Assembly (NCBI GenBank): GCA_037447655.1
Contig: JBBHKE010001178.1
Span: 279,031 to 343,030 of the forward strand
DNA: 64,000 nt
Direction: 5' to 3'
Origin: Zygnema cylindricum
Taxonomy: Eukaryota; Streptophyta; Zygnematophyceae; Zygnematales; Zygnemataceae
The notes beneath the pieces were generated by a model that saw only the letters and a program-made list of their open reading frames with translations, did not search any database and was not told the origin of the DNA. The translations under genes and the position numbers were made by a program. This document shows, in pieces, positions 1 through 64,000 of the stretch (position 1 is the stretch's first letter; each line of letters starts with the position of its first letter).

Positions 1-2307
1 AAAATACTGCGCGTGCATGCATTATATCGTGCGCGCGGGAAACCGACACGATGCGGCATGACAGCAGCTGCGCTGGCTGCGCTGTCTGTACGGATCATAA
101 AAATAGCCGCAGCTGCGTTGACTTAACTGCGTCGCAACTCCGCCGTATCGGCGACACCTATTTCAAATTTTTGTTTATTCCATATCGGATCGCCATCCAT
201 TTGTTAGTGCGTGTTCACGCCACTTTAATTACATCCGTACGTTCGCTCCCCCAATCCGTGAATCTATTGGAGTCTCCATATTAAATCCACTTAGCAGTTA
301 CGCACAAAATGTCTCGTACGCACGAAATTAACTTTTCAAAACAACATTTTTTAGCCTGTTTGCTAACATAATGTTAACAAGTAGTCTATGTACATAGTAA
401 TTTTGTAGGTGGTTGGCTACATTTCGAAGAGATTTAATAGTTCAATTACATTTTGGGTACCATGTGGTGATATATTAATGTGGTTTTGTTTTCATTCACA
501 TACGTTTGGGTTCGCCATTTTTTTGAGATTGCGTACCGTCATCTATTATTGGTTAGATGAAATGTAATATTGCCTTTAACTTTGTATTGGGTTGTATTTG
601 GGTTTGGTATTTTGGTAGCGTTTAATTGCTTAATCTATCTAGTTTTGATTTTTTTATGTGTTATTATGCTCAAGTGTTTCACATTTATGGTCTTTTGTCG
701 CTAACTTAGGGGATACATACTTCGTGCCTTGGTTTTGTTAGCACCTAAAATTGAGAGCTATTGCGGAGCAAACAAAGGTTCGACGAACAAACAAAAGGCT
801 TAAAAAAAAATGTTAGGTGCGTAGCCATGAAAAAGTTGTACTGGGGGGAGGGCAAAAGCAACACTTATAATGTTGATCCTTTATTCTTCCACAATTTTAA
901 TGTTTTGTGCTTGGGCCACAAGGTCCTTATAATTAGCGACTTACGCCATCGAGCATTAGAGAGCCCGGGGGTCGCCCGCTTTGCCTTTTCGTTCGAAGTA
1001 TCTTCGGACCTTCGTCACCCTTCGTGCTTATAATACACAGTTTTTTTACATATTTACAATGTCATGCATACCTTTTGTATTCTACGTTATTTCAATTTTT
1101 TTGTCCCTCCTACATTGCTTGCGCCTAACACCGCAATCCCTCAAAAAAGAGATTAATTATTGCCCTACGCCCGCTTATGTTTTGCTTAGGCCACAACATC
1201 TGTGGCCTTTTAAAAAGGGGAATTAAATAATGGCCTACGCCAACTTCTACATCATTTGCGCCTCGAACGTAAAATCTTTGTGAAAACCAAAGTGCACAAC
1301 ACCTTGGGCTACGGCACGACTGGCGTTGGTTATTGTGCCAACACTGTCGAATGTGAATTAGAAGCGCATGCCTTTGTAGTTCATTTCTTTTGGTTGTTCT
1401 TCTAACGTCACATCTTCACGCATAAACCTTGGTCTGACACGCATAACTTTGGGGTGGGGTAACTTGGGATTGGCTCCAAAGCGGTCGGCCAGACGCAGAT
1501 TGCACAAGGCGGGTTAACACCTAAGTCATTTGGGCGCAAACACAAAGCTCAAAAAGCTTCTTAATGCGCACGCCTCTTGGTGTAGCCATTCCTTATATTC
1601 ATTCATATTTAACCCCCCATGCATGTTAATACCTTTACACGATCCCATTGAAATCCCCCTTTTGTTACATATATCACCTTTCGACGTGCGCCCCCTCTCT
1701 ATAAATGTTGCTCAAAGTCGTAAACCCTTCACAATCCTCTCTATTCGTCGTTTGATAAAGGGTAAATAATTGTATTCCAACAATTTTGTCGCTTATTTAC
1801 GATTACCGAACCCACACGGTGAAAGAAGCGGTATCATGAGACGCATGAATGCGTAGCTTATAGCATATTCGGTTAATTTTACTTTATAAGTTGATCACCC
1901 CATCGCCTATCCGATTACTAGTTAACAATTTGAAATGGTGGTCAAACCTTTGTTCGATACCTTAAGGTCTGGCAACTTTAATACTTAGAGCAAACTCTAA
2001 CATGATATCTCACAACATCTTGGAGTTGTTGTCAACTCTGTATTCCCCCCTATATTTTTTAGTGAACAAGTAGCACAACATCATAACACATTTTTTTATG
2101 TCTCTTCTTTGGATTTCTGTATTACTTCAGCGTGGAGTTGTTAGTGGTGCACAAAAACTAAACCGCGATGTCAAATTTTTATACACACGGATTGAATACC
2201 ACTCTAAAATTAGTATATAGTCGCGTGATTGGCCTATCTCTTTCGCTTAAACCACACCTTTGACATTTTAGGATTGCTTTTGTCGTATGTGTTTTTAGGT
2301 TGATGTC
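1..2307. other. intergenic sequence, no recognised gene
   Basis: No open frame here is longer than about 90 codons and none resembles a known family. Composition is AT-rich with scattered short motifs of the type TACGCC between about 900 and 1260. I see no tRNA, no obvious splice-framed exon series and no terminal repeats. The right edge is the insertion site of copia element A (target duplication GAAAA at 2308-2312). Confidence 0.6.
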
Positions 2308-2312
2308 GAAAA

Positions 2313-3354
2313 TGTAACTCTGAGACCTCCATAAGTCCTCAGAGTGGACAGCTTCCAAGAAGCCTCTAGGATAATCCTGACCCCTTTGTGTTTAAGCAAA
2401 GATAACTGCCACCCTGGCAGACAAAAACGCTGACCAACTTCACCCCTGTGAAGACAAGACTCCCCTGAGTCGATAGCAAAAAGAATCTTTGAATTTGCTC
2501 CCCTGAGCAGTAAGTTATGGGGGGTCAAAGTTGACCTTTTGTACAGAAGCTCTCTGGGAGAGGGGGTCCTATCTTCTAATTTTTCTAAGTCCTATCTCTC
2601 TCACAGACTCTATCTACTGATGTACGGAACCAATCAGAATTGAGTTCCGTACGTAAAAGTACAGCCGCCGGTGTACTTTATGTATGGACATTGTACGACA
2701 TGGCCAAAATGTCGACACATGTCAAATCCGGATTCGGTGCCATGATCTCCGGAGATTCTACGATCCAACGGAATTTCGCCACGCGTCATCCGATGTGGCG
2801 ATGGCCACAAACCGCCGAAATCTTCCTCCGTGATCTCGGCGCTAATCCCGGCCGTCCGATTAAATTCAGATTTAATCGTGGCCGTAATAAATACATGCGC
2901 GGTATTTATTTCACTTCCGAAACAAATGCGCGGTATTGATTCGTAATCCGTACTATCATTCGTACCGGATCTATGCATCCCGTAAATCGTAACAGTTAAA
3001 TGAATTATCGTACGTATTCTAATTTATATAATTATCAAACTACATATCACGTAATACTACTGCTAGATCTAACGGCTAAGGCTACCGGCTATTTCCTGTC
3101 TGCCGGCCGGTAGGTACAAGGATCAAATCCTGCCGCCGGCACATTCCTTTTAAATAAATAAATAAACCCTAGTATAAAATTCCCGTAAACCTCAGGATAG
3201 CCAAGGTAGCCATGGCTCTAGCTTCCTCTCCAATTTCTCAGTGACTGCGACAAGTTTGAGATTTGGAGAGAGAAGTTAGAGGTAGACTGCCTCGGCTTCT
3301 TTCTATATTTCTATTTAGACCTAGAAAATACTAATAAAACCATTAGTTTCTACA
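2313..3354 (-). repeat. 3' LTR of copia element A
   Basis: This 1042-bp LTR matches 7724-8765 at a constant offset of 5411. Its internal edge at 3355 carries the complement of the polypurine tract. It contains an antisense tRNA-like module at 3063-3142. Open frames of about 100 codons on both strands (for example 2640-2939 plus) are present, but nothing indicates that they are translated. Confidence 0.96.
3063..3142 (+). other. tRNA-like (A-box/B-box-like) module in LTR, antisense to element
   Basis: The plus strand carries an A-box-like segment around CTAACGGCTAAGGCTACC and, about 50 bp later, a B-box-like GGATCAAATCC. Arms TGCCGGC/GCCGGCA can pair. The same module recurs at 8474-8553, 38440-38521, 44656-44737, 53721-53792, 59068-59139 (plus) and, reversed, at 52251-52332 and 9172-9253 (minus). 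It is always antisense to the element. Copies in element D keep the canonical B box GGTTCGAGTCC followed by a short T run. A tRNA- or SINE-derived origin is inferred; a complete cloverleaf cannot be drawn by eye. Confidence 0.5.
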
Positions 3355-3362
3355 CTCCCCTT
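3355..3362 (-). promoter_or_regulatory. polypurine tract of copia element A
   Basis: On the minus strand the octamer AAGGGGAG lies immediately upstream of the LTR start TGTAGAAA. It primes plus-strand DNA synthesis in LTR elements. The same octamer sits at the matching position in elements C (from 38727), D (from 53997) and E (ending at 52049). Confidence 0.85.
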
Positions 3363-3367
3363 ATTTT

Positions 3368-6300
3368 CTAGTCAATCTTTAATTTCAGACCACACTTCTC
3401 CCTGCAAAAAATTAGCTTAGGGGAAGGCACAGGTTTGGTCATCATATCTGCTACCATCTCACTATCTGGTCTGTACTCTAAACTGATTATTTTGTTTTCT
3501 ACTTTCTCTCTAACAAAACTGAGTCTGATGTCCATGTGTTTGGCTTTAAAATGGTGTTTAGGATTGGCAGAGATAGCGATTGCTGCCTGATTATCACAAA
3601 ATATTTTCTGCACACCACTCTTAAGGTGACCAAGCTCACCAAGCAAAGACTTGACCCACATCAATTCTTTTACAGCAGAGCAAGAGGCCATACACTCAGC
3701 CTCCATGGTGGACTGAGCAATAACCTTTTGCTGTTTGCTACTCCAACAGCAAGCCCCATCACCCACATATAATACATATCCAGAAGTACATCTCCTCATC
3801 GGAGCATCACCATAACTGGCATCACTCCAAGTAGTGATGTCAGTATTCTCCCCACCCAAATGCAACCATAGATCTCTAGTTCCTACCAAGTATCTAAGGA
3901 CTCTCTTAGCTGCCTCCCAATCCTTCTTAGTGGGAGCATTTAGACTTCTACTCAGCACTCCTACAGCTGCAGCTAAATCCGGCCGGGTACAATTCATAAA
4001 ATAGATTAGACTTCCCACTACTTGCCTGTAAGGAATAGTCTGCATGAACTTCTGTTCATCAGGAGAAAATTCCTCGTCTAAGACTATGACTCCTTCTTCC
4101 TCACTCCCCTCACTTCCCTTCTTCAACTCCATCGGAGTTGTACAACTATTAGCTTTATCCATTTGAAATTTTTCAAGCATGTTCCCTATTGCTTCCTTTT
4201 GAGTCAATCTTATAATTTTCCTTTTTCGGTCTCTCTCTACTTGAATTCCCAAAATATATTTTGCTTCCCCCATATCCTTCATTTCAAATCTCCCCTTAAG
4301 ATCGGTTTTCAGTTTATTAATTTTTTCCATTGATTTACTTAAAACAAGCAAATCATCAACATAAATTGCAATAAATATAAAACCTTCCTCATCTTCGAAA
4401 ACATAGATTGAGTGATCTGAGCTGATCCGAATATATCCTAGACCGGTAAGAAACTCATCAAGCTTCTTATTCCACTGTCGAGGCGCCTGTTTCAAACCAT
4501 AAAGAGATTTAATCAGCCGGCATACCTTACTCTCCTCTCCTTCTTCCACAAACCCTTCGGGTTGTCGCATGAAGATCTCCTCTTCCAATTCTCCATGCAA
4601 AAAGGCTGTTTTGATGTCCATCTGGTGCACTTCCATGTCTTCCGCCGCTGCTAAACTGAGAAGTATGCGGACGGAGGGAAATCTGACCACCGGGGCAAAG
4701 GTTTCCTCGTAGTCAATTCCTTCCTTTTGTGTAAATCCCTTTGCCACTAATCTGGCCTTGTAGCGCTCGATTGTGTTATCTGGGTTCAGTTTTAGTTTGA
4801 AACCCACTTACAACCGATTGGTTTTCGGTTAGGTGGACAGTCCACCAGCTCCCAAGTATCGGCTGCCATGATTGAAGCCATCTCCTCATTGATGGCTGTC
4901 TTCCACCGGTTTCTTTCTGGACAAGTCATCGCCTCTCCATAAGTTTGAGGTTCATCTTGATGAGATAGTTTAGTTACCTTGTTATTAACCTGTTTTTCTT
5001 GCAGTCTTTTGCTACTTCTCCTCCCCCCCTCAAAATCTGAGGCCGGAATAGATGGTTCTCGTGGATTCTTTCGAACAAACTCGGCTTCTCCCCTATCCCT
5101 TGATTCCGAATCAATTTCCACCACGTCTTCCGCTTCGAGTAGAGTTGTCACTGGAGTTTCCACAGCCGAGTCCTTTTTAGTCTGATTTGTTCCTGCAAGA
5201 ATGTCATCTTCTCTAAAACCTGGATAGTTAGGAAGCTCAAAGTTATCGGAATTTTCTGACTCAAATCTGATTTTTACTGACTTCGTATATTTGAAGGGAT
5301 CTACAGACTTTCCTTCATCCATAACTACTAGATGCTTTACTAAGATTATATCTTCCCTTTTTAGATCATAAACTCTATATCCTTTAACATCTTCATCATA
5401 TCCTAATAAGTATCCTGGTTTTCCTTTAGGATCTAGCTTCCAATTGGACCGATCAGTATCTAGACTGAACACTTGACTGCCGAAAACCTTTAAGTGTGAT
5501 ATGTCTGGTTTCCGACCTGTCCATCTCTCATAAGGTGTTTGATCTTTTATAGCTGAAGTAAGAACTCTATTCTTGAGGTAATTAGCACAGTTCATTGCTT
5601 CTGCCCAAAACCTTTTCCCTATCCTTTTATCTGACAACATACTTCTAGCACTATCACTTAGTGTTCTATTTAACCTCTCAGCTACCCCATTCTGTTCAGG
5701 ATTTTCTGGAACTGTCTTTTGGTGTTGAACCCCATCTTCCCTCAGAAAATCCTCAAACTGGTTAGAAGTATACTCTCCACCATTGTCACTCCTTACTCTC
5801 TTGATTGGAGTTTCATGGAGTTTTTCGCTCCATGCTTTATATTGTCTAAAACAATTCTCAGCTTCGGACTTGTTTTGCAAAAAATATACCCGGGAATACC
5901 GAGACCAATCATCAGTTATAGTCATCATAAATCTCTTCCCCCCCGGTGAGGGCACTTTAGCCGGTCCCCAAATATCTGTGTGTACTAGATCTAGAATTTT
6001 TTCTCCCTTATAGGTGGCTGACTTAGGAAAGGGTAATCTGTGTGCTTTACCTTGAGCACATCCACTACAATCACTTATATCATTACAATCACTTATATCA
6101 TCACTCTCACTGAACTGAATCCCTTCCACCACTCCCATCTTTTTCATCTCTCTTAACTTATCTAGATTCACATGCCCAAGCCTCTTATGCCACATCATAA
6201 TATCATGAACACCAGCATAATAAAGTTTCTTCTTTTCATTACTTAAGATCAGCCTAAACATCCCATGGCTACCTTTCTCAGCAATGAAATAGACATCATC

Positions 6301-7743
6301 CTCAAAACTAGCAGTAAAGACTCCTTCCCTAGTGCTAGTAAAAAAACCCTTATCATCTAATACTGATGTAGAGATAAGATTTTTGTTCAGCTCCGGAATA
6401 AACAATACATCGGAGAATGTTAATATGGATGTCTTTCCTTCCACTAACACTTTTAGATCTACCGATCCTACAAGAGTAGTGGTGACTATCCTCCCATCCC
6501 CGTACTCTATCTCTACGGTGGGAATCTTTCTTATCTTAGTGAACAGGTGTCTATCCTTACACATGTGCATGGAGGCACCTGAATCTACAATCCAGCCTGC
6601 TTCACCTTTCAATCCACCGTACGCACATTTCTGCCTCCGTGGAATTTCGACCTCATTTTTCGCCTCCAACTCCTCATCCAAAAGGAGCTCATCGTCCTCG
6701 TCCTCGGATTCAGCCTCAAGTACCTGTGTGACAAGGGCCTTTTTCTTTCCTCTCGAGGTACCACCGGTCTGCCCCTCCTTTAACCGAAGCTCGGTTAGCT
6801 TAGTGCACTCTGCCATATAGTGCCCCGGTTTCTTACAAAAATGACATAGTCCTTTGGGAGCCCTTGGTTCGAACTCATCGGCCGGTTTTTTCTGCTCCCT
6901 ACCCCCATAGTTTCCGACCGGTTTTCGGGAATCCCTGTTCCTCCAATCAGTCGCTGTTGCCAAGGCTTGGCCACTCTTTCCTCCCCTTCGGATCTCAATT
7001 GTATTCTCTTGAACGAGAATCATTCCTACCACTGAGTTCCATATCCACCTTGAGTCAGGCAAGTCCTACACACGGTAAACTATGTTCACGAACTCATCAG
7101 GTAACTTCATCAGTAAACAGTTAACCTTTTCTTTTTCACTCAAATCTTTTCCCGCACTCTGTAGCTCCATGAAGAGTGTAGCAAGCTCATTGCAAAAATC
7201 CAACATATTTCCCCCTTTGTATACATACTCCTTAACTTTCTGATCAGCCAACTGTTGTTGCTGAATCGTACCCTTTCGGTACATCTCTATAAGAGCCATC
7301 CAAAGATCGGATGCCCTTTCTACCTGCAAATGAGGACATGCAAGTCCTTGAGTGAGATGGCGTAGGATGAAGTGCTTTGCCGCCATATTGTTGAAGTCCC
7401 AGGTTTCAGTATCATTCTCCTCGTTCCTCGGAATAGGTGACATGAATGCTAAACCAGTTGCTATTGGTGTGGTCGCCTCCTTCTCCTTTCCTTTGTCCAC
7501 CACCTCTCCTTCCTTTGTTTCCTCCGTTGAAGGTGAATCCTCTTTCCTGGTGAATCTGCTTCCTCCAAACCCTGGAGGAATTCCAAGACTTGATGGACGC
7601 CCCAATCGTCCACTCACTATCCCCCAAAACCTTTTTTCGCATAGAGCTCCTATCATCATACTTTCCCAGTATATGAAGCCAGTTCCATTAAAGATTGGTA
7701 CCCTAGAGGGTGGGCCCATAACCTGTAACTCTGAGACCTCCAT
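3368..7743 (-). pseudogene. copia A Gag-Pol polyprotein, two inactivating lesions
   Basis: The single frame starts at ATG 7741-7743, inside the 5' LTR, and ends at 3368. Gag occupies about 225 codons. A premature TAG at 7066-7068 (CAG in element C) separates it from the rest. Downstream come a CCHC knuckle (CHFCKKPGHYMAEC), a copia protease signature (IVDSGAS), an HHCC zinc finger (WHKRLGH ... CSGC), and an integrase core with HTDIW, SDNGG and a glutamate in NGVAERLN, giving D,D-35-E spacing. A one-base deletion near 4800 (GTTTC for GTTTTC) shifts the frame just before RT. RT keeps QMDIKTAFLHG and YVDDLL; RNase H keeps WSDASYGD, MEAE and CDNQAA. Relative to element C there is an in-frame six-residue duplication (NDISDC) next to the HHCC finger. 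Apart from the two lesions the frame is open. Confidence 0.93.
7711..7723 (-). promoter_or_regulatory. primer-binding site, half initiator tRNA-Met type
   Basis: Directly inside the 5' LTR the minus strand reads GGTTATGGGCCCA. This is complementary to the anticodon stem-loop of eukaryotic initiator tRNA-Met (TGGGCCCATAACC), not to its 3' CCA end. Drosophila copia uses the same internal priming on a cleaved tRNA half. Element C has the identical site (43090-43102); element D has one mismatch (GGTTATAGGCCCA). The site is also read as codons of the polyprotein (V-M-G-P). Confidence 0.85.
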
Positions 7744-8765
7744 AAGTCCTCAGAGTGGACAGCTTCCAAGAAGCCTCTAGGATAATCCTGACCCCTTTGT
7801 GTTTAAGCAAAGATAACTGCCACCCTGGCAGACAAAAACGCTGACCAACTTCACCCCTGTGAAGACAAGACTCCCCTGAGTCGATAGCAAAAAGAATCTT
7901 TGAATTTGCTCCCCTGAGCAGTAAGTTATGGGGGGTCAAAGTTGACCTTTTGTACAGAAGCTCTCTGGGAGAGGGGGTCCTATCTTCTAATTTTTCTAAG
8001 TCCTATCTCTCTCACAGACTCTATCTACTGATGTACGGAACCAATCAGAATTGAGTTCCGTACGTAAAAGTACAGCCGCCGGTGTACTTTATGTACGGAC
8101 ATTGTACGACATGGCCAAAATGTCGACACATGTCAAATCCGGATTCGGTGCCATGATCTCCGGAGATTCTACGATCCAACGGAATTTCGCCACGCGTCAT
8201 CCGATGTGGCGATGGCCACAAACCGCCGAAATCTTCCTCCGTGATCTCGGCGCTAATCCCGGCCGTCCGATTAAATTCAGATTTAATCGTGGCCGTAATA
8301 AATACATGCGCGGTATTTATTTCACTTCCGAAACAAATGCGCGGTATTGATTCGTAATCCGTACTATCATTCGTACCGGATCTATGCATCCCGTAAATCG
8401 TAACAGTTAAATGAATTATCGTACGTATTCTAATTTATATAATTATCAAACTACATATCACGTAATACTACTGCTAGATCTAACGGCTAAGGCTACCGGC
8501 TATTTCCTGTCTGCCGGCCGGTAGGTACAAGGATCAAATCCTGCCGCCGGCACATTCCTTTTAAATAAATAAATAAACCCTAGTATAAAATTCCCGTAAA
8601 CCTCAGGATAGCCAAGGTAGCCATGGCTCTAGCTTCCTCTCCAATTTCTCAGTGACTGCGACAAGTTTGAGATTTGGAGAGAGAAGTTAGAGGTAGACTG
8701 CCTCGGCTTCTTTCTATATTTCTATTTAGACCTAGAAAATACTAATAAAACCATTAGTTTCTACA
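7724..8765 (-). repeat. 5' LTR of copia element A
   Basis: This is the 1042-bp partner of 2313-3354. Its last 20 nt on the minus strand hold the ATG and first codons of the polyprotein (MEVSELQ), so the start codon is part of the LTR. The tRNA-like antisense module lies at 8474-8553. The outer edge is followed by target duplication GAAAA. Confidence 0.96.
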
Positions 8766-8965
8766 GAAAACTCTCACGTTAAGGCGGAGCACTGCGAGCC
8801 CTTATAACATATCCTACCAGAAGAACAACAATTGAGGCCTTGAAGACAACTCACCCAACAACAACTGCCAAAGATATGTCTTGCATTGAATCATATGACT
8901 CTGTTGACTTCATTGATTTGGATTAAGTGGCCTTCATGAAACCTTTGGTTTGTTCCCCTTGACTT

Positions 8966-10064
8966 TGTATAAATTAATGGTTTTTTTAGTATTTTCTAGG
9001 TCTAAAATGAAATGCAAAAAAGAAGCCGAGGCAGTCTGCCTTTAACTCCTCTCTTCAGCTCCCACACTTGTCGCAGTCACCGAAGGTTAGAGAGGGAGCT
9101 AGAGCCATGGGTGCCTATGATGTGTAGTGATAGAGAGATAGGGGGTAGATTTTGATAGATTTACCAAATATACTTGACGGGCACAAGATTTGATCCTGAT
9201 ACTTGCCGTCCGTCAAGTCAAAAATAGCCGGTAGCTTTATCCTATAGTCTACGACTGGTGTTGAGACATACAAGGTTTGACAAGCATTTAAAGATGTACG
9301 ATTACATAATTTCATTTAACAGCGCGAACAGACATGAAACATAGACACAACTAAAATATACGTACGACGTACGGTACTTCGCGAAATGAATACCTCGCAT
9401 TTGTTTCGACGGCAAAACAAAAACCGCGCATTGATTTTTGACGGCTAGAATCAAAAGTCGATTTTAATCGAACGGCCACGATAGGTGCCGAGATCGTGGA
9501 ATAAGCGCTTTGGCGTTTTTCGGTCAGCGCCACATCAAGCGCCACGTGGCACGACACCATTGGCTTGCGCCATCTCCGAATAATATGGGAACTAATCCGG
9601 ACATGGCAAGCGTCAACATTTTAGCCATGCCGTACGATGGCCATACAGAAAGTACTTCGGCACCTGTGCCTTTCTGTATAACACATTCTAGTGATTGTTG
9701 CCGTACTCTAGTAGTAGAGGGTTTAAAGAGGGATGTAGGACTTAGAAAATTTGGTAGGTAGCCCCCTCTCTCCCAGAGAGCTCTTGTACAACAAGTCAAC
9801 TTTGACCCTTTATAACTTATTGCTGAGGGGAGCAAATTCAGAGATTCTTTTTGCTATCGACCTAGGGGAGTCTTGACTTCACATTCAGAGATTATTTTTT
9901 CTATCGACTCAGGGGAGTCTTGTCTTCGCAGGGATGAAGGTGGTCAGAGTTTTTGTCTGCCAGGGTGGCAGTTATTCTTGCTGAAACACAAAGGGGTCAA
10001 GGTTATCCTAGGGGCTTCGTGTGAGCTGCCTACTCTGAGGACCAATGGAGGTCTCAGAGTTGCA
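8966..10064 (+). repeat. solo LTR, diverged relative of the copia A/E LTRs
   Basis: The segment begins TGTATAAATTAATGG and ends with GGTCTCAGAGTTGCA, the same ends as the A and E LTRs read in plus orientation, and shares much of the interior. No internal element sequence flanks it on either side. Flanking pentamers (GACTT before, AGCTT after) do not match exactly, in keeping with age. An internal duplication of roughly 57 bp (about 9836-9920) repeats the TTCAGAGAT...GGGGAGTCTTG block. The antisense tRNA-like module is at 9172-9253 on the minus strand. Confidence 0.85.
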
Positions 10065-10699
10065 AGCTTTTGACAATTGAACCCTTGACAAGGGTATATG
10101 TAATATTATAACGTGTTTTTCTTCTCAAGAGTTAAATGGAGGTTTTATGGTTTTTTTAAGGTCTCTTTCTAGATGCCACGCAGACACGTAACATTCCTTA
10201 TAACACCCTTTTCAAAAACTGCGTACCTTGTTGCAATCTCAAAGCTTGTTAAGGATAGACATTTAATTGTTTTACACCCTTTACCAACTAGACAAAGTTG
10301 TCTACAAATTTATATCGGAAACATTATTAAATCAGAGTAAGGATGGATCGACATTTTGATCAGGTTTATGTCTACGTTTGTGGTATTAGTCCGTGTCAAA
10401 CTTTTGTTCGTTTGGCATGGTCAGTTTGATAGTCGTGTTGACTTCGGTTAACAGTGTTGAGTGGAAACTTGCTTCCGTTCCAATAGAATGTTTCAAGTTT
10501 TGAAAGTATCCAGATTTTGTGTGTTGGTATCGAGTCAGTTAGGCACACTTTATGTGCTGAGTACACTAGTGTTTGTGTTTTTTTCGGAGACATAGGAATC
10601 AGATTAAGAGTAAGAGTGAGAGAGAGCTTTGTAATAAGGCCATTCGACATAATATATGAGTATCGGCCGATGTGCCATGTGTTAATGTGAATGTGGATG

Positions 10700-10900
10700 A
10701 ACCTATGGATGATTCCGCTTTGGTGATATTTTTGTATTTGATCCTATCTTGTCAAGGTGCATTTCATGATCGCTTCTTCCCTCACCAATTTCCGGGTTGT
10801 GAGGCGGTTGTCCTCGACATAAGAGCATGTATGTATTACACCATGGTTGGGTGTGGATGTTTTCAACGGTCATCGTGATTACGTCACCGTTAAAATTCGT
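10700..10900 (+). pseudogene. short relic of the RLE-type reverse transcriptase
   Basis: One frame reads FHDRFFPHQF then GCEAVVLDIRA. It aligns with FHDYFSPHQFGVATREGCEAVVHEIRA of the two copies at 21.6-28.5 kb, lacking six central residues. Just downstream another frame gives WLGVDVFNGHRDYV, corresponding to the motif A region (WLVLQVDVSNAFNTVDR) of those copies. It is a small, gapped fossil on the opposite strand from the two large copies. The neighbouring sequence is unrelated. Confidence 0.6.
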
Positions 10901-11721
10901 GTTTGCGTCACATCGAAGCGCGGAAGGTTCGGAAACTCTCAAAACTCCTGTTTTGTATCGCGATCATGCCCTCGATGCATTCCGTACATGGTAACATCGT
11001 TATTGTCGTCAATGATTTCTGTCGTTCATCAAAAGTCAAAACGCATTTTCCACGTGCATGCTTTCCCGTATATCTAATCGGACGGTTGTAATGGAAGGAA
11101 AAAATTCCTTTACATTCCGCTTTGCTGCTACTCAAATGGAGATCAGATTTGTGTGCATTGTGACACGCTGACTTTTTGTGCCAGAAAAAACAGGAACACT
11201 AGGAATAATAGTCGTGTACAGCATTTTGTCGTTTAGCGGTCAGAGAAGTCTCTCATTTCGCCTGTACAGTGTCACATGATCGTGTCCCGCAAAGTCGCGG
11301 TCTGTCAGATACGACAAATATAATGGCATCTTTAAATGTTGTCGTGCCGGAAAAGCAGGAATTTAAGGACTTGATCCTGGAGTCAAGTTGCAGATTCCAA
11401 CCTTTCTGGAAGTACATGTGTCGAGAGCGGGTAAACACGTGCTTGTCTAAAAGTATGCGCAGCTTTATTTTTTCGACACGTGGCACCAGACAAACATTAG
11501 AAGCTAAAAGTAGAGTCGAAACTAGAAAGCTGGCTTTGGAAGGAAATCAAAAAGCAACGCGTGTTTTTGTATTTTTTATAAAACGTTCAGCACTCTGCTT
11601 TGAAAAGATCGTTTTTGTTTTGCAACTTTTTTTTTTTTTCTTTTTCTTTTTTCATTTCCTGTTTTCAGTTTTTTGCCGCGACGAAATTTTGTTCTGACCG
11701 TCAGCGGAACCTCGTACAGTA

Positions 11722-11935
11722 CACCGTGTATCGCTATTAATGTTATTATTTTTTCGCCACTTAAAACATCTGTTCTCCGTACACACTTGTCCAATTTTTA
11801 GTTTGAGACAGTAATCGGAAGCGAGAATATTTCCTTTCAATCGCAGCCGTCAGATCCACAATCCGACAAATATGTACGGAGAAAAGACGTATTAAGTGGC
11901 AAAAAAAACATTAACACTAATAGCGATTCACGGTG
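11722..11935. mobile_element. MITE-like element with ~70-bp terminal inverted repeats (MITE1)
   Basis: The ends CACCGTGTATCGCTATTA and the complement of TAATAGCGATTCACGGTG form imperfect terminal inverted repeats that can be followed for about 70 bp. They include TTTTTCGCCACTTAAAAC and CTCCGTACACACTTGTC blocks. The 214-bp body is flanked by TA on each side and holds no coding sequence. MITE2 (31190-31406) is a diverged relative, and MITE3 shares the terminal CACCGCG and ATTAGTGT-type motifs. Confidence 0.75.
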
Positions 11936-12682
11936 TACTGTACAGTACAGCTCACAGTTCTAAAAGGATTTTGTGCGTACAATGCTCTCGTCCTACATTT
12001 TTTCGTGCGTACTTTATTTTATTTAAAATTCAAAAAACAGAACATAGAACTATAGTACGCACTAAAAAATTTAGACCGAGCCACCGAGGTGTACTAAAAA
12101 TTTGTTACTTCTAAATTTCGGTCAACGAAAATTATGTTACGGCGACCAAAAAAATATTGCGCCGGAATTTTCTTTACCGTTTTTTTTTGCGTGCCCACAT
12201 TTACGGGCAGGCGAAACATTCCTGGTTGCCCGGCGTTTCAGCTTCCCGCCGCATGCAGCTTGTAAAGTTAAAAAAGTATTTATTAGGGGTTTCGAGAAAT
12301 CCTGGCAGCCTAAATTCAATAAATTGCTTGCTCAAAAAATTGAGAGTCAAGTTTCTTTATTTCTAAAGGTCCTTTTGTGCTTTTTTTTTTTTTTAATTGA
12401 ACTACAAGATATTTTCTCTTAAATAGTAGTACTGGTAAAAAGTTTGTACGGTGAGTAAAAATCTTTGACATTCTTTTCTTTCTTAGTTTTCTTTTTCAAT
12501 TGTTTTTTTTTCTTTTTTTTTTTGGCTCTATTTTCTGACTTGCTGCTTCTTCTTCGTTTTGTTTTTTTTTTTAATTTTGTAATTTAATTATTACTTCAAA
12601 ATTTTTTTTTTTTTATTCAGCTGAAGCAGTCAGCTTGTTTGGGTAATTTCGCGCCAAATTTTACGCATACTGCCAAATTTGC

Positions 12683-12766
12683 TGATGTCATACTGCCAAT
12701 TTGCTGACGTTTGCTGACGTCATACTGCCAATTTGCTGACGTTTACAGCCAATTTTGCTGACGTGG
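12683..12766 (+). promoter_or_regulatory. cluster of TGACGT (bZIP/CRE-like) motifs upstream of the symporter start
   Basis: Five TGAYGT cores occur in 84 bp: TGATGTCA (12683), TGACGT (12705), TGACGTCA (12715), TGACGT (12737) and TGACGTGG (12759). They are embedded in a tandem repeat of CATACTGCCAATTTGCTGACG units. The last ends six bases before ATG 12772. These cores are recognised by bZIP factors in plants, fungi and animals; regulation of this gene by them is inferred. Confidence 0.5.
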
Positions 12767-12771
12767 CAGAA

Positions 12772-15700
12772 ATGAGTCTCATATACGGACAATACACGTG
12801 GATTTTCGCCATAGCCACCATTTTCTCGTTTCTTTGCGCCTTTGGGGTGGAGCCAATGATGTGGTAAGGGGGAGGGGGAGAGAGGAGGAGAGGCGAGGGA
12901 GGAGGGAAGAGGGAGGAGGGCAGGAGGGAGAGGAGGGAGAGGAGGGAGAGGAGGGAGAGGAGGGAGAGGAGGGAGAGGAGGGAGGAGGGAGGAGGGAGAG
13001 GAGGGAGGTGGAAAGGGGGCGGGGAAAGACGAGGGAAGGTGAGAGGAGAGCACGGAGATGTAGACATAAGGGGGAAAAAGAGTGGAAGGGAGGAGGAGGG
13101 AAAAGATTTGAAGGGAGAGAGGAAGTGGGGAGGGCACGGAAGAGGCGGACAACTCATTCCTGTATTTTTTTTTTTTTTTTTTTTTCATGAAAGGCTCTCC
13201 ATGAATTTACCATATACTGTCTTATTTTTGTCTTATTTTTTGTGTTTTTTTTTTCGTTGTTTTTTAATATTTTATGTCAGATAACGCTAATTCTTGAGTT
13301 TTAATTCTAACATTTTTTTACGCTTTTGTAGGCAAACTTTTTTGGGTAACACTTATCTTTATACCAATTTTTGTATTTTTTTTTGTATATTTTTTTTGTA
13401 TGCTTTCGTAGGCAAACTCTTTTGGGTAAGGCTAATTCTGTCATTTAAAAAAAAAATCGTGTGCTTCTGTGGGCAAATTCTTTTGGGTATGGCTGATTCT
13501 GTGTTTTTTTTTAAATTTTTAATGGTTTTGTAGGCGAATTCTTTTGGGTATGGCTAATTCTGTGTTTTTTTTAATGTTTTTTACTGGTTTTGTAGGAAAA
13601 ATATTGAGGGTACGGCTAATTCTGTGTTTTTTTTAATATTTTTTAATGGTTTTGTAGGCAATACGGCTAATTCTGTGTTTTTTTTAAAGTTTTTTACTGG
13701 TTTTGTAGGCAAATTCTTTTGGATCCTCTGTGGGAGCGAAAGCGATCACGATTGGTCAGGCGATTCTCATTGCCGCCGTTTGCGAATTTGCGGGCGCCAT
13801 GGGACTCGGAGCCGGAGTCACCGATACTATAAAAAGCAGAATTGCTGACTCCTCACAATTCGCTTTAACTCCAGGTAAGTTTCATATCTCACCCAACATT
13901 TCATTCGGCTTTTTTTTTTTTTTTTTTTTGTTTGTTTTTGTTTTTTTTTTGGTTTTTTTTCATTGTTATTGTTGTTTGTATCGCTATTGTTATGACTGTC
14001 GTTATTGTTAAAACTATTGTTATAATTGCGATTATTATTGTCATTATTGTCATTATTGTCATTATTGTTATTTTTATTATTATTATACTTGTTGCCTTTC
14101 TTTTCATGATTTTCTTCTTCGTTCTTTCTTTTTAAGACGGTGTGCTTTTTTTCCATACTACCGTTTTTTTCAATTTTTAACGTGATTTTTAATGACTTTT
14201 TTCCCCCTTTTTTTTTGGAAATGCAGATCTTTTGATGTGGGGAATGCTTTGTGTGATGATTGCGGCGGCTTTTTGGGACAATCTCGCTTGTCAGTTGGAA
14301 TTGCCTGTCTCCACTACTCATACAACAGGTAGGGTAAAATGTTTTCAATACGAAAACTAATTTTTTCTATGCAAGGAAGTGAGATGGAACGGGTTTTTGA
14401 ACCTATTTCATTTCATGTTTGTGATATCCAATGTCAATGTCCGATGTCAAATGTCAGCTGTCAAATACCTGATGCGAATAGGATGCCTAGATTTCCAATA
14501 GCTGATGTTTAACTTCTCATGTTTGATGTCTGATGTCCGATATTTGATGTCCGATGTCGGATGTTGGATGTCGGATGACTGATGACCAATGTTGGGTGTC
14601 CGATGTTCGATGTTTAATATCAGGTTTGTCGGATGACCAATGACCGATGTGCAATGTCGGATGTTGGATGTCCGGTGTTGGATGTCCGGTGTTGGATGTC
14701 CGGTGTTGGATGCCCAACGTCGGATGCCAATGCATGTCTTTTAATGTTCGATATCCTTTTCAAAGCCTGATTTCTGATTTTGATGTATAGGACAGTTTGT
14801 TGATTGCAATGTTTTTTTACAATGTTTGCTTTTGACGTCCAACGTCTGAAGTCTAAGGTCTTACTAATGTTTAATGTCTGTCACTTAGATATCTAGTTCG
14901 AACTTCACTGTCTAATGTGTTCATTCCGTGTCAATTTATTCCTTAAGTTCAAGTATCTTAAGATTTTTTCCTGCTTTCCTGTTCGAAGAGATGAAAAAGT
15001 TGCACTTGAGACAAATTTCTGCATGTTCTAACTCTTTTTTTATGCTTTTTTATTCTTTTCAATTTTCTTTTTGCAGTCGGTGCGATTGTTGGAATGGCGA
15101 TTGCTCTTCGAGGTTTTGATGCTGTCGTTTGGTCAGAGCAGAAAGATGAATTTCCATATTTAACAGGAATGACACCTATCTTCCTCTCATGGATTGTATC
15201 GCCTGTTTGTTCTGGGATTGTGGTTTTTATTCTGTTTGGATTTATTCGGACTTTTATTTTGCGATCTCGACATAGTTTTACACGAGGTTTTTACGTAAGA
15301 ATTTTCTCCTTCTTTTCCTAATGGATGATAGTCGGCAACATTTGAATGTTTAAATTCTATATAATCGATTCATTTGTTACACATGTTCACAAATTGATGG
15401 TGAACTTTGATTCTTTTGACGTTTCCTTTTATTTTTCTTACCTCTTTAGGTGAAATTTGAATCTTAATTATTGTGAAACGAAGTATCTGATACATGAAAA
15501 TGTAAAAAAAAAAAAAATGTCTGACACTTTTTTGGGTTGTGTGATAAATTTGCAGCTACTTCCCTTATTCGTGACGATCACTTTCTTTATCATCGTTGTA
15601 TTCATTATTCAAACCGGAAACAAAAACAAAAGTTGGGACAATGTTGGGGATGCTAAAGCTTGTTGGATTGCCGCAGTTTGTGCGGTTCCTCTTGGAGTTT

Positions 15701-17068
15701 TGACTTTATTAATCGTTATGCCCATTTTGCGAAGAAATGTACTTCAGGAAGAAGCAAATACCAACAGGTATATTTTTTGAAGGTTTTTTTGTTCTCCCGG
15801 AGTGTTCTCCCATATTTGTTGTATAACCATAGTGTAAATTTTTTTATTTTTTTTTATTTCCTTGACATTGTGAATTCTCCCTTTTCCTACTTCTTTGACT
15901 TGGTGTGTACTTATGTGTGTGTTTTTTAAGTCCATCGGTGACCATGATAAGTTCATGGGTTCTGAGAGCTGTTTATAAACTTACAAAAGCTTGTTTTATT
16001 TTTGAATAAATCGTATGATTGTTCTTTTTTCTGTTTTATTTATTTATTTATTTTCGTTTTTCAGACAAAAGGAAATTGAGGAAGGGAAAATCGAGGCAGG
16101 AGGACCAATGGACGATATTAACGCTGCAGTTGTTCCCAGTATCTCTCCCATCTTATATTTACTTAGATTTTTTTTTTTAAACTTCTTCTTTCTTCTTTAA
16201 ACTTTGATGGTGAAGTACATTTGATCTTTTTTAAACTCTTATCGATTTTGCTTTCCAATGATATGACTTGTTGTCAGTCTTTAACTCATTTTACTTTGCT
16301 ATTTCTGTTTGACTGATTGATGTCAGTTTAGAAAAACCAATGAATATTTATATGCAAAAAACCATAAAAAAGAGGAGATTTCATTCAATTTTACTCAAAT
16401 CTTTTTTTTTAATTTAAACATTAAATTGAATCAAAATTGGAATTTCAAAGTCGAAATTGAACCTGAATTTGAATTTTTTGCATCCGAATCCAAATCCAAA
16501 ATAGAATCTGTATTCATATCTGAATCCGAACCTGATATATTATGGATGATGGGGATTTCTTAGGTACTTGGTCCAGTCGTCTTTATGACAGGTGGAGTTC
16601 ATTTTGTACGGACACAGTTGTGGGGAGAGCTTTGACTCAAAATCGATTGGCCAAATCTGTTACCTATGTGAGTTTTTTACACGGAACTATCAAATTTGAC
16701 TACATAACATCAATTTTTGGAGTTTATAGATCTCTGTAGGCCTATTTCTGTGTATTTTTTTCCTCTACTGGACAACCATTTTCAATAATTTTCGATCATT
16801 TTCTTAATTTATCGTATTGTTTGGTATTTCCACTCTTTTTTTTCTGGTATTACGAGTTTTTATTCATACTTTTAGTTTTTTTGTTTGTGATCTTAAAAAC
16901 CTCTTTATCAATGTACTTTGTGAAGAATTGACTTAACTTGCTTTTGTTGTCTTTTTCTTGTGTTCTTTGGAAAGTGTACCATTTTCTTTTTTGATGTGAA
17001 AGTATGCTTTGGAGGAGTTTGTGTCTTCTTATTTCTTCCTCCTCATTATTCTGTCGTGAATATATATA

Positions 17069-17112
<44 letters not shown>

Positions 17113-18310
17113 TATAATATCACTTGAAAGGCTCTAGACTATGTGATCCACACTTTATGAACTATATAATTTTTAAGTCTTAAATTAGTAAGCAAAATTG
17201 TTTAATTGAACATATGAACTAGTGTGGGAATTGTCATTTTGGAAGTACCAACAATAGTTTGAATTGACAAAGATAATACAAGAACTTAGTTGCTTGTCGT
17301 TCCCTTATTTTCATGTAAATAGTAAGCTCATAAGTCTAAGGTGGCACGTATGAATAGTAAGTTCAAGAAGTCTAACAATTTGGTTTAAATGTTTGATACT
17401 TAATTGAACGTTTTGGTTTTTGTTTTGGTTTTTGTTTCTGCTTTGGTTCTGTTTTGTTTCTGTGTGATACATGACGTCCATGGTTTCGTGGGAATCGATG
17501 TAAGTTGGTTTAAACATTTGATTTGAATTGTCGATTTAACATACTAAATTTAACGTTTTGATTTTTGTTTTGTTTTGGTTTTTGTTTTTATTAGGGTGCG
17601 ACATACGATGTTCACAATGTTGTGGGAACCGATGCGAGTACTACAGCAGTTTGGGAACATGCGGAAGTTTTTGACTACAAAACAGAAAGACTTTTCCGAT
17701 ATTTGCAGGTAAAATGATTTTGAATGTTTTAGTGAAGTTCACTTTGAAATCTTCTACATCTTATTCTCTTGGATCTTCTCTTCTCTTATCTGATCTGATC
17801 TAATCTGGTCTGGGTTTTAATTTCTCTTTTTGTCTTTTTTAGTCTTGTCTGGTTTTGTCTTCTCTCGTATTGTCTGGAGTACTTGGAAAACTTGGATGTT
17901 TTTTTTTGGTTTTGACTTTTTATTATTTAGATCTTTCAATATGGTTTTCTTTAATATCTTGTATGTGTGTGTTTTTGTTTTTTAATCTCGCAATTTGGGG
18001 TTTCTCAGTTTTTTCAGTTCTTTCAGTTTTTTCTCTTCTAAGAGCAGCGAGCCTCAAACTTGTTTATTATAATTTACTCTTTTTTTTCTCTTGTTCTTTG
18101 ACATTTTCTGTGGTATGGCAGGTTTTTAGTGCGATGGTTGTCTCTTTCGCCCATGGATCGAATGACGTGGCAAATGCGGTGGGCCCCTATGCGGCAGTCT
18201 ACAGTATTTGGAGGACTCGTCAGGTTCCGACATCCACGCCTGTTCCTCAGTGGATTTACGCCCTCGGTAAACTCTCTCTTTCTCTCTCTCTCGTTTTCTC
18301 TCTCTCGTTT

Positions 18311-18341
<31 letters not shown>

Positions 18342-18379
18342 CTGTGTCTCTCTGTCTCTCGTTCTCTCTCTTCTCTCTT

Positions 18380-18426
<47 letters not shown>

Positions 18427-20714
18427 GTCTGATTCTTGGTCTGTATTTCTCTCTCTCTCTCTCTGTCCCTCTCTGTTTGTCAGTTACTCTCTCTTTCTCT
18501 CTCTCTCTCTCTCTCGGCCTCCTCGCCCTGCAATTTTCCAGTTGTATGTTGGAAATTATACAGAGGTATATAGTTATAATCGATGTATTTTCATTTTACA
18601 ATCAGAATATTATAATCAAAACGCTTTCTTTCTTCTCTCACCTTTTGATCTAGTTCTTTCCCTTTATCAATAGAGATCGGGATGTTTTTATTTTGCTTTT
18701 GAACAAAAGTTGAACCCTACTTACAAATTTTTAACTTAGAGATATTTGTTCGCTATCGGCTTGTCTTTTTTGCTTTAAAGTAATTACAACATTTCTAAAA
18801 ATCTATTTGTCTTTAGGAATTGATTCTGTTTTTTTTTTTTTTTTTAAACTTTCAGGTGGAGCTGGAATTGTGTTGGGTCTTGCAACTTTTGGATATAAAA
18901 TTATGCGAGTTTTGGGAGTAAAAACCGCAAAGCTTACAAATTCGAGAGGATTTAGTGCGGAATTGGCAACAGCAATTGTGGTGTTGGTGGCGTCACGTTA
19001 CGGTACAGTTCAAACTTAAAAAAAATATTTTTTCTTTTGATTTCTGTTTTTGAATTTCTGTTTTTGAATTTCTGTTAATGCTTGCTTTTCGATAATGTTT
19101 AACAGTACTATTCAATGTGTAATGTCCAATGTCCGATGTTTGATTTCCAAGTTTACATAATTAATCTCCAATTTTAATGCAAAAACAGTCGATTTCTAAT
19201 TTTCCAGAAATTGAAATGAAATGTTGAATCTCTCATGGCTCGTGTCCAATGCCCAATGTTAGGATCGTTTTTTGTCACCTTTATCCAATTTATGATATGT
19301 ATGCTTTGTATCTAAAGATATTGCGGATCTTATATTTTGAAAGATATTCAATGTTTTCAAAGTAAAGAATTTAAAATTTGTAAATTTCAGGACTTCCGGT
19401 GTCTAGCACTCAAAGTGTTACCGGAGCCATTCTTGCCATTGGATTATTTGAGGGAGCGAAAGGAGTGAACTGGAAAATTATTATAAGGGTGAGCAACATC
19501 TTAAACATTTTTCATTGTTTTTCTTTCGACTTACTTTCTATCTCTTTCTAGTCTCTGGTTTTTTTTTCATGTTCTAGTATTTGTCAATTTTGTCAATTCT
19601 TTGTACATTTCAGTATAGTAAAATTCAGAGAAAATGGCATATTGTGTAATCTGGAAGAACAACAAATGAAAGGTAATAAAATCTGAGGAGACTAATTAAT
19701 TTGGTTCTTGTGTATCCAGGTTTTCGATTCTTTCATTTATCTGGGAACTTGTTTTTCTGGGTTTTTGCTTTTTTAGGTTTTTGTTTTTCCGGGTTTTTGC
19801 TTAATTGGGTTTTTGCTCATTTGGGTTTTTGTTTTTTGCGAGTTTTTTCTTATGTGGGTTTTACAGACATTTTTTGGATGGATTCTTACCCTAATTGTGG
19901 CGGCAGTTGTGGCCGGATTACTGGCTGCCTTTGGAGGATATGCACCCTCAAAAGTGGTAGCTGATGACGTCGCCGCTGTAAACATTGTCCTTTTCGGAGA
20001 AATCACATCTATGGTTTCCCAGTTGAATAGTTCAAATCCTTCTCCTACACTCACATCTTCTTTATTGGTGAGTTAAAGCATGATTTTATATGTCCGTTCT
20101 CTCCTCTTTTTTTGGTTCCTTGTGGTTTTAAAGGAGACAATCTTATAATGGAAAGTTTTTCGTTCAATTTTGTGTAATGATTTTCTTGTTATGTGATGCG
20201 GTTGAGAATTTTGATATTTTCTTAGTAAAACAGGAAAATGGAGAATGCTTTGTGAAAGAAGTGTCAAATGTGTGGAAAGACAAACTAATACCTGAGGTAG
20301 TTGAATACTAAATTACTTAATTACTTATATTTGACGTATATTTGCCATTGTTTCTTGTATACATTTTTTTCTTAGCGAGGAAAATGCTCTGTGATAGAAG
20401 TGTTAAAATGTGTGAAAAGTTAAATTAATACCTGAAAAAGTTGAATAACTAATTATTTAATTGCTCCATTACTTGATTCCTTATTTTTGATGTATATTTG
20501 TCGCATATTTGGAGTATATTTGACATATATTTGACGTTATGTTTTGTATACTTTTCTGTTTTTTCTTTTTTTTAATTTACAGGCGATACAAGCAAATTTG
20601 ACAAATTTTCAGAAAAGTAATACTGGATACGTGCACCCTAGAGAAGTCGCCGACTTACAAAAATATACTTTTGGTTTGTATAACTCCACATTCGCACAAT
20701 TGGGAAGCAAATAA
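12772..20714 (+). CDS. PiT-family sodium/phosphate symporter (PHO89/PTB-like), 13 exons, frameshift in exon 1
   Basis: Inferred exons: 12772-12863, 13709-13874, 14227-14328, 15077-15294, 15556-15767, 16065-16138, 16564-16667, 17595-17708, 18122-18266, 18856-19002, 19391-19488, 19867-20067, 20583-20714. All introns are GT-AG and phases agree throughout, giving about 601 residues. The product should be a membrane protein importing phosphate with sodium. Both duplicated PiT signatures are present: GANDVANSFG (about residues 27-36, spanning intron 1) and HGSNDVANA (about 372-380). LPVSTTHTTVGAIVG and LPVSSTQSVTGAI match the paired conserved loops. A hydrophilic segment (about 264-361, exons 6-8) separates the halves. 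In exon 1 the hydrophobic frame from ATG 12772 (YTWIFAIATIFSFLCAFG) is out of phase with GANDV by one missing G near 12848-12850. This is either an assembly error or a lesion. The alternative start at 12798 keeps GANDV in frame but gives a non-hydrophobic N terminus, which is unlikely. Confidence 0.92.
12866..13145 (+). repeat. polypurine tract with 9-bp tandem repeat in intron 1
   Basis: Almost pure purine for about 280 bp. Between about 12918 and 12990 the unit GGAGGGAGA repeats head to tail some eight times. It starts two bases after the exon 1 donor. Such tracts can form triplex or G-quadruplex structures; no coding role is apparent. Confidence 0.85.
13300..13708 (+). repeat. tandem repeat of intron-1 acceptor plus exon-2 start
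   Basis: Seven units, 52-80 bp apart, each contain TTTTGTAGGCAAATTCTTTTGG or a variant. AG-like ends fall at 13331, 13411, 13471 (AG mutated to GG), 13533, 13594, 13656 and 13708. Only the last continues into the real exon 2 (ANSFGSSVG). In the upstream units the exon-like GCAAATTCTTTTGG is followed by GGTATGG, GGTAAGG or GGTAACA, which resemble donors, then TGGCTAATTCTGTG and a T run. Confidence 0.85.
14420..14740 (+). repeat. degenerate GATGTCCGAT minisatellite in intron 3
   Basis: Units of about 10-13 bp such as TGATGTCCGATGTCGGATGT repeat with many variants. Scattered single units occur again near 14830-14880 and in intron 10 near 19120-19260. Intron 3 is 14329-15076. Confidence 0.8.
17060..17120 (+). 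repeat. (AT)n microsatellite in intron 7
   Basis: About 60 bp of nearly uninterrupted AT dinucleotides, inside the intron between exons 7 and 8 (16668-17594). Confidence 0.95.
18269..18516 (+). repeat. (CT)n-rich microsatellite in intron 9
   Basis: About 250 bp of CT repeats with TTTC, GTCT and TGT interruptions, beginning directly after the exon 9 donor. The long serine/leucine-rich open frames through it are artefacts of the repeat. Confidence 0.95.
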
Positions 20715-21624
20715 GACAAAAAATATCGAAAATTGTAAGGAGAAAGGAGCGTAAGTTATCTTTTCTCCGAAAGGAGATTCAAAAAACACCATGAAGTAGA
20801 GGAAAAAATTGTAAAAATTAGTGGTTCCCATCGCTATTTTGTAACTAAAATGTGTATGGGAAATGTATTCTATATTTTTGATAACGGAGGACTTTCATTT
20901 TTTTTTTTAACTAGGGGGTTTCCTAGTTAAAAGGGAAAAAAAAAAGGTTTTGAAGGAAATTGGACGTAGTTTTTTTTCGAGGAAAGATTAAAAACGAGGA
21001 TGACAGTCTAATAAAAATAATTATTATTATTTGGGGATGGAAAAGTGTTTGTAATCTTTTTTAGTTTTCACATTTTGCAAGTAAAGCAAAATGGCAATAT
21101 TGTAAATTTGATGTATAATTCCATTGTCGTTGAAATTCTAATTTTAGTTTTGGTGATCTACACTGTTTTTTTTTTAAATCGTGGCATGGACAATTTATTT
21201 CAAATTATGGATTTGATTAAAAGCACTCGTGACATGTTTAAAAAGTCAATTTTGAAAGACTATGAAAGAATTCTTGGCTTTTAATATTCTTTCCAGTTTT
21301 CTTGTAATTCATCTATAACCTAAAAAAACAAAATAAAGTCATCTATCTTCAAATGCTTGGATAATTTTCTTCTTCATTTTTCCATTTCACCTTGTTTTGC
21401 ATTTTTTACTGTGAATGGTTTTTTTTCTGCTTTTATTCACGAAAACTTAGCATTTTTTATTCGAAAGAATGGACAAGTTGGTATGATTAGTTAAACAGAA
21501 TGAACCTCGCAACTATGAAAACCCTAAAAAACCATGAAAACAGAATGAGAAAGTTTTTTCATGTCTTTCAAAACTACCTATATGATGTAAATAAAAAAAC
21601 CTTGCAGGATAAATTAAAAAGCAC
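20715..21624 (+). other. 3' flank of symporter gene
   Basis: The stop codon at 20712-20714 is followed by AT-rich sequence, probably the 3' UTR. A perfect inverted repeat lies at 20907-20930 (TTAACTAGG, six-base loop, CCTAGTTAA), extended by flanking T and A runs, and an AATAAA-type signal is near 21335. A 79-codon frame at 21045-21284 is hydrophobic in its middle, but nothing identifies it as a gene. The region ends where the reverse transcriptase copy begins. Confidence 0.5.
20907..20930 (+). other. stem-loop in the symporter 3' flank
   Basis: TTAACTAGG, loop GGGTTT, CCTAGTTAA. Poly-T before and poly-A after can lengthen the stem. It lies about 195 bases after the stop codon, so it may be part of the mRNA. 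Confidence 0.6.
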
Positions 21625-24600
21625 GATGGTAAACCATCTGAGTCTGGGGGTACAAAAGGGGTGGCATGACCAACACTGAAAAACAACAATAAAAAACAAA
21701 AAGAGCGACGAGAACACACAAAAAAGGAAGCAACAACAAGGAAAATAAAAGCACCATAACTCAAAATGAAAAGCACGGCAACTCTCAAAAACAAAACTGC
21801 AAACTCCAACCCCAACCCTAACTCAATTAAATATCTACGAAAAACAACCTCGTAAGTCCCCCAAGCCCGGGGGAGCACGTTGAGGGAGTTCCGGAGCACA
21901 GTGACGATCCATAACCGCAACAGTCGATCGGAGGAGAATAGAAGCATGCACTCGCTGTAGAGCCACAGATAAGCGTTGACGGTAAAAAGAAGTAAGGACC
22001 GAAGGAGGAGGGCTCCCAGGTCCTCGACGCTCGAAAGCACGTCGAGCACAAGTACGGAGAAACTCGTCCAGTGCAACACCCAAAAACCAAAGATGTCGAC
22101 CGCCATCGGAATAAAGTCATCCATAGGGTCCCGGTGGACATAATCATGCTCTTTCGCCTTAGCAGCATCACTAGCTGCCACCCCAAGATGTCAAGCCGCC
22201 TGACCAACAACTGTAGCTGAAGTAGGGTTCGCCAGAACAATATCACCGAAAATGCGACGGTCACCATCAAGCAAAGCAACATCAATCCGACGCGCGAGAA
22301 ACCTCTCGACGCACATAAAAGCCCCCTTCTGAAGCGATACCTTCTGAAGCGATACTGGCAACGGTGTCTCGAATAGTGTCGTGCGCCTGGATCAAATCTA
22401 CCCCATGGGAGCAACAAAGCAAATGGACACCATCGGGCCCCAAGACACGACCACATGCACAAACAAAAGAGGCAAGTAAATGAGGATGGGGAAGGCCAAG
22501 GCGAAACCGTAGGGCGGTGGTGAACTGAGCTGGTGAGAATCGGAGAGTGGACAAAATAGGTGTGGCAAAAATCCAAGACCCACAACCAGGTCCACCACAA
22601 GAGAGAAGACGGGCACAAGAATCGGAGGGGAGCGCCTTGAGAAGCTCGGATTTAATGGTTGTGAAAACCCGATCGGAAATCGATTCCCGGACACGATCAA
22701 CAGATTTTGTAACAAAGGTCGAGAAAATCGGCACATCCACAAGGGAATGGGGAGGAAGAGAATGTAACGCGTCTAATAGAGATCGCGAGAATGCGAACAC
22801 ACCGTCTCAAACCCGAGGGATAACTGTAGCTAGAACGGGGTGTCCCCAGCCAAGAAACGGGAAACAAGAGTAGAGGCAATAAGACACCAACTTCCCAAAT
22901 AGGAAGCGAGAGCAACATGAGCGGTCGATAGTAGACTCAAACCCTCAGTAAAGACAAGGAGGGATGCCTGAATGCGGGCCGATGGCCCAGACTTGCGATC
23001 AAATGCCCCGCGACCTAACAAAGTGAGGAGGGCGTCCATGAGGCGATCGTCAAAAGCCGAGAGAGGAGACAAATGTCGAGGTGGGAGGGGAAGTACGAGT
23101 GAGGTAAGAAGGGCGGTGGGGAAAACACCTAGTTAATATAGCAAAAGCAACTTGGGGATCGAGAAGGTGAGGAAGGTCGTCCACTTGGGCTAGATCTGTA
23201 TGTAAAGCATTATGAAGTAATTGGGTCACGAAAGTATTCGAACCAAGGGGGCAACCAAGCACACGAATGCCATCGAAGGGAGAAGGGGTTTGAAAACCAG
23301 GAGGGGGAGTAAATGAAAGTTGAATATCACGAGGAGACCAAATAACACACTTCGACGGCTGAACTGAAAGGTTGAGTTTGGCTAAACTTTCCTGAAAAAA
23401 TCATATGCCAACACGACTTGTTCTCTCGGCCCAATAATGTGCGTATCATCTGCGACCGAAGGGAAAAGGCAAAAAGGGAAGGCAGTTGCGGAGGCACGAA
23501 GGGCCCGGTAATGGGCAAGGGCGAACAAAGGTCCGCCGAGAGGGTCACCTTGGCGAGTGCCAGTAGCAGAGAAGAGAGGAATAATATCACCATCGGCCGA
23601 GAAGGAAAGGCTGCTTGTCAAAGAATAGAAAGCCCTCACAAAGGGGAATAATTGGACAATTGAAGATGGAGCCGCCATAAGCCCTGAAAAAATCACGTTC
23701 CGATCCACCGTATTAAATGCATTGGAAACGTCGACTTGAAGGACCAACCAATCCGGATGTACATCCTACAAAGCCCGGATCTCGTGGACCACGGCCTCAC
23801 AACCCTCTCTCGTGGCCACTCCAAACTGATGAGGAGAGAAATAATCATGGAAAGCTGGTTGGAGCTGGAGACATATCGCACGAGCCACCAATCTATATAA
23901 AACCTCTCCCACGGCGATAGGGCGAATCCCACCATTAGGTTTGGCGACTGCCACAAGACGGGACGCCGTGAGAAGATCACAAATCCGAGGGGGAACATCC
24001 CCACTAGCAATAAAGGAACATACTCGAAAAAACACATCGAACCCCCGGGCACCCGATTCAGGGGGCAAAACGTCGCGAAACAACTCATACATTGTGCCCG
24101 AGGGGGCCCCCGCTGAAAGGTGAGGAGAAGAGCTAAGAGCCTTAATGAAAACCTCCCGATCCAAAGTAGAACTCTCAAAAGGCTCAAAGGCGTGGATAGA
24201 AGGGGGTAGAGGGGAAGGGGCAGGAGGGTGGAGAGCTCGAAGGACCTCAACAGTGGAAGAAGACCCGGGGGCAGGGGTGAATGGCTCTAGGGCCCGAACC
24301 GCTCGGGAAAGCTCACCAACATGGCCTAAGTGAATTGCTCGACGATAAGAGGCCGGAACATCTGATGGCCTAGGTGGTCGACGTGGTATAAAAGAGGTGC
24401 TTGATACCCGATCCTCATGCTCGGCGTGGAGGGACTTCCAGTCACCACGAAGGAATCAGCGACAACGCGCCATAGTTTCTCTAGCCCCACTGCCCCCTCC
24501 ACGACTTGGAAGGACTAGTACCTAGAGAGAGAACATAAGAAGTAAGTGCCAAGGAGCAATGTCCGCCGGGTTTGAAGAAATGTGGGACAAGGGGAGATGG

Positions 24601-24657
24601 AGGGCATCTTGTACTATTGTCCTGACGGCCATAGGAATACGGGTGTACAATCGCGGG
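21625..24657 (-). pseudogene. RLE-type non-LTR reverse transcriptase, copy 1, truncated at assembly gap
   Basis: Homologous along its length to 25219-28260 and broken several times. Motifs in order: SRLVAVAKPNGGIRPIAVGEVLYRLVAR (RT start), FSPHQFGVATREGCEAVVHEIRA, motif A VLQVDVSNAFNTVDR, motif B TGTRQGDPLGGPLFALA, and motif C SVADDTHIIG with valine in place of the usual aromatic. A thumb-like segment with GCPLGSNTFV and DPQVAFAILTRCFPHRPSYLTRT follows. The C terminus has a C-x-C-x8-H-x3-C cluster (VCACGRVLGPDGVHLLCC), then RRIDV and FGDIVLANPT, which I read as a restriction-like endonuclease core. Lesions include TAG after EIRAL (23766; TTG in copy 2) and a frameshift near 23385-23400. A 15-bp duplication (SEGIASEGG) lies near 22325-22350. 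The 5' part is lost at the N gap. Confidence 0.85.
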
Positions 24658-24667
24658 NNNNNNNNNN
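24658..24667. other. assembly gap (10 N)
   Basis: Ten ambiguous bases at the exact point where copy 1 of the reverse transcriptase loses similarity to copy 2, so the truncation may be a scaffolding artefact. Confidence 0.99.
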
Positions 24668-25218
24668 GCATGGCACAACAAGTTCAGCCAAGTTTGAACA
24701 GCCAGCAAGTAAAGTGGCGCAACTGAGAATGTGCATAGATCAGCACATGGATATATATAACCAACTCTGAAATTCCATCATAATAGAAAACTTCCGCAAC
24801 GAACAATTCCTCCGCATCTTTCTAGTCTTCATTTTCCTTCCTTCTTTTCTTCAACATAAACGTAACACGAATTGATACGTGTAAGAGTCAACGCGGTGAA
24901 ATGAACGACCGACAAGTTTGAACCGACTTGAACAACACGGTACGCAAAACCGCGAACCAACTTGAATCACGCGGTACGCCTTGAAATTCCATGATCCGAA
25001 ACTACTAAGAAATTCCCACGTCACTTATATTCTACAATTCAAACATACATGAAACGAAACAAACATTTCATTTCATGTCACTTCAAATATCCAGTGACGA
25101 AACTTCTTCGTCGCTGGTACTTCAACTATCCAGCGACGAAACTACTTCGTCGCTGGTCGTCGCTACCTTAGCTACAAGAATGACTCGTCGCTAACAGAGT
25201 TCTCAGTACCAAATCCTA
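24668..25218. other. spacer between the two reverse transcriptase copies
   Basis: AT-rich sequence without a coding frame. It contains two tandem palindromes: 25091-25117 (CCAGTGACGAA...TTCGTCGCTGG, one mismatch) and 25130-25156 (CCAGCGACGAA, five-base loop, TTCGTCGCTGG, perfect). Confidence 0.6.
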
Positions 25219-28200
25219 ACATGGTAAAACATCTGAGGCTGGGGGTACAAAAAGGGTGGCATGGGTGGCATGACCAATACTGAAAAACAGCAATAAAAAA
25301 CAAAAAGAGCGACGAGAACACAAAAAAAAAGCAACAACAAGGAAAATAGAAGCACCCTAACTCAAAATGAAAAGCACGGCAACTCACAAACACAAAACTA
25401 CAAACCCCAACCCCAACCCTAACTCAATTAAATATCTACGAAAAAACAACCCCGTAAGTCCCCCCAGCCTAAAGAGCACGTTGAGGGAGTTCCGAAGCAC
25501 GGCGACGATCCATAACCGCAACAGTGGATCGGAGGAGAATAGAAGCTTGCACTCGCTGTAGAGCCACGGATAAGCGTTGACAGTAAAAAGAAGTAAGGAC
25601 CAAAAGAAGAGGGCTTCCAGGTCCTCGACGCTCGAAAGCACGTCAAGCACAAGTACGCAGAAACACGTCAAGTGCAACACCCAAACAACCAAAGATCTCG
25701 ACCGCCATCGGAATAAAGTCATTCATAAGGTCCCGGTGGGGATAATCACGCTCCTTCACCTTAGACGCATCACGAGCTGCCACCCCAAGATGTCGAGCCG
25801 CCTGACCAACAACTGTAGCTGAAGTAGGGTTCGCCAGAACAATATCACCGAAAAATGCAACGGGCACCATCAAGCAAAACAACATCGATCCGACGCGAGG
25901 GAATAATATGAGAAACCTCTCGTTGCACAGAAAAGCTCCCTTCTGAAGCGATAGTGGCAACAGTGTCTCGAATAGTGTCGTGCGCCTCGATCAAATCTCC
26001 CCCATGGAAGCAACGAAGCAAATGGACACCATCAAGCCCCAAGACATGACCACGTGCACAAACAAGAAAGCCACGTAAAAGAGGATGGGAAAGGCCAAGG
26101 CAAAACCGAAGGGCGGTGGTGAACTGAGCCAGTGAGAATCGGAGAGTGGACAAAATAGATGTAGCAAAAACCAAGACCCACAACCAGGTCCACCACAAAA
26201 AAGAAGACGGGCACGAGAAGAATCGGAGGGAAGCGCCTTGAGAAGCTCGGATTAATAGTGGCGACAACCAGATCATAAATCGATTCCTGGACACACTCAA
26301 CAGATTTTGTAACAAGGGTCAAGAAAATCGGCACATCCACAAGGGAATGGGGAAGAAGAGAACGTGACGTGTCCAATAGAGATCGTTGGAAGGCGAGCAC
26401 ACTGTCTGAAACCCGGGGGATAACACTAGCTAGAATAGGGGTGTCCCCAGCCAAGAAACGAGGAACAAGAGTAGAGGTAATAAGACACCAACTTCCCAAA
26501 TAGGCACCGGGAGCAACACGAGCGGTCGATAATAGACCCAACCCCCAGTAGAGACAAGGAAAGATGCCTGAATGCGGGGCGATGGCCCAGACTCGCCATC
26601 AAATGCCCCGCGACCTAACAGAGTGTAGAGGACATCCATGAGGCGATCGTCAAAAGTGAAGAGAGAGGAGACAAATGTCGAGGTGAGAGGGGAAGTACGA
26701 GTGATGTAAGAAGGGCGGTGGGGAAAACACCTGGTTAACGTAGCAAAAGCAACTTGGGGATCGAGAAGGTGAGGAAAGTCGTCCACTTGGATTAGATGTG
26801 TCTGTAAAGCATCATGAACGAATTGGGTCACAAAAGTATTTGAACTAAGGGGACGACCAAGCACACGAATGCCATCAGAGAGAGAAGGGGTTTGAAAACC
26901 AAGAGGGGGAGTAAACGAAATGGGAATATCCTGAGGAGACCAAATAACACACTTCGACTGTTGAAATGAAAGGTTGAGTATAGCTAAATGTTCCATGAAA
27001 AAATCATATGCCAACACGACTTGTTCTCTCGGCCCAATAATGTGCGTATCATCTATGACCGATGGGAGAAAGCAAGAAGGGAAGGCGGCAGCGGAGGCAC
27101 GAAGGGCCTGGTAATGGGCAAGGACGACTAAAGGTCCGCCGAGAGGGTCACCTTGGCGAGTGCCAGTAGCAGAGAAGTAAGGAATAAGATCACCATCGCC
27201 GAGAAGGAAAGGCTGCTTGTCAAAGAATAGAAAGCCCTCACAAAAGGGAATAATTGGACAATCGGAGATGGAGCCGCCATAAGCTCTGAAAAAATCACGT
27301 TCCGATCCACTGTATTAAATGCATTGGAAACGTCGACTTGAAGGACCAACCAATCTGGATGTACATCCAACAAAGCCCGAATTCCGTGGACCACGGCTCC
27401 ACAACCCCCTCTCGTGGCCACTCCAAACTGATGAGGAGAGAAATAATCATGGAAAGTTGGTCGGAGCTGGAGACATATCGCACGAGCCACCAACATATAT
27501 AAAACCTCTCCCACGGTGATAGGGCGGATCCCACCATTAGGTTTGGCGAATGCCACAAGGCGGGACGCCGTGAGAAGATCACAAATCCGAGAGGGAACAT
27601 CCCCACTAGCAATAAGGAACATACTCGAAAAAATACATCGAACCTCCTGGCACCCAATTCAAGGGGCAAAACATTGCAAAACAACTCATATACTGTGCCC
27701 GAGGGGCCCCCCGCTGAAAGGTGAGGAGAAGAGCTAAGTGCCTTCATGAAAACCTCCCGTTCCAAAGTAAAACTCTCAGAAGGCTCAAAGGTGTGGATGG
27801 AAGGGGGTAAAAGGGAAAGGGCAGGGAGGTGGAGAGCTCGAAAGACCTCAATAGTGGAAGAAGATCTGGGGGCAGGGGTGAATGGCTGTAAGGCCCGAAC
27901 CGCTCAAGAAAGCTCACCAACACGGCCTAAGTGAATTGCTCGACAATAAGAGGTCGGGACATCCGACGGCTTAGGTGGCCGACGTGGTATGAAAGAGGTG
28001 CTCGATACCCGATCCTCATGCTTGGCGTGGAGGGACTTCCAGTCACCACGAAGGAATCGGCAAAAAAACGCCATAGTTTCTCTAGCCCCACTGCCCCCTC
28101 CACAACCTGGAAGGACTAGCAACCAGAGAGAGAACATAAGAAGTAGGTGCCAAGGAGCAATGTATGCCGGGTTTAAAGAAACGTGGGACAAGGGGAGGTG

Positions 28201-28545
28201 GAGGGCATCTTGTACTATTGTCCTGACGGCCATAAGAATACGGGTATACAATCGTGGGCGGGGGGCTCCCAAATCATAAGCTCCCAAAACATCTAACTCA
28301 CGTATGAAATTCCTATCCTCATCTGTGGGGCCGGACGGGAGTGTGGTCGACGATGATTGAGGAGAGGTGATAGACAAAGGACCACCTATGGTTATACAAT
28401 GTCGACAACTCTGTGTATGAAGGAAAATATCGGCCCCAGCGGCAAAAATGTTGTGAAACCCAAGACATTCCAGACGCCTCGAAGGTTTTCGAGGTTTGGG
28501 TGGAGGTGGGGGAGGGAGAAGGGAATTAGAAGGGCTTCCAGACAT
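25219..28545 (-). pseudogene. RLE-type non-LTR reverse transcriptase, copy 2, near full length
   Basis: Most complete copy. The frame opens at ATG 28543-28545 (MSGSPSNS, proline-rich, then a His/Cys-bearing segment) and runs 213 codons to a TGA at 27904-27906, where copy 1 has CGA. RT motifs follow: RLVAFAKPNGGIRPITVGEVLY, FSPHQFGVATRGG, motif A VLQVDVSNAFNTVDR, motif C SVIDDTHIIG. Then come RVLGRPLSSNTFV and DPQVAFATLTRCFPHRPSYITRT, a weakened CCHC (VCARGHVLGLDGVHLLRC) and the endonuclease-like RRIDVVLLDG...GDIVLANPTSATVV...KERDYPHRD...PMAVEIFG. Single-base deletions near 27613 and 27197 shift the frame relative to copy 1. The 3' ends of both copies (near 25219 and 21625) share GTACAAAA...AACAAAAAGAGCGACGAG. 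No apurinic-type endonuclease is visible upstream of RT. Confidence 0.87.
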
Positions 28546-28774
28546 GGTTAATTAGTCAAAGAAGACATGGGAATTGGGAGGGTGAGAGAAAAAGAAAGCG
28601 TGGGAGAGGAAAAGGAACCATGTGGGATGGATGGGGAAATTGGTAGGGGCCAGAATGTAACCTAAAGTTTGATGCCGGAAAAGAAAGGGGCGGGGGGAGT
28701 GGGGAGAGGAGGGGGGAGGGGGGGAAGTGTGGGAAGGAGAGAGTTCAAGAATCGGTTTTGAGTGTGTAAGTGGT

Positions 28775-28840
28775 ATAGGGGAGGGGGTGGGGGGGGGGGG
28801 GGGGGGGGGCAGGGGGGAGAGGGTAAAGAAATGTTTGTTT

Positions 28841-28876
<36 letters not shown>

Positions 28877-28912
28877 TATTTATATTTTTGTTTTTTTTTT
28901 TTTTTCCGAGTG
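28775..28912 (+). repeat. poly-G and poly-T microsatellites
   Basis: A G run of about 21 bases (after 28788) is followed by T runs of about 35 and 15 bases (28841-28904). Lengths in such runs are unreliable in assemblies. Confidence 0.9.
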
Positions 28913-29099
28913 ATTGTGTATGTGTTTTTGTGTGCGCGTTTGTGCGTATGATTTTTGAAACTCGCTATACGGGGGGATGGAGAATAAAGCGATTCACGGG
29001 TAGAGTAGGGGAACTAGTGATGACATAGGGGGAGCTAGTGATGACAAAGGGGGGTCACACCTGTGGTTTCGCCAATGTGCGTGCTGCTGGCAGCGGCCG

Positions 29100-29285
29100 C
29101 AGGCTAGTTCCGGCGGTACATGGTTACCAGGGGGATGTTCTGTTGCGTAGTGTAGGAGGAAAAGACAAAATAGGCTAGATCTGGAGGTACATGGTTATCG
29201 AGAGGATGTTCTATCGTGTAGTGTAGGAGGAAAAGACATAATAGGCCAAATCTAGAGGTACATGGTTACCGAGAGGATGTTCTGT
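29100..29285 (+). repeat. 71-bp tandem repeat, about 2.6 units
   Basis: Units begin with TAGGCTAG or TAGGCC near 29100, 29171 and 29242. They share GGTACATGGTTA, GAGAGGATGTTCT and GTAGTGTAGGAGGAAAAGAC. There is no coding potential. Confidence 0.85.
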
Positions 29286-30794
29286 AAGGCTCATGTCGAT
29301 GCATGCTAAATAAAATGGTTTTGATTTAGCGTGAATGTAAACACACTTTTTTTAAATGCACATTTCTTTGGATCAACTCTAAAAAATAATTAACAAACAG
29401 AAACATTATGTAAAGAATCAAAGGATATTCGTTGCCAAATTTGGCACATTCATATTTTAAATAATCGATTTTTCCATATCAATATTTAACGTTGTTTCTT
29501 ATAAACGACAAGATTTGTGATGTGTTGTCACAAATAATGAAACTTGAAAAACTTTTTAAGTTCCCTCCTTTGCTCAAGTAGTTTGAGTTTTAGGAGTTGA
29601 GACATCTGGCCCCTTTGAATATGGTCACCCTCTTTTACAGCTTCTATGCTAAAAGGTACGACTTCATGCCATAGGAAATCATCTTCTCGGTCATGTCACG
29701 GGCCAATTTACAGCAGCAAGTCTGTATTCACAAAGACGCACTAAAGGTATTTAAGAGCTTTACTCTCTCTGATTCATGTCAAACAGCATAAATTTCACAG
29801 GTAGCAATAACACATGCACGAAAGGATTGCTTACACACTAGAGCGCACAATAAACTCAAACGCTCACAAACGGAAGCACTTTCAAAAACTCACAAAACCC
29901 ACACACTCACTCACACAAAGATATTCCACAAAAGTGCTCTCGTCTAAAATCAGCTTGTAGGTTAACCAGTTCCTCTCACTCCCTCACACACTTAGGCTAG
30001 TGTATGTGTACTTCTCCATGTTTGAATTATCAGCGGTGGATTAAGACACATGGCCGCTGGTCATTGGACGGCCACTTAGTTTGCTTTTTATGGCATTAAA
30101 CATAAGTAGAGTAGGAAAGACAAAGTAAATTATCATCTACAAGCATTACTTAGAGCATAGAGGATAGCAATCAGAATCAGCTTTTGGTACTTGGACAAGG
30201 TCCACATATACATTTGTATTCAACCTGCTTTAATCGAAACCATAAGCTAAATTGCAATTTGTTTGATGGCCTACTTTTTGTGAATGTTAATTCCCTTCCC
30301 CCCTCTACATCTCATATTCCACTTCGTGACTTATCGAATGCGTTGCTTCTGCAAAATCCTCTTATCAGGTCCACCGTGTGTGGCTCTACGAATCATTTGG
30401 GTCGCTCGAAATAACTGACTTAGGTCAATAGCCACAGCTCTCCTTCGTGAAAGCACGGTGGCGGATAATAGGAGCGACCTCCCAAATCTTCCACCAAGGG
30501 ATCAAGTCTACATCCACTATTTTCAGGGGTCTTTTATTTTACGAGATGTCTTTTCTTTGTGGGTACTCATCTTTGGTAAGTTTATTTAGACATAGAGCTT
30601 AATTTCTTTCGTCATCGGTGACTTTTTTGTTTATTCTCTATGAATTATTTTGCCTCTTATAGTCTTTAAATGTTCTTTTGCTCTACTTTTTTTTTACCCT
30701 TATTGTACCCAAATGGTTTTTTCCATTGCAAGTTCTTGACCAAGTGACTGAAGAATCCAGTCTCCCCCTGAAATTCTATGTTTACTCTGTCAAA

Positions 30795-31105
30795 ATTGTA
30801 CGGCCACCAAGCGACCGATGAATCTGGGCGGCGCAGTGAATACATGTGCTCGCCTCCCAAAGATCTACGGTCGGCAAGAGATCGACAAATTCAAGTTGCG
30901 GATTAGCATCTTATGGTCACCTCCCAAGATTGATTAACGAACTTGTATGGCTAGCAAGCGCACTTATTATGCGGGTCCCTCACTGAATCTGTATGACTAT
31001 GACCCAACACTGTCACAATTGTACGACTAGCAAGCGACAGAAAAATAGCGGTCGTGCATAGAAATCGTAAGATCTTGATATTGTACGGTCGACAAGCGAC
31101 CTAAA
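30795..31105 (+). repeat. degenerate 60-80 bp tandem repeat with GTACGG..GCAAGCGAC core
   Basis: Five diverged units start near 30795, 30862, 30942, 31018 and 31079. Each has a core like TTGTACGGTCGACAAGCGAC followed by an A-rich stretch. Unit length and sequence have drifted strongly. Confidence 0.65.
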
Positions 31106-31189
31106 AATCCCTGGCACCCTCTAATACTGTACGTTCACCTCATAATTGTGTTGCAATTGTAGGCCGACATTATCTGAAGGCGGAAGTTA

Positions 31190-31406
31190 CATCGTGTATC
31201 GCTATTAGTGTTAACAATTTTTTTGTCACCTAAAACATACTTACTCCGTACACGCTTGTCGGATTGTCAATCGGAGACCAACATTAATAAGGTGAGAATC
31301 TTGGCTTTCAATCGCGACTGTCATATCCATAAACAGACAAGTGTGTACGAAAAAAATATATTTTATGTGGCAAAAAAATTATTAACAATAATAGCAAAAC
31401 ATAGTG
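31190..31406. mobile_element. MITE-like element related to MITE1 (MITE2)
   Basis: Left end CATCGTGTATCGCTATTAG and right end complementary to CTATTATTGTTAATAATTTT form imperfect inverted repeats of about 70 bp. Internal blocks CTCCGTACACGCTTGTC and GACAAGTGTGTACG pair. It is flanked by TA on both sides, 217 bp long and non-coding. Sequence and layout match MITE1 at 11.7 kb. Confidence 0.7.
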
Positions 31407-31859
31407 TACTCCAAGAAATGTGGAGCATGACGCCACCACTGATTCAAGTACGGCGTAGTACATGCGACAGACATCCCACTTTTAGAAGATCGAATCGATA
31501 AATCTAGGCCGATTTTAGGCCTATGGTGATTTTAGGGCAACGTGTTCCACCATACTACTTGTGTCCTAAAATCATTTATATGTTGTGGAAGCCATTTATG
31601 TATCTTTTAGTGAACACACAATGACTCTTTATACGAGAGGTAAGCAGAACTCATACATAAAATCATATTTCAATAGATCAATATGAGTGACGTCGTAAGT
31701 GAGGAGAATATGAGTACTGTTGTTCATACAAGGCAAGCAAGGGCGAACATGCACTATATCCAACCACGTCATGCTCAAAAATATGTACAAACGTAAAAGT
31801 GAACATGGAAGGTGGCAAAAGATATATATAGCATGAAAAAGAATAAATATGAGAAAAGA

Positions 31860-32665
31860 AAAATAATAAGGGTAGAGTACTCCCTTAGAGTGGATGATGT
31901 GAATATGTATGCGATTGGGATATGAGACCAAAATGGGAAGGACCTTAAGTGGTTGTCCGAGTACATTAATGCCAAAATTGGGTGGAAAATCTGTGTGTAT
32001 GTATGGATGCACTCAGTGAAAGGGGGGAGTGCTGATTGAATATCGACCGATGGCCTGCAAACCGTGACATAAGCTTCCTAAAGACAGCCAATATCAATCA
32101 GGTTCGTCCATTTAGACCAAACTCAATGCGGCAAAGATCCGTGACGAGCCGCATCAATAATGAGAGGTGGTGTGACCAACTGTTCCATCCGCTTATAATC
32201 AATCAACACCATAAGGCATGCATCATTACAAACGACTACATTATTGAGAATATAGCCAACGGGCCGATCGAGAGTTTGTAATAAGTGTATGACTATCATA
32301 AATTCAAAAAAAAGCTTCGCACAAGGATCGGCGAAATTGAGGCCTTTCAACGCTCACAACATATCTTGGCATTCCCACCCCCCAAAAACCAACTATAACG
32401 GTTCTAATTCTAGTAAATGATGGTTGCTAAGAGTGAATGTCTTGCGGTAAAGCAGTATGCATGAGGAGTATTTCGTCTTAGGGAAGAGATAAGGGTATTT
32501 TGCATTCAAAAGGTGAAAATGATCGAGTTGCGTTTTTCGTGCCAATGCATCTATCTCAACTATGTAGTACTGACGAATGAGAAGCCCGATCCGAAAAAAA
32601 GACAAAAGAGAGGTTCTGATCCCAACAAATAGATCTAAAATAACAACCCCGTTATGATGTGGACT
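31860..32665 (-). pseudogene. C5 cytosine DNA methyltransferase relic of a retrotransposon
   Basis: Motifs in order: motif I VVILDLFVGI (32617-32645), then YYIVEIDALAR (motif II, VEID at 32549-32560) and LNAKYPYLFP. Next is TFTLSNHHLLELEPL leading into motif IV LVFGGWECQD (32366-32386) with the catalytic Cys codon at 32369-32371; the usual Pro before Cys is Glu. Then GLNFADPCAKLFFEF, RPVGYILNNV (motif VI; Glu of ENV replaced by Asn), PPLIIDAARHGSLPH and WSKWTNL (motif VIII region). After a frameshift comes NVLGQPLKVLPILVSYPN (motif IX-like, about 31910-31975). Stops fall at 32393 (TAG), about 32351 (TGA), about 32120 (TGA) and about 32078 (TAG). This copy cannot make an active enzyme. The enzyme family methylates cytosine C5 in DNA. 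Confidence 0.8.
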
Positions 32666-33042
32666 CTTTAGATAAGCTTCTAGTTAATGGTTAGGAAGCC
32701 TAAAGGATCCGTGGGAATCGAAGGGATAGTTCGAATAGGAGAAAGTGCGATAAGTAAAGTAGCTTTGTAAATATAATCGAAGTTTCCCCTGTTGATTAAG
32801 AAACCTGGCTCACAGGAAAAAAAGGTAAGATCTCTTCTGCCGACAAAGGGTAGAAGATTTCTTCTCCTACAGAGTTACCCAAAAAGCGAGATGAACAAAA
32901 GCAGAATGGGCGATAGTGGGCAACAGTCAAGGTTTACGCGAGAAAGCGATAAATGCCGAAGTCGAATGGGCCATAGTGGGATACGCTCAAGGGTTAAAAT
33001 GACAAGGAGACAAATTTTGCTCCCCAAAAAGTGTGTCGGTCA

Positions 33043-33357
33043 GTATTTGAATGTTTGATCGTGCATGTCCACACCACCACCGACTCGGAATATGACATCC
33101 TGACCCACTAAATGCTCCAAAATGTTGCATTTAGTGACTAGTGCCTGAACGGAAATTTCAACGAACTCATTTTCGGTTCAAGTCTGAACCCGAAAGATGA
33201 GCAGGTCTTTTGTGATTCCAAGGACCGGCTCTATGGTCTCAGCCGAGGTGAAAAATCGAGTGGCGTTAGCCTAAAGCTTGTCTGTTGTCAAAACAAGCTT
33301 GAGCGCAAATTTGGATCCGAGAATCACAGGTTTGCCTTCAGTGTCTATCAAAGGGAG
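33043..33357 (-). pseudogene. retropepsin-like region of the methyltransferase-bearing element
   Basis: One frame gives LPLIDTEGKPVILGSKF, then TRFFTSAETIEPVLGITKDL, then ALVTKCNILEHLVGQDVIF and GGGVDMHDQTFKY. The last part resembles the C-terminal half of retroviral-type proteases (hydrophobic strand, LVGQD, then a strand ending in F-x-Y). At least three in-frame stops are present, and a DTG/DSG active site was not found. Its position between Gag and the methyltransferase supports the reading. Confidence 0.45.
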
Positions 33358-33895
33358 AGAGAGAGAGATACCGTTGATAGAAAATAACCCGTGAGTTATC
33401 AAAAAAGTTGATGTGGGGGTTTGGGGTTCGGTGTTCATCGGTCGTAACCGGCTAAACAGTCCAAAGACTACGGTTCAGTTGCAAGGCCCTCAACGCCGCA
33501 ATCGCAGCAACCTTATATATTAGGGAAATGTCTCTAGGAACGTCTTCTATCATCGCCGACAACATGCTCACCGGTCCTTTGACACGTTAAGCCTCGTGGA
33601 TGGTTCTGTCAAATATCATAGGTGCTTCAACTACTATAGCTAAAGTTGTTGCATACAAAAGAGGGAGAGGTTCCTTGCAAATAAAGCGACACTCTAGATG
33701 TAGGGTTGTGATCGGCTGAGCCCTTATCAAAAGTAGATGCAGGTTGTTGGATGGTAGAATCTCGAAGGGTTTGGTAGGCCAACGACGACGCATGGACGAC
33801 CATTTTGGTCATCTCTGTAAACTAGGGTTTTATTTCCGCCATGAAAGCCGCAACTTGCTCTTTCATCATGGTTGCTCTCTTTTTTGACGAGAGAT

Positions 33896-34860
33896 CTAAA
33901 ACGGAGCTTTCTTTTTCACAGTCTCTTTGGCGGGGTGACCGGTTTTGTAGAACGGGCTTTTTTGGCGGGGTGATCGGTTATGTACAACGGGCTGGAATTC
34001 TTCCGTTATGAGTTTGATTTTGATAAATGAAATCTTATTACTTAATGTGGCAACGGTAGACGTAATGCCTTTTCTACAAGATGTGGATGCATATGGCCGA
34101 TTTATGTGACAAATGAAGGCATCATGCCCCGTCTTTCCCCATTCGAAACACAATCCATTGCCGCAATTAGGGGGTGGGGTTCCCATGGCTGACGTCTTTG
34201 GGGACCTATTGGGAGGCCATGGGTTTTTAGGTGGAGGAGGAGATGGGATAACCAGTTTCATACGAGTAGGTTTGGGTTGTTTATGAGCATCCCACCAGAA
34301 TGTCTGCATCTCGTACTCCACCGCATATTGAGCCACTTGCTCAAATATGAAATTCAGTCTGTACATTTGACTGAGGTGGGTTTGTATAAACCTTCTAGAT
34401 TGGCCCGAGAATTGTCCCACAAATTTTTGGACACCTTTCGCATCGCATATAAGGTCCATTAAAGCTTCTCGCATAGTTTTCATTCGAGCACGTAGGGCGG
34501 GGGCAGTTTCACCCGACGAACGTCTAAAGTTCATTAACTTTTGCAGCCTAGTATGGAATATCTATCTGGCCTAGGACTTTTGGTAATCCCGCAAAAAGAG
34601 GAGCGTACTCCCTCATTGCCAGAATGGTTTCATATTTACAAGTATAGAGAATAAGGGCCGAACCGCGAAGGTATCGACCGAGGAGAGAGAAAGCCACCCG
34701 GAGGTCAACCCTATCCTAGTATCTGAATGTTAGATCCCTCATTTTTGTGGCATACAACATTCGGAAATGAGACAATGACATAGTGTCTTCCATACCAAAG
34801 AATTGTAGGCTTTGGAAAAGGAGAAGAATATAACCGCGGTGGTAGCAAAACTATCCCGCC
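33896..34860 (-). pseudogene. Gag relic with degenerate zinc knuckle
   Basis: A 212-codon frame (34534-33896) carries alpha-helical Gag-like sequence (KFVGQFSGQSRRFIQTHLSQ) and a knuckle CFEWGKTGHDAFIC, in which the second Cys of C-x2-C-x4-H-x4-C is Trp. Basic Pro-rich segments flank it. Upstream, 34860-34535 continues in Gag-like style (HFRMLYATKMRDLTF; VAFSLLGRYLRGSALILY; ETILAMREYAPLFAGLPKVL) with several stops. No start or LTR is assigned. Confidence 0.65.
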
Positions 34861-36917
34861 GTGGGTAGATCCGGATTCAAAACATATGTTGTCCTAATCT
34901 ATGGGCATGAAAAAGGGGAAAACCCTAAATTGGAACAGTTCGGAATTCGGCACGGCCTAAGGAGGTGCAGGAAATGCCTAACCACACCAAACTGATCAAA
35001 CCACACACCAAACTGATCAAACTACACACACACACACAGACTCAGTGGTCAGGTTTAATCAAGAAAACGTATTACCAAAACTGCTACCCTCTAAGACAGT
35101 AGAGCAAGGCCGAAGGGCCAGGTCTATAAAAACAAGCAGAGAACTATCCACGCACCTTTCGGTGTAGATCTACAGCGGCACAGATAGAAAGGTGTCTAAG
35201 CAATGCCACCCACGCCAAGATCTAGGAAGAAAATCTACACCAATTAATCACACACAATCTCTACGGCCACACAAACCCAGATAGCGTAAGCGGTAAAATG
35301 CAAATGCTCAATCCGATTGGGCTCCAAGGAACCCAATCCACTCCGAACCTTTTATACGAGTGTCCACACTAAATCTGGTAGCTCCTGCGCTAGTAGGTTA
35401 TCGAAAGGCAACTCTAGCACCCTAGTGAGTGCTACGGGTGAACCGAAGTTGTTAGGAGCAAGTCGAATTTTGTAGAGCTCCTCGAATGTAATCCGCTCCA
35501 CAATCCGCTCCACAATCGGCTCCAAGAAATATCTCCAAAGGTGTCTCCCTACGAGACTCTCCGCGGATTTTTGCCTCGGAATCTTTGGGAACCCGAATGA
35601 GAAAGGTATAAAATAAAAGAAATAGGTAGGTGAGTACTAGGGGTAAACTGGACTTATTCGCAGCAAGTCGGATTCGTAGCAAGTCTGATTTTGTAGAGCT
35701 CCCCAAATGTAATCCGCTCCACAATCCGCTCTAAGAAATATCTCCAAGGGTGTCTCCCTACGTGACTCTCCGTGGATTTCAACTTGAAGGAGAAAGGTAG
35801 AAAATAAAGGAAAAAAATAGAACAAATGGCAAAGGTAATTTAGCATTAGGTAGGAGGCTGCTCAAACTCTAGACATGCAGCCTCACTTATGAATGTAACA
35901 ATCCGGATTCAGCAACAACCCTAATTATGTTAGACAAATCCTAATCTGACAGCAAAAACCCTAATTCAGATAAAAAAAGTCGTAATTTAGACTGCTAAGA
36001 CACTAGATTTACAGCCAAGAAACTTTTAGCAACAAGCTAAAAGGGCAAGATCTAAAGAATAAGACCCTAAATCTGCAAAAATCTTAAATCTGCAGAAAAA
36101 CCCTAAATCTGCCGATTAACCCTAAATCTCCAGTTAACCCTAAATCTACAGATTAACCCTATATCTATCACATAATATAGATCTGGGTTTTTAGCAAGGA
36201 AATAGGGTGGCAGCAAGATAGGAAAGAAGAATTTAAAAGAAGTAATTTAAGAAAAATAATAATTTTTTTTTTTTTTTTGTTTTTTTTTAATTTAGACCTT
36301 TTGGGCAAGAATACCAAGCCACAAGGTAGCCACTGGGCTCTCGGGTCTTTATCGTATTCTCTACAAGGGTTTTCTCCACCAGCAACAACAAAGCAAAAGC
36401 AATTTCAGCCAAAAACACAGGAAAATCCAATTCGGCCAAAATAACACTCTTCCCACCTCAAATAAGATACAAGCGAGAAAAAACAAAACAACAACAAACA
36501 CCCAAACCGTCTGGCTGCCCGAGGAAGGCATTGCCGGATCCGGATGCCTCTCCACACGAGTTCTAATACACCACTCCCAAGAGATGACTTAAGTTTTGGA
36601 GGGAAACCTTCTCGACTTAGCTCTGGGCCGCGTGGATTAAAAAACGTAGGCAGAAAACAAGGAAAAATATTCGTGTACAATCTAGCCACTATCACTAGCT
36701 AGCAAATAGAAAGAATAAACGTGAGCAATCGAGAGAGAGAGCAAGAGAGTTGCCTTGCCGCCAAGAGAAAATTCTTGTTCAAAAGCTAAAAAATTTTAAA
36801 TCTGAAATTAGACTAATTAGAAGTTACGCTACGCTTACGCAAACTTAGCCTAAGTCTAAGCTAGTTTACATGAACGAACCTACTTAAGATGTTGGCGAAT
36901 AGACGGCCAGCATCGTT
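34861..36917. other. repeat-bearing region between Gag relic and copia C
   Basis: It contains two direct copies of a block of about 130 bp (35453-35590 and 35660-35800) sharing GTAGAGCTCC, AATGTAATCCGCTCCACAATC and AAATATCTCCAA. Next is an AACCCTAAATCTGC-type degenerate repeat (35929-36180), then a T/A homopolymer near 36260-36290. No coding frame is convincing. Part may be the leader or LTR of the methyltransferase-bearing element. Confidence 0.5.
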
Positions 36918-38726
36918 TGAAACTCTAAGACCTCCATAAGTCCTCAGAGTGGACAGCTTCCAAGAAGCCTCTAGGATAATCCTGACCCTTTTGTGTTTCA
37001 GCAAAAATAACTGCAACCCTGGCAAACGAAAACCCTGACTACCTGCACCCCTGTGAAGGCAAGACTCCCCTGAGTTGATAGCAAAAAGAATCTCTGAATT
37101 TGCTCCCCTGAGCAGTAAGTTATGGAGGGTCAAAGTTGACCTTTTGTACAGAAGCTCTCGGGGAGAGAGGGTCCTATCTTCTAATTTTTTCTAAGTCCTA
37201 TCTCTCTCACAGACTCTATCTACTGATGTACGGACCAATCAGATTACAGTTCCGTACGCAAAAGTACAGCTGCCGGTGTACTTTATGTACGGACATTGTA
37301 CGACATGGCCTAAATGTCCACACGTGGAATATTCGGATTCGCTCCTCTAATCCTCGGAGATGCCGCGCTTGTTGAGAAAGTAATCCTAAGTTAGTTCAGA
37401 AGGTAGTGCATTAAAGGGAGAGAGCGCAGTGGCGCAATGGAGAAGCACAGTGCAGAAGTGCAAAGTGGAATAACTTTCTTGTTTAATATTTAAATCGAGT
37501 ACGCGACCAGACGATCTTTAATTATAGAGAAAGAGCTTTCGAACGAGCTATAGAGAGCAAGATTTGGATACGTAGATCAAAAGTTACAGGCGTGCAAAGC
37601 AGAAGCTTCTAGAAGGTTCCACAGGAAACGGTATGGACTTTTCCGAGGTGGTTCCTAAGTGTTTCCTTGGAGTTTCGGGGACATGTCTAGTAGGTTCTTG
37701 TGACGTGGAGAGCCACGAGTTTCGGGGACATGTCTAGTAGGTTCTTGTGACGTGGAGAGCCACGAGAAGGACACTTGTCAATAAATTAGAGCTAGAAATG
37801 TCTAGAATGTCTAGAAGGGTAGAGTAGAAAAGAGTATATATGAAGTAGGAGAACTAGACAAATATGTACAATTGGAGAATTGGTTGTGACCATAGCTGAA
37901 GAGATAGTAAGAGTCCCTATAGTGAGAAAGCATTGTAACTCTGTGTGAGTTGAGATACAAAGATAAGTGAAGCCTTGTAAAGAATCACTTGGAGAAAATA
38001 AAGTGATTCTTCTTGTGAGGAAAATTTGAGCAAGTGTGCTTTTACTTTGTGAGTGAATTCTTTGTGGCTTCGGAAGATTCTTGAGTGACCTGTGAGAGAG
38101 TTTTTGCTTTGTGAAGCTAGATTGTTGCATGATGAGTGAGGCCCACAAAATTCAACAGCGCTCCAATGTTACATCGCCACGTGTCATACGATGTGGCGCT
38201 GCCCACAAACCGCCGAATTCTCCTTCCGCGATCTCGGCGCAATTTCCGGCCGTCCGATTAAACTCGTATTTGATCGTAGCCGTAATAAATCAATGCGCGG
38301 TATTGATTTCTTATCCGTACCGCAATTCGTACTTTTACAATACCATATCTATGTATCCCGTTAATAGTTATAGTTAAATGATTTATCCTACGTGTACATG
38401 TTTAAATAAATATCGTACTATATACTATGCAACACTACATCTAGACTTAACGACTAAGGCTACCGGCTATCTACCATCTGTCGGCCGGCAGGTACCAAGA
38501 TCAAATCCTGCCGCCGGCACATAACTTTTAGTAATTAATCCCTAGACTAATATAAATTTCCCGTAAACCTGAGGATAGCCTAGGTAGCCATGGCTCTAGC
38601 TTCCTCTCCAATTTCTCAGTGACTGCGACAAGTTTGAGAGTTGGAGAGAGAAGTTAGAGGTAGACTGCCTCGGCTTCTTTGTTTCTATTCAGACCTAGAA
38701 AATACTTAAAACCATTAATTTCTACA
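36918..38726 (-). repeat. 3' LTR of copia element C
   Basis: Flanks of the nested LTR (36918-37369 and 38158-38726) align with the element A LTR. The nested LTR occupies 37370-38157. The antisense tRNA-like module is at 38440-38521. Confidence 0.95.
37370..38157 (+). repeat. solo LTR of another element nested in the C 3' LTR
   Basis: 788 bp beginning TGTTGAGAAAG and ending AAAATTCAACA, so it has inverted termini TGTTGA/TCAACA typical of LTRs. It is flanked by a 5-bp duplication GCGCT (37365-37369 and 38158-38162). A 47-bp unit beginning GTTTCGGGGACATG is tandemly duplicated inside (37672-37765), and an AATAAAG signal is near 37998. Orientation is assumed from that signal. A copy with the same ends and flanks sits in the other LTR, so it was inherited through the life cycle of element C. 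Confidence 0.9.
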
Positions 38727-38739
38727 CTCCCCTTATTTT

Positions 38740-41700
38740 CTAGTCAATCTTTAATTTCAGACCACACTTCTCCCTGCTGAAAATTAGCTTAGGGGAAGGC
38801 ACAGGTTTGGTCATCATATCTGCTACCATCTCACTATCTGGCCTGTACTCTAAACTGATTATTTTGTTTTCTACTTTTTCTCTAACAAAGCTGAGTCTGA
38901 TGTCCATGTGTTTGGCTTTAAAATGATGTTTAGGATTGGCAGAAATAGCGATTGCTGTCTGATTATCACAAAATATTTTCTGCACACCACTCTTAAGGTG
39001 ACCAAGCTCACCAAGCAAAGACTTGACCCACATCAATTCTTTTACAGCAGAGCAAGAGGCCATATACTCAGCCTCCATGGTGGACTGAGCAATAACCTTT
39101 TGCTGTTTGCTACTCCAACAGCAAGCCCCATCACCCACATATAATACATATCCAGAAGTACATCTCCTCATCGGAGCATCACCATAACTGGCATCACTCC
39201 AAGTAGTGATGTCAGTATTCTCCCCACCCAAATGCAACTATAGATCTCTAGTTCCTACCAAATATCTAAGGACTCTCTTAGCTGCCTCCCAATCCTTCTT
39301 AGTGGGAGCATTTAGACTTCTACTCAGCACTCCTACAGCTGCAGCTAAATCCGGCCGGGTACAATTCATAAAATATATTAGACTTCCCACTACTAGCCTG
39401 TAAGGAATAGTCTGCATGAACTTCTGTTCATCAGGAGATAATTCCTCATCTAAGACTATGACTCCTTCTTCCTCACTCCCCTCACTTCCCTTCTTCAACT
39501 CCATTGGAGTTGTACAACTATTAGCTTTATCCATTTGAAATTTTTAAAGCATGTTCCCTATTGCTTCCTTTTGAGTCAGTTTTATAATTTTCCTTTTTCC
39601 GTCTCTCTCTACTTGAATTCCCAAAATATATCTTGCTTCTCCCATATCCTTCATTTCAAATCTCCCGTTAAGATCGGTTTTCAGTTTGTTAATTTTTTCC
39701 ATTGATTTACTTAATACAAGCAGATCATCAACATAAATTGCAATAAATATCAAACCTTCCTCATCTTCAAAGACATAGATTGAGTGATCTGAGCTGATCC
39801 GAATATATCCCAGACCGGTAAGAAACTCATCAAGCTTCTTATTCCATTGTCGAGGTGCCTGTTTCAAACCATATAGAGATTTAATCAGCCGGCATACCTT
39901 ACTCTCCTCTCCTTCCTCCACAAAACCTTCGGGTTGTCGCATGAAGATCTCCTCTTCCAATTCTCCATGCAAAAAGGTTGTCTTGATGTCCATCTGATGC
40001 ACTTCCATGTCTTCTGCCGCTGCTAAACTGAGAAGTATGCGGACGGAGGGAAATCTGACCACCGGGGCAAAGGTTTCCTCGTAGTCAATTCCTTCCTTTT
40101 GTGTAAATCCTTTTGCCACTAATCTGGCCTTGTAGCGCTCGATTGTGTTATCTGGATTCAGTTTTAGTTTGAAAACCCACTTACAACCGATTGGTTTTCG
40201 GTTAGGTGGACAGTCCACCAGCTCCCAAGTATCGGCTGCCATGATTGAAGCCATCTCCTCATTGATGGCTGTCTTCCACCGGTTTCTTTCTAGACAAGTC
40301 ATCGCCTCTACATAAGTTTGAGGTTCATCTTGAAGAGATAGTTTAGTTACCTTGTTAATAACCTGTTTTTCTTGCAGTCTTTTGCTACTTCTCCTCCCCC
40401 CTTCAAAATCTGAGGCTGGAATAGATGGTTCTCGTGGATTCTTTCGAACAAACTCGACTTCTCCCCTATCCGTTGATTCCGAATCAATTTCCACCACGTC
40501 TTCCGCTTCGAGTAGAGTTGTCACTGGAGTTTCCACAGCCGAGTCCTTTTCGGTCTTATTTGTACCTGCAAGAATGTCATCTTCTCTAAAACCTGGGTAG
40601 TTAGGAAGCTCAAAGTCATCGGAATTTTCTGACTCAAATCTGATTTTTACTGACCTCGTATATTTGAAGGGATCCACAGACTTTCCTTCATCCATAACTA
40701 CTAGATGTTTTACTAAGATTATATCTTCCTTTTTTAGATCATAAACTCTATATCCTTTAACATCTTCATCATATCCTAATAAGTATCCCGGTTTTCCTTT
40801 AGGATCTAGCTTCCAATTGGACCGATCAGTATCTAGACTGAACTCTTGACTGCCGAAAACCTTTAAGTGAGATATGTCTGGTTTCCGGCCTGTCCATCTC
40901 TCATAAGGTGTTTGATCTTTTATAGCTGAAGTAAGAACTCTATTCTTGAGGTAATTAGCACAGTTCATTGCTTCTGCCCAAAACCTTTTTCCTATTTTTT
41001 TATCTGACAACATACTTCTAGCACTATCACTTAGTGTTCTATTTAACCTTTCAGCTACCCCATTCTGTTCCGGATTTTCTGGAACTGTCTTTTGGTGTTA
41101 ACCCCATCTTCCCTCAGAAAATCCTCAAACTGGTTAGAAGTATACTCTCCACCATTGTCACTCCTTACTCTCTTGATAGGAGTTTCATGGAGTTTTTCGC
41201 TCCATGCTTTATATTGTCTAAAGCAATCCTCAGCTTCGGACTTGTTTTTCAAAAAATACACCCGGGAATACCGAGACCAATCATCAGTTATAGTCATCAT
41301 AAATCTCTTCCCCCCGGTGAGGGCACTTTAGCCGGTCCCCAAATATCTGTGTGTACTAGATCTAGAATTTTTTCTCCCTTATAGGTGGCTGATTTAGGAA
41401 AGGGTAATCTGTGTGCTTTACCTTGAGCACATCCACTACAATCACTTATATCATCACTCTCACTGAACTGAATCCCTTCCACCACTCCCATTTTTTTCAT
41501 CTCTCTTAACTTATCTAGATTCACATGCCCAAGTCTCTTATGCCACATCATAATATCATGAACACCAGCATAATATCATGAACACCAGCATAATAAAGTT
41601 TCTTCGTTTCATTACTTAAAATCAGCCTAAACATCCCATGGCTACCTTTCTCAGCAATGAAATAGACATCCTCCTCAAAACTAGCAGTAAAAACTCCTTC

Positions 41701-43122
41701 CCTAGTGCTAGTAAAAAAACCCTTATCATCTAATACTGATGTAGAGATAATATTTTTGTTCACCTCCGAAATAAACAATACATTGGAGAATGTTAATATG
41801 GATGTCTTTCCTTCTACTAACACTTTCAGATCTACCGATCCTACAAGAGTAGTGGTGACTATCCTCCCATCCTCGTACTCTATCTCTACGGTGGGAATCT
41901 TTCTTATCTTAGTGAACAGGTGCCTATCCTTACACATGTGCATGGAGGCACCTGAATCTATGATCCAACCTGCTTCACCTTTCAATCCACCGTAAGCACA
42001 TTTCTGCCTTCGTGGAATTTCGACCTCATTTTTCGCCTCCAACTCCTCATCCAAAAGGAGCTCATCGTCCTCGTCCTCGTCCTCGGATTCCGCCTCAAGT
42101 ACCTGTGTGACAAGGGCCTTTTTCTTTCCTCTCAGGGAACCACCGGTCTGCCCCTCCTTTAACCGAAGCTCGGTTAGCTTAGTGCACTCTGCCATATAGT
42201 GCCCCGATTTCTTACAAAAATGACATAAACCTTTGGGAGCCCTTGGTTCGAACTCGTCGGCCTGTTTTTTCTGCTCCCTACCCCCATAGTTTCCGACCGG
42301 TTTTCGGGAATCCCTGTTCCTCCAATCAGTCGCTGTTGCCAAGGCTTGGCCACTCTTTCCTCCCCTTCGGATCTTGATTGTATTCTCTTGAACGAGAATC
42401 ATCCCTACCACTGAGTTCCATATCCACCTTGAGTCAGGCAAGTCCTGCACACAGTAAACTATGTTCACGAACTCATCAGGTAACTTCATCAGTAAACAGT
42501 TAACCTTTTCTTTTTCACTAAAATCTTTTCCCGCACTGTGTAGCTCCATGAAGAGTGTAGCAAGCTCATTGCAAAAATCCAACATATTTCCCCCTTTGTA
42601 TACATACTCCTTCACTTTCTGATCAGCCAACTGTTGTTGCTGAATCGTACCACTTCGGTACATCTCTATGAGAGCCATCCAAAGATCGGATGCCCTTTCT
42701 ACCTGCAAATGAGGACATGCAAGTCCTTGAGTGAGATGGCGTAGGATGAAGTGCTTTGCCGCCATATTGTTGAAGTCCCAGGTTTCAGTATCATTCTCCT
42801 CGTTCCTCGGAATAGGTGACATGAATGTCGAACCAGTTGCTATTGGTGTGGTCGTCTCCTTCTCCTTTCCTTTGTCCACCACCTCTCCTTCTTTTGTTTC
42901 CTCCGTTGAAGGTGGATCCTCTTTCCTGGTGAATCTGGTTCCTCCAAACCCTGGAGGAATTCCAAGACTTGATGGATGCCCCAACCGTCCACTCACTATC
43001 CCCCAAAATATTTTTTCGCATAGAGCTCCTATCATCATACTTTCCCAGTATATGAAGCCAGTTCCATTAAAGATTGGTACCCTAGAGGGTGGGCCCATAA
43101 CCTGAAACTCTGAGACCTCCAT
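38740..43122 (-). pseudogene. copia C Gag-Pol polyprotein, multiply broken
   Basis: It starts at ATG 43120-43122 inside the LTR and ends at 38740. Gag, knuckle (CHFCKKSGHYMAEC) and protease (IIDSGAS) are in one open 524-codon stretch, which keeps CAG where element A has TAG. A 20-bp tandem duplication (41555-41594) shifts the frame before the HHCC finger. Single-base deletions follow in a C run near 41315 and near 41099, either side of the integrase core. RT is open over 489 codons (39544-41013) with QMDIKTTFLHG and YVDDLL. Nonsense codons fall at 39544-39546 (GAA in A) and 39238-39240 (TGG in A). RNase H motifs WSDASYGD and CDNQTA are present. Confidence 0.92.
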
Positions 43123-44942
43123 AAGTCCTCAGAGTGGACAGCTTCCAAGAAGCCTCTAGGATAATCCTGACCCCTTTGTGTTTCAGCAAAAATAACTGCC
43201 ACCCTGGCAAACAAAAACCCTGACTACCTGCACCCCTGTGAAGGCAAGACTCCCCTGAGTTGATAGCAAAAAGAATCTCTGAATTTGCTCCCCTGAGCAG
43301 TAAGTTATGGAGGGTCAAAGTTGACCTTTTGTACAGAAGCTCTCTGGGAGAGAGGGTCCTATCTTCTAATTTTTTCTAAGTCCTATCTCTCTCACAGACT
43401 CTATCTACTGATGTACGGACCAATCAGATTACAGTTCCGTACGCAAAAGTACAGCTGCCGGTGTACTTTATGTACGGACATTGTACGACATGGCCTAAAT
43501 GTCCACACGTGGAATATCCGGATTCGCTCCTCTAATCCTCGGAGATGCCGCGCTTGTTGAGAAAGTAATCCTAAGTTAGTTCAGAAGATAGTGCATTAAA
43601 GGGAGAGAGCGCAGTGGCGCAATGGAGAAGCACAGTGCAGAAGTGCAAAGTGGAATAACTTTCTTGTTAAATATTTAAATCGAGCACGCGACCAGACGAT
43701 CTTTATCTACAGAGAAAGAGCTTTCGAACGAGCTATAGAGAGCAAGATTTGGATACGTAGATCAAAAGTTACAGGCGTGCAAAGCAGAAGCTTCTAGAAG
43801 GTTCCACAGGAAACGGTATGGACTTTTCCGAGGTGGTTCCTAAGTGTTTCCTTGGAGTTTCGGGGACATGTCTAGTAGGTTCTTGTGACGTGGAGAGCCA
43901 CGAGTTTCGGGGACATGTCTAGTAGGTTCTTGTGACGTGGAGAGCCACGAGAAGGACACTTGTCAATAAATTAGAGCTAGAAATGTCTAGAATGTCTAGA
44001 AGGGTAGAGTAGAAAAGAGTATATATGAAGTAGGAGAAGTAGACAAATATATACAATTGGAGAATTGGTTGTGACCATAGCTGAAGAGATAGTAAGAGTC
44101 CCTATAGTGAGAAAGCATTGTAACTCTGTGTGAGTTGAGATACAAAGATAAGTGAAGCCTTGTAAAGAATCACTTGGAGAAAATAAAGTGATTCTTCTTG
44201 TGAGGAAAATTTGAGCAAGTGTGCTTTTACTTTGTGAGTGAATTCTTTGTGGCTTCGGAAGATTCTTGAGTGACCTGTGAGAGAGTTTTTGCTTTGTGAA
44301 GCTAGATTGTTGCATGATGAGTGAGGCCCACAAAATTCAACAGCGCTCCAATGTTACATCGCCACGTGTCATACGATGTGGCGCTGCCCACAAACCGCCG
44401 AATTCTCCTTCCGCGATCTCGGCGCAATTTCCGGCCGTCCGATTAAACTCGTATTTGATCGTAGCCGTAATAAATACATGCGCGGTATTCGTTTCGCTTA
44501 CGAAATCAATGCGCGGTATTGATTTCTTATCCGTACCGCAATTCGTACTTTTACAATACCATATCTATGTATCCCGTTAATAGTTATAGTTAAATGATTT
44601 ATCCTACGTGTACATGTTTAAATAAATATCGTACTATATACTATGTAACACTACCTCTAGACTTAACGGCTAAGGCTACCGGCTATCTACCATCTGTCGG
44701 CCGGCAGGTACCAGGATCAAATCCTGCCGCCGGCACATAACTTTTAGTAATTAATCCCTAGACTAATCTAAATTTCCCGTAAACCTGAGGATAGCCTAGG
44801 TAGCCATGGCTCTAGCTTCCTCTCCAATTTCTCAGTGACTGCGACAAGTTTGAGAGTTGGAGAGAGAAGTTAGAGGTAGACTGCCTCGGCTTCTTTGTTT
44901 CTATTCAGACCTAGAAAATACTTAAAACCATTAATTTCTACA
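43103..44942 (-). repeat. 5' LTR of copia element C
   Basis: 1840 bp, including the nested 788-bp LTR (43555-44342). It ends on the minus strand with the polyprotein start codon and the half-tRNA primer site immediately inside. The antisense tRNA-like module is at 44656-44737. Confidence 0.95.
43555..44342 (+). repeat. solo LTR of another element nested in the C 5' LTR
   Basis: Same 788-bp TGTTGA...TCAACA sequence as 37370-38157, flanked by GCGCT at 43550-43554 and 44343-44347. It contains the same 47-bp duplication. Confidence 0.9.
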
Positions 44943-45433
44943 TCGTTTGCCGTACGCTTAACAAAATCCACCCTTTGAGGGTAAAAACCCTCCCTATCTA
45001 CATGTGCGCGTGAGCCAACATGGGTTCACGACTTAAATGCGAATCAAAATCGAAGCACCACCAAACGCTCCTCATACCTGCGATCCATACGTCGTCCAAA
45101 CGATATCCGCGCCCGTACATTCGAATCGCGTACCTACGCACAAAATGAAACAAAACGCACTAAATTAGTACCTGCTCCAAAGGTCGCAAACGGTCAACCG
45201 AAACCGTGACCGACCGTTAACCAACCGCTCGCGCCGGATCCGTAACGAATTAGATTGGCAAATTTTGGGGGTTGGGCGGTTACGGTCGGTTGATTCACCA
45301 GGAAAAAAAAACGGTCGGTTACGGTCGGTCAACCCAAAAACCAAAAAAATGAAAATTTTGTACTGTCCCTATAATCCAACATTCTTGTACTTTGTACTCT
45401 TTGGCATCGTGGAAGTACGTGACATCATGATTA

Positions 45434-46288
45434 GCGTCACAAATTTGACACGGTACTGTAGTAAGCTATTTATTTCGCAAATCAAAGGGAACGCGACAAA
45501 GCGTCGCAAATCTGACACGATAGTCCACTATTAATTTTGAAAATCTTAGGGAACGCGACAAAGCGTCGCAAATCTGACACGGTAGTAGAATATTTATTTC
45601 GCAAGTCTTAGCCAACGCGACAAAGCGTCGCAAATCTGACATTGTACACCGCGCATCGTTTTTAGTGTCAAGGTTTAAAAAGTTTAGAAGTAAACTTACC
45701 GTAATTGATGCTAATTAAGAATCTGATTTTTTTTTTAAAAAGGTGTATTCTAATTTCGACGTTAATGCTAATTTGGAACAGCAAAATGGAAATTTTTCTG
45801 TACGATTATACACATTATTACATGTATCCGTACAAAATATTAGAAATCGTACTCCGTCGTGAAATTTAAATATCTGTACATGTAAGACTAAATTACGTGT
45901 CAGACCAATCCCATTTTTTGAGTGCACGTTCTTATGCTTGCGCGTCTGATTTAATTCATTTTTTGAAAAAAATTCACTTGAAAAGGTACATTTATGTACG
46001 GTTTGACATCGACCGTACACCACACTATTTAGATATTATTTTACTTTCGTTCTTTACGCTATTTTGTACGGTACCTTAATTAACGTCAAGGAAAAATTAA
46101 AATCATGTATCCTATTTGGGGATAAAAATCAAAATTTTAAGAACCCAAATTATAGTTGTTGACACTAATAAAGATTCGCGGTGTAGTACACTATTCATTT
46201 CGAAAATCTTAGGGAACGCGACAGAGCGTCGCAAATTTGACACGATAGTAACACTATTCATTTTGCAAATCTTAGGGAACGCGACAAA
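45434..46288 (+). repeat. 62-bp satellite with GCGACAAAGCGTCGC palindrome, interrupted by MITE3
   Basis: Units start near 45434, 45501, 45563 and 45625, and resume after MITE3 near 46226. Each holds GGGAACGCGACAAAGCGTCGCAA or a variant (inverted arms GCGAC/GTCGC) and CTGACACGRTAGT. The last partial unit ends near 46288. Confidence 0.85.
45647..46183. mobile_element. inverted-repeat element inserted in the satellite (MITE3)
   Basis: Left end CACCGCGCATCGTTTTTAGTG and right end complementary to CACCGCGAATCTTTATTAGTG, flanked by TA. The 537-bp interior has no transposase-like frame. The termini resemble MITE1. The satellite resumes on both sides, so this is an insertion. Confidence 0.7.
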
Positions 46289-47080
46289 TCGTAGTTATTG
46301 GCTTATTCCGTCGTACATTGATTAATTCTGTACTTTTTCGGTTACGGGCGGGCACGCTTAGTCGCGAAAAATCAAGATTTGGTTAATTATTTTTTTCGTA
46401 AATGACGGTCGGTTAACGGTTAACAATTTTGGAGCGTGACAAAACTCGGTCGGGCGTCAGTTACTCAGATTTTGAAAAAAAAAAACAGTCGGTTTCGGGT
46501 ATGAAAATTTTTGACTTTTGAGACCTCTGACCTGCTCAACAAGACGTGTATGTCAATAGCGTACACGTCAACAATAAATGAATCGGCGATATGAGTCACG
46601 CGCGCGTGCCACAATCATATGTGCGTGCCAAGAATCATGCGTTGCTTGCCCAAAAATCGTGCGTGCAAAGAGTTGTTATCATGCGGCATGATAGTACTCG
46701 TGTTGTTTCTTCTTAAAAACTAGACATGTGGATGTGAGTATCCTTCCTTGATTTGCAAGACGAAAGACCACAATCACGTAGTAACATTGCAAGAGAAGAT
46801 ACCATGGTCATTAGACAAACAAGTAGGGATGGATGCAAAATAAAATGAAATACTCTTTGCCAATGCGGCACAAGTACACATGTGAATCGAAATAAACAAA
46901 CAACACAAGGAAATGGAAGTCGGGGGGGAAAGGCCACCTCTTTTGTGCGAAGGCGGAGAGCTGGAGTACTTCCTTTGCCAAAATAAGGTTGGTGGGAAAG
47001 GAAAGCGAAAAGCGGAGAACGAGTAAAGATGAATGGCCAATCATGGCAAAGCATCACAGTATTGCATGCAATAAACACTA

Positions 47081-47491
47081 GTGTTGTGTATCGAGTGAAA
47101 AATTATTGCGATAAATTTGATATTCGATATATCGAATATCGAACGTTTAGAGGGTTTGATACATCGCTCAGGACCAACAAAAGTTATCGCGATATATATT
47201 TGGTAGGAGGTGGGGATCCCTACAGCTTTGTTAAGGTAAATCGTACAGCAAATTGTACAGAAGATCCTCCCCCTCTCCCCTCCCCTAACCCCCCCTCAAT
47301 GCGTGCCACGGGAGGGGGCGAGGAGCTTTTAAAAAAAAACGTGTTAACGTCACTTCGATATCGCGCTAAAAATATATCGTGATATCGCTAGATTTATCGT
47401 CTAAATATCGCAATAAAGAGCTTCCCGATAATCGGGTACCCAAAATTAGATACATATCGAATATCGGCAAGAGGCCTTTGATACACAACAC
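47081..47491. mobile_element. inverted-repeat element with GTGTTGTGTATC termini (MITE4)
   Basis: Left TAGTGTTGTGTATC (47079-47092) and right GATACACAACACTA (47480-47493) are perfect inverted repeats, with TA at the outer edges as candidate target site. The interior is rich in CGATAT/ATATCG motifs and non-coding. It is not obviously related to MITE1-3. Confidence 0.65.
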
Positions 47492-48069
47492 TAATAAACA
47501 TAGTATGTGTTAGGATTACAATGTGGGATTTTGGTTCAATTTTAGTGTGGGTCAGTTTTTTTTATCACGCGTCACGTCGCGCATTATATTTCGTTTCATT
47601 AGTACTTTTCAGTTTCGTTTGATAGTGTGAACAGTTTGGTCTATTTCGTTTGTATACGGGACTTCTAGTACTATCGGTTCGTGCGTGTACGTCTAAAAGA
47701 TTTGTTTCGTGTAGATTACGCTATACTTAAAATATGGTACTTTTAGATATTTCATTTCGAGTAGTTTCAATTTGCGTCGTACTCTATTTTGCGTCCAGGT
47801 ACATGTGACGCTTCTAGAATTAGATTTCTAGATGTAATCTGGCGACTAAGTTAAAATGCCAGCTAGTGAGGGATTAGGTAACAACTAAGATACAACTAAG
47901 GAGAAATCAATGTAGAGTTAATGTATGAGAATTAATGTGAGTTTCCTCTTCTGAAATATGTGATGTCTCTATCAATGTTCATAAGAAATTAATGTATGTG
48001 TATGAGCTGGTTGATAATTGACATAGAGTTAAATTCGCTTCCGCATTTTAATTTGTCAATTTTTTGCAC

Positions 48070-48512
48070 ATTCCGATTGTGTTATTGATCCTAACCCTTC
48101 GGATTGGATCAATCTAAAGAGAAGGAAAGTTATGACATTCGGTTAGATAGAGATACTTATAAGGAGTGGGAGAAATTTATGAAGAAAAAGGATAAAAAGG
48201 TGAAAAAGGAAAATGTTTCGGTGAAAGAGGAATCCGAGGGCAGCTCTAGCTCTAGTTCTAGTTGCAGCTCAGATATTTCAGATGATGATGAAAAATGTAG
48301 GAAAAGAAAAAGAAAAAGTTAGAAGAGGATTTTGATTTTGATAGTGAGTTGGAAGGAGAAGAAGATTTTCGAATGGGAGGCAAGCCGGTTATCTTTAATG
48401 GATCAAACTACGCTATTTGGAAGAAGAACATGAGAGCGAGTCTCATCTTGAAGAAGTTGTGGAAGATCTTCAACAGCAGGGAGAAAATGTCAAAAGATCC
48501 TAGGGCGCAAAA
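48070..48512 (+). pseudogene. copia-type Gag fragment of a different element
   Basis: A Lys/Glu/Ser-rich stretch is followed, after a frame change near 48320, by MGGKPVIFNGSNYAIW and KKNMRASLILKKLW. This is the N-terminal Gag pattern of Ty1/copia proteins (F-x-G-x-N-Y-x-x-W), distinct from the A/C/D/E Gag. It ends abruptly at a primer-binding-site-like sequence. Confidence 0.6.
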
Positions 48513-48514
48513 TT

Positions 48515-48526
48515 TGGTATCAGAGC
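48515..48526 (+). promoter_or_regulatory. initiator tRNA-Met 3'-end primer-binding site
   Basis: TGGTATCAGAGC is the classic site complementary to the 3' end of initiator tRNA-Met, used by many plant retrotransposons. It is followed by a leader and an ATG (48563) opening a basic, Pro-rich frame (MGGKKKKNTPSPS) that runs into the gap. No LTR end (CA) directly precedes it, so the upstream junction looks rearranged or misassembled. Confidence 0.6.
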
Positions 48527-48647
48527 AGGTTAGCTCCACATTGAGGATCTAGTGAGTTAGGCATGGGAGGGAAGAAAAAGAAGAACACACCCTCTCCATC
48601 CAGACCGAGGATGCCTATGGGGACCTCGGGAACTCCGCCGACACCCG

Positions 48648-49496
48648 NNNNNNNNNNNNNNNNNNNNNNNNNNNNNNNNNNNNNNNNNNNNNNNNNNNNN
48701 NNNNNNNNNNNNNNNNNNNNNNNNNNNNNNNNNNNNNNNNNNNNNNNNNNNNNNNNNNNNNNNNNNNNNNNNNNNNNNNNNNNNNNNNNNNNNNNNNNNN
48801 NNNNNNNNNNNNNNNNNNNNNNNNNNNNNNNNNNNNNNNNNNNNNNNNNNNNNNNNNNNNNNNNNNNNNNNNNNNNNNNNNNNNNNNNNNNNNNNNNNNN
48901 NNNNNNNNNNNNNNNNNNNNNNNNNNNNNNNNNNNNNNNNNNNNNNNNNNNNNNNNNNNNNNNNNNNNNNNNNNNNNNNNNNNNNNNNNNNNNNNNNNNN
49001 NNNNNNNNNNNNNNNNNNNNNNNNNNNNNNNNNNNNNNNNNNNNNNNNNNNNNNNNNNNNNNNNNNNNNNNNNNNNNNNNNNNNNNNNNNNNNNNNNNNN
49101 NNNNNNNNNNNNNNNNNNNNNNNNNNNNNNNNNNNNNNNNNNNNNNNNNNNNNNNNNNNNNNNNNNNNNNNNNNNNNNNNNNNNNNNNNNNNNNNNNNNN
49201 NNNNNNNNNNNNNNNNNNNNNNNNNNNNNNNNNNNNNNNNNNNNNNNNNNNNNNNNNNNNNNNNNNNNNNNNNNNNNNNNNNNNNNNNNNNNNNNNNNNN
49301 NNNNNNNNNNNNNNNNNNNNNNNNNNNNNNNNNNNNNNNNNNNNNNNNNNNNNNNNNNNNNNNNNNNNNNNNNNNNNNNNNNNNNNNNNNNNNNNNNNNN
49401 NNNNNNNNNNNNNNNNNNNNNNNNNNNNNNNNNNNNNNNNNNNNNNNNNNNNNNNNNNNNNNNNNNNNNNNNNNNNNNNNNNNNNNNNNNNNNNNN
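48648..49496. other. assembly gap (849 N)
   Basis: Ambiguous bases only. Apparent open frames crossing the gap are not real. The 5' part of copia element E may be hidden or lost here. Confidence 0.99.
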
Positions 49497-49617
49497 TTGT
49501 TGCGTCTGTGTACGCATATGGAGGATGCATTTCATATGATTGTTCGTCGACCTATTTTTGCTTAGCTTCTTGCATGATAGTTTGGGTCGCTTCTGCGGTC
49601 TATTTTAGACCAAAGAA

Positions 49618-52036
49618 CAACAGTGGAGAGTATACCTCAAACCAGTTTGAGGATTTTTTGAGAGAAGATGGAGTGCCACACCAAAAGACAGTTCTTGAAA
49701 ATCCTGAGTAGAATGGTGTAGCTGAAAGATTAAATAGAACATTGAGTGATAGTGTTACGAGTATGCTGTCAGATAAGAAGATAGGAAAGAAGTTTTGGGC
49801 CAAAGCAATGAACTGTGCAAATTATCTCAAGAATAGAGTTCTTACTTCTGCAGTAAAAGGCCAAACACCCTATGAGAGATGGACATGCCGAAAACCAGAT
49901 GTTTCACACTTAAAGGTTTTCGATAGTCAAGCGTTCAGTTAATCACTGATCGGTCAAACTAAAAGTTAGACCCAAAAGGAAAACCAGGATATCTACTAGG
50001 ATATGATGAAGATGTAAAAGGATATAGAGTCTATGATCTCAAAAGAGAGGATATTATCCTAGTGAAGCACCTAGTAGTTATGGATGAAGGAAAATCTATA
50101 GATCGCTTTAAGCATACAAAGACAGTCAAAATCAAATTTGAGTCAAAAAAATCGGATGACTTTGAGCTTCCTAATTTTCCAGGATTTCAAGAAGATGATG
50201 ATCTTGCAGGTACGGATCAGATCGAGAAGGACCCAAATGTGGAACCCCTAGTATTAACTCCAACCGAAGCGGAAGACGTGGTGGAAATCAACCTCGAATC
50301 AAGGAATAGGGGAGAAGTTGAAACTGCTCGAAAGAATTCAAGAGAGCCATCTATTCTAACAACCGAGTTTGAGGGAGGAAGAAGAAGCAGCAAAAGAAGA
50401 AGCAAGGAGACAAGTTAACAATAAGGTAACCAAACGGTCTCACCCTGATGAACCTCAACCTTATAATGAGGGAATGACTTGTCCTGAAAGAAATCGGTGG
50501 AAGACAGCAATTAATGAGGAGATGGCCTCAATTATGGCGGCCGATACATGGGAATTCGTGGATTGTCCTCCTAACAGGAAGCCAATTGGGTGTAAGTGGG
50601 TGTTAAAGCTGAAACTCAACCCGGATAACACCATTGAGCGCTACAAGGCTCGATTAGTGTCAAATGGATTTACCCAAAAAGAGGGAATTGACTACAAGGA
50701 GAATTTTTCTCTGGTCGTCAGGTTTCCTTCAATTCGGATACTTCTCAGTATGGCGGCAGCAGAATACATGGAAGTGCATCAGATGGACATCAAGACGGCC
50801 TTCCTACATGGAGAGTTGGAAGAGGAAATTTTTGTGCGACAGCCCGAAGGATTTGTGGAGCAAGGGGAGGAAAGTAAGGTATGTCGATTAATTAAATCTT
50901 TCTATCGCCTGAAACACGCGCCCCGGCAATGGAACAAGAAGCTCGATGAGTTTCTTACAAGTTTGGGATATGTTCGGATCCGCTCAGATCACTCAATTTA
51001 TTTGTTTGAAGATGAAGAAAGAATTATTTTTATTCCAATTTATGTCGATGATTAGCTTGTTTTAAGTAAATCTATGAATAAAATAAATAAGTTGAAAAAT
51101 TATTTAAAAGGAAGATTTGAGATGAAGGATATAGGAGAAGCAAGGTGTATTTTGGGAATTCAGGTAGAGAGAGACAAAGATAGAAAGATAATAAGATTAA
51201 CTCAAAAAGAGGCCATTGGAAACATGTTAGAAAAATTCCAAATGGACAAGGCTAATATTTGTACCACTCCTATGGAATTAAAGAAGGGAAGTGAGGGGAG
51301 TGAGGAAGAGGGAGTTATAATCTTAGATGATGAGGTAGGCCCGGAAGAGAAAAGATTTATGCAGACCATCCCTTATAGACAAGTAGTGGGCATCCTAATA
51401 TATTTCATGAATTGTACCCGTCCGGACATAGCCGCAGCTGTAGGAGTACTAGGTATGAGTCTGAATGCTCCCACTTAAAAAGATTGGGAGGCAGCTAAGA
51501 GAGTATTTAGATATCTCATAGGGACTAGGGATCTATGGTTGCATTTGGGTGGGAACAATACTGATATCACCACTTGGAGTGATGCTAGCTATGGGGATAC
51601 TCCTATGAGGAGATGCACATCTGGATATGTATTAAATGTGGGTGATGGGGCTTGCTGCTAGAGCAGCAAGCAGCAAAAGGTCATTGCTCAGTTCACCATG
51701 GAGGCTGAGTACATGGCTTCTTGCTCTAATGTAAAAGAATTAATGTGGGTCAAGTGTTTGCTTGGTGAGCTTGGTCATCTTAAGAGTGGTGTCCAAAAAG
51801 TGTTTTGTGATAATCAGGCTCTCATTGCCATTTCTGCCAATCCTAAACATCACTTTAAAGCCAAACATATGGACATTAGACTTAGCTTTGTTAGGGAAAA
51901 AGTAGAAAACAAGATAATCAGTTTGGAGTATAAACCAGATAGTGAAATGGTAGCAGATATGATGACCAAACCTGTGCCTTCTCCTAAACTAATTTTCTGC
52001 CGAGAGAAGTGTGGTTTTAAAATTAAGAGTGACTAG
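49618..52036 (+). pseudogene. copia E Pol fragment (integrase end, RT, RNase H)
   Basis: It opens at SGEYTSNQFEDFL within the integrase core, keeps NGVAERLN, then runs to RT (QMDIKTAFLHG; YVDD) and RNase H (MEAEYMASCS; FCDNQA; MVADMMTKPVP), ending near 52036. Nonsense codons: 49709-49711 (CAG in A), 51053-51055, 51476-51478 and 51659-51661 (TGG in A). Frameshifts lie near 49940-49960 and near 50395. The product would be non-functional. Confidence 0.9.
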
Positions 52037-52049
52037 AAAATAAGGGGAG

Positions 52050-52993
52050 TGTAGAAATTAAAGGTTATTTTAGTATTTTCTAGGTTTTGTAAAATGCAGA
52101 AAAGAAGAAGAGGCAGTCTGCCTCTAACTCTTCTCTCCAGCTCCCACACTTGTCGTAGTCAGTGAAAGTTGGAGAGGGAGATAAAGCCATGGCCGCCTAC
52201 GCTATCCTGACGGGGACAGATATTAGGTTAGTAGATTTTACCAAAATAAACTTGGCGGGCACAAGATTTGAACTTGAAACCTGCCGTCCGCCAAAGTAGC
52301 CAGTAGCTTGTAGCCTTAGCCAACTAGTCTAAACCAGAGATATATGATATAGGGTTTGATAGTTATTTAAATGTTAACACGTCGGCTACCTTCATTCAAC
52401 GGGATATTTAGACATAGATACAATTTGTAATGTACGGCGTACGGCACATCCGAAACTAATACCGCGCATTTTGTTTCGAAGGCGAAACAAATATTGCGCA
52501 AGTTTTTATGACAGCCACGATTCTAATCCGGCTTAATCGGACGGCCACGAAGCATGCCGATATCGTGCAATAGGTTTTTGGCGGTTTGCGGTCAACGTCA
52601 CAATAATTGCCACGTGGCACAATCACATTGGATTACGACATCTCCGGGGATTCCAAGAACGAATCCCAAAATGATATGTGTCGACTTTTTGCCCATGTCG
52701 TACAATGACTGTACATAAAGTACAACGGCACTTGTACCTTTATGTACGATACACTATTATGATTGGTGCCGTACTTCAGTAGATAGAGTTTTAGAGAGGG
52801 ATAGGACTTCGAAAAATTTGATAGATTGGACCCTCTCTCCTAGAGAGTTTCTGTACAAAAGGTCAACTTTGATCCTTCATAACTTACTGCTCAGGGGAGC
52901 AAATTCAGAGGTTATTTTTGCTATCGACTCAAGGGAGTTTTGCCTTTACAAGGGTGAAGGTGGTCACGTTTTTGACTGCTAAAGTGGTAATTA
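52050..52993 (+). repeat. 3' LTR of copia E, left part (right part 59344-59437)
   Basis: It begins TGTAGAAATTAAAGG directly after the polypurine tract and is homologous to the solo LTR at 8966-10064. The remaining 94 bases at 59344-59437 end in GGTCTCAGAGTTGCA. The start codon found at this place in A and C is mutated (ATAAAG for ATGGAG). The tRNA-like module is on the minus strand at 52251-52332. Confidence 0.88.
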
Positions 52994-53996
52994 TGCAATT
53001 TTGTGTCCTCCATTGGACTACAAAATACATGAAGCCTCTAGATAGTATTTAACTAACCCACTTTAAGCCACGACCACTGCTGCCCAAAAAGGCAAACTGA
53101 CAATTTGACTGCACCCCTATGCAGCATGGACTCCTTTGAGTCCGTAGCAAAAAGAATCACTGAAAACGGCCAACTAGTCGATAAGTTATGAGTCGGCAAA
53201 AATGCCAAGTTTATACAAACTCTCAAAGAGAGAGAGGTTCCTATCTACCAAAATTCTCTAAGTCCTAAATCCCTCTCACAAACCCTATCTATTGAAGTAC
53301 GAACCAATCGGATCACTGTAGAGTACAGAAAAGTACTATGGCCGATGTACTTTCTATACGGCCCATGTACGGCAATGCCATTAAGTGGACGCGTGTCCAC
53401 TTTTCACTTGTCCTTATGTTCGCCGGAATTCCTGCGACCAAATGTCATCCCTCCGCGTGGCGCCACGTCACGCCACGTCTATAAACGCCAAAAGTGACCA
53501 TTCCGTGATCTCGGCATTGATGTACGCCGTCGGATCAGATTCGATATTAAATGTCCGCCGTCGAAAACAAATGTCCGATTCATTTGTTTGCGTGCGAGAT
53601 AATGTTCGCACTATATAATACTTGGTTCCATGTTTTTTCGTTCGTAATTCCGTTAATCGAATTCATAGACGTAACATTGTTTAAGTAAATATCAAACCTA
53701 ATATATGCCAACGGACTTCTACGACAAACTGGTTAGAGCTAACGGCTAAGCCGCGCTCTACCGGACGGAGGTTCGAGTCCTGCCGGACTCAACCTTTTGT
53801 TGAGAGTGACATAAGTCACTCTTTAGCCCTGCTTGCTTAAGCTAGGACAGCCATGGCTCAACCACCCTCTCTATCCCTCAGTGACTACGGCAAGTATGGT
53901 GGGAAGAGAGAGGAGGCGGAGGCAGGCTGTCCACCTTTTCTATTTTGTACTAAGTTCAGACCTAGAAAATACCATATAAAAATATCAATTTCAACA
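52994..53996 (-). repeat. 3' LTR of copia element D
   Basis: 1003 bp, matching 58341-59343. Its tRNA-like antisense module (53721-53792) keeps the consensus B box GGTTCGAGTCC and ends near TGCCGGACTCA, followed by TTTT, making it the best preserved module in the window. Confidence 0.95.
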
Positions 53997-54009
53997 CTCC
54001 CCTTATTTT

Positions 54010-57000
54010 CTAATCTAATTTAAATTTCATTTTTAATCCACACTTTTCCCTGCAATATTTTAACTTGGGAGAAGGCACCGGTTTTGCCATCATATCAGCT
54101 ACCATTTCCTCATTAAATCTATATACAAGGTTCACGGTTTTATTCTCAACCTTTTCTCTTACAAAACTTAATCTTATGTCCATATATTTAGCCTTAAAAT
54201 GATGTTTTGGATTAGCTGCAATTGCAATGGCAGCTTGATTATCACAAAACACTTGATGCACTCCCTCCTTCATATACCCCAGTTCTTGCATCAAAGATTT
54301 GACCCACATCAACTCTTTCACAGCAGAACAAGAGGCCATGTACTCAGCCTCCATAGTAGACTGAGCAACCACCTTTTGTTGCTTACTGCTCCAACAACAA
54401 GCCCTTTCCCAACATACAACACATAACCAGAAGTGCATCTTCTCATAGGTGCGTCCCCATAACTGGCATCACTCCAAGTAGTGATGTCAGTGTGCTCCCC
54501 TCCCAAATGCAACCATAACTCTCTGGTTCCTACTAGATATCTCATGACTCTCTTGGCTGCCTCCCAATCCCTTTTCTTAGGATCATTAAGACTCCTACTG
54601 AGTACTCCAACTGCTGCCGCTATGTCCGGCCGGGTACAAATCATAAAATAGATTAAACTTCCTACGACCTGTCTATAAGGAATAGTCTTTATAAACTCTC
54701 TCTCTTCTGTACTCATTTGATCATCTAAGATCATCACTCCTCCTTCTACACTCCCATCACTTACTTTTTTCAAGTCCATGGGAGTGGTATAACTGTTAGC
54801 ATTTTCCATCCAGAATTTCTCAAGCATATTACCTATTGCTTCTTTCTGAGTAAGTCTGATAATCTTCTTCCCCCTATCTCTCTCCATTTGAATCCCCAAA
54901 ATATATTTTGCCTCCCCTAAATCCTTCATATCAAATTTGCTTCTGAGATCTGTTTTTAACTTATTGATCTTTTCCAAGGATTTACTCAACACAAGCAGAT
55001 CACCACATAAATTGCAATAAAAATGACACTATTCTCATCTTCAAACATATAGATAGAATGGTCAGAGCTGATACGGATATATCCCAGACTAGTACGAAAC
55101 TCATCTAGTTTCTTATTCCACTGTCGGGGAGCCTGCTTTAGTCCATATAAGGACTTTATGAGCCTGTAGACTTTGCTCTCTTCTCTTTCTTCCACGAACC
55201 CGTCGGGTTGTCTCATGAAAATTTCTTCCTCTAATTCACCATTAAGAAACGCAGTCTTAATGTCCATCTGGTGTATTTCCATGTCTTCCGCTGCTGCCAG
55301 GCTGAGGAGAATCCTTACTAATGGGAACCGAACAACTGGAGCAAAGGTCTCCTCATAGTCAATCCCCTCCTTTTAGGTGAACCCCTTAGCTACCAATCGA
55401 GCCTTATATCTTTCAATGGTATTATCTGGGTTCAGTTTTAGTTTAAATACCTATTTACACCCAATAGGTTTTTTTCTGTCTGGAGGACAATCTGCTAGTT
55501 CCCAAGTATTTGCTTCCATGATAGAAGCCATCTCATCATTTATAGCTCTAATCCATCTTTCTTTCTCTACACTATTCACTGCCTCCGAGTAAGTCCGAGG
55601 CTCATCAAGGTGAGATAGCTTAGTTACCTTATGAGCGGCTTGTTTTTCCTGTAATCTTTTCCTACTCCTCCTTCCTCCCTCAAACTCCGAAGAAAGAATC
55701 GATGGAAGTCTTGGATTTCTTCTCACTGTTTCATCGGCTCCCCTGTCCATGGAAACCGCTTCTGGTCCCGCTTCTTCTATCTCCTCAAAGTCCATACGAG
55801 TATGTGAGGTTTCCCGTGAGTCTCCTGTATCTTGGATCTCCCCTGAATCTGTAATCACGGTGTCACCCATGTCCTTTTCGGGAACGACCGAGTTCTCCTC
55901 ACTTTCGGACTCAAATCTGATCTCTATCTTCATTGTATATTTGAAGGGGTCAAATGACTTCCCCTCATCCATGACAACTAAGTGTTTGACCAGAATGATA
56001 TCTTTCTTTGCTAAGTCATAGACTCTATATCCCTTAACATCCTCATCATATCCCACAAAGTATCCAGGTTTTCCCTTAGCATCTAGTTTCTAGTTTTTCT
56101 TATCCGTGTCAAGACTGTAAACTTGGCTACCAAATACTTTAAGGTGTGAGATATCTGGTTTCCTTCCAACCCTTCTCTCATAAGGTGTCACTCCCTTTAC
56201 AGCTGAGGTAAGGACTCTATTCTTAATATAGTTGGCACAGTTCATTGCCTCTGCCCAAAATATTTTTCCTATTTTCTTGTATGCCAACATACTACATGCA
56301 CTATCTCCTAGTGTTCTATTCAACCTCTCAGCTACCCCATTTTGTTCCGGGTTATATGGTACAATTTTCTGGTGTTGCACTCCCTCATCTCTCAAATATT
56401 CCTCAAACTGGTTAGAGGTATATTCCCCCCCATTATCACTTCTTATCCTCTTAATAGGGGTGTCATGCAACTTCTCACTCCATGCTTTATATTCTTTGAA
56501 GTAAGTTGATGCTTCAAACTTATTTTTCAGAAAGTAGACTCTAGAGTATCTAGACTAATCATCAGTTATTGTCATCATAAACCTCTTTCCTCCAACCGAA
56601 GGTACTTTTGCAGGTCCCCAAATATCTGTGTGGACCAAATCTAACACTTTCTCACCTCTATATGTGGCGGCTTTGGGAAAGGGAAGTCTGTGAGCCTTAC
56701 CTTGAGCACAACCACTACAATCATCCATCATTTCATTATCCCCAAACTGAATGCCATCTACTACCCCAAGCTTTTTCATTTCCCTTAACCTATCAAAATA
56801 CACATGCCCCAACCGCTTATGCCAAATCATCACCTTAGGAACACCAACATAGTAAGCATTCTTCTTTTCATTACTCAAGTTAAGCCTAAACATTCCTTGG
56901 CTACCCTTATCTGCTGTGAAGTAAACTTCATCCCCATACTTAGCTGTAAAGACTCCCTTTCTAGTGAAAGTATCAAACTCTTTGTCATGTAACACTGACG

Positions 57001-58360
57001 TAGAGACAAGATTTTTACTCAGCTGAGTAATGTAAAGTACATCTGAGAATGTAAGTATACAAGTCTTACCCTCCACTAAGACTTTCAGATCTACTGATCC
57101 CACTAGATCTGTAGTAACCACTCTCCCATCCCCATACTCTATCTCTACAGTAGGAATCTTTCTTAACTTAGTGAAGAGTTCTTTATCACGACACATATGC
57201 ATAGATGCACCTGAGTCGATGATCCATCTTTCCTGTGGAGCTTCCCGGATTGCTCCAAAGGCACACTTCTGCCTCCGAGGAATATCCTTCTCCTCCAGAC
57301 TCTCGTCAAGAAGAAGTTCCCCATCCTCCTCAGAGGACTCGTCCTCGGTTTCTCTTGACACTTTTGTAACCACAAGTGTCTTTTTCTTCCCTCCGGAAGA
57401 ACCCCCTCCACGGTTCTCTTGGAGCCTCAGCTCTGAAAGCTTCACACAATCTGCAATAAAGTGTCACGGCTTTTTGCAATAATGACAAAGACCCTTTGGG
57501 GGCCTCTGTCCCCCAGAATGATCTCTCTCCCCTCTATAAGGTTTCTTCGGGTCCTTCCCCCATCGGTCCCCTCCTGCTGCTAGAGCTTGCATGTTCTTTC
57601 CTCCTCTCCTAATCTCCATTGTGTTTTCCTGCACAAGTATCATCCTGACTACTGCGTTCCATTTCCATGAACTACCAGGCATTCCCTGTACTCGGTACAC
57701 TATGTTTTCGAACTCATCTGGTAATTTCATGATAAGGGTGTTAACTTTCATATTCATTGTACCTGTCCACCCGACACTTTCCATTTCCATATACAAACAA
57801 GAAAGATCATTACAGTAATCTAACATCTTTCCTCCTTTGTAAGAGTAACTCAATAGCTTTTGCTCAGCCAACTAGAGCTCCTAAATAGTTCCAGCTCTAT
57901 AAATTTCCACCAAACTCACCCACAACTCCTCGGCCTTGTAAATGTGAAGATGAGGAGTGGCCAAACCTTGAGTGAGGTGCCTCAGAATGAAGTTCTTGGC
58001 AGCCATGTTTACATCCTCCCACATTTGAGTATCGTTCTCCACGGTCTTCACGGTTGGCGCTCCTGATACTGTGACAATAGGAGTGAGGGGTGTCTCCTTC
58101 CCTTTCTCCTTTTCGGACACACTGCTGTCCCCATCATCTGCCTCCTCCGCTGAGGCAGCCGTTGTTGCAGAAAACCTTACTCCCCCAAATCCTGGTGGAG
58201 TTCCTAAAGGTGGACGTTTCACTTGTCCACTGACGATACCCCAGTATCGTTTCTCACACAAAGCTCCCATCATCATGGCTTCCCAATAGATGAACCCAGA
58301 TCCATTAAAGGTGGGCACCCTAGAGGGTGGGCCTATAACCTGCAATTCTGTGTCCTCCAT
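54010..58360 (-). pseudogene. copia D Gag-Pol polyprotein, heavily broken
   Basis: It starts at ATG 58358-58360 in the LTR (MEDTELQVIGPPSRV) and ends at 54010. Domains in order: Gag, knuckle (CHYCKKP then a stop at 57464-57466), protease (IIDSGAS), HHCC finger (WHKRLGH; CSGC), integrase (HTDIW; SDNGG; NGVAERLN), RT (QMDIKTAFLNG) and RNase H (WSDASYGD; CDNQAA). Nonsense codons: 57881-57883, 57872-57874, 57464-57466, 56555-56557, 56090-56092, 55451-55453 and 55373-55375. Frameshifts lie near 55000, destroying YVDD, and near 54410. Many stops are TGG-to-TAG or CAG-to-TAG changes relative to A or C. Confidence 0.92.
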
Positions 58361-59343
58361 TGGACTACAAAATACATGAAGCCTCTAGATTGTATTTAAC
58401 TAACCCACTTTAAGCCACGACCACTGCTGCCCAAGAAGGCAAACTGACAATTTGATTACACCCCTATGCTGCCTGAACTCCCTTGAGTCCGTAGCAAAAA
58501 GAATCACTGAAAATGGCCAACCAGTCGATAAGTTATGAGTCGACAAAAATGCCAAGTTTATACAAACTCTCAAAGAGAGAGAGGTTCCTATCTACCAAAA
58601 TTATCTAAGTCCTAAATCCCTCTCAAAAATCCTATCTATTGAAGTACGAACCAATCGGATCACTGGAGAGTACAGAAAAGTACTATGGCCGATGTACTTT
58701 CTGTACGGCCCATGTACGGCAATGCCATTAAGTGGACGCGTGTCCACTTTTCACTTGTCTTTATGTTCGCCGGAATTCTTGCGACCAAATGTCATCCCTC
58801 CGCGTGGCGCCACGTCACGCCACGTCCATAAACGCCAAAAGTGACCATTCCGTGATCTCGGCATTGATGTACGCCGTCGGATCAGATTCGATATTAAATG
58901 TCCGCCGTCGAAAACAAATGTCCGATTCATTTGTTTGCGTGCGAGATAATGTTCGCACTATATAATACTTGGTTCCATGTTCTTTCGTTCGTAATTCCGT
59001 TAATCGAATTCATAGACGTAACATTGTTTAAGTAAATATCAAACCTAATATATGCTAACGGACTTCTACGACAAACTGGTTAGAGCTAACGGCTAAGCCG
59101 CGCTCTACCGGTCGGAGGTTCGAGTCCTGCCGGACTCAACCTTTTGTTGAGAGTGACATAAGTCACTCTTTAGCCCTGCCTGCTTAAGCTAGGACAGCCA
59201 TGGCTCAGCCACCCTCTCTATCCCTCAGTGACTACGGCAAGTATGGTGGGAAGAGAGAGGAGGCGGAGGCAGGCTGTCCACCTTTTCTATTTTGTACTAA
59301 GTTCAGACTTAGAAAATACCATATAAAAATAACAATTTCAACA
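58341..59343 (-). repeat. 5' LTR of copia element D
   Basis: 1003 bp. The last 20 nt on the minus strand carry the polyprotein start, and the primer site abuts at 58328-58340. The tRNA-like module is at 59068-59139. Confidence 0.95.
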
Positions 59344-61932
59344 AGTTATTCTTGCTGAAACACAAAGGGGTCTGGGTTATCCTAGAGGCTTCGTGTGAGC
59401 TGCCTACTCAAGGTCCTATAAAGGTCTCAGAGTTGCAATTATGCTACTCGTCACTCGCTCTAAGATGCCCTGCCTGATTGGTACAACCATATTCTATACG
59501 CGGACATTATCCATTCGCACAAAATCTGCTCCCAATGTGGATGGACTTGGATACATGCAAATTGAACTTTTTTTTTGTTTGTCTTTAAAGCACGTGCGAG
59601 TTTCCACCCACCAGTTCTACGGTGATGGATCTTGATTACATTCTATATGTCACTCATCAGGTCCAACACAACATAGGTGATTTACATTGGTGGATTCCAT
59701 GTTCGGGAGCTTAGTTATCTTAGATGTTGGGTGTGTAGTCTAAGTAGGCTTTGATGCTCGGATTTTATTTTTTATATTGTTTTGCATGCATCCTTAGTCC
59801 GTCCTTTTTGCTCATCTTTCTGACTCATCAGTTTTTCGTGGTTTGATCTCGTGTGACATTTTCTCCTTTATTTCGTGTTTTATTCCACTCCTATGTTCAA
59901 ATGGTTGGTCATCGAAAATTTTTAAAATGTTGCCCAACATATATGGCAACACATGCTTAAAAGTTCAAATGTTGTTTTTTGCGTCATATCCACCTATTTC
60001 ACTATTATCAAGCACGGCTCAGTTCCAAAGGTGTTCACATATTCAGTATTTGCACATTGCTATATGTACTTCTTTTCAAACATGGCACTTGAAATGTTAC
60101 TGAACAGTTAAAGATACAACACTTTGGAAAAAATTGTTTCCTAGAAACGCTTATAATTTCAGCCGCCTATCCTATGGACCCACTACATGTCAATGTTAGA
60201 CAATCCCGATAAGATGCCCTGGTATGAAAAACCTAGACGACTTTTAACCTCTGAAGATTTTGTGTAGGCAAACAAGATACGTTACAAACAGTACCTGAGG
60301 GAACATAGATAAAAAAAACCTTGTACATTAATTTCGTGCTATATGGACCATTTAGTGAACACATTTGGCAGTAAGATGTCCCGATACTGGTCACGTCACA
60401 CATTTCTTTACTGAAAGATGTAATCATTTGATAGATTCCCCTATCCTAGATGATGTAACAAATTTTGAAAAATTACCCTTTTCCAAGTTTATTTTATTTG
60501 TTAGATTTCTTGTTTTGTTGCCAATTACTCTTGCTTACAGTTTGATATGCTAGTTAGGTTCAGAATATTTAAAGGATTTGAAATATGAAGTTAAAAAAAA
60601 AAGTAAACTAATATGATATGACATCGATTCAAAATCTAAACGTACAACAAATGCATTAATTTCTCTAGCTTCTAATTGATGATACATCAATAGATTTCCA
60701 AAAATAGATACCAATATCCAATATTGATGGCCTTACACATTTTCTGTGACAAATACAGAACCTGACTCGTCAATATGACACGCTGAAGGCTGAACCAACG
60801 AGCCTTTTAGTTAGATTTGAAGCTTTCTTGTTCCACTTACAGTGCCCCGCCTTTTTGAAAAGTAAACAGAGTTTGACATTGGGCAACAAATGTTTGCTCA
60901 TACTCTCTAAAAAGGCACGCGTTCCCACTCTATAAATACAGTTAAAAGATTGAAGAAGGCAGTTAAAAGGTAGAGTTTCCTTTTCAGCCAGTCATGTTCT
61001 TGTTTTGAGCGTATCTTGGCCTATTGAGAAAGATTTCGCATCAGGGATAACAGTGACTCTCCAAGCTGTAATTCTGTAAAAAATAGTTGTTATTATATTA
61101 ATGCACATACTAGTAAAACTAGCCATCCATTACAATTTTTTAAGTTTTACACCTGAACTACTTCTTTGTCTGTAACGCTAGTACATTACTGCTTTCTGCA
61201 GCTTTCATCTGCTAAAGATTGGCGGATGGCTTCCAATAACTTGAAGAGAAGTTTTTACCAATACTAGTGACATATCTTATGCATGCTATAAAAAAGCAAA
61301 CTTACACTATTTTCCCAATTCAAAATAGGAAAACAAGCATAAATCTAGCTTTGTGTCTTGGACTGATCACCATTACAAATTTACCATAACATACAACTAG
61401 AAAGCTCAGGATACAGACTGCTACACCATTCATCAAATCCAACAACTTTTAACCAATAGAATACAATAGACATGAGCACAAAGACCTATTCTGAAGGTTC
61501 CCGAATGGTTGTGCATTCTCAACTGAAGTTCCCAAAGGCAGCTTAAAAGCGGAAAGGCAGAATTGTATTGAAGAACAGCAAAAGAGAGAGGCGGTAGTAT
61601 CGAAAGAAGATTATAACGGAAGAGAGCTTTAAAATTGGTTGTGCTTTCATTTGTCTCAACATAAGCATACCGTTATGGTTGAACTTTTATTTGCCTTTAT
61701 TGTGTAAGATACATTTGGAAAAGTCATGCAACAAAACGGAATCCTTAAGCAACTCCCAGATTCACGTTATAAGATTGTCACTATGACCACTACCAGAGGC
61801 CCTCAAAGTCCTAAAAAACACATCCTATCCAACCAAGTTAAGCCTCTATAAATACATTTAAGTTGAAAAAAACAGTCCCCACGCTCTCACCCAGTTTTGA
61901 CTCCTATGTTCCTATCGAGTCTTGATGTGCTT

Positions 61933-62042
61933 CTGGTGGTTGAACGAACATCCTCAACTCCATAGAAAACTTGTATGAGGCTTCGATCTGGTGGTTCAAC
62001 GAACATCCTCAACTCCATAGAAAACTTGCATGAGGCTTCGAT
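61933..62042 (+). repeat. 55-bp tandem duplication
   Basis: Two units (61933-61987 and 61988-62042) share CTGGTGGTT.AACGAACATC and CTCCATAGAAAACTTG.ATGAGG, with only two or so differences. Confidence 0.9.
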
Positions 62043-62159
62043 ATGAGTCCAGGCATGATATCAAGTCGCACACTCATATATAATATATTAATATTAGAGC
62101 ATAGTTGTTCAAAACCATAGTTGTTTATAGCGATTAGTGCGAACAATTCAATCGCGATG

Positions 62160-63410
62160 AATGATACGTAGTGAACACATTGAACCTTTTGAACAAATCG
62201 TTAAAAATTGTTAATGATTTTTCATCCGTACTATTCCGTACATGTAAAACATTATTTTTTTGAAATATAGCGTAGTTTGTAAGTTTTTTGTTAAATTAGC
62301 GTCAAAACATTACAAATATTTAAATATATATCATTCATTTAGCAAATTTATTCATGAACTGGCTACATACACCTTAAGTATATGCCACTCAAATGTGTCG
62401 TAGAGTTGGGTTCAATTTTCGGCAAACGAATTTTTTTGACAAAGTCCGTCTGTCTGACAAACATCTATGGCCTCTTTCTCTCTATATCTTTTCAACATTC
62501 CATGGCGATTTAAAAAAAAAAAAAATGAAGAAGACGTTGTACAGTTTTCAAACTTACCGCGCGAAAATAGTGTGACATTTCAAACGTCTCCTTTCGAAAA
62601 TGTTTATACATTTTCGATAAAATAACGTAATTGTTTCGTGAAATTACAGTTCATTTCACTGGACAGAAAGTACCAATTATTGCGACGTATGTTTTCCCAA
62701 AATTTAGTACATTTTCGTAACAAACCGTACATTTTACTGAAATATTCTACTTTTTTTCGTAAATTGTCTGTTCTGTTTACAAGACAGAAATTACATCACG
62801 TTTTTTTGCGATTTTTCCAAAAGTCACGAATTATACATTTCAATCGGAAAAAAAAGAAAAAATCCCACGATTTGAATAACTATGTTCAAAACACATTTCA
62901 CGCACGATTTAAACGCGCGTACAATACGTAGAAGCCGGTGAGGGCGATTTGAAAAAATCGTGAAAATCGTTTATGAATTTATGTCCGTAGAATTTCGTAC
63001 ATGTATACAAAATTGAATTGAACATGTACGCCTTCATGGCTATTTATGGCGACTTCTTTGAAAAAAAAATGAAAAAAACGTTCGTACACATTTTAAACTT
63101 ACCGCGCGCAAATAGTGTGACGCTGCAACGTCTCTTTTCTAAATTGTCCGTACATGAACGATTAAATTCCGTACATTATTCGTGAAATTTATGTTCAGTT
63201 TATAGAAGTGAAAGTACTGATACGTGCATCGTATCTTTTGGTCAACTTCCGTACAATTCTCGTAAAAAACTGTACAGTTACCTTAATTTGTCTGTACGTT
63301 TCTCGTTAATTGTCCGTTCAGTTTACAATTGACGTTTTTTTGGGATTTTTTCAAAAGTCATGTACAATACGTAAAAACTTGGAAAAAATGAAAAAATCGC
63401 GCGATTTTAA
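62160..63410 (+). repeat. two diverged direct copies of a long AT-rich unit
   Basis: Shared blocks appear in the same order in both copies: CGCGCAAATAGTGTGAC, AACGTCTC.TTTC, GTACAT..TCGT.AA, TTGTC.GTTC.GTTTACA, TTTTTTTG.GATTTTT.CAAAAGTCA and AAAAAATC.C.CGATTT. The copies are separated by drift and indels. There is no coding frame and no clear terminal inverted repeat. Confidence 0.6.
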
Positions 63411-63874
63411 CAACTAGGTCTTAGAGTATCAGACGGACAAAAATGGGTAAAATAGGTGTAGTGGGATCAAAGGACGTATAATACGTACTTTGTCTTGACT
63501 CTTGAGGGATTCATATTTAAGGGTTAGAAAGTACATCATCAGGTTTAAAATGTAAAGGGCTGAATCAGACGTGTTCATTTTAGTCCATCTAGCAAAGGCA
63601 TTAAATACATTAGGTTAGAGTGCTCCTAACAATACTGTACTTACGTGAATTGGTGCCAACAAAAAGTACTTTGATGCAAATTGTGACGAATGTACCCGAC
63701 GTACGATATATACTCAAAGAGCTGAAATTATATGGGCTCCATTGCCACACAGAATTCGCAGATCAAAATAAGCTAATCTAGATAGTGCCGACTCCAAGTT
63801 TATATAAACCCAAATGATTGACCCCTTGACAATCAGAACCCCAATATAGCTTCACCCCTGTGAAATAACACTTT

Positions 63875-64000
63875 TGTAACTCTGAGACCTCCATAAGTCC
63901 TCAGAGTGGACAGCTTCCAAGAAGCCTCTAGGATAATCCTGACCCCTTTGTGATTAAGCAAAGATAACTGCCACCCTGGCAGACAAAAACGCTGACCAAC
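63875..64000 (-). repeat. A-type copia LTR cut by the window edge (element F)
   Basis: From TGTAACTCTGAGACC at 63875 the sequence matches the element A LTR to the last base shown, with one difference (GTGATTAAG for GTGTTTAAG). The preceding pentamer is ACTTT. Orientation is the same as A. Whether it is a full element or a solo LTR cannot be seen. Confidence 0.92.

Follow-up and report, generated by a model that had tools for sequence, protein, structure and literature searches.

A dead Ty3/Gypsy relic in the alga Zygnema cylindricum and relatives that carry a DNMT3-like methyltransferase and a PHD finger

DNMT3 inside Gypsy retrotransposons is already known from a charophyte alga, namely the KnitGypsy-Dnmt3 elements of Klebsormidium nitens (de Mendoza et al. 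2018, PMC5890265). According to the main text of that paper, the KnitGypsy-Dnmt3 enzyme had no activity in yeast, a result that its authors call inconclusive, and DNMT3s from DIRS elements show de novo CpG methylation in yeast. The same text describes an unusual methylome accompanying such elements in Symbiodinium, and a plant-like methylome in Klebsormidium despite them. These dinoflagellates and the one charophyte alga raised the question of why transposons should carry the silencing enzyme of their hosts.

Here we analysed a stretch of 64,000 nucleotides of Zygnema cylindricum (contig JBBHKE010001178.1; hereafter, the window), for which an initial annotation had proposed a retroelement relic with its own C5-cytosine methyltransferase, noting that such enzymes are known from retroelements of some algae and protists. 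All the motif stretches it named (ILDLFVGI, VEID, GGWECQD, RPVGYILNNV, IDAARHGS..WTNL and NVLGQPLKVLPILVSYPN) were located on the minus strand where it had placed them, with motifs I, II, IV, VI, VIII and a IX-like one in order. The first five stretches share one stop-interrupted frame from 32,683, while NVLGQPLKVLPILVSYPN lies in a different one, and there is a frameshift near 32.02 kb. Compared with the PDB (phmmer), the remnant pieces retrieved DNMT3A (E 4.9e-6), whereas the same letters reversed, as a control, gave no match at E<=10. A profile of 81 viral C5-methylases, fed among others by three viral contigs with C5-methylases that a 76-residue piece had retrieved, was searched against the six-frame translation of the entire window, cut into chunks; it matched two overlapping chunks only, both at the DNMT place (best E 2.2e-11). 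The unmatched control and this sole window match indicate that the similarity is not due to chance.

The fold points the same way: with an AlphaFold model of low confidence (mean pLDDT 61.8), the 50 Foldseek matches listed were DNMT3 complexes (best E 1.7e-8, query TM 0.57). Pfam itself returned no family for five relic pieces at E<=10, nor for the three minus-strand frames of 31,850-35,002 at E<=1, and searches of the protein databases gave nothing at E<=1 in two of three length classes, the third yielding three PF00145 proteins (best E 4.3e-4). The identity of the remnant is settled by relatives in the same genome, which match it (protein identity of 62% for the main DNMT piece and 56% for its tail) and in which Pfam DNA_methylase scores above its cut-off. 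The minus-strand remnant is thus a decayed C5-cytosine methyltransferase of the DNMT3 type; we call it DNMT3-like because motif IV does not have the usual Pro-Cys. Given its stops, its frameshift and the change of ENV to NNV, no functional enzyme can be made from this copy.

The element is larger than initially annotated: it spans about 46,693 (the inferred start of the 5' LTR) to about 31,717 and is broken up by a copia element and another insertion (Table 1). The Gag with zinc knuckle and the protease-like tail that had been claimed upstream of the methyltransferase are both present as remnants, although the knuckle is damaged.

Table 1. Features of the relic and of the sequences lodged in it (positions in the window)
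Feature	Position	Strand	Evidence
5' LTR, first piece	46542..46693	-	46,585-46,542 (or nearly) matches the LTR in 9 of 9 copies compared; start inferred from TATCATGCCGCATG
Other sequence splitting the 5' LTR, ~1.37 kb, tandem repeats	45172..46541	.	gap between LTR pieces; repeats 45,433-46,292
5' LTR, second piece	44943..45171	-	matches LTR of relatives
Copia nested in the relic's 5' LTR, separate from the relic	36918..44942	-	LTRs 36,918-38,726 and 43,103-44,942
5' LTR, third piece	36297..36917	-	74-82% matches to LTR pieces of relatives
Leader, LTR to gag	34794..36296	-	patchy matches to relatives
gag remnant, damaged zinc knuckle CFEWGKTGHDAFIC (second Cys = Trp)	33875..34793	-	protein 51% identical to L107 Gag; knuckle comparison
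Retropepsin remnant	33079..33496	-	61-69% protein identity to relatives; motif table
DNMT3-like C5-cytosine methyltransferase remnant	31875..32683	-	motif reading, PDB match, viral profile, relatives, motif table
Internal-deletion junction, ~3.7 kb missing relative to relatives	31888..31897	-	adjacent window matches jump from ~5.1 to ~8.8 kb of relatives
3' untranslated remnant	31717..31888	-	71-75% matches to post-PHD stretch of relatives

The LTR start motif of the relic, TCATGCCGCATG, is common to the LTR start in six copies. In the gag remnant an open reading frame covers 34,561-33,896, and a frameshift separates the first part from the second; the retropepsin remnant carries LIDTEGKPVILG, where relatives have LMDTGAKPVILG. 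Neither the gag nor the protease (PR) pieces matched viral contigs, gag found nothing better than E 0.11 in the PDB, and a single-sequence structure model of the Gag frame (pLDDT 50.8) was too poor for use. The relic has no reverse transcriptase (RT) or integrase because the deletion removed the end of the DNMT together with RT, RNaseH, integrase and PHD, and no 3' LTR was found past 31,717 down to 29,000. Altogether, what the window preserves is a dead and divergent remnant of a Ty3/Gypsy element.

The nested copia (8 kb) has LTRs that are 97.3% identical and a target duplication, AACGA. The relic had been said to sit beside heavily methylation-scarred copia elements. The neighbourhood is correct, in that a separate copia lies within its LTR, but the scarring is weakly supported: in four copia stretches CpG observed/expected is 0.37-0.68, with TpG (1.00-1.12) and CpA (0.96-1.08) close to 1. 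A 202-aa open reading frame overlapping the RT frame of a LINE contains no Pfam family.

Searching the host assembly (352.8 Mb) revealed relatives on at least 38 contigs, the window's own among them (40 of 827 candidates scored). Their domain order is Gag-PR-DNMT-RT-RNaseH-integrase-PHD finger, so the order Gag, protease, methyltransferase read in the relic recurs, and their methyltransferase forms part of one element with RT, RNaseH and integrase, a linkage that the initial annotation had asked to have checked. Neither of the two outcomes that it had named as overturning its reading came up, bearing in mind that the relic alone has no Pfam match. In the open reading frames of three loci (L106, L107 and L110), Pfam reported zf-CCHC, Asp_protease_2, DNA_methylase, RVT_1, RT_RNaseH, Integrase_H2C2, rve and PHD in that order, with zf-CCHC and Asp_protease_2 below their cut-offs; no chromodomain was found at the integrase end of these frames at E<=1. 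Among the 19 fetched loci that we mapped, 18 have the DNMT, always between PR and RT, 15 have RT and 12 the PHD finger, and in L107 the DNMT, RT and RNaseH share one frame. Genome-wide, the DNA_methylase profile marks at least 123 places, 29 of which are followed on their own strand by a scored RNaseH no more than 6 kb away, compared with none upstream and two on the other strand. The spacing is 2.09-2.39 kb in 28 of the 29, and seven pairs share one open-frame length. With integrase after RNaseH in L106, L107 and L110, the mapping of the 19 loci, and RT of the RVT_1 rather than the RVT_2 type, the family is classified by its Pol order as Ty3/Gypsy; the relic itself contributes only Gag and PR to this assignment.

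Eight loci showed direct repeats, cut by the ends of the 10-kb stretches, with 83-100% identity across 106-372 bp, and the inferred ends give LTRs of about 1.14-1.23 kb in six copies. None of the fetched stretches spans both whole LTRs, and no relative's target duplication was seen in them; nor did visual inspection reveal a tRNA-type primer site behind the inferred end of the LTR. Coding regions have a CpG observed/expected of about 0.9, that is, no mark of long CpG methylation.

Relatives and relic keep motifs I, II, IV, VI, VIII and IX unrearranged (motif X was recognised by eye in L107 only). A plant DRM methyltransferase, which has a rearranged order, was discarded on this ground. The enzyme of L107 matches DNMT3A with E 6.4e-10. 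The stretch separating motif II from motif IV exceeds in length that of the aligned viral and database relatives. Glu replaces Pro ahead of the catalytic Cys (motif IV reads WEC rather than SPC) in 17 of 18 copies as well as in the relic; the Cys itself is retained in 17/18, and so is the ENV Glu. Pooled dN/dS values (DNMT 0.44, PHD 0.24, RT 0.28) show that both DNMT and PHD are under purifying selection, with the DNMT less constrained than RT, integrase and PHD. Four copies have each lost a single base close to the catalytic Cys, at four different places, for which reason we rejected a programmed frameshift inside the DNMT. The PHD finger (Pfam scores from 2.2e-10 to 1.8e-11 in L106, L107 and L110) has all eight C4HC3 zinc ligands complete and stop-free in 8 of 12 copies. 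Its solved relatives include fingers of BAZ2, KDM5 and KAT6, and it lacks the usual cage Trp; if it reads histone H3, the form without methylation at K4 would be the probable target.

These data make it likely, in our judgement, that the locus is the relic of a Ty3/Gypsy family with a DNMT3-like enzyme between PR and RT and, in its fuller copies, a PHD finger after the integrase. For a live copy we infer that Gag-Pol would be packaged and the element's own protease would free the DNMT. The enzyme would then remain associated with both the reverse-transcribed DNA and the integration complex and methylate cytosine, most likely in CpG, either in the fresh cDNA or where the element lands. The PHD finger would tether the integrase to histone H3 tails and in this way choose the landing chromatin. 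The likely benefit is self-restraint or hiding, as a copy marked at birth would be silenced quickly and persist. Counting against this picture are the Glu ahead of the catalytic Cys, the inactivity of the Klebsormidium enzyme in yeast, the looser constraint on the DNMT, the four single-base losses beside its Cys, the presence of the PHD in no more than 12 of 19 loci and the near-normal CpG content of the coding regions. Elements with both modules may thus mark and read host chromatin themselves. A bolder version, which we put forward tentatively and consider rather doubtful, sees a read-write chromatin kit: a PHD reading H3 (probably unmethylated K4) and a DNMT3-like enzyme whose active site has been remodelled would together select the chromatin for insertion and deposit methylation either at that site or in the CpG-dense LTR of the element itself, with young copies repeatedly losing only the catalytic motif.

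Alternatively, the DNMT could be a passenger, captured once, held in frame for Pol read-through and of no use to the element. Its dN/dS above that of RT, integrase and PHD, the independent deletions around the catalytic Cys and the change of Pro to Glu all fit such a history, but we find it unlikely with a dN/dS well under 1, a conserved Cys and ENV Glu, and a methylase-RNaseH spacing kept in 29 places. Slightly less credible is an enzyme whose main targets are the host or rival elements, rather than its own copies, and which changes the host methylome: the number of methylase places and the Symbiodinium precedent speak for it, against which stands the plant-like methylome of Klebsormidium (PMC5890265). 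Less probable again is a domain with an RNA-binding, RNA-modifying or scaffolding role that has lost DNA methylation; the altered motif IV of all readable copies would agree with this, yet by sequence and fold the nearest enzymes are DNMT3, a DNA methylase, and not DNMT2, and Cys and ENV Glu are conserved. Finally, a host gene or pseudogene merely lying beside gag and protease debris, compatible with a relic that alone has no Pfam match, RT or integrase, is so improbable given the constant DNMT position in the relatives and the seven equal open frames that we reject it, in line with the initial view that no host gene has this layout.

The many methylase places in this genome, partly in young copies, and the second chromatin module on the same polyprotein make the family well suited to the question raised above. 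Copies with intact and broken catalytic motifs, and elements with and without the DNMT, could be compared within one genome once its methylome is read. The suggested link between integration-site choice (PHD) and self-methylation (DNMT) is testable.

Cellular DNMT3A/3B, the best solved relatives of the Zygnema enzyme by sequence and fold, join the methylase with a histone-reading zinc module (ADD). The Zygnema element likewise pairs a methylase with a zinc module that may read histones, and differs in being retroelement-borne and in having WEC rather than SPC in motif IV. Chromoviruses, like the Zygnema family, have the Ty3/Gypsy order and end their integrase in a chromatin-binding domain, which is a chromodomain in the former and a PHD finger, with an added DNMT, in the latter (Neumann et al. 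2019, PMC6317226); neither "PHD" nor "methyltransferase" occurs in the main text of that survey. Among the titles and abstract openings listed in our searches of open-licence papers, none described a Gypsy element that unites DNMT and PHD. SymbioDIRS-Dnmt3 and SymbioLINE-Dnmt of Symbiodinium are likewise many-copy retroelement-borne DNMTs, the former of the DNMT3 type and CpG-active in yeast. They are, on the other hand, DIRS and LINE elements, not LTR/Gypsy, and the authors infer independent acquisitions (PMC5890265, main text). Closest by published description is KnitGypsy-Dnmt3, which shares a DNMT3-type methylase with unrearranged motifs inside a Gypsy Pol, several copies, and purifying selection on the DNMT (Ka/Ks < 0.2 there). 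Its repeats are described as DIRS-like, whereas those of Zygnema look like ordinary LTRs within the fetched stretches, and the term "PHD" is absent from the main text of that paper (PMC5890265). The PHD finger after the integrase, the Glu in place of Pro before the catalytic Cys and the CpG-dense LTR are apparently new.

The methyltransferase motifs that the initial annotation had read on the minus strand are all present and in order: motifs I (ILDLFVGI), II (VEID), IV (GGWECQD), VI (ILNNV) and VIII (IDAARHGS...WTNL), in what we take to be the standard numbering, lie in a single frame interrupted by stops, and a motif-IX-like stretch, NVLGQPLKVLPILVSYPN, comes next in a different frame. The similarity of this remnant to methylases is not due to chance, since it matched DNMT3A in the PDB (E 4.9e-6), the same letters reversed by hand as a chance control gave no match at E<=10, and a profile of 81 viral C5-methylases run against the six-frame window matched this place alone, where the enzyme had been claimed (E 2.2e-11); Pfam recognised no family on the relic itself. 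With a low-confidence model of the remnant (pLDDT 61.8, pTM 0.65, six sequences in the input), all 50 matches listed by Foldseek were DNMT3 complexes.

A search of the assembly containing the window (352.8 Mb, 2689 contigs) with positions 31,600-34,700 returned at least 107 matches on at least 38 contigs, the window's own included, with the best 40 of 827 candidates scored. Twenty stretches of 10 kb were fetched for comparison, and 19 of them (L104-L122) hold relatives of the relic at ~70% DNA identity. In the ORFs of three (L106, L107 and L110), Pfam reported zf-CCHC, Asp_protease_2, DNA_methylase, RVT_1, RT_RNaseH, Integrase_H2C2, rve and PHD, in that order, the first two below the cut-offs and the others above them in at least one locus. 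The proposed Gag-protease-methyltransferase retroelement is thus borne out by its relatives, where the same order is joined to RT, RNaseH and integrase. Using the L107 and L110 domains as references, we mapped the DNMT in 18/19 loci (all but L105), RT in 15/19 and the PHD finger in 12/19; where one of these domains could not be mapped, the locus is truncated or decayed or runs off the end of the fetched stretch. The DNMT and the PHD finger are encoded together with the Pol enzymes.

Genome-wide, the DNA_methylase profile marked at least 123 places on at least 113 contigs (123 of 782 candidates scored), to be compared with 150 RT_RNaseH places (150 of 2564 candidates scored). For 29 of the 123 methylase places, a scored RNaseH follows downstream on the same strand at a distance of up to 6 kb; none lies upstream on that strand and two lie on the opposite strand. 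The spacing is 2.09-2.39 kb in 28 of these 29 pairs and 3.35 kb in the remaining one, and seven pairs have one open-frame length in common. The other 94 methylase places could be copies with an unscored RNaseH, fragments or host genes. As a methylase was scored upstream of 29/150 of the scored RNaseH places, many Gypsy elements in this genome may lack the enzyme.

Taken against nine copies, the relic is colinear in its LTR, leader, gag, protease, DNMT and 3' untranslated remnant, and its 5' LTR resumes on the far side of a nested copia element. Relative to its relatives it is missing ~3.7 kb, from the end of the DNMT through RT, RNaseH, integrase and PHD (junction at ~31,890), and no 3' LTR was found in a search down to 29,000. 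Stops, a frameshift and the change of ENV to NNV show that this copy is dead. Its protein identity to the relatives (Gag 51%, protease 61-69%, main DNMT piece 62%) marks a divergent and probably old branch.

Features of the window, in window coordinates
Feature	Position	Strand	Remarks
Sequence of ~1.37 kb	45,172-46,541		Interrupts the relic 5' LTR
Tandem repeats built on a TTTGCGACGC-like unit	45433-46292		Within the preceding sequence
copia element, 8.0 kb	36,918-44,942		Nested in the relic 5' LTR; own LTRs 97.3% identical; target duplication AACGA
Decayed C5-cytosine methyltransferase	32,683 to ~31,875	minus	Motif reading
Palindromic MITE-like repeat	31188-31410 and 11718-11939		Two copies, ~73-75% identical
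LINE-like elements	21516-28551	minus	RVT_1 above cut-off in ORF 27131-27658, weaker matches in two other ORFs; 300-bp stretch repeated at 90% (24013, 27614)
ORF with phosphate transporter (PHO4) match	17843-18670	plus	E 2.3e-13; likely exon of a host gene
849-N run	48648-49496		Accounts for the drop in GC between 48 and 50 kb

Two fetched stretches have unusual structures. In L118 (contig C32, 568-8983), 3.9 kb of the element occurs twice in direct tandem, and the two copies are 98.9% identical. The twentieth stretch, L123 (contig C1874), holds at 2806-5129 a second copy of window 33,871-31,833 (2,039 bp, 99.95% identical), within a mosaic that has a relative's RT-to-integrase region upstream and copia sequence downstream, and 123-bp direct repeats (95%) flank the relic piece on both sides; this piece either was duplicated recently or is an artefact of the assembly.

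Both the DNMT and the PHD finger have been kept by selection, the DNMT under weaker constraint than RT, integrase and PHD. Pooled dN/dS among copies (NG86, codons mapped from tblastn pieces, excluding pairs with dS <=0.02, fewer than 60 codons or saturated dS) was 0.35 for Gag, 0.48 for protease, 0.44 for DNMT, 0.28 for RT, 0.33 for RNaseH, 0.28 for integrase and 0.24 for PHD, values that the inclusion of decayed copies should push up. Some copies are young, as in seven loci the two partial LTRs share 94-100% identity across 106-372 bp; in one other the identity is 83% over 176 bp. LTR ends had to be inferred, since no fetched stretch contained both whole LTRs; by these ends, the LTR measures ~1.14-1.23 kb in six copies, beginning with TGTCATG in all except L114, where it starts with TATCATG. 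The first 350 bp of the LTR (3' LTR starts of L104, L106, L107, L109, L110 and L114) hold 43-53 CpGs, an observed/expected ratio of 2.1-2.3 versus ~0.9 in the coding regions of nine copies.

The enzyme has an altered catalytic motif. The motif IV residue preceding the catalytic Cys is Glu in the relic and 17/18 fetched copies and Asp in the remaining copy; each of the five aligned relatives from viruses and databases has Pro there. The Cys itself is present in 17/18 copies, as is the ENV Glu, which is replaced by Lys in L121 and by Asn in the relic. L106, L110, L114 and L119 each carry a different one-base deletion, none more than 20 nt from the codon for this Cys (oriented L107 positions 4710-4746). 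Compared with L107 across 6.68 kb, 14 copies together have 36 one-base deletions, counting a deletion common to two copies once and leaving one-base insertions (L107's own losses among them) outside the count. Against that background, the simulated chance of four in any 37-nt window was 0.03, for a cluster noticed before testing. The cluster may be accidental, stem from errors in the assembly or reflect a genuine tendency toward enzyme loss.

In L106, L107 and L110 the PHD finger lies downstream of rve in the same open frame, and its zinc ligands are complete and stop-free in 8/12 copies. Its solved relatives include PHF12, Lid, KDM5, DPF, KAT6 and BAZ2, some of which read H3 not methylated at K4, and it presumably has Gly where methyl-lysine readers have Trp. 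Judged from its sequence, the domain may be a reader of H3 unmethylated at K4. Since the ADD module of DNMT3A also reads unmethylated H3K4, the element may have rebuilt a DNMT3A-like pairing of methylase and H3 reader by another route.

Mechanistically, the DNMT would be packaged together with Pol and would act either on the cDNA that the element makes or where it integrates, while the PHD finger would guide the choice of landing chromatin. DIRS-borne DNMTs have published activity; the Klebsormidium Gypsy DNMT showed none in yeast, a result its authors call inconclusive (PMC5890265). DNMTs are described in DIRS and LINE elements of Symbiodinium (PMC5890265), and a 2025 paper places DNMT3s in retrotransposons of streptophytes and dinoflagellates, saying Copia where PMC5890265 says Gypsy (PMC12344493). 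An element of this type, like the phosphate-transporter exon in the window, might be expected in a streptophyte alga. The main text of PMC5890265 mentions neither PHD nor chromodomain, and that of a 2019 survey of plant LTR elements neither PHD nor methyltransferase (PMC6317226). The DNMT-bearing Gypsy kind is thus already known, from Klebsormidium nitens, where a DNMT3 likewise lies inside the Pol ORF (PMC5890265); the Zygnema version is apparently new, set apart from the K. nitens element, as far as it is described there, by the PHD finger after its integrase.
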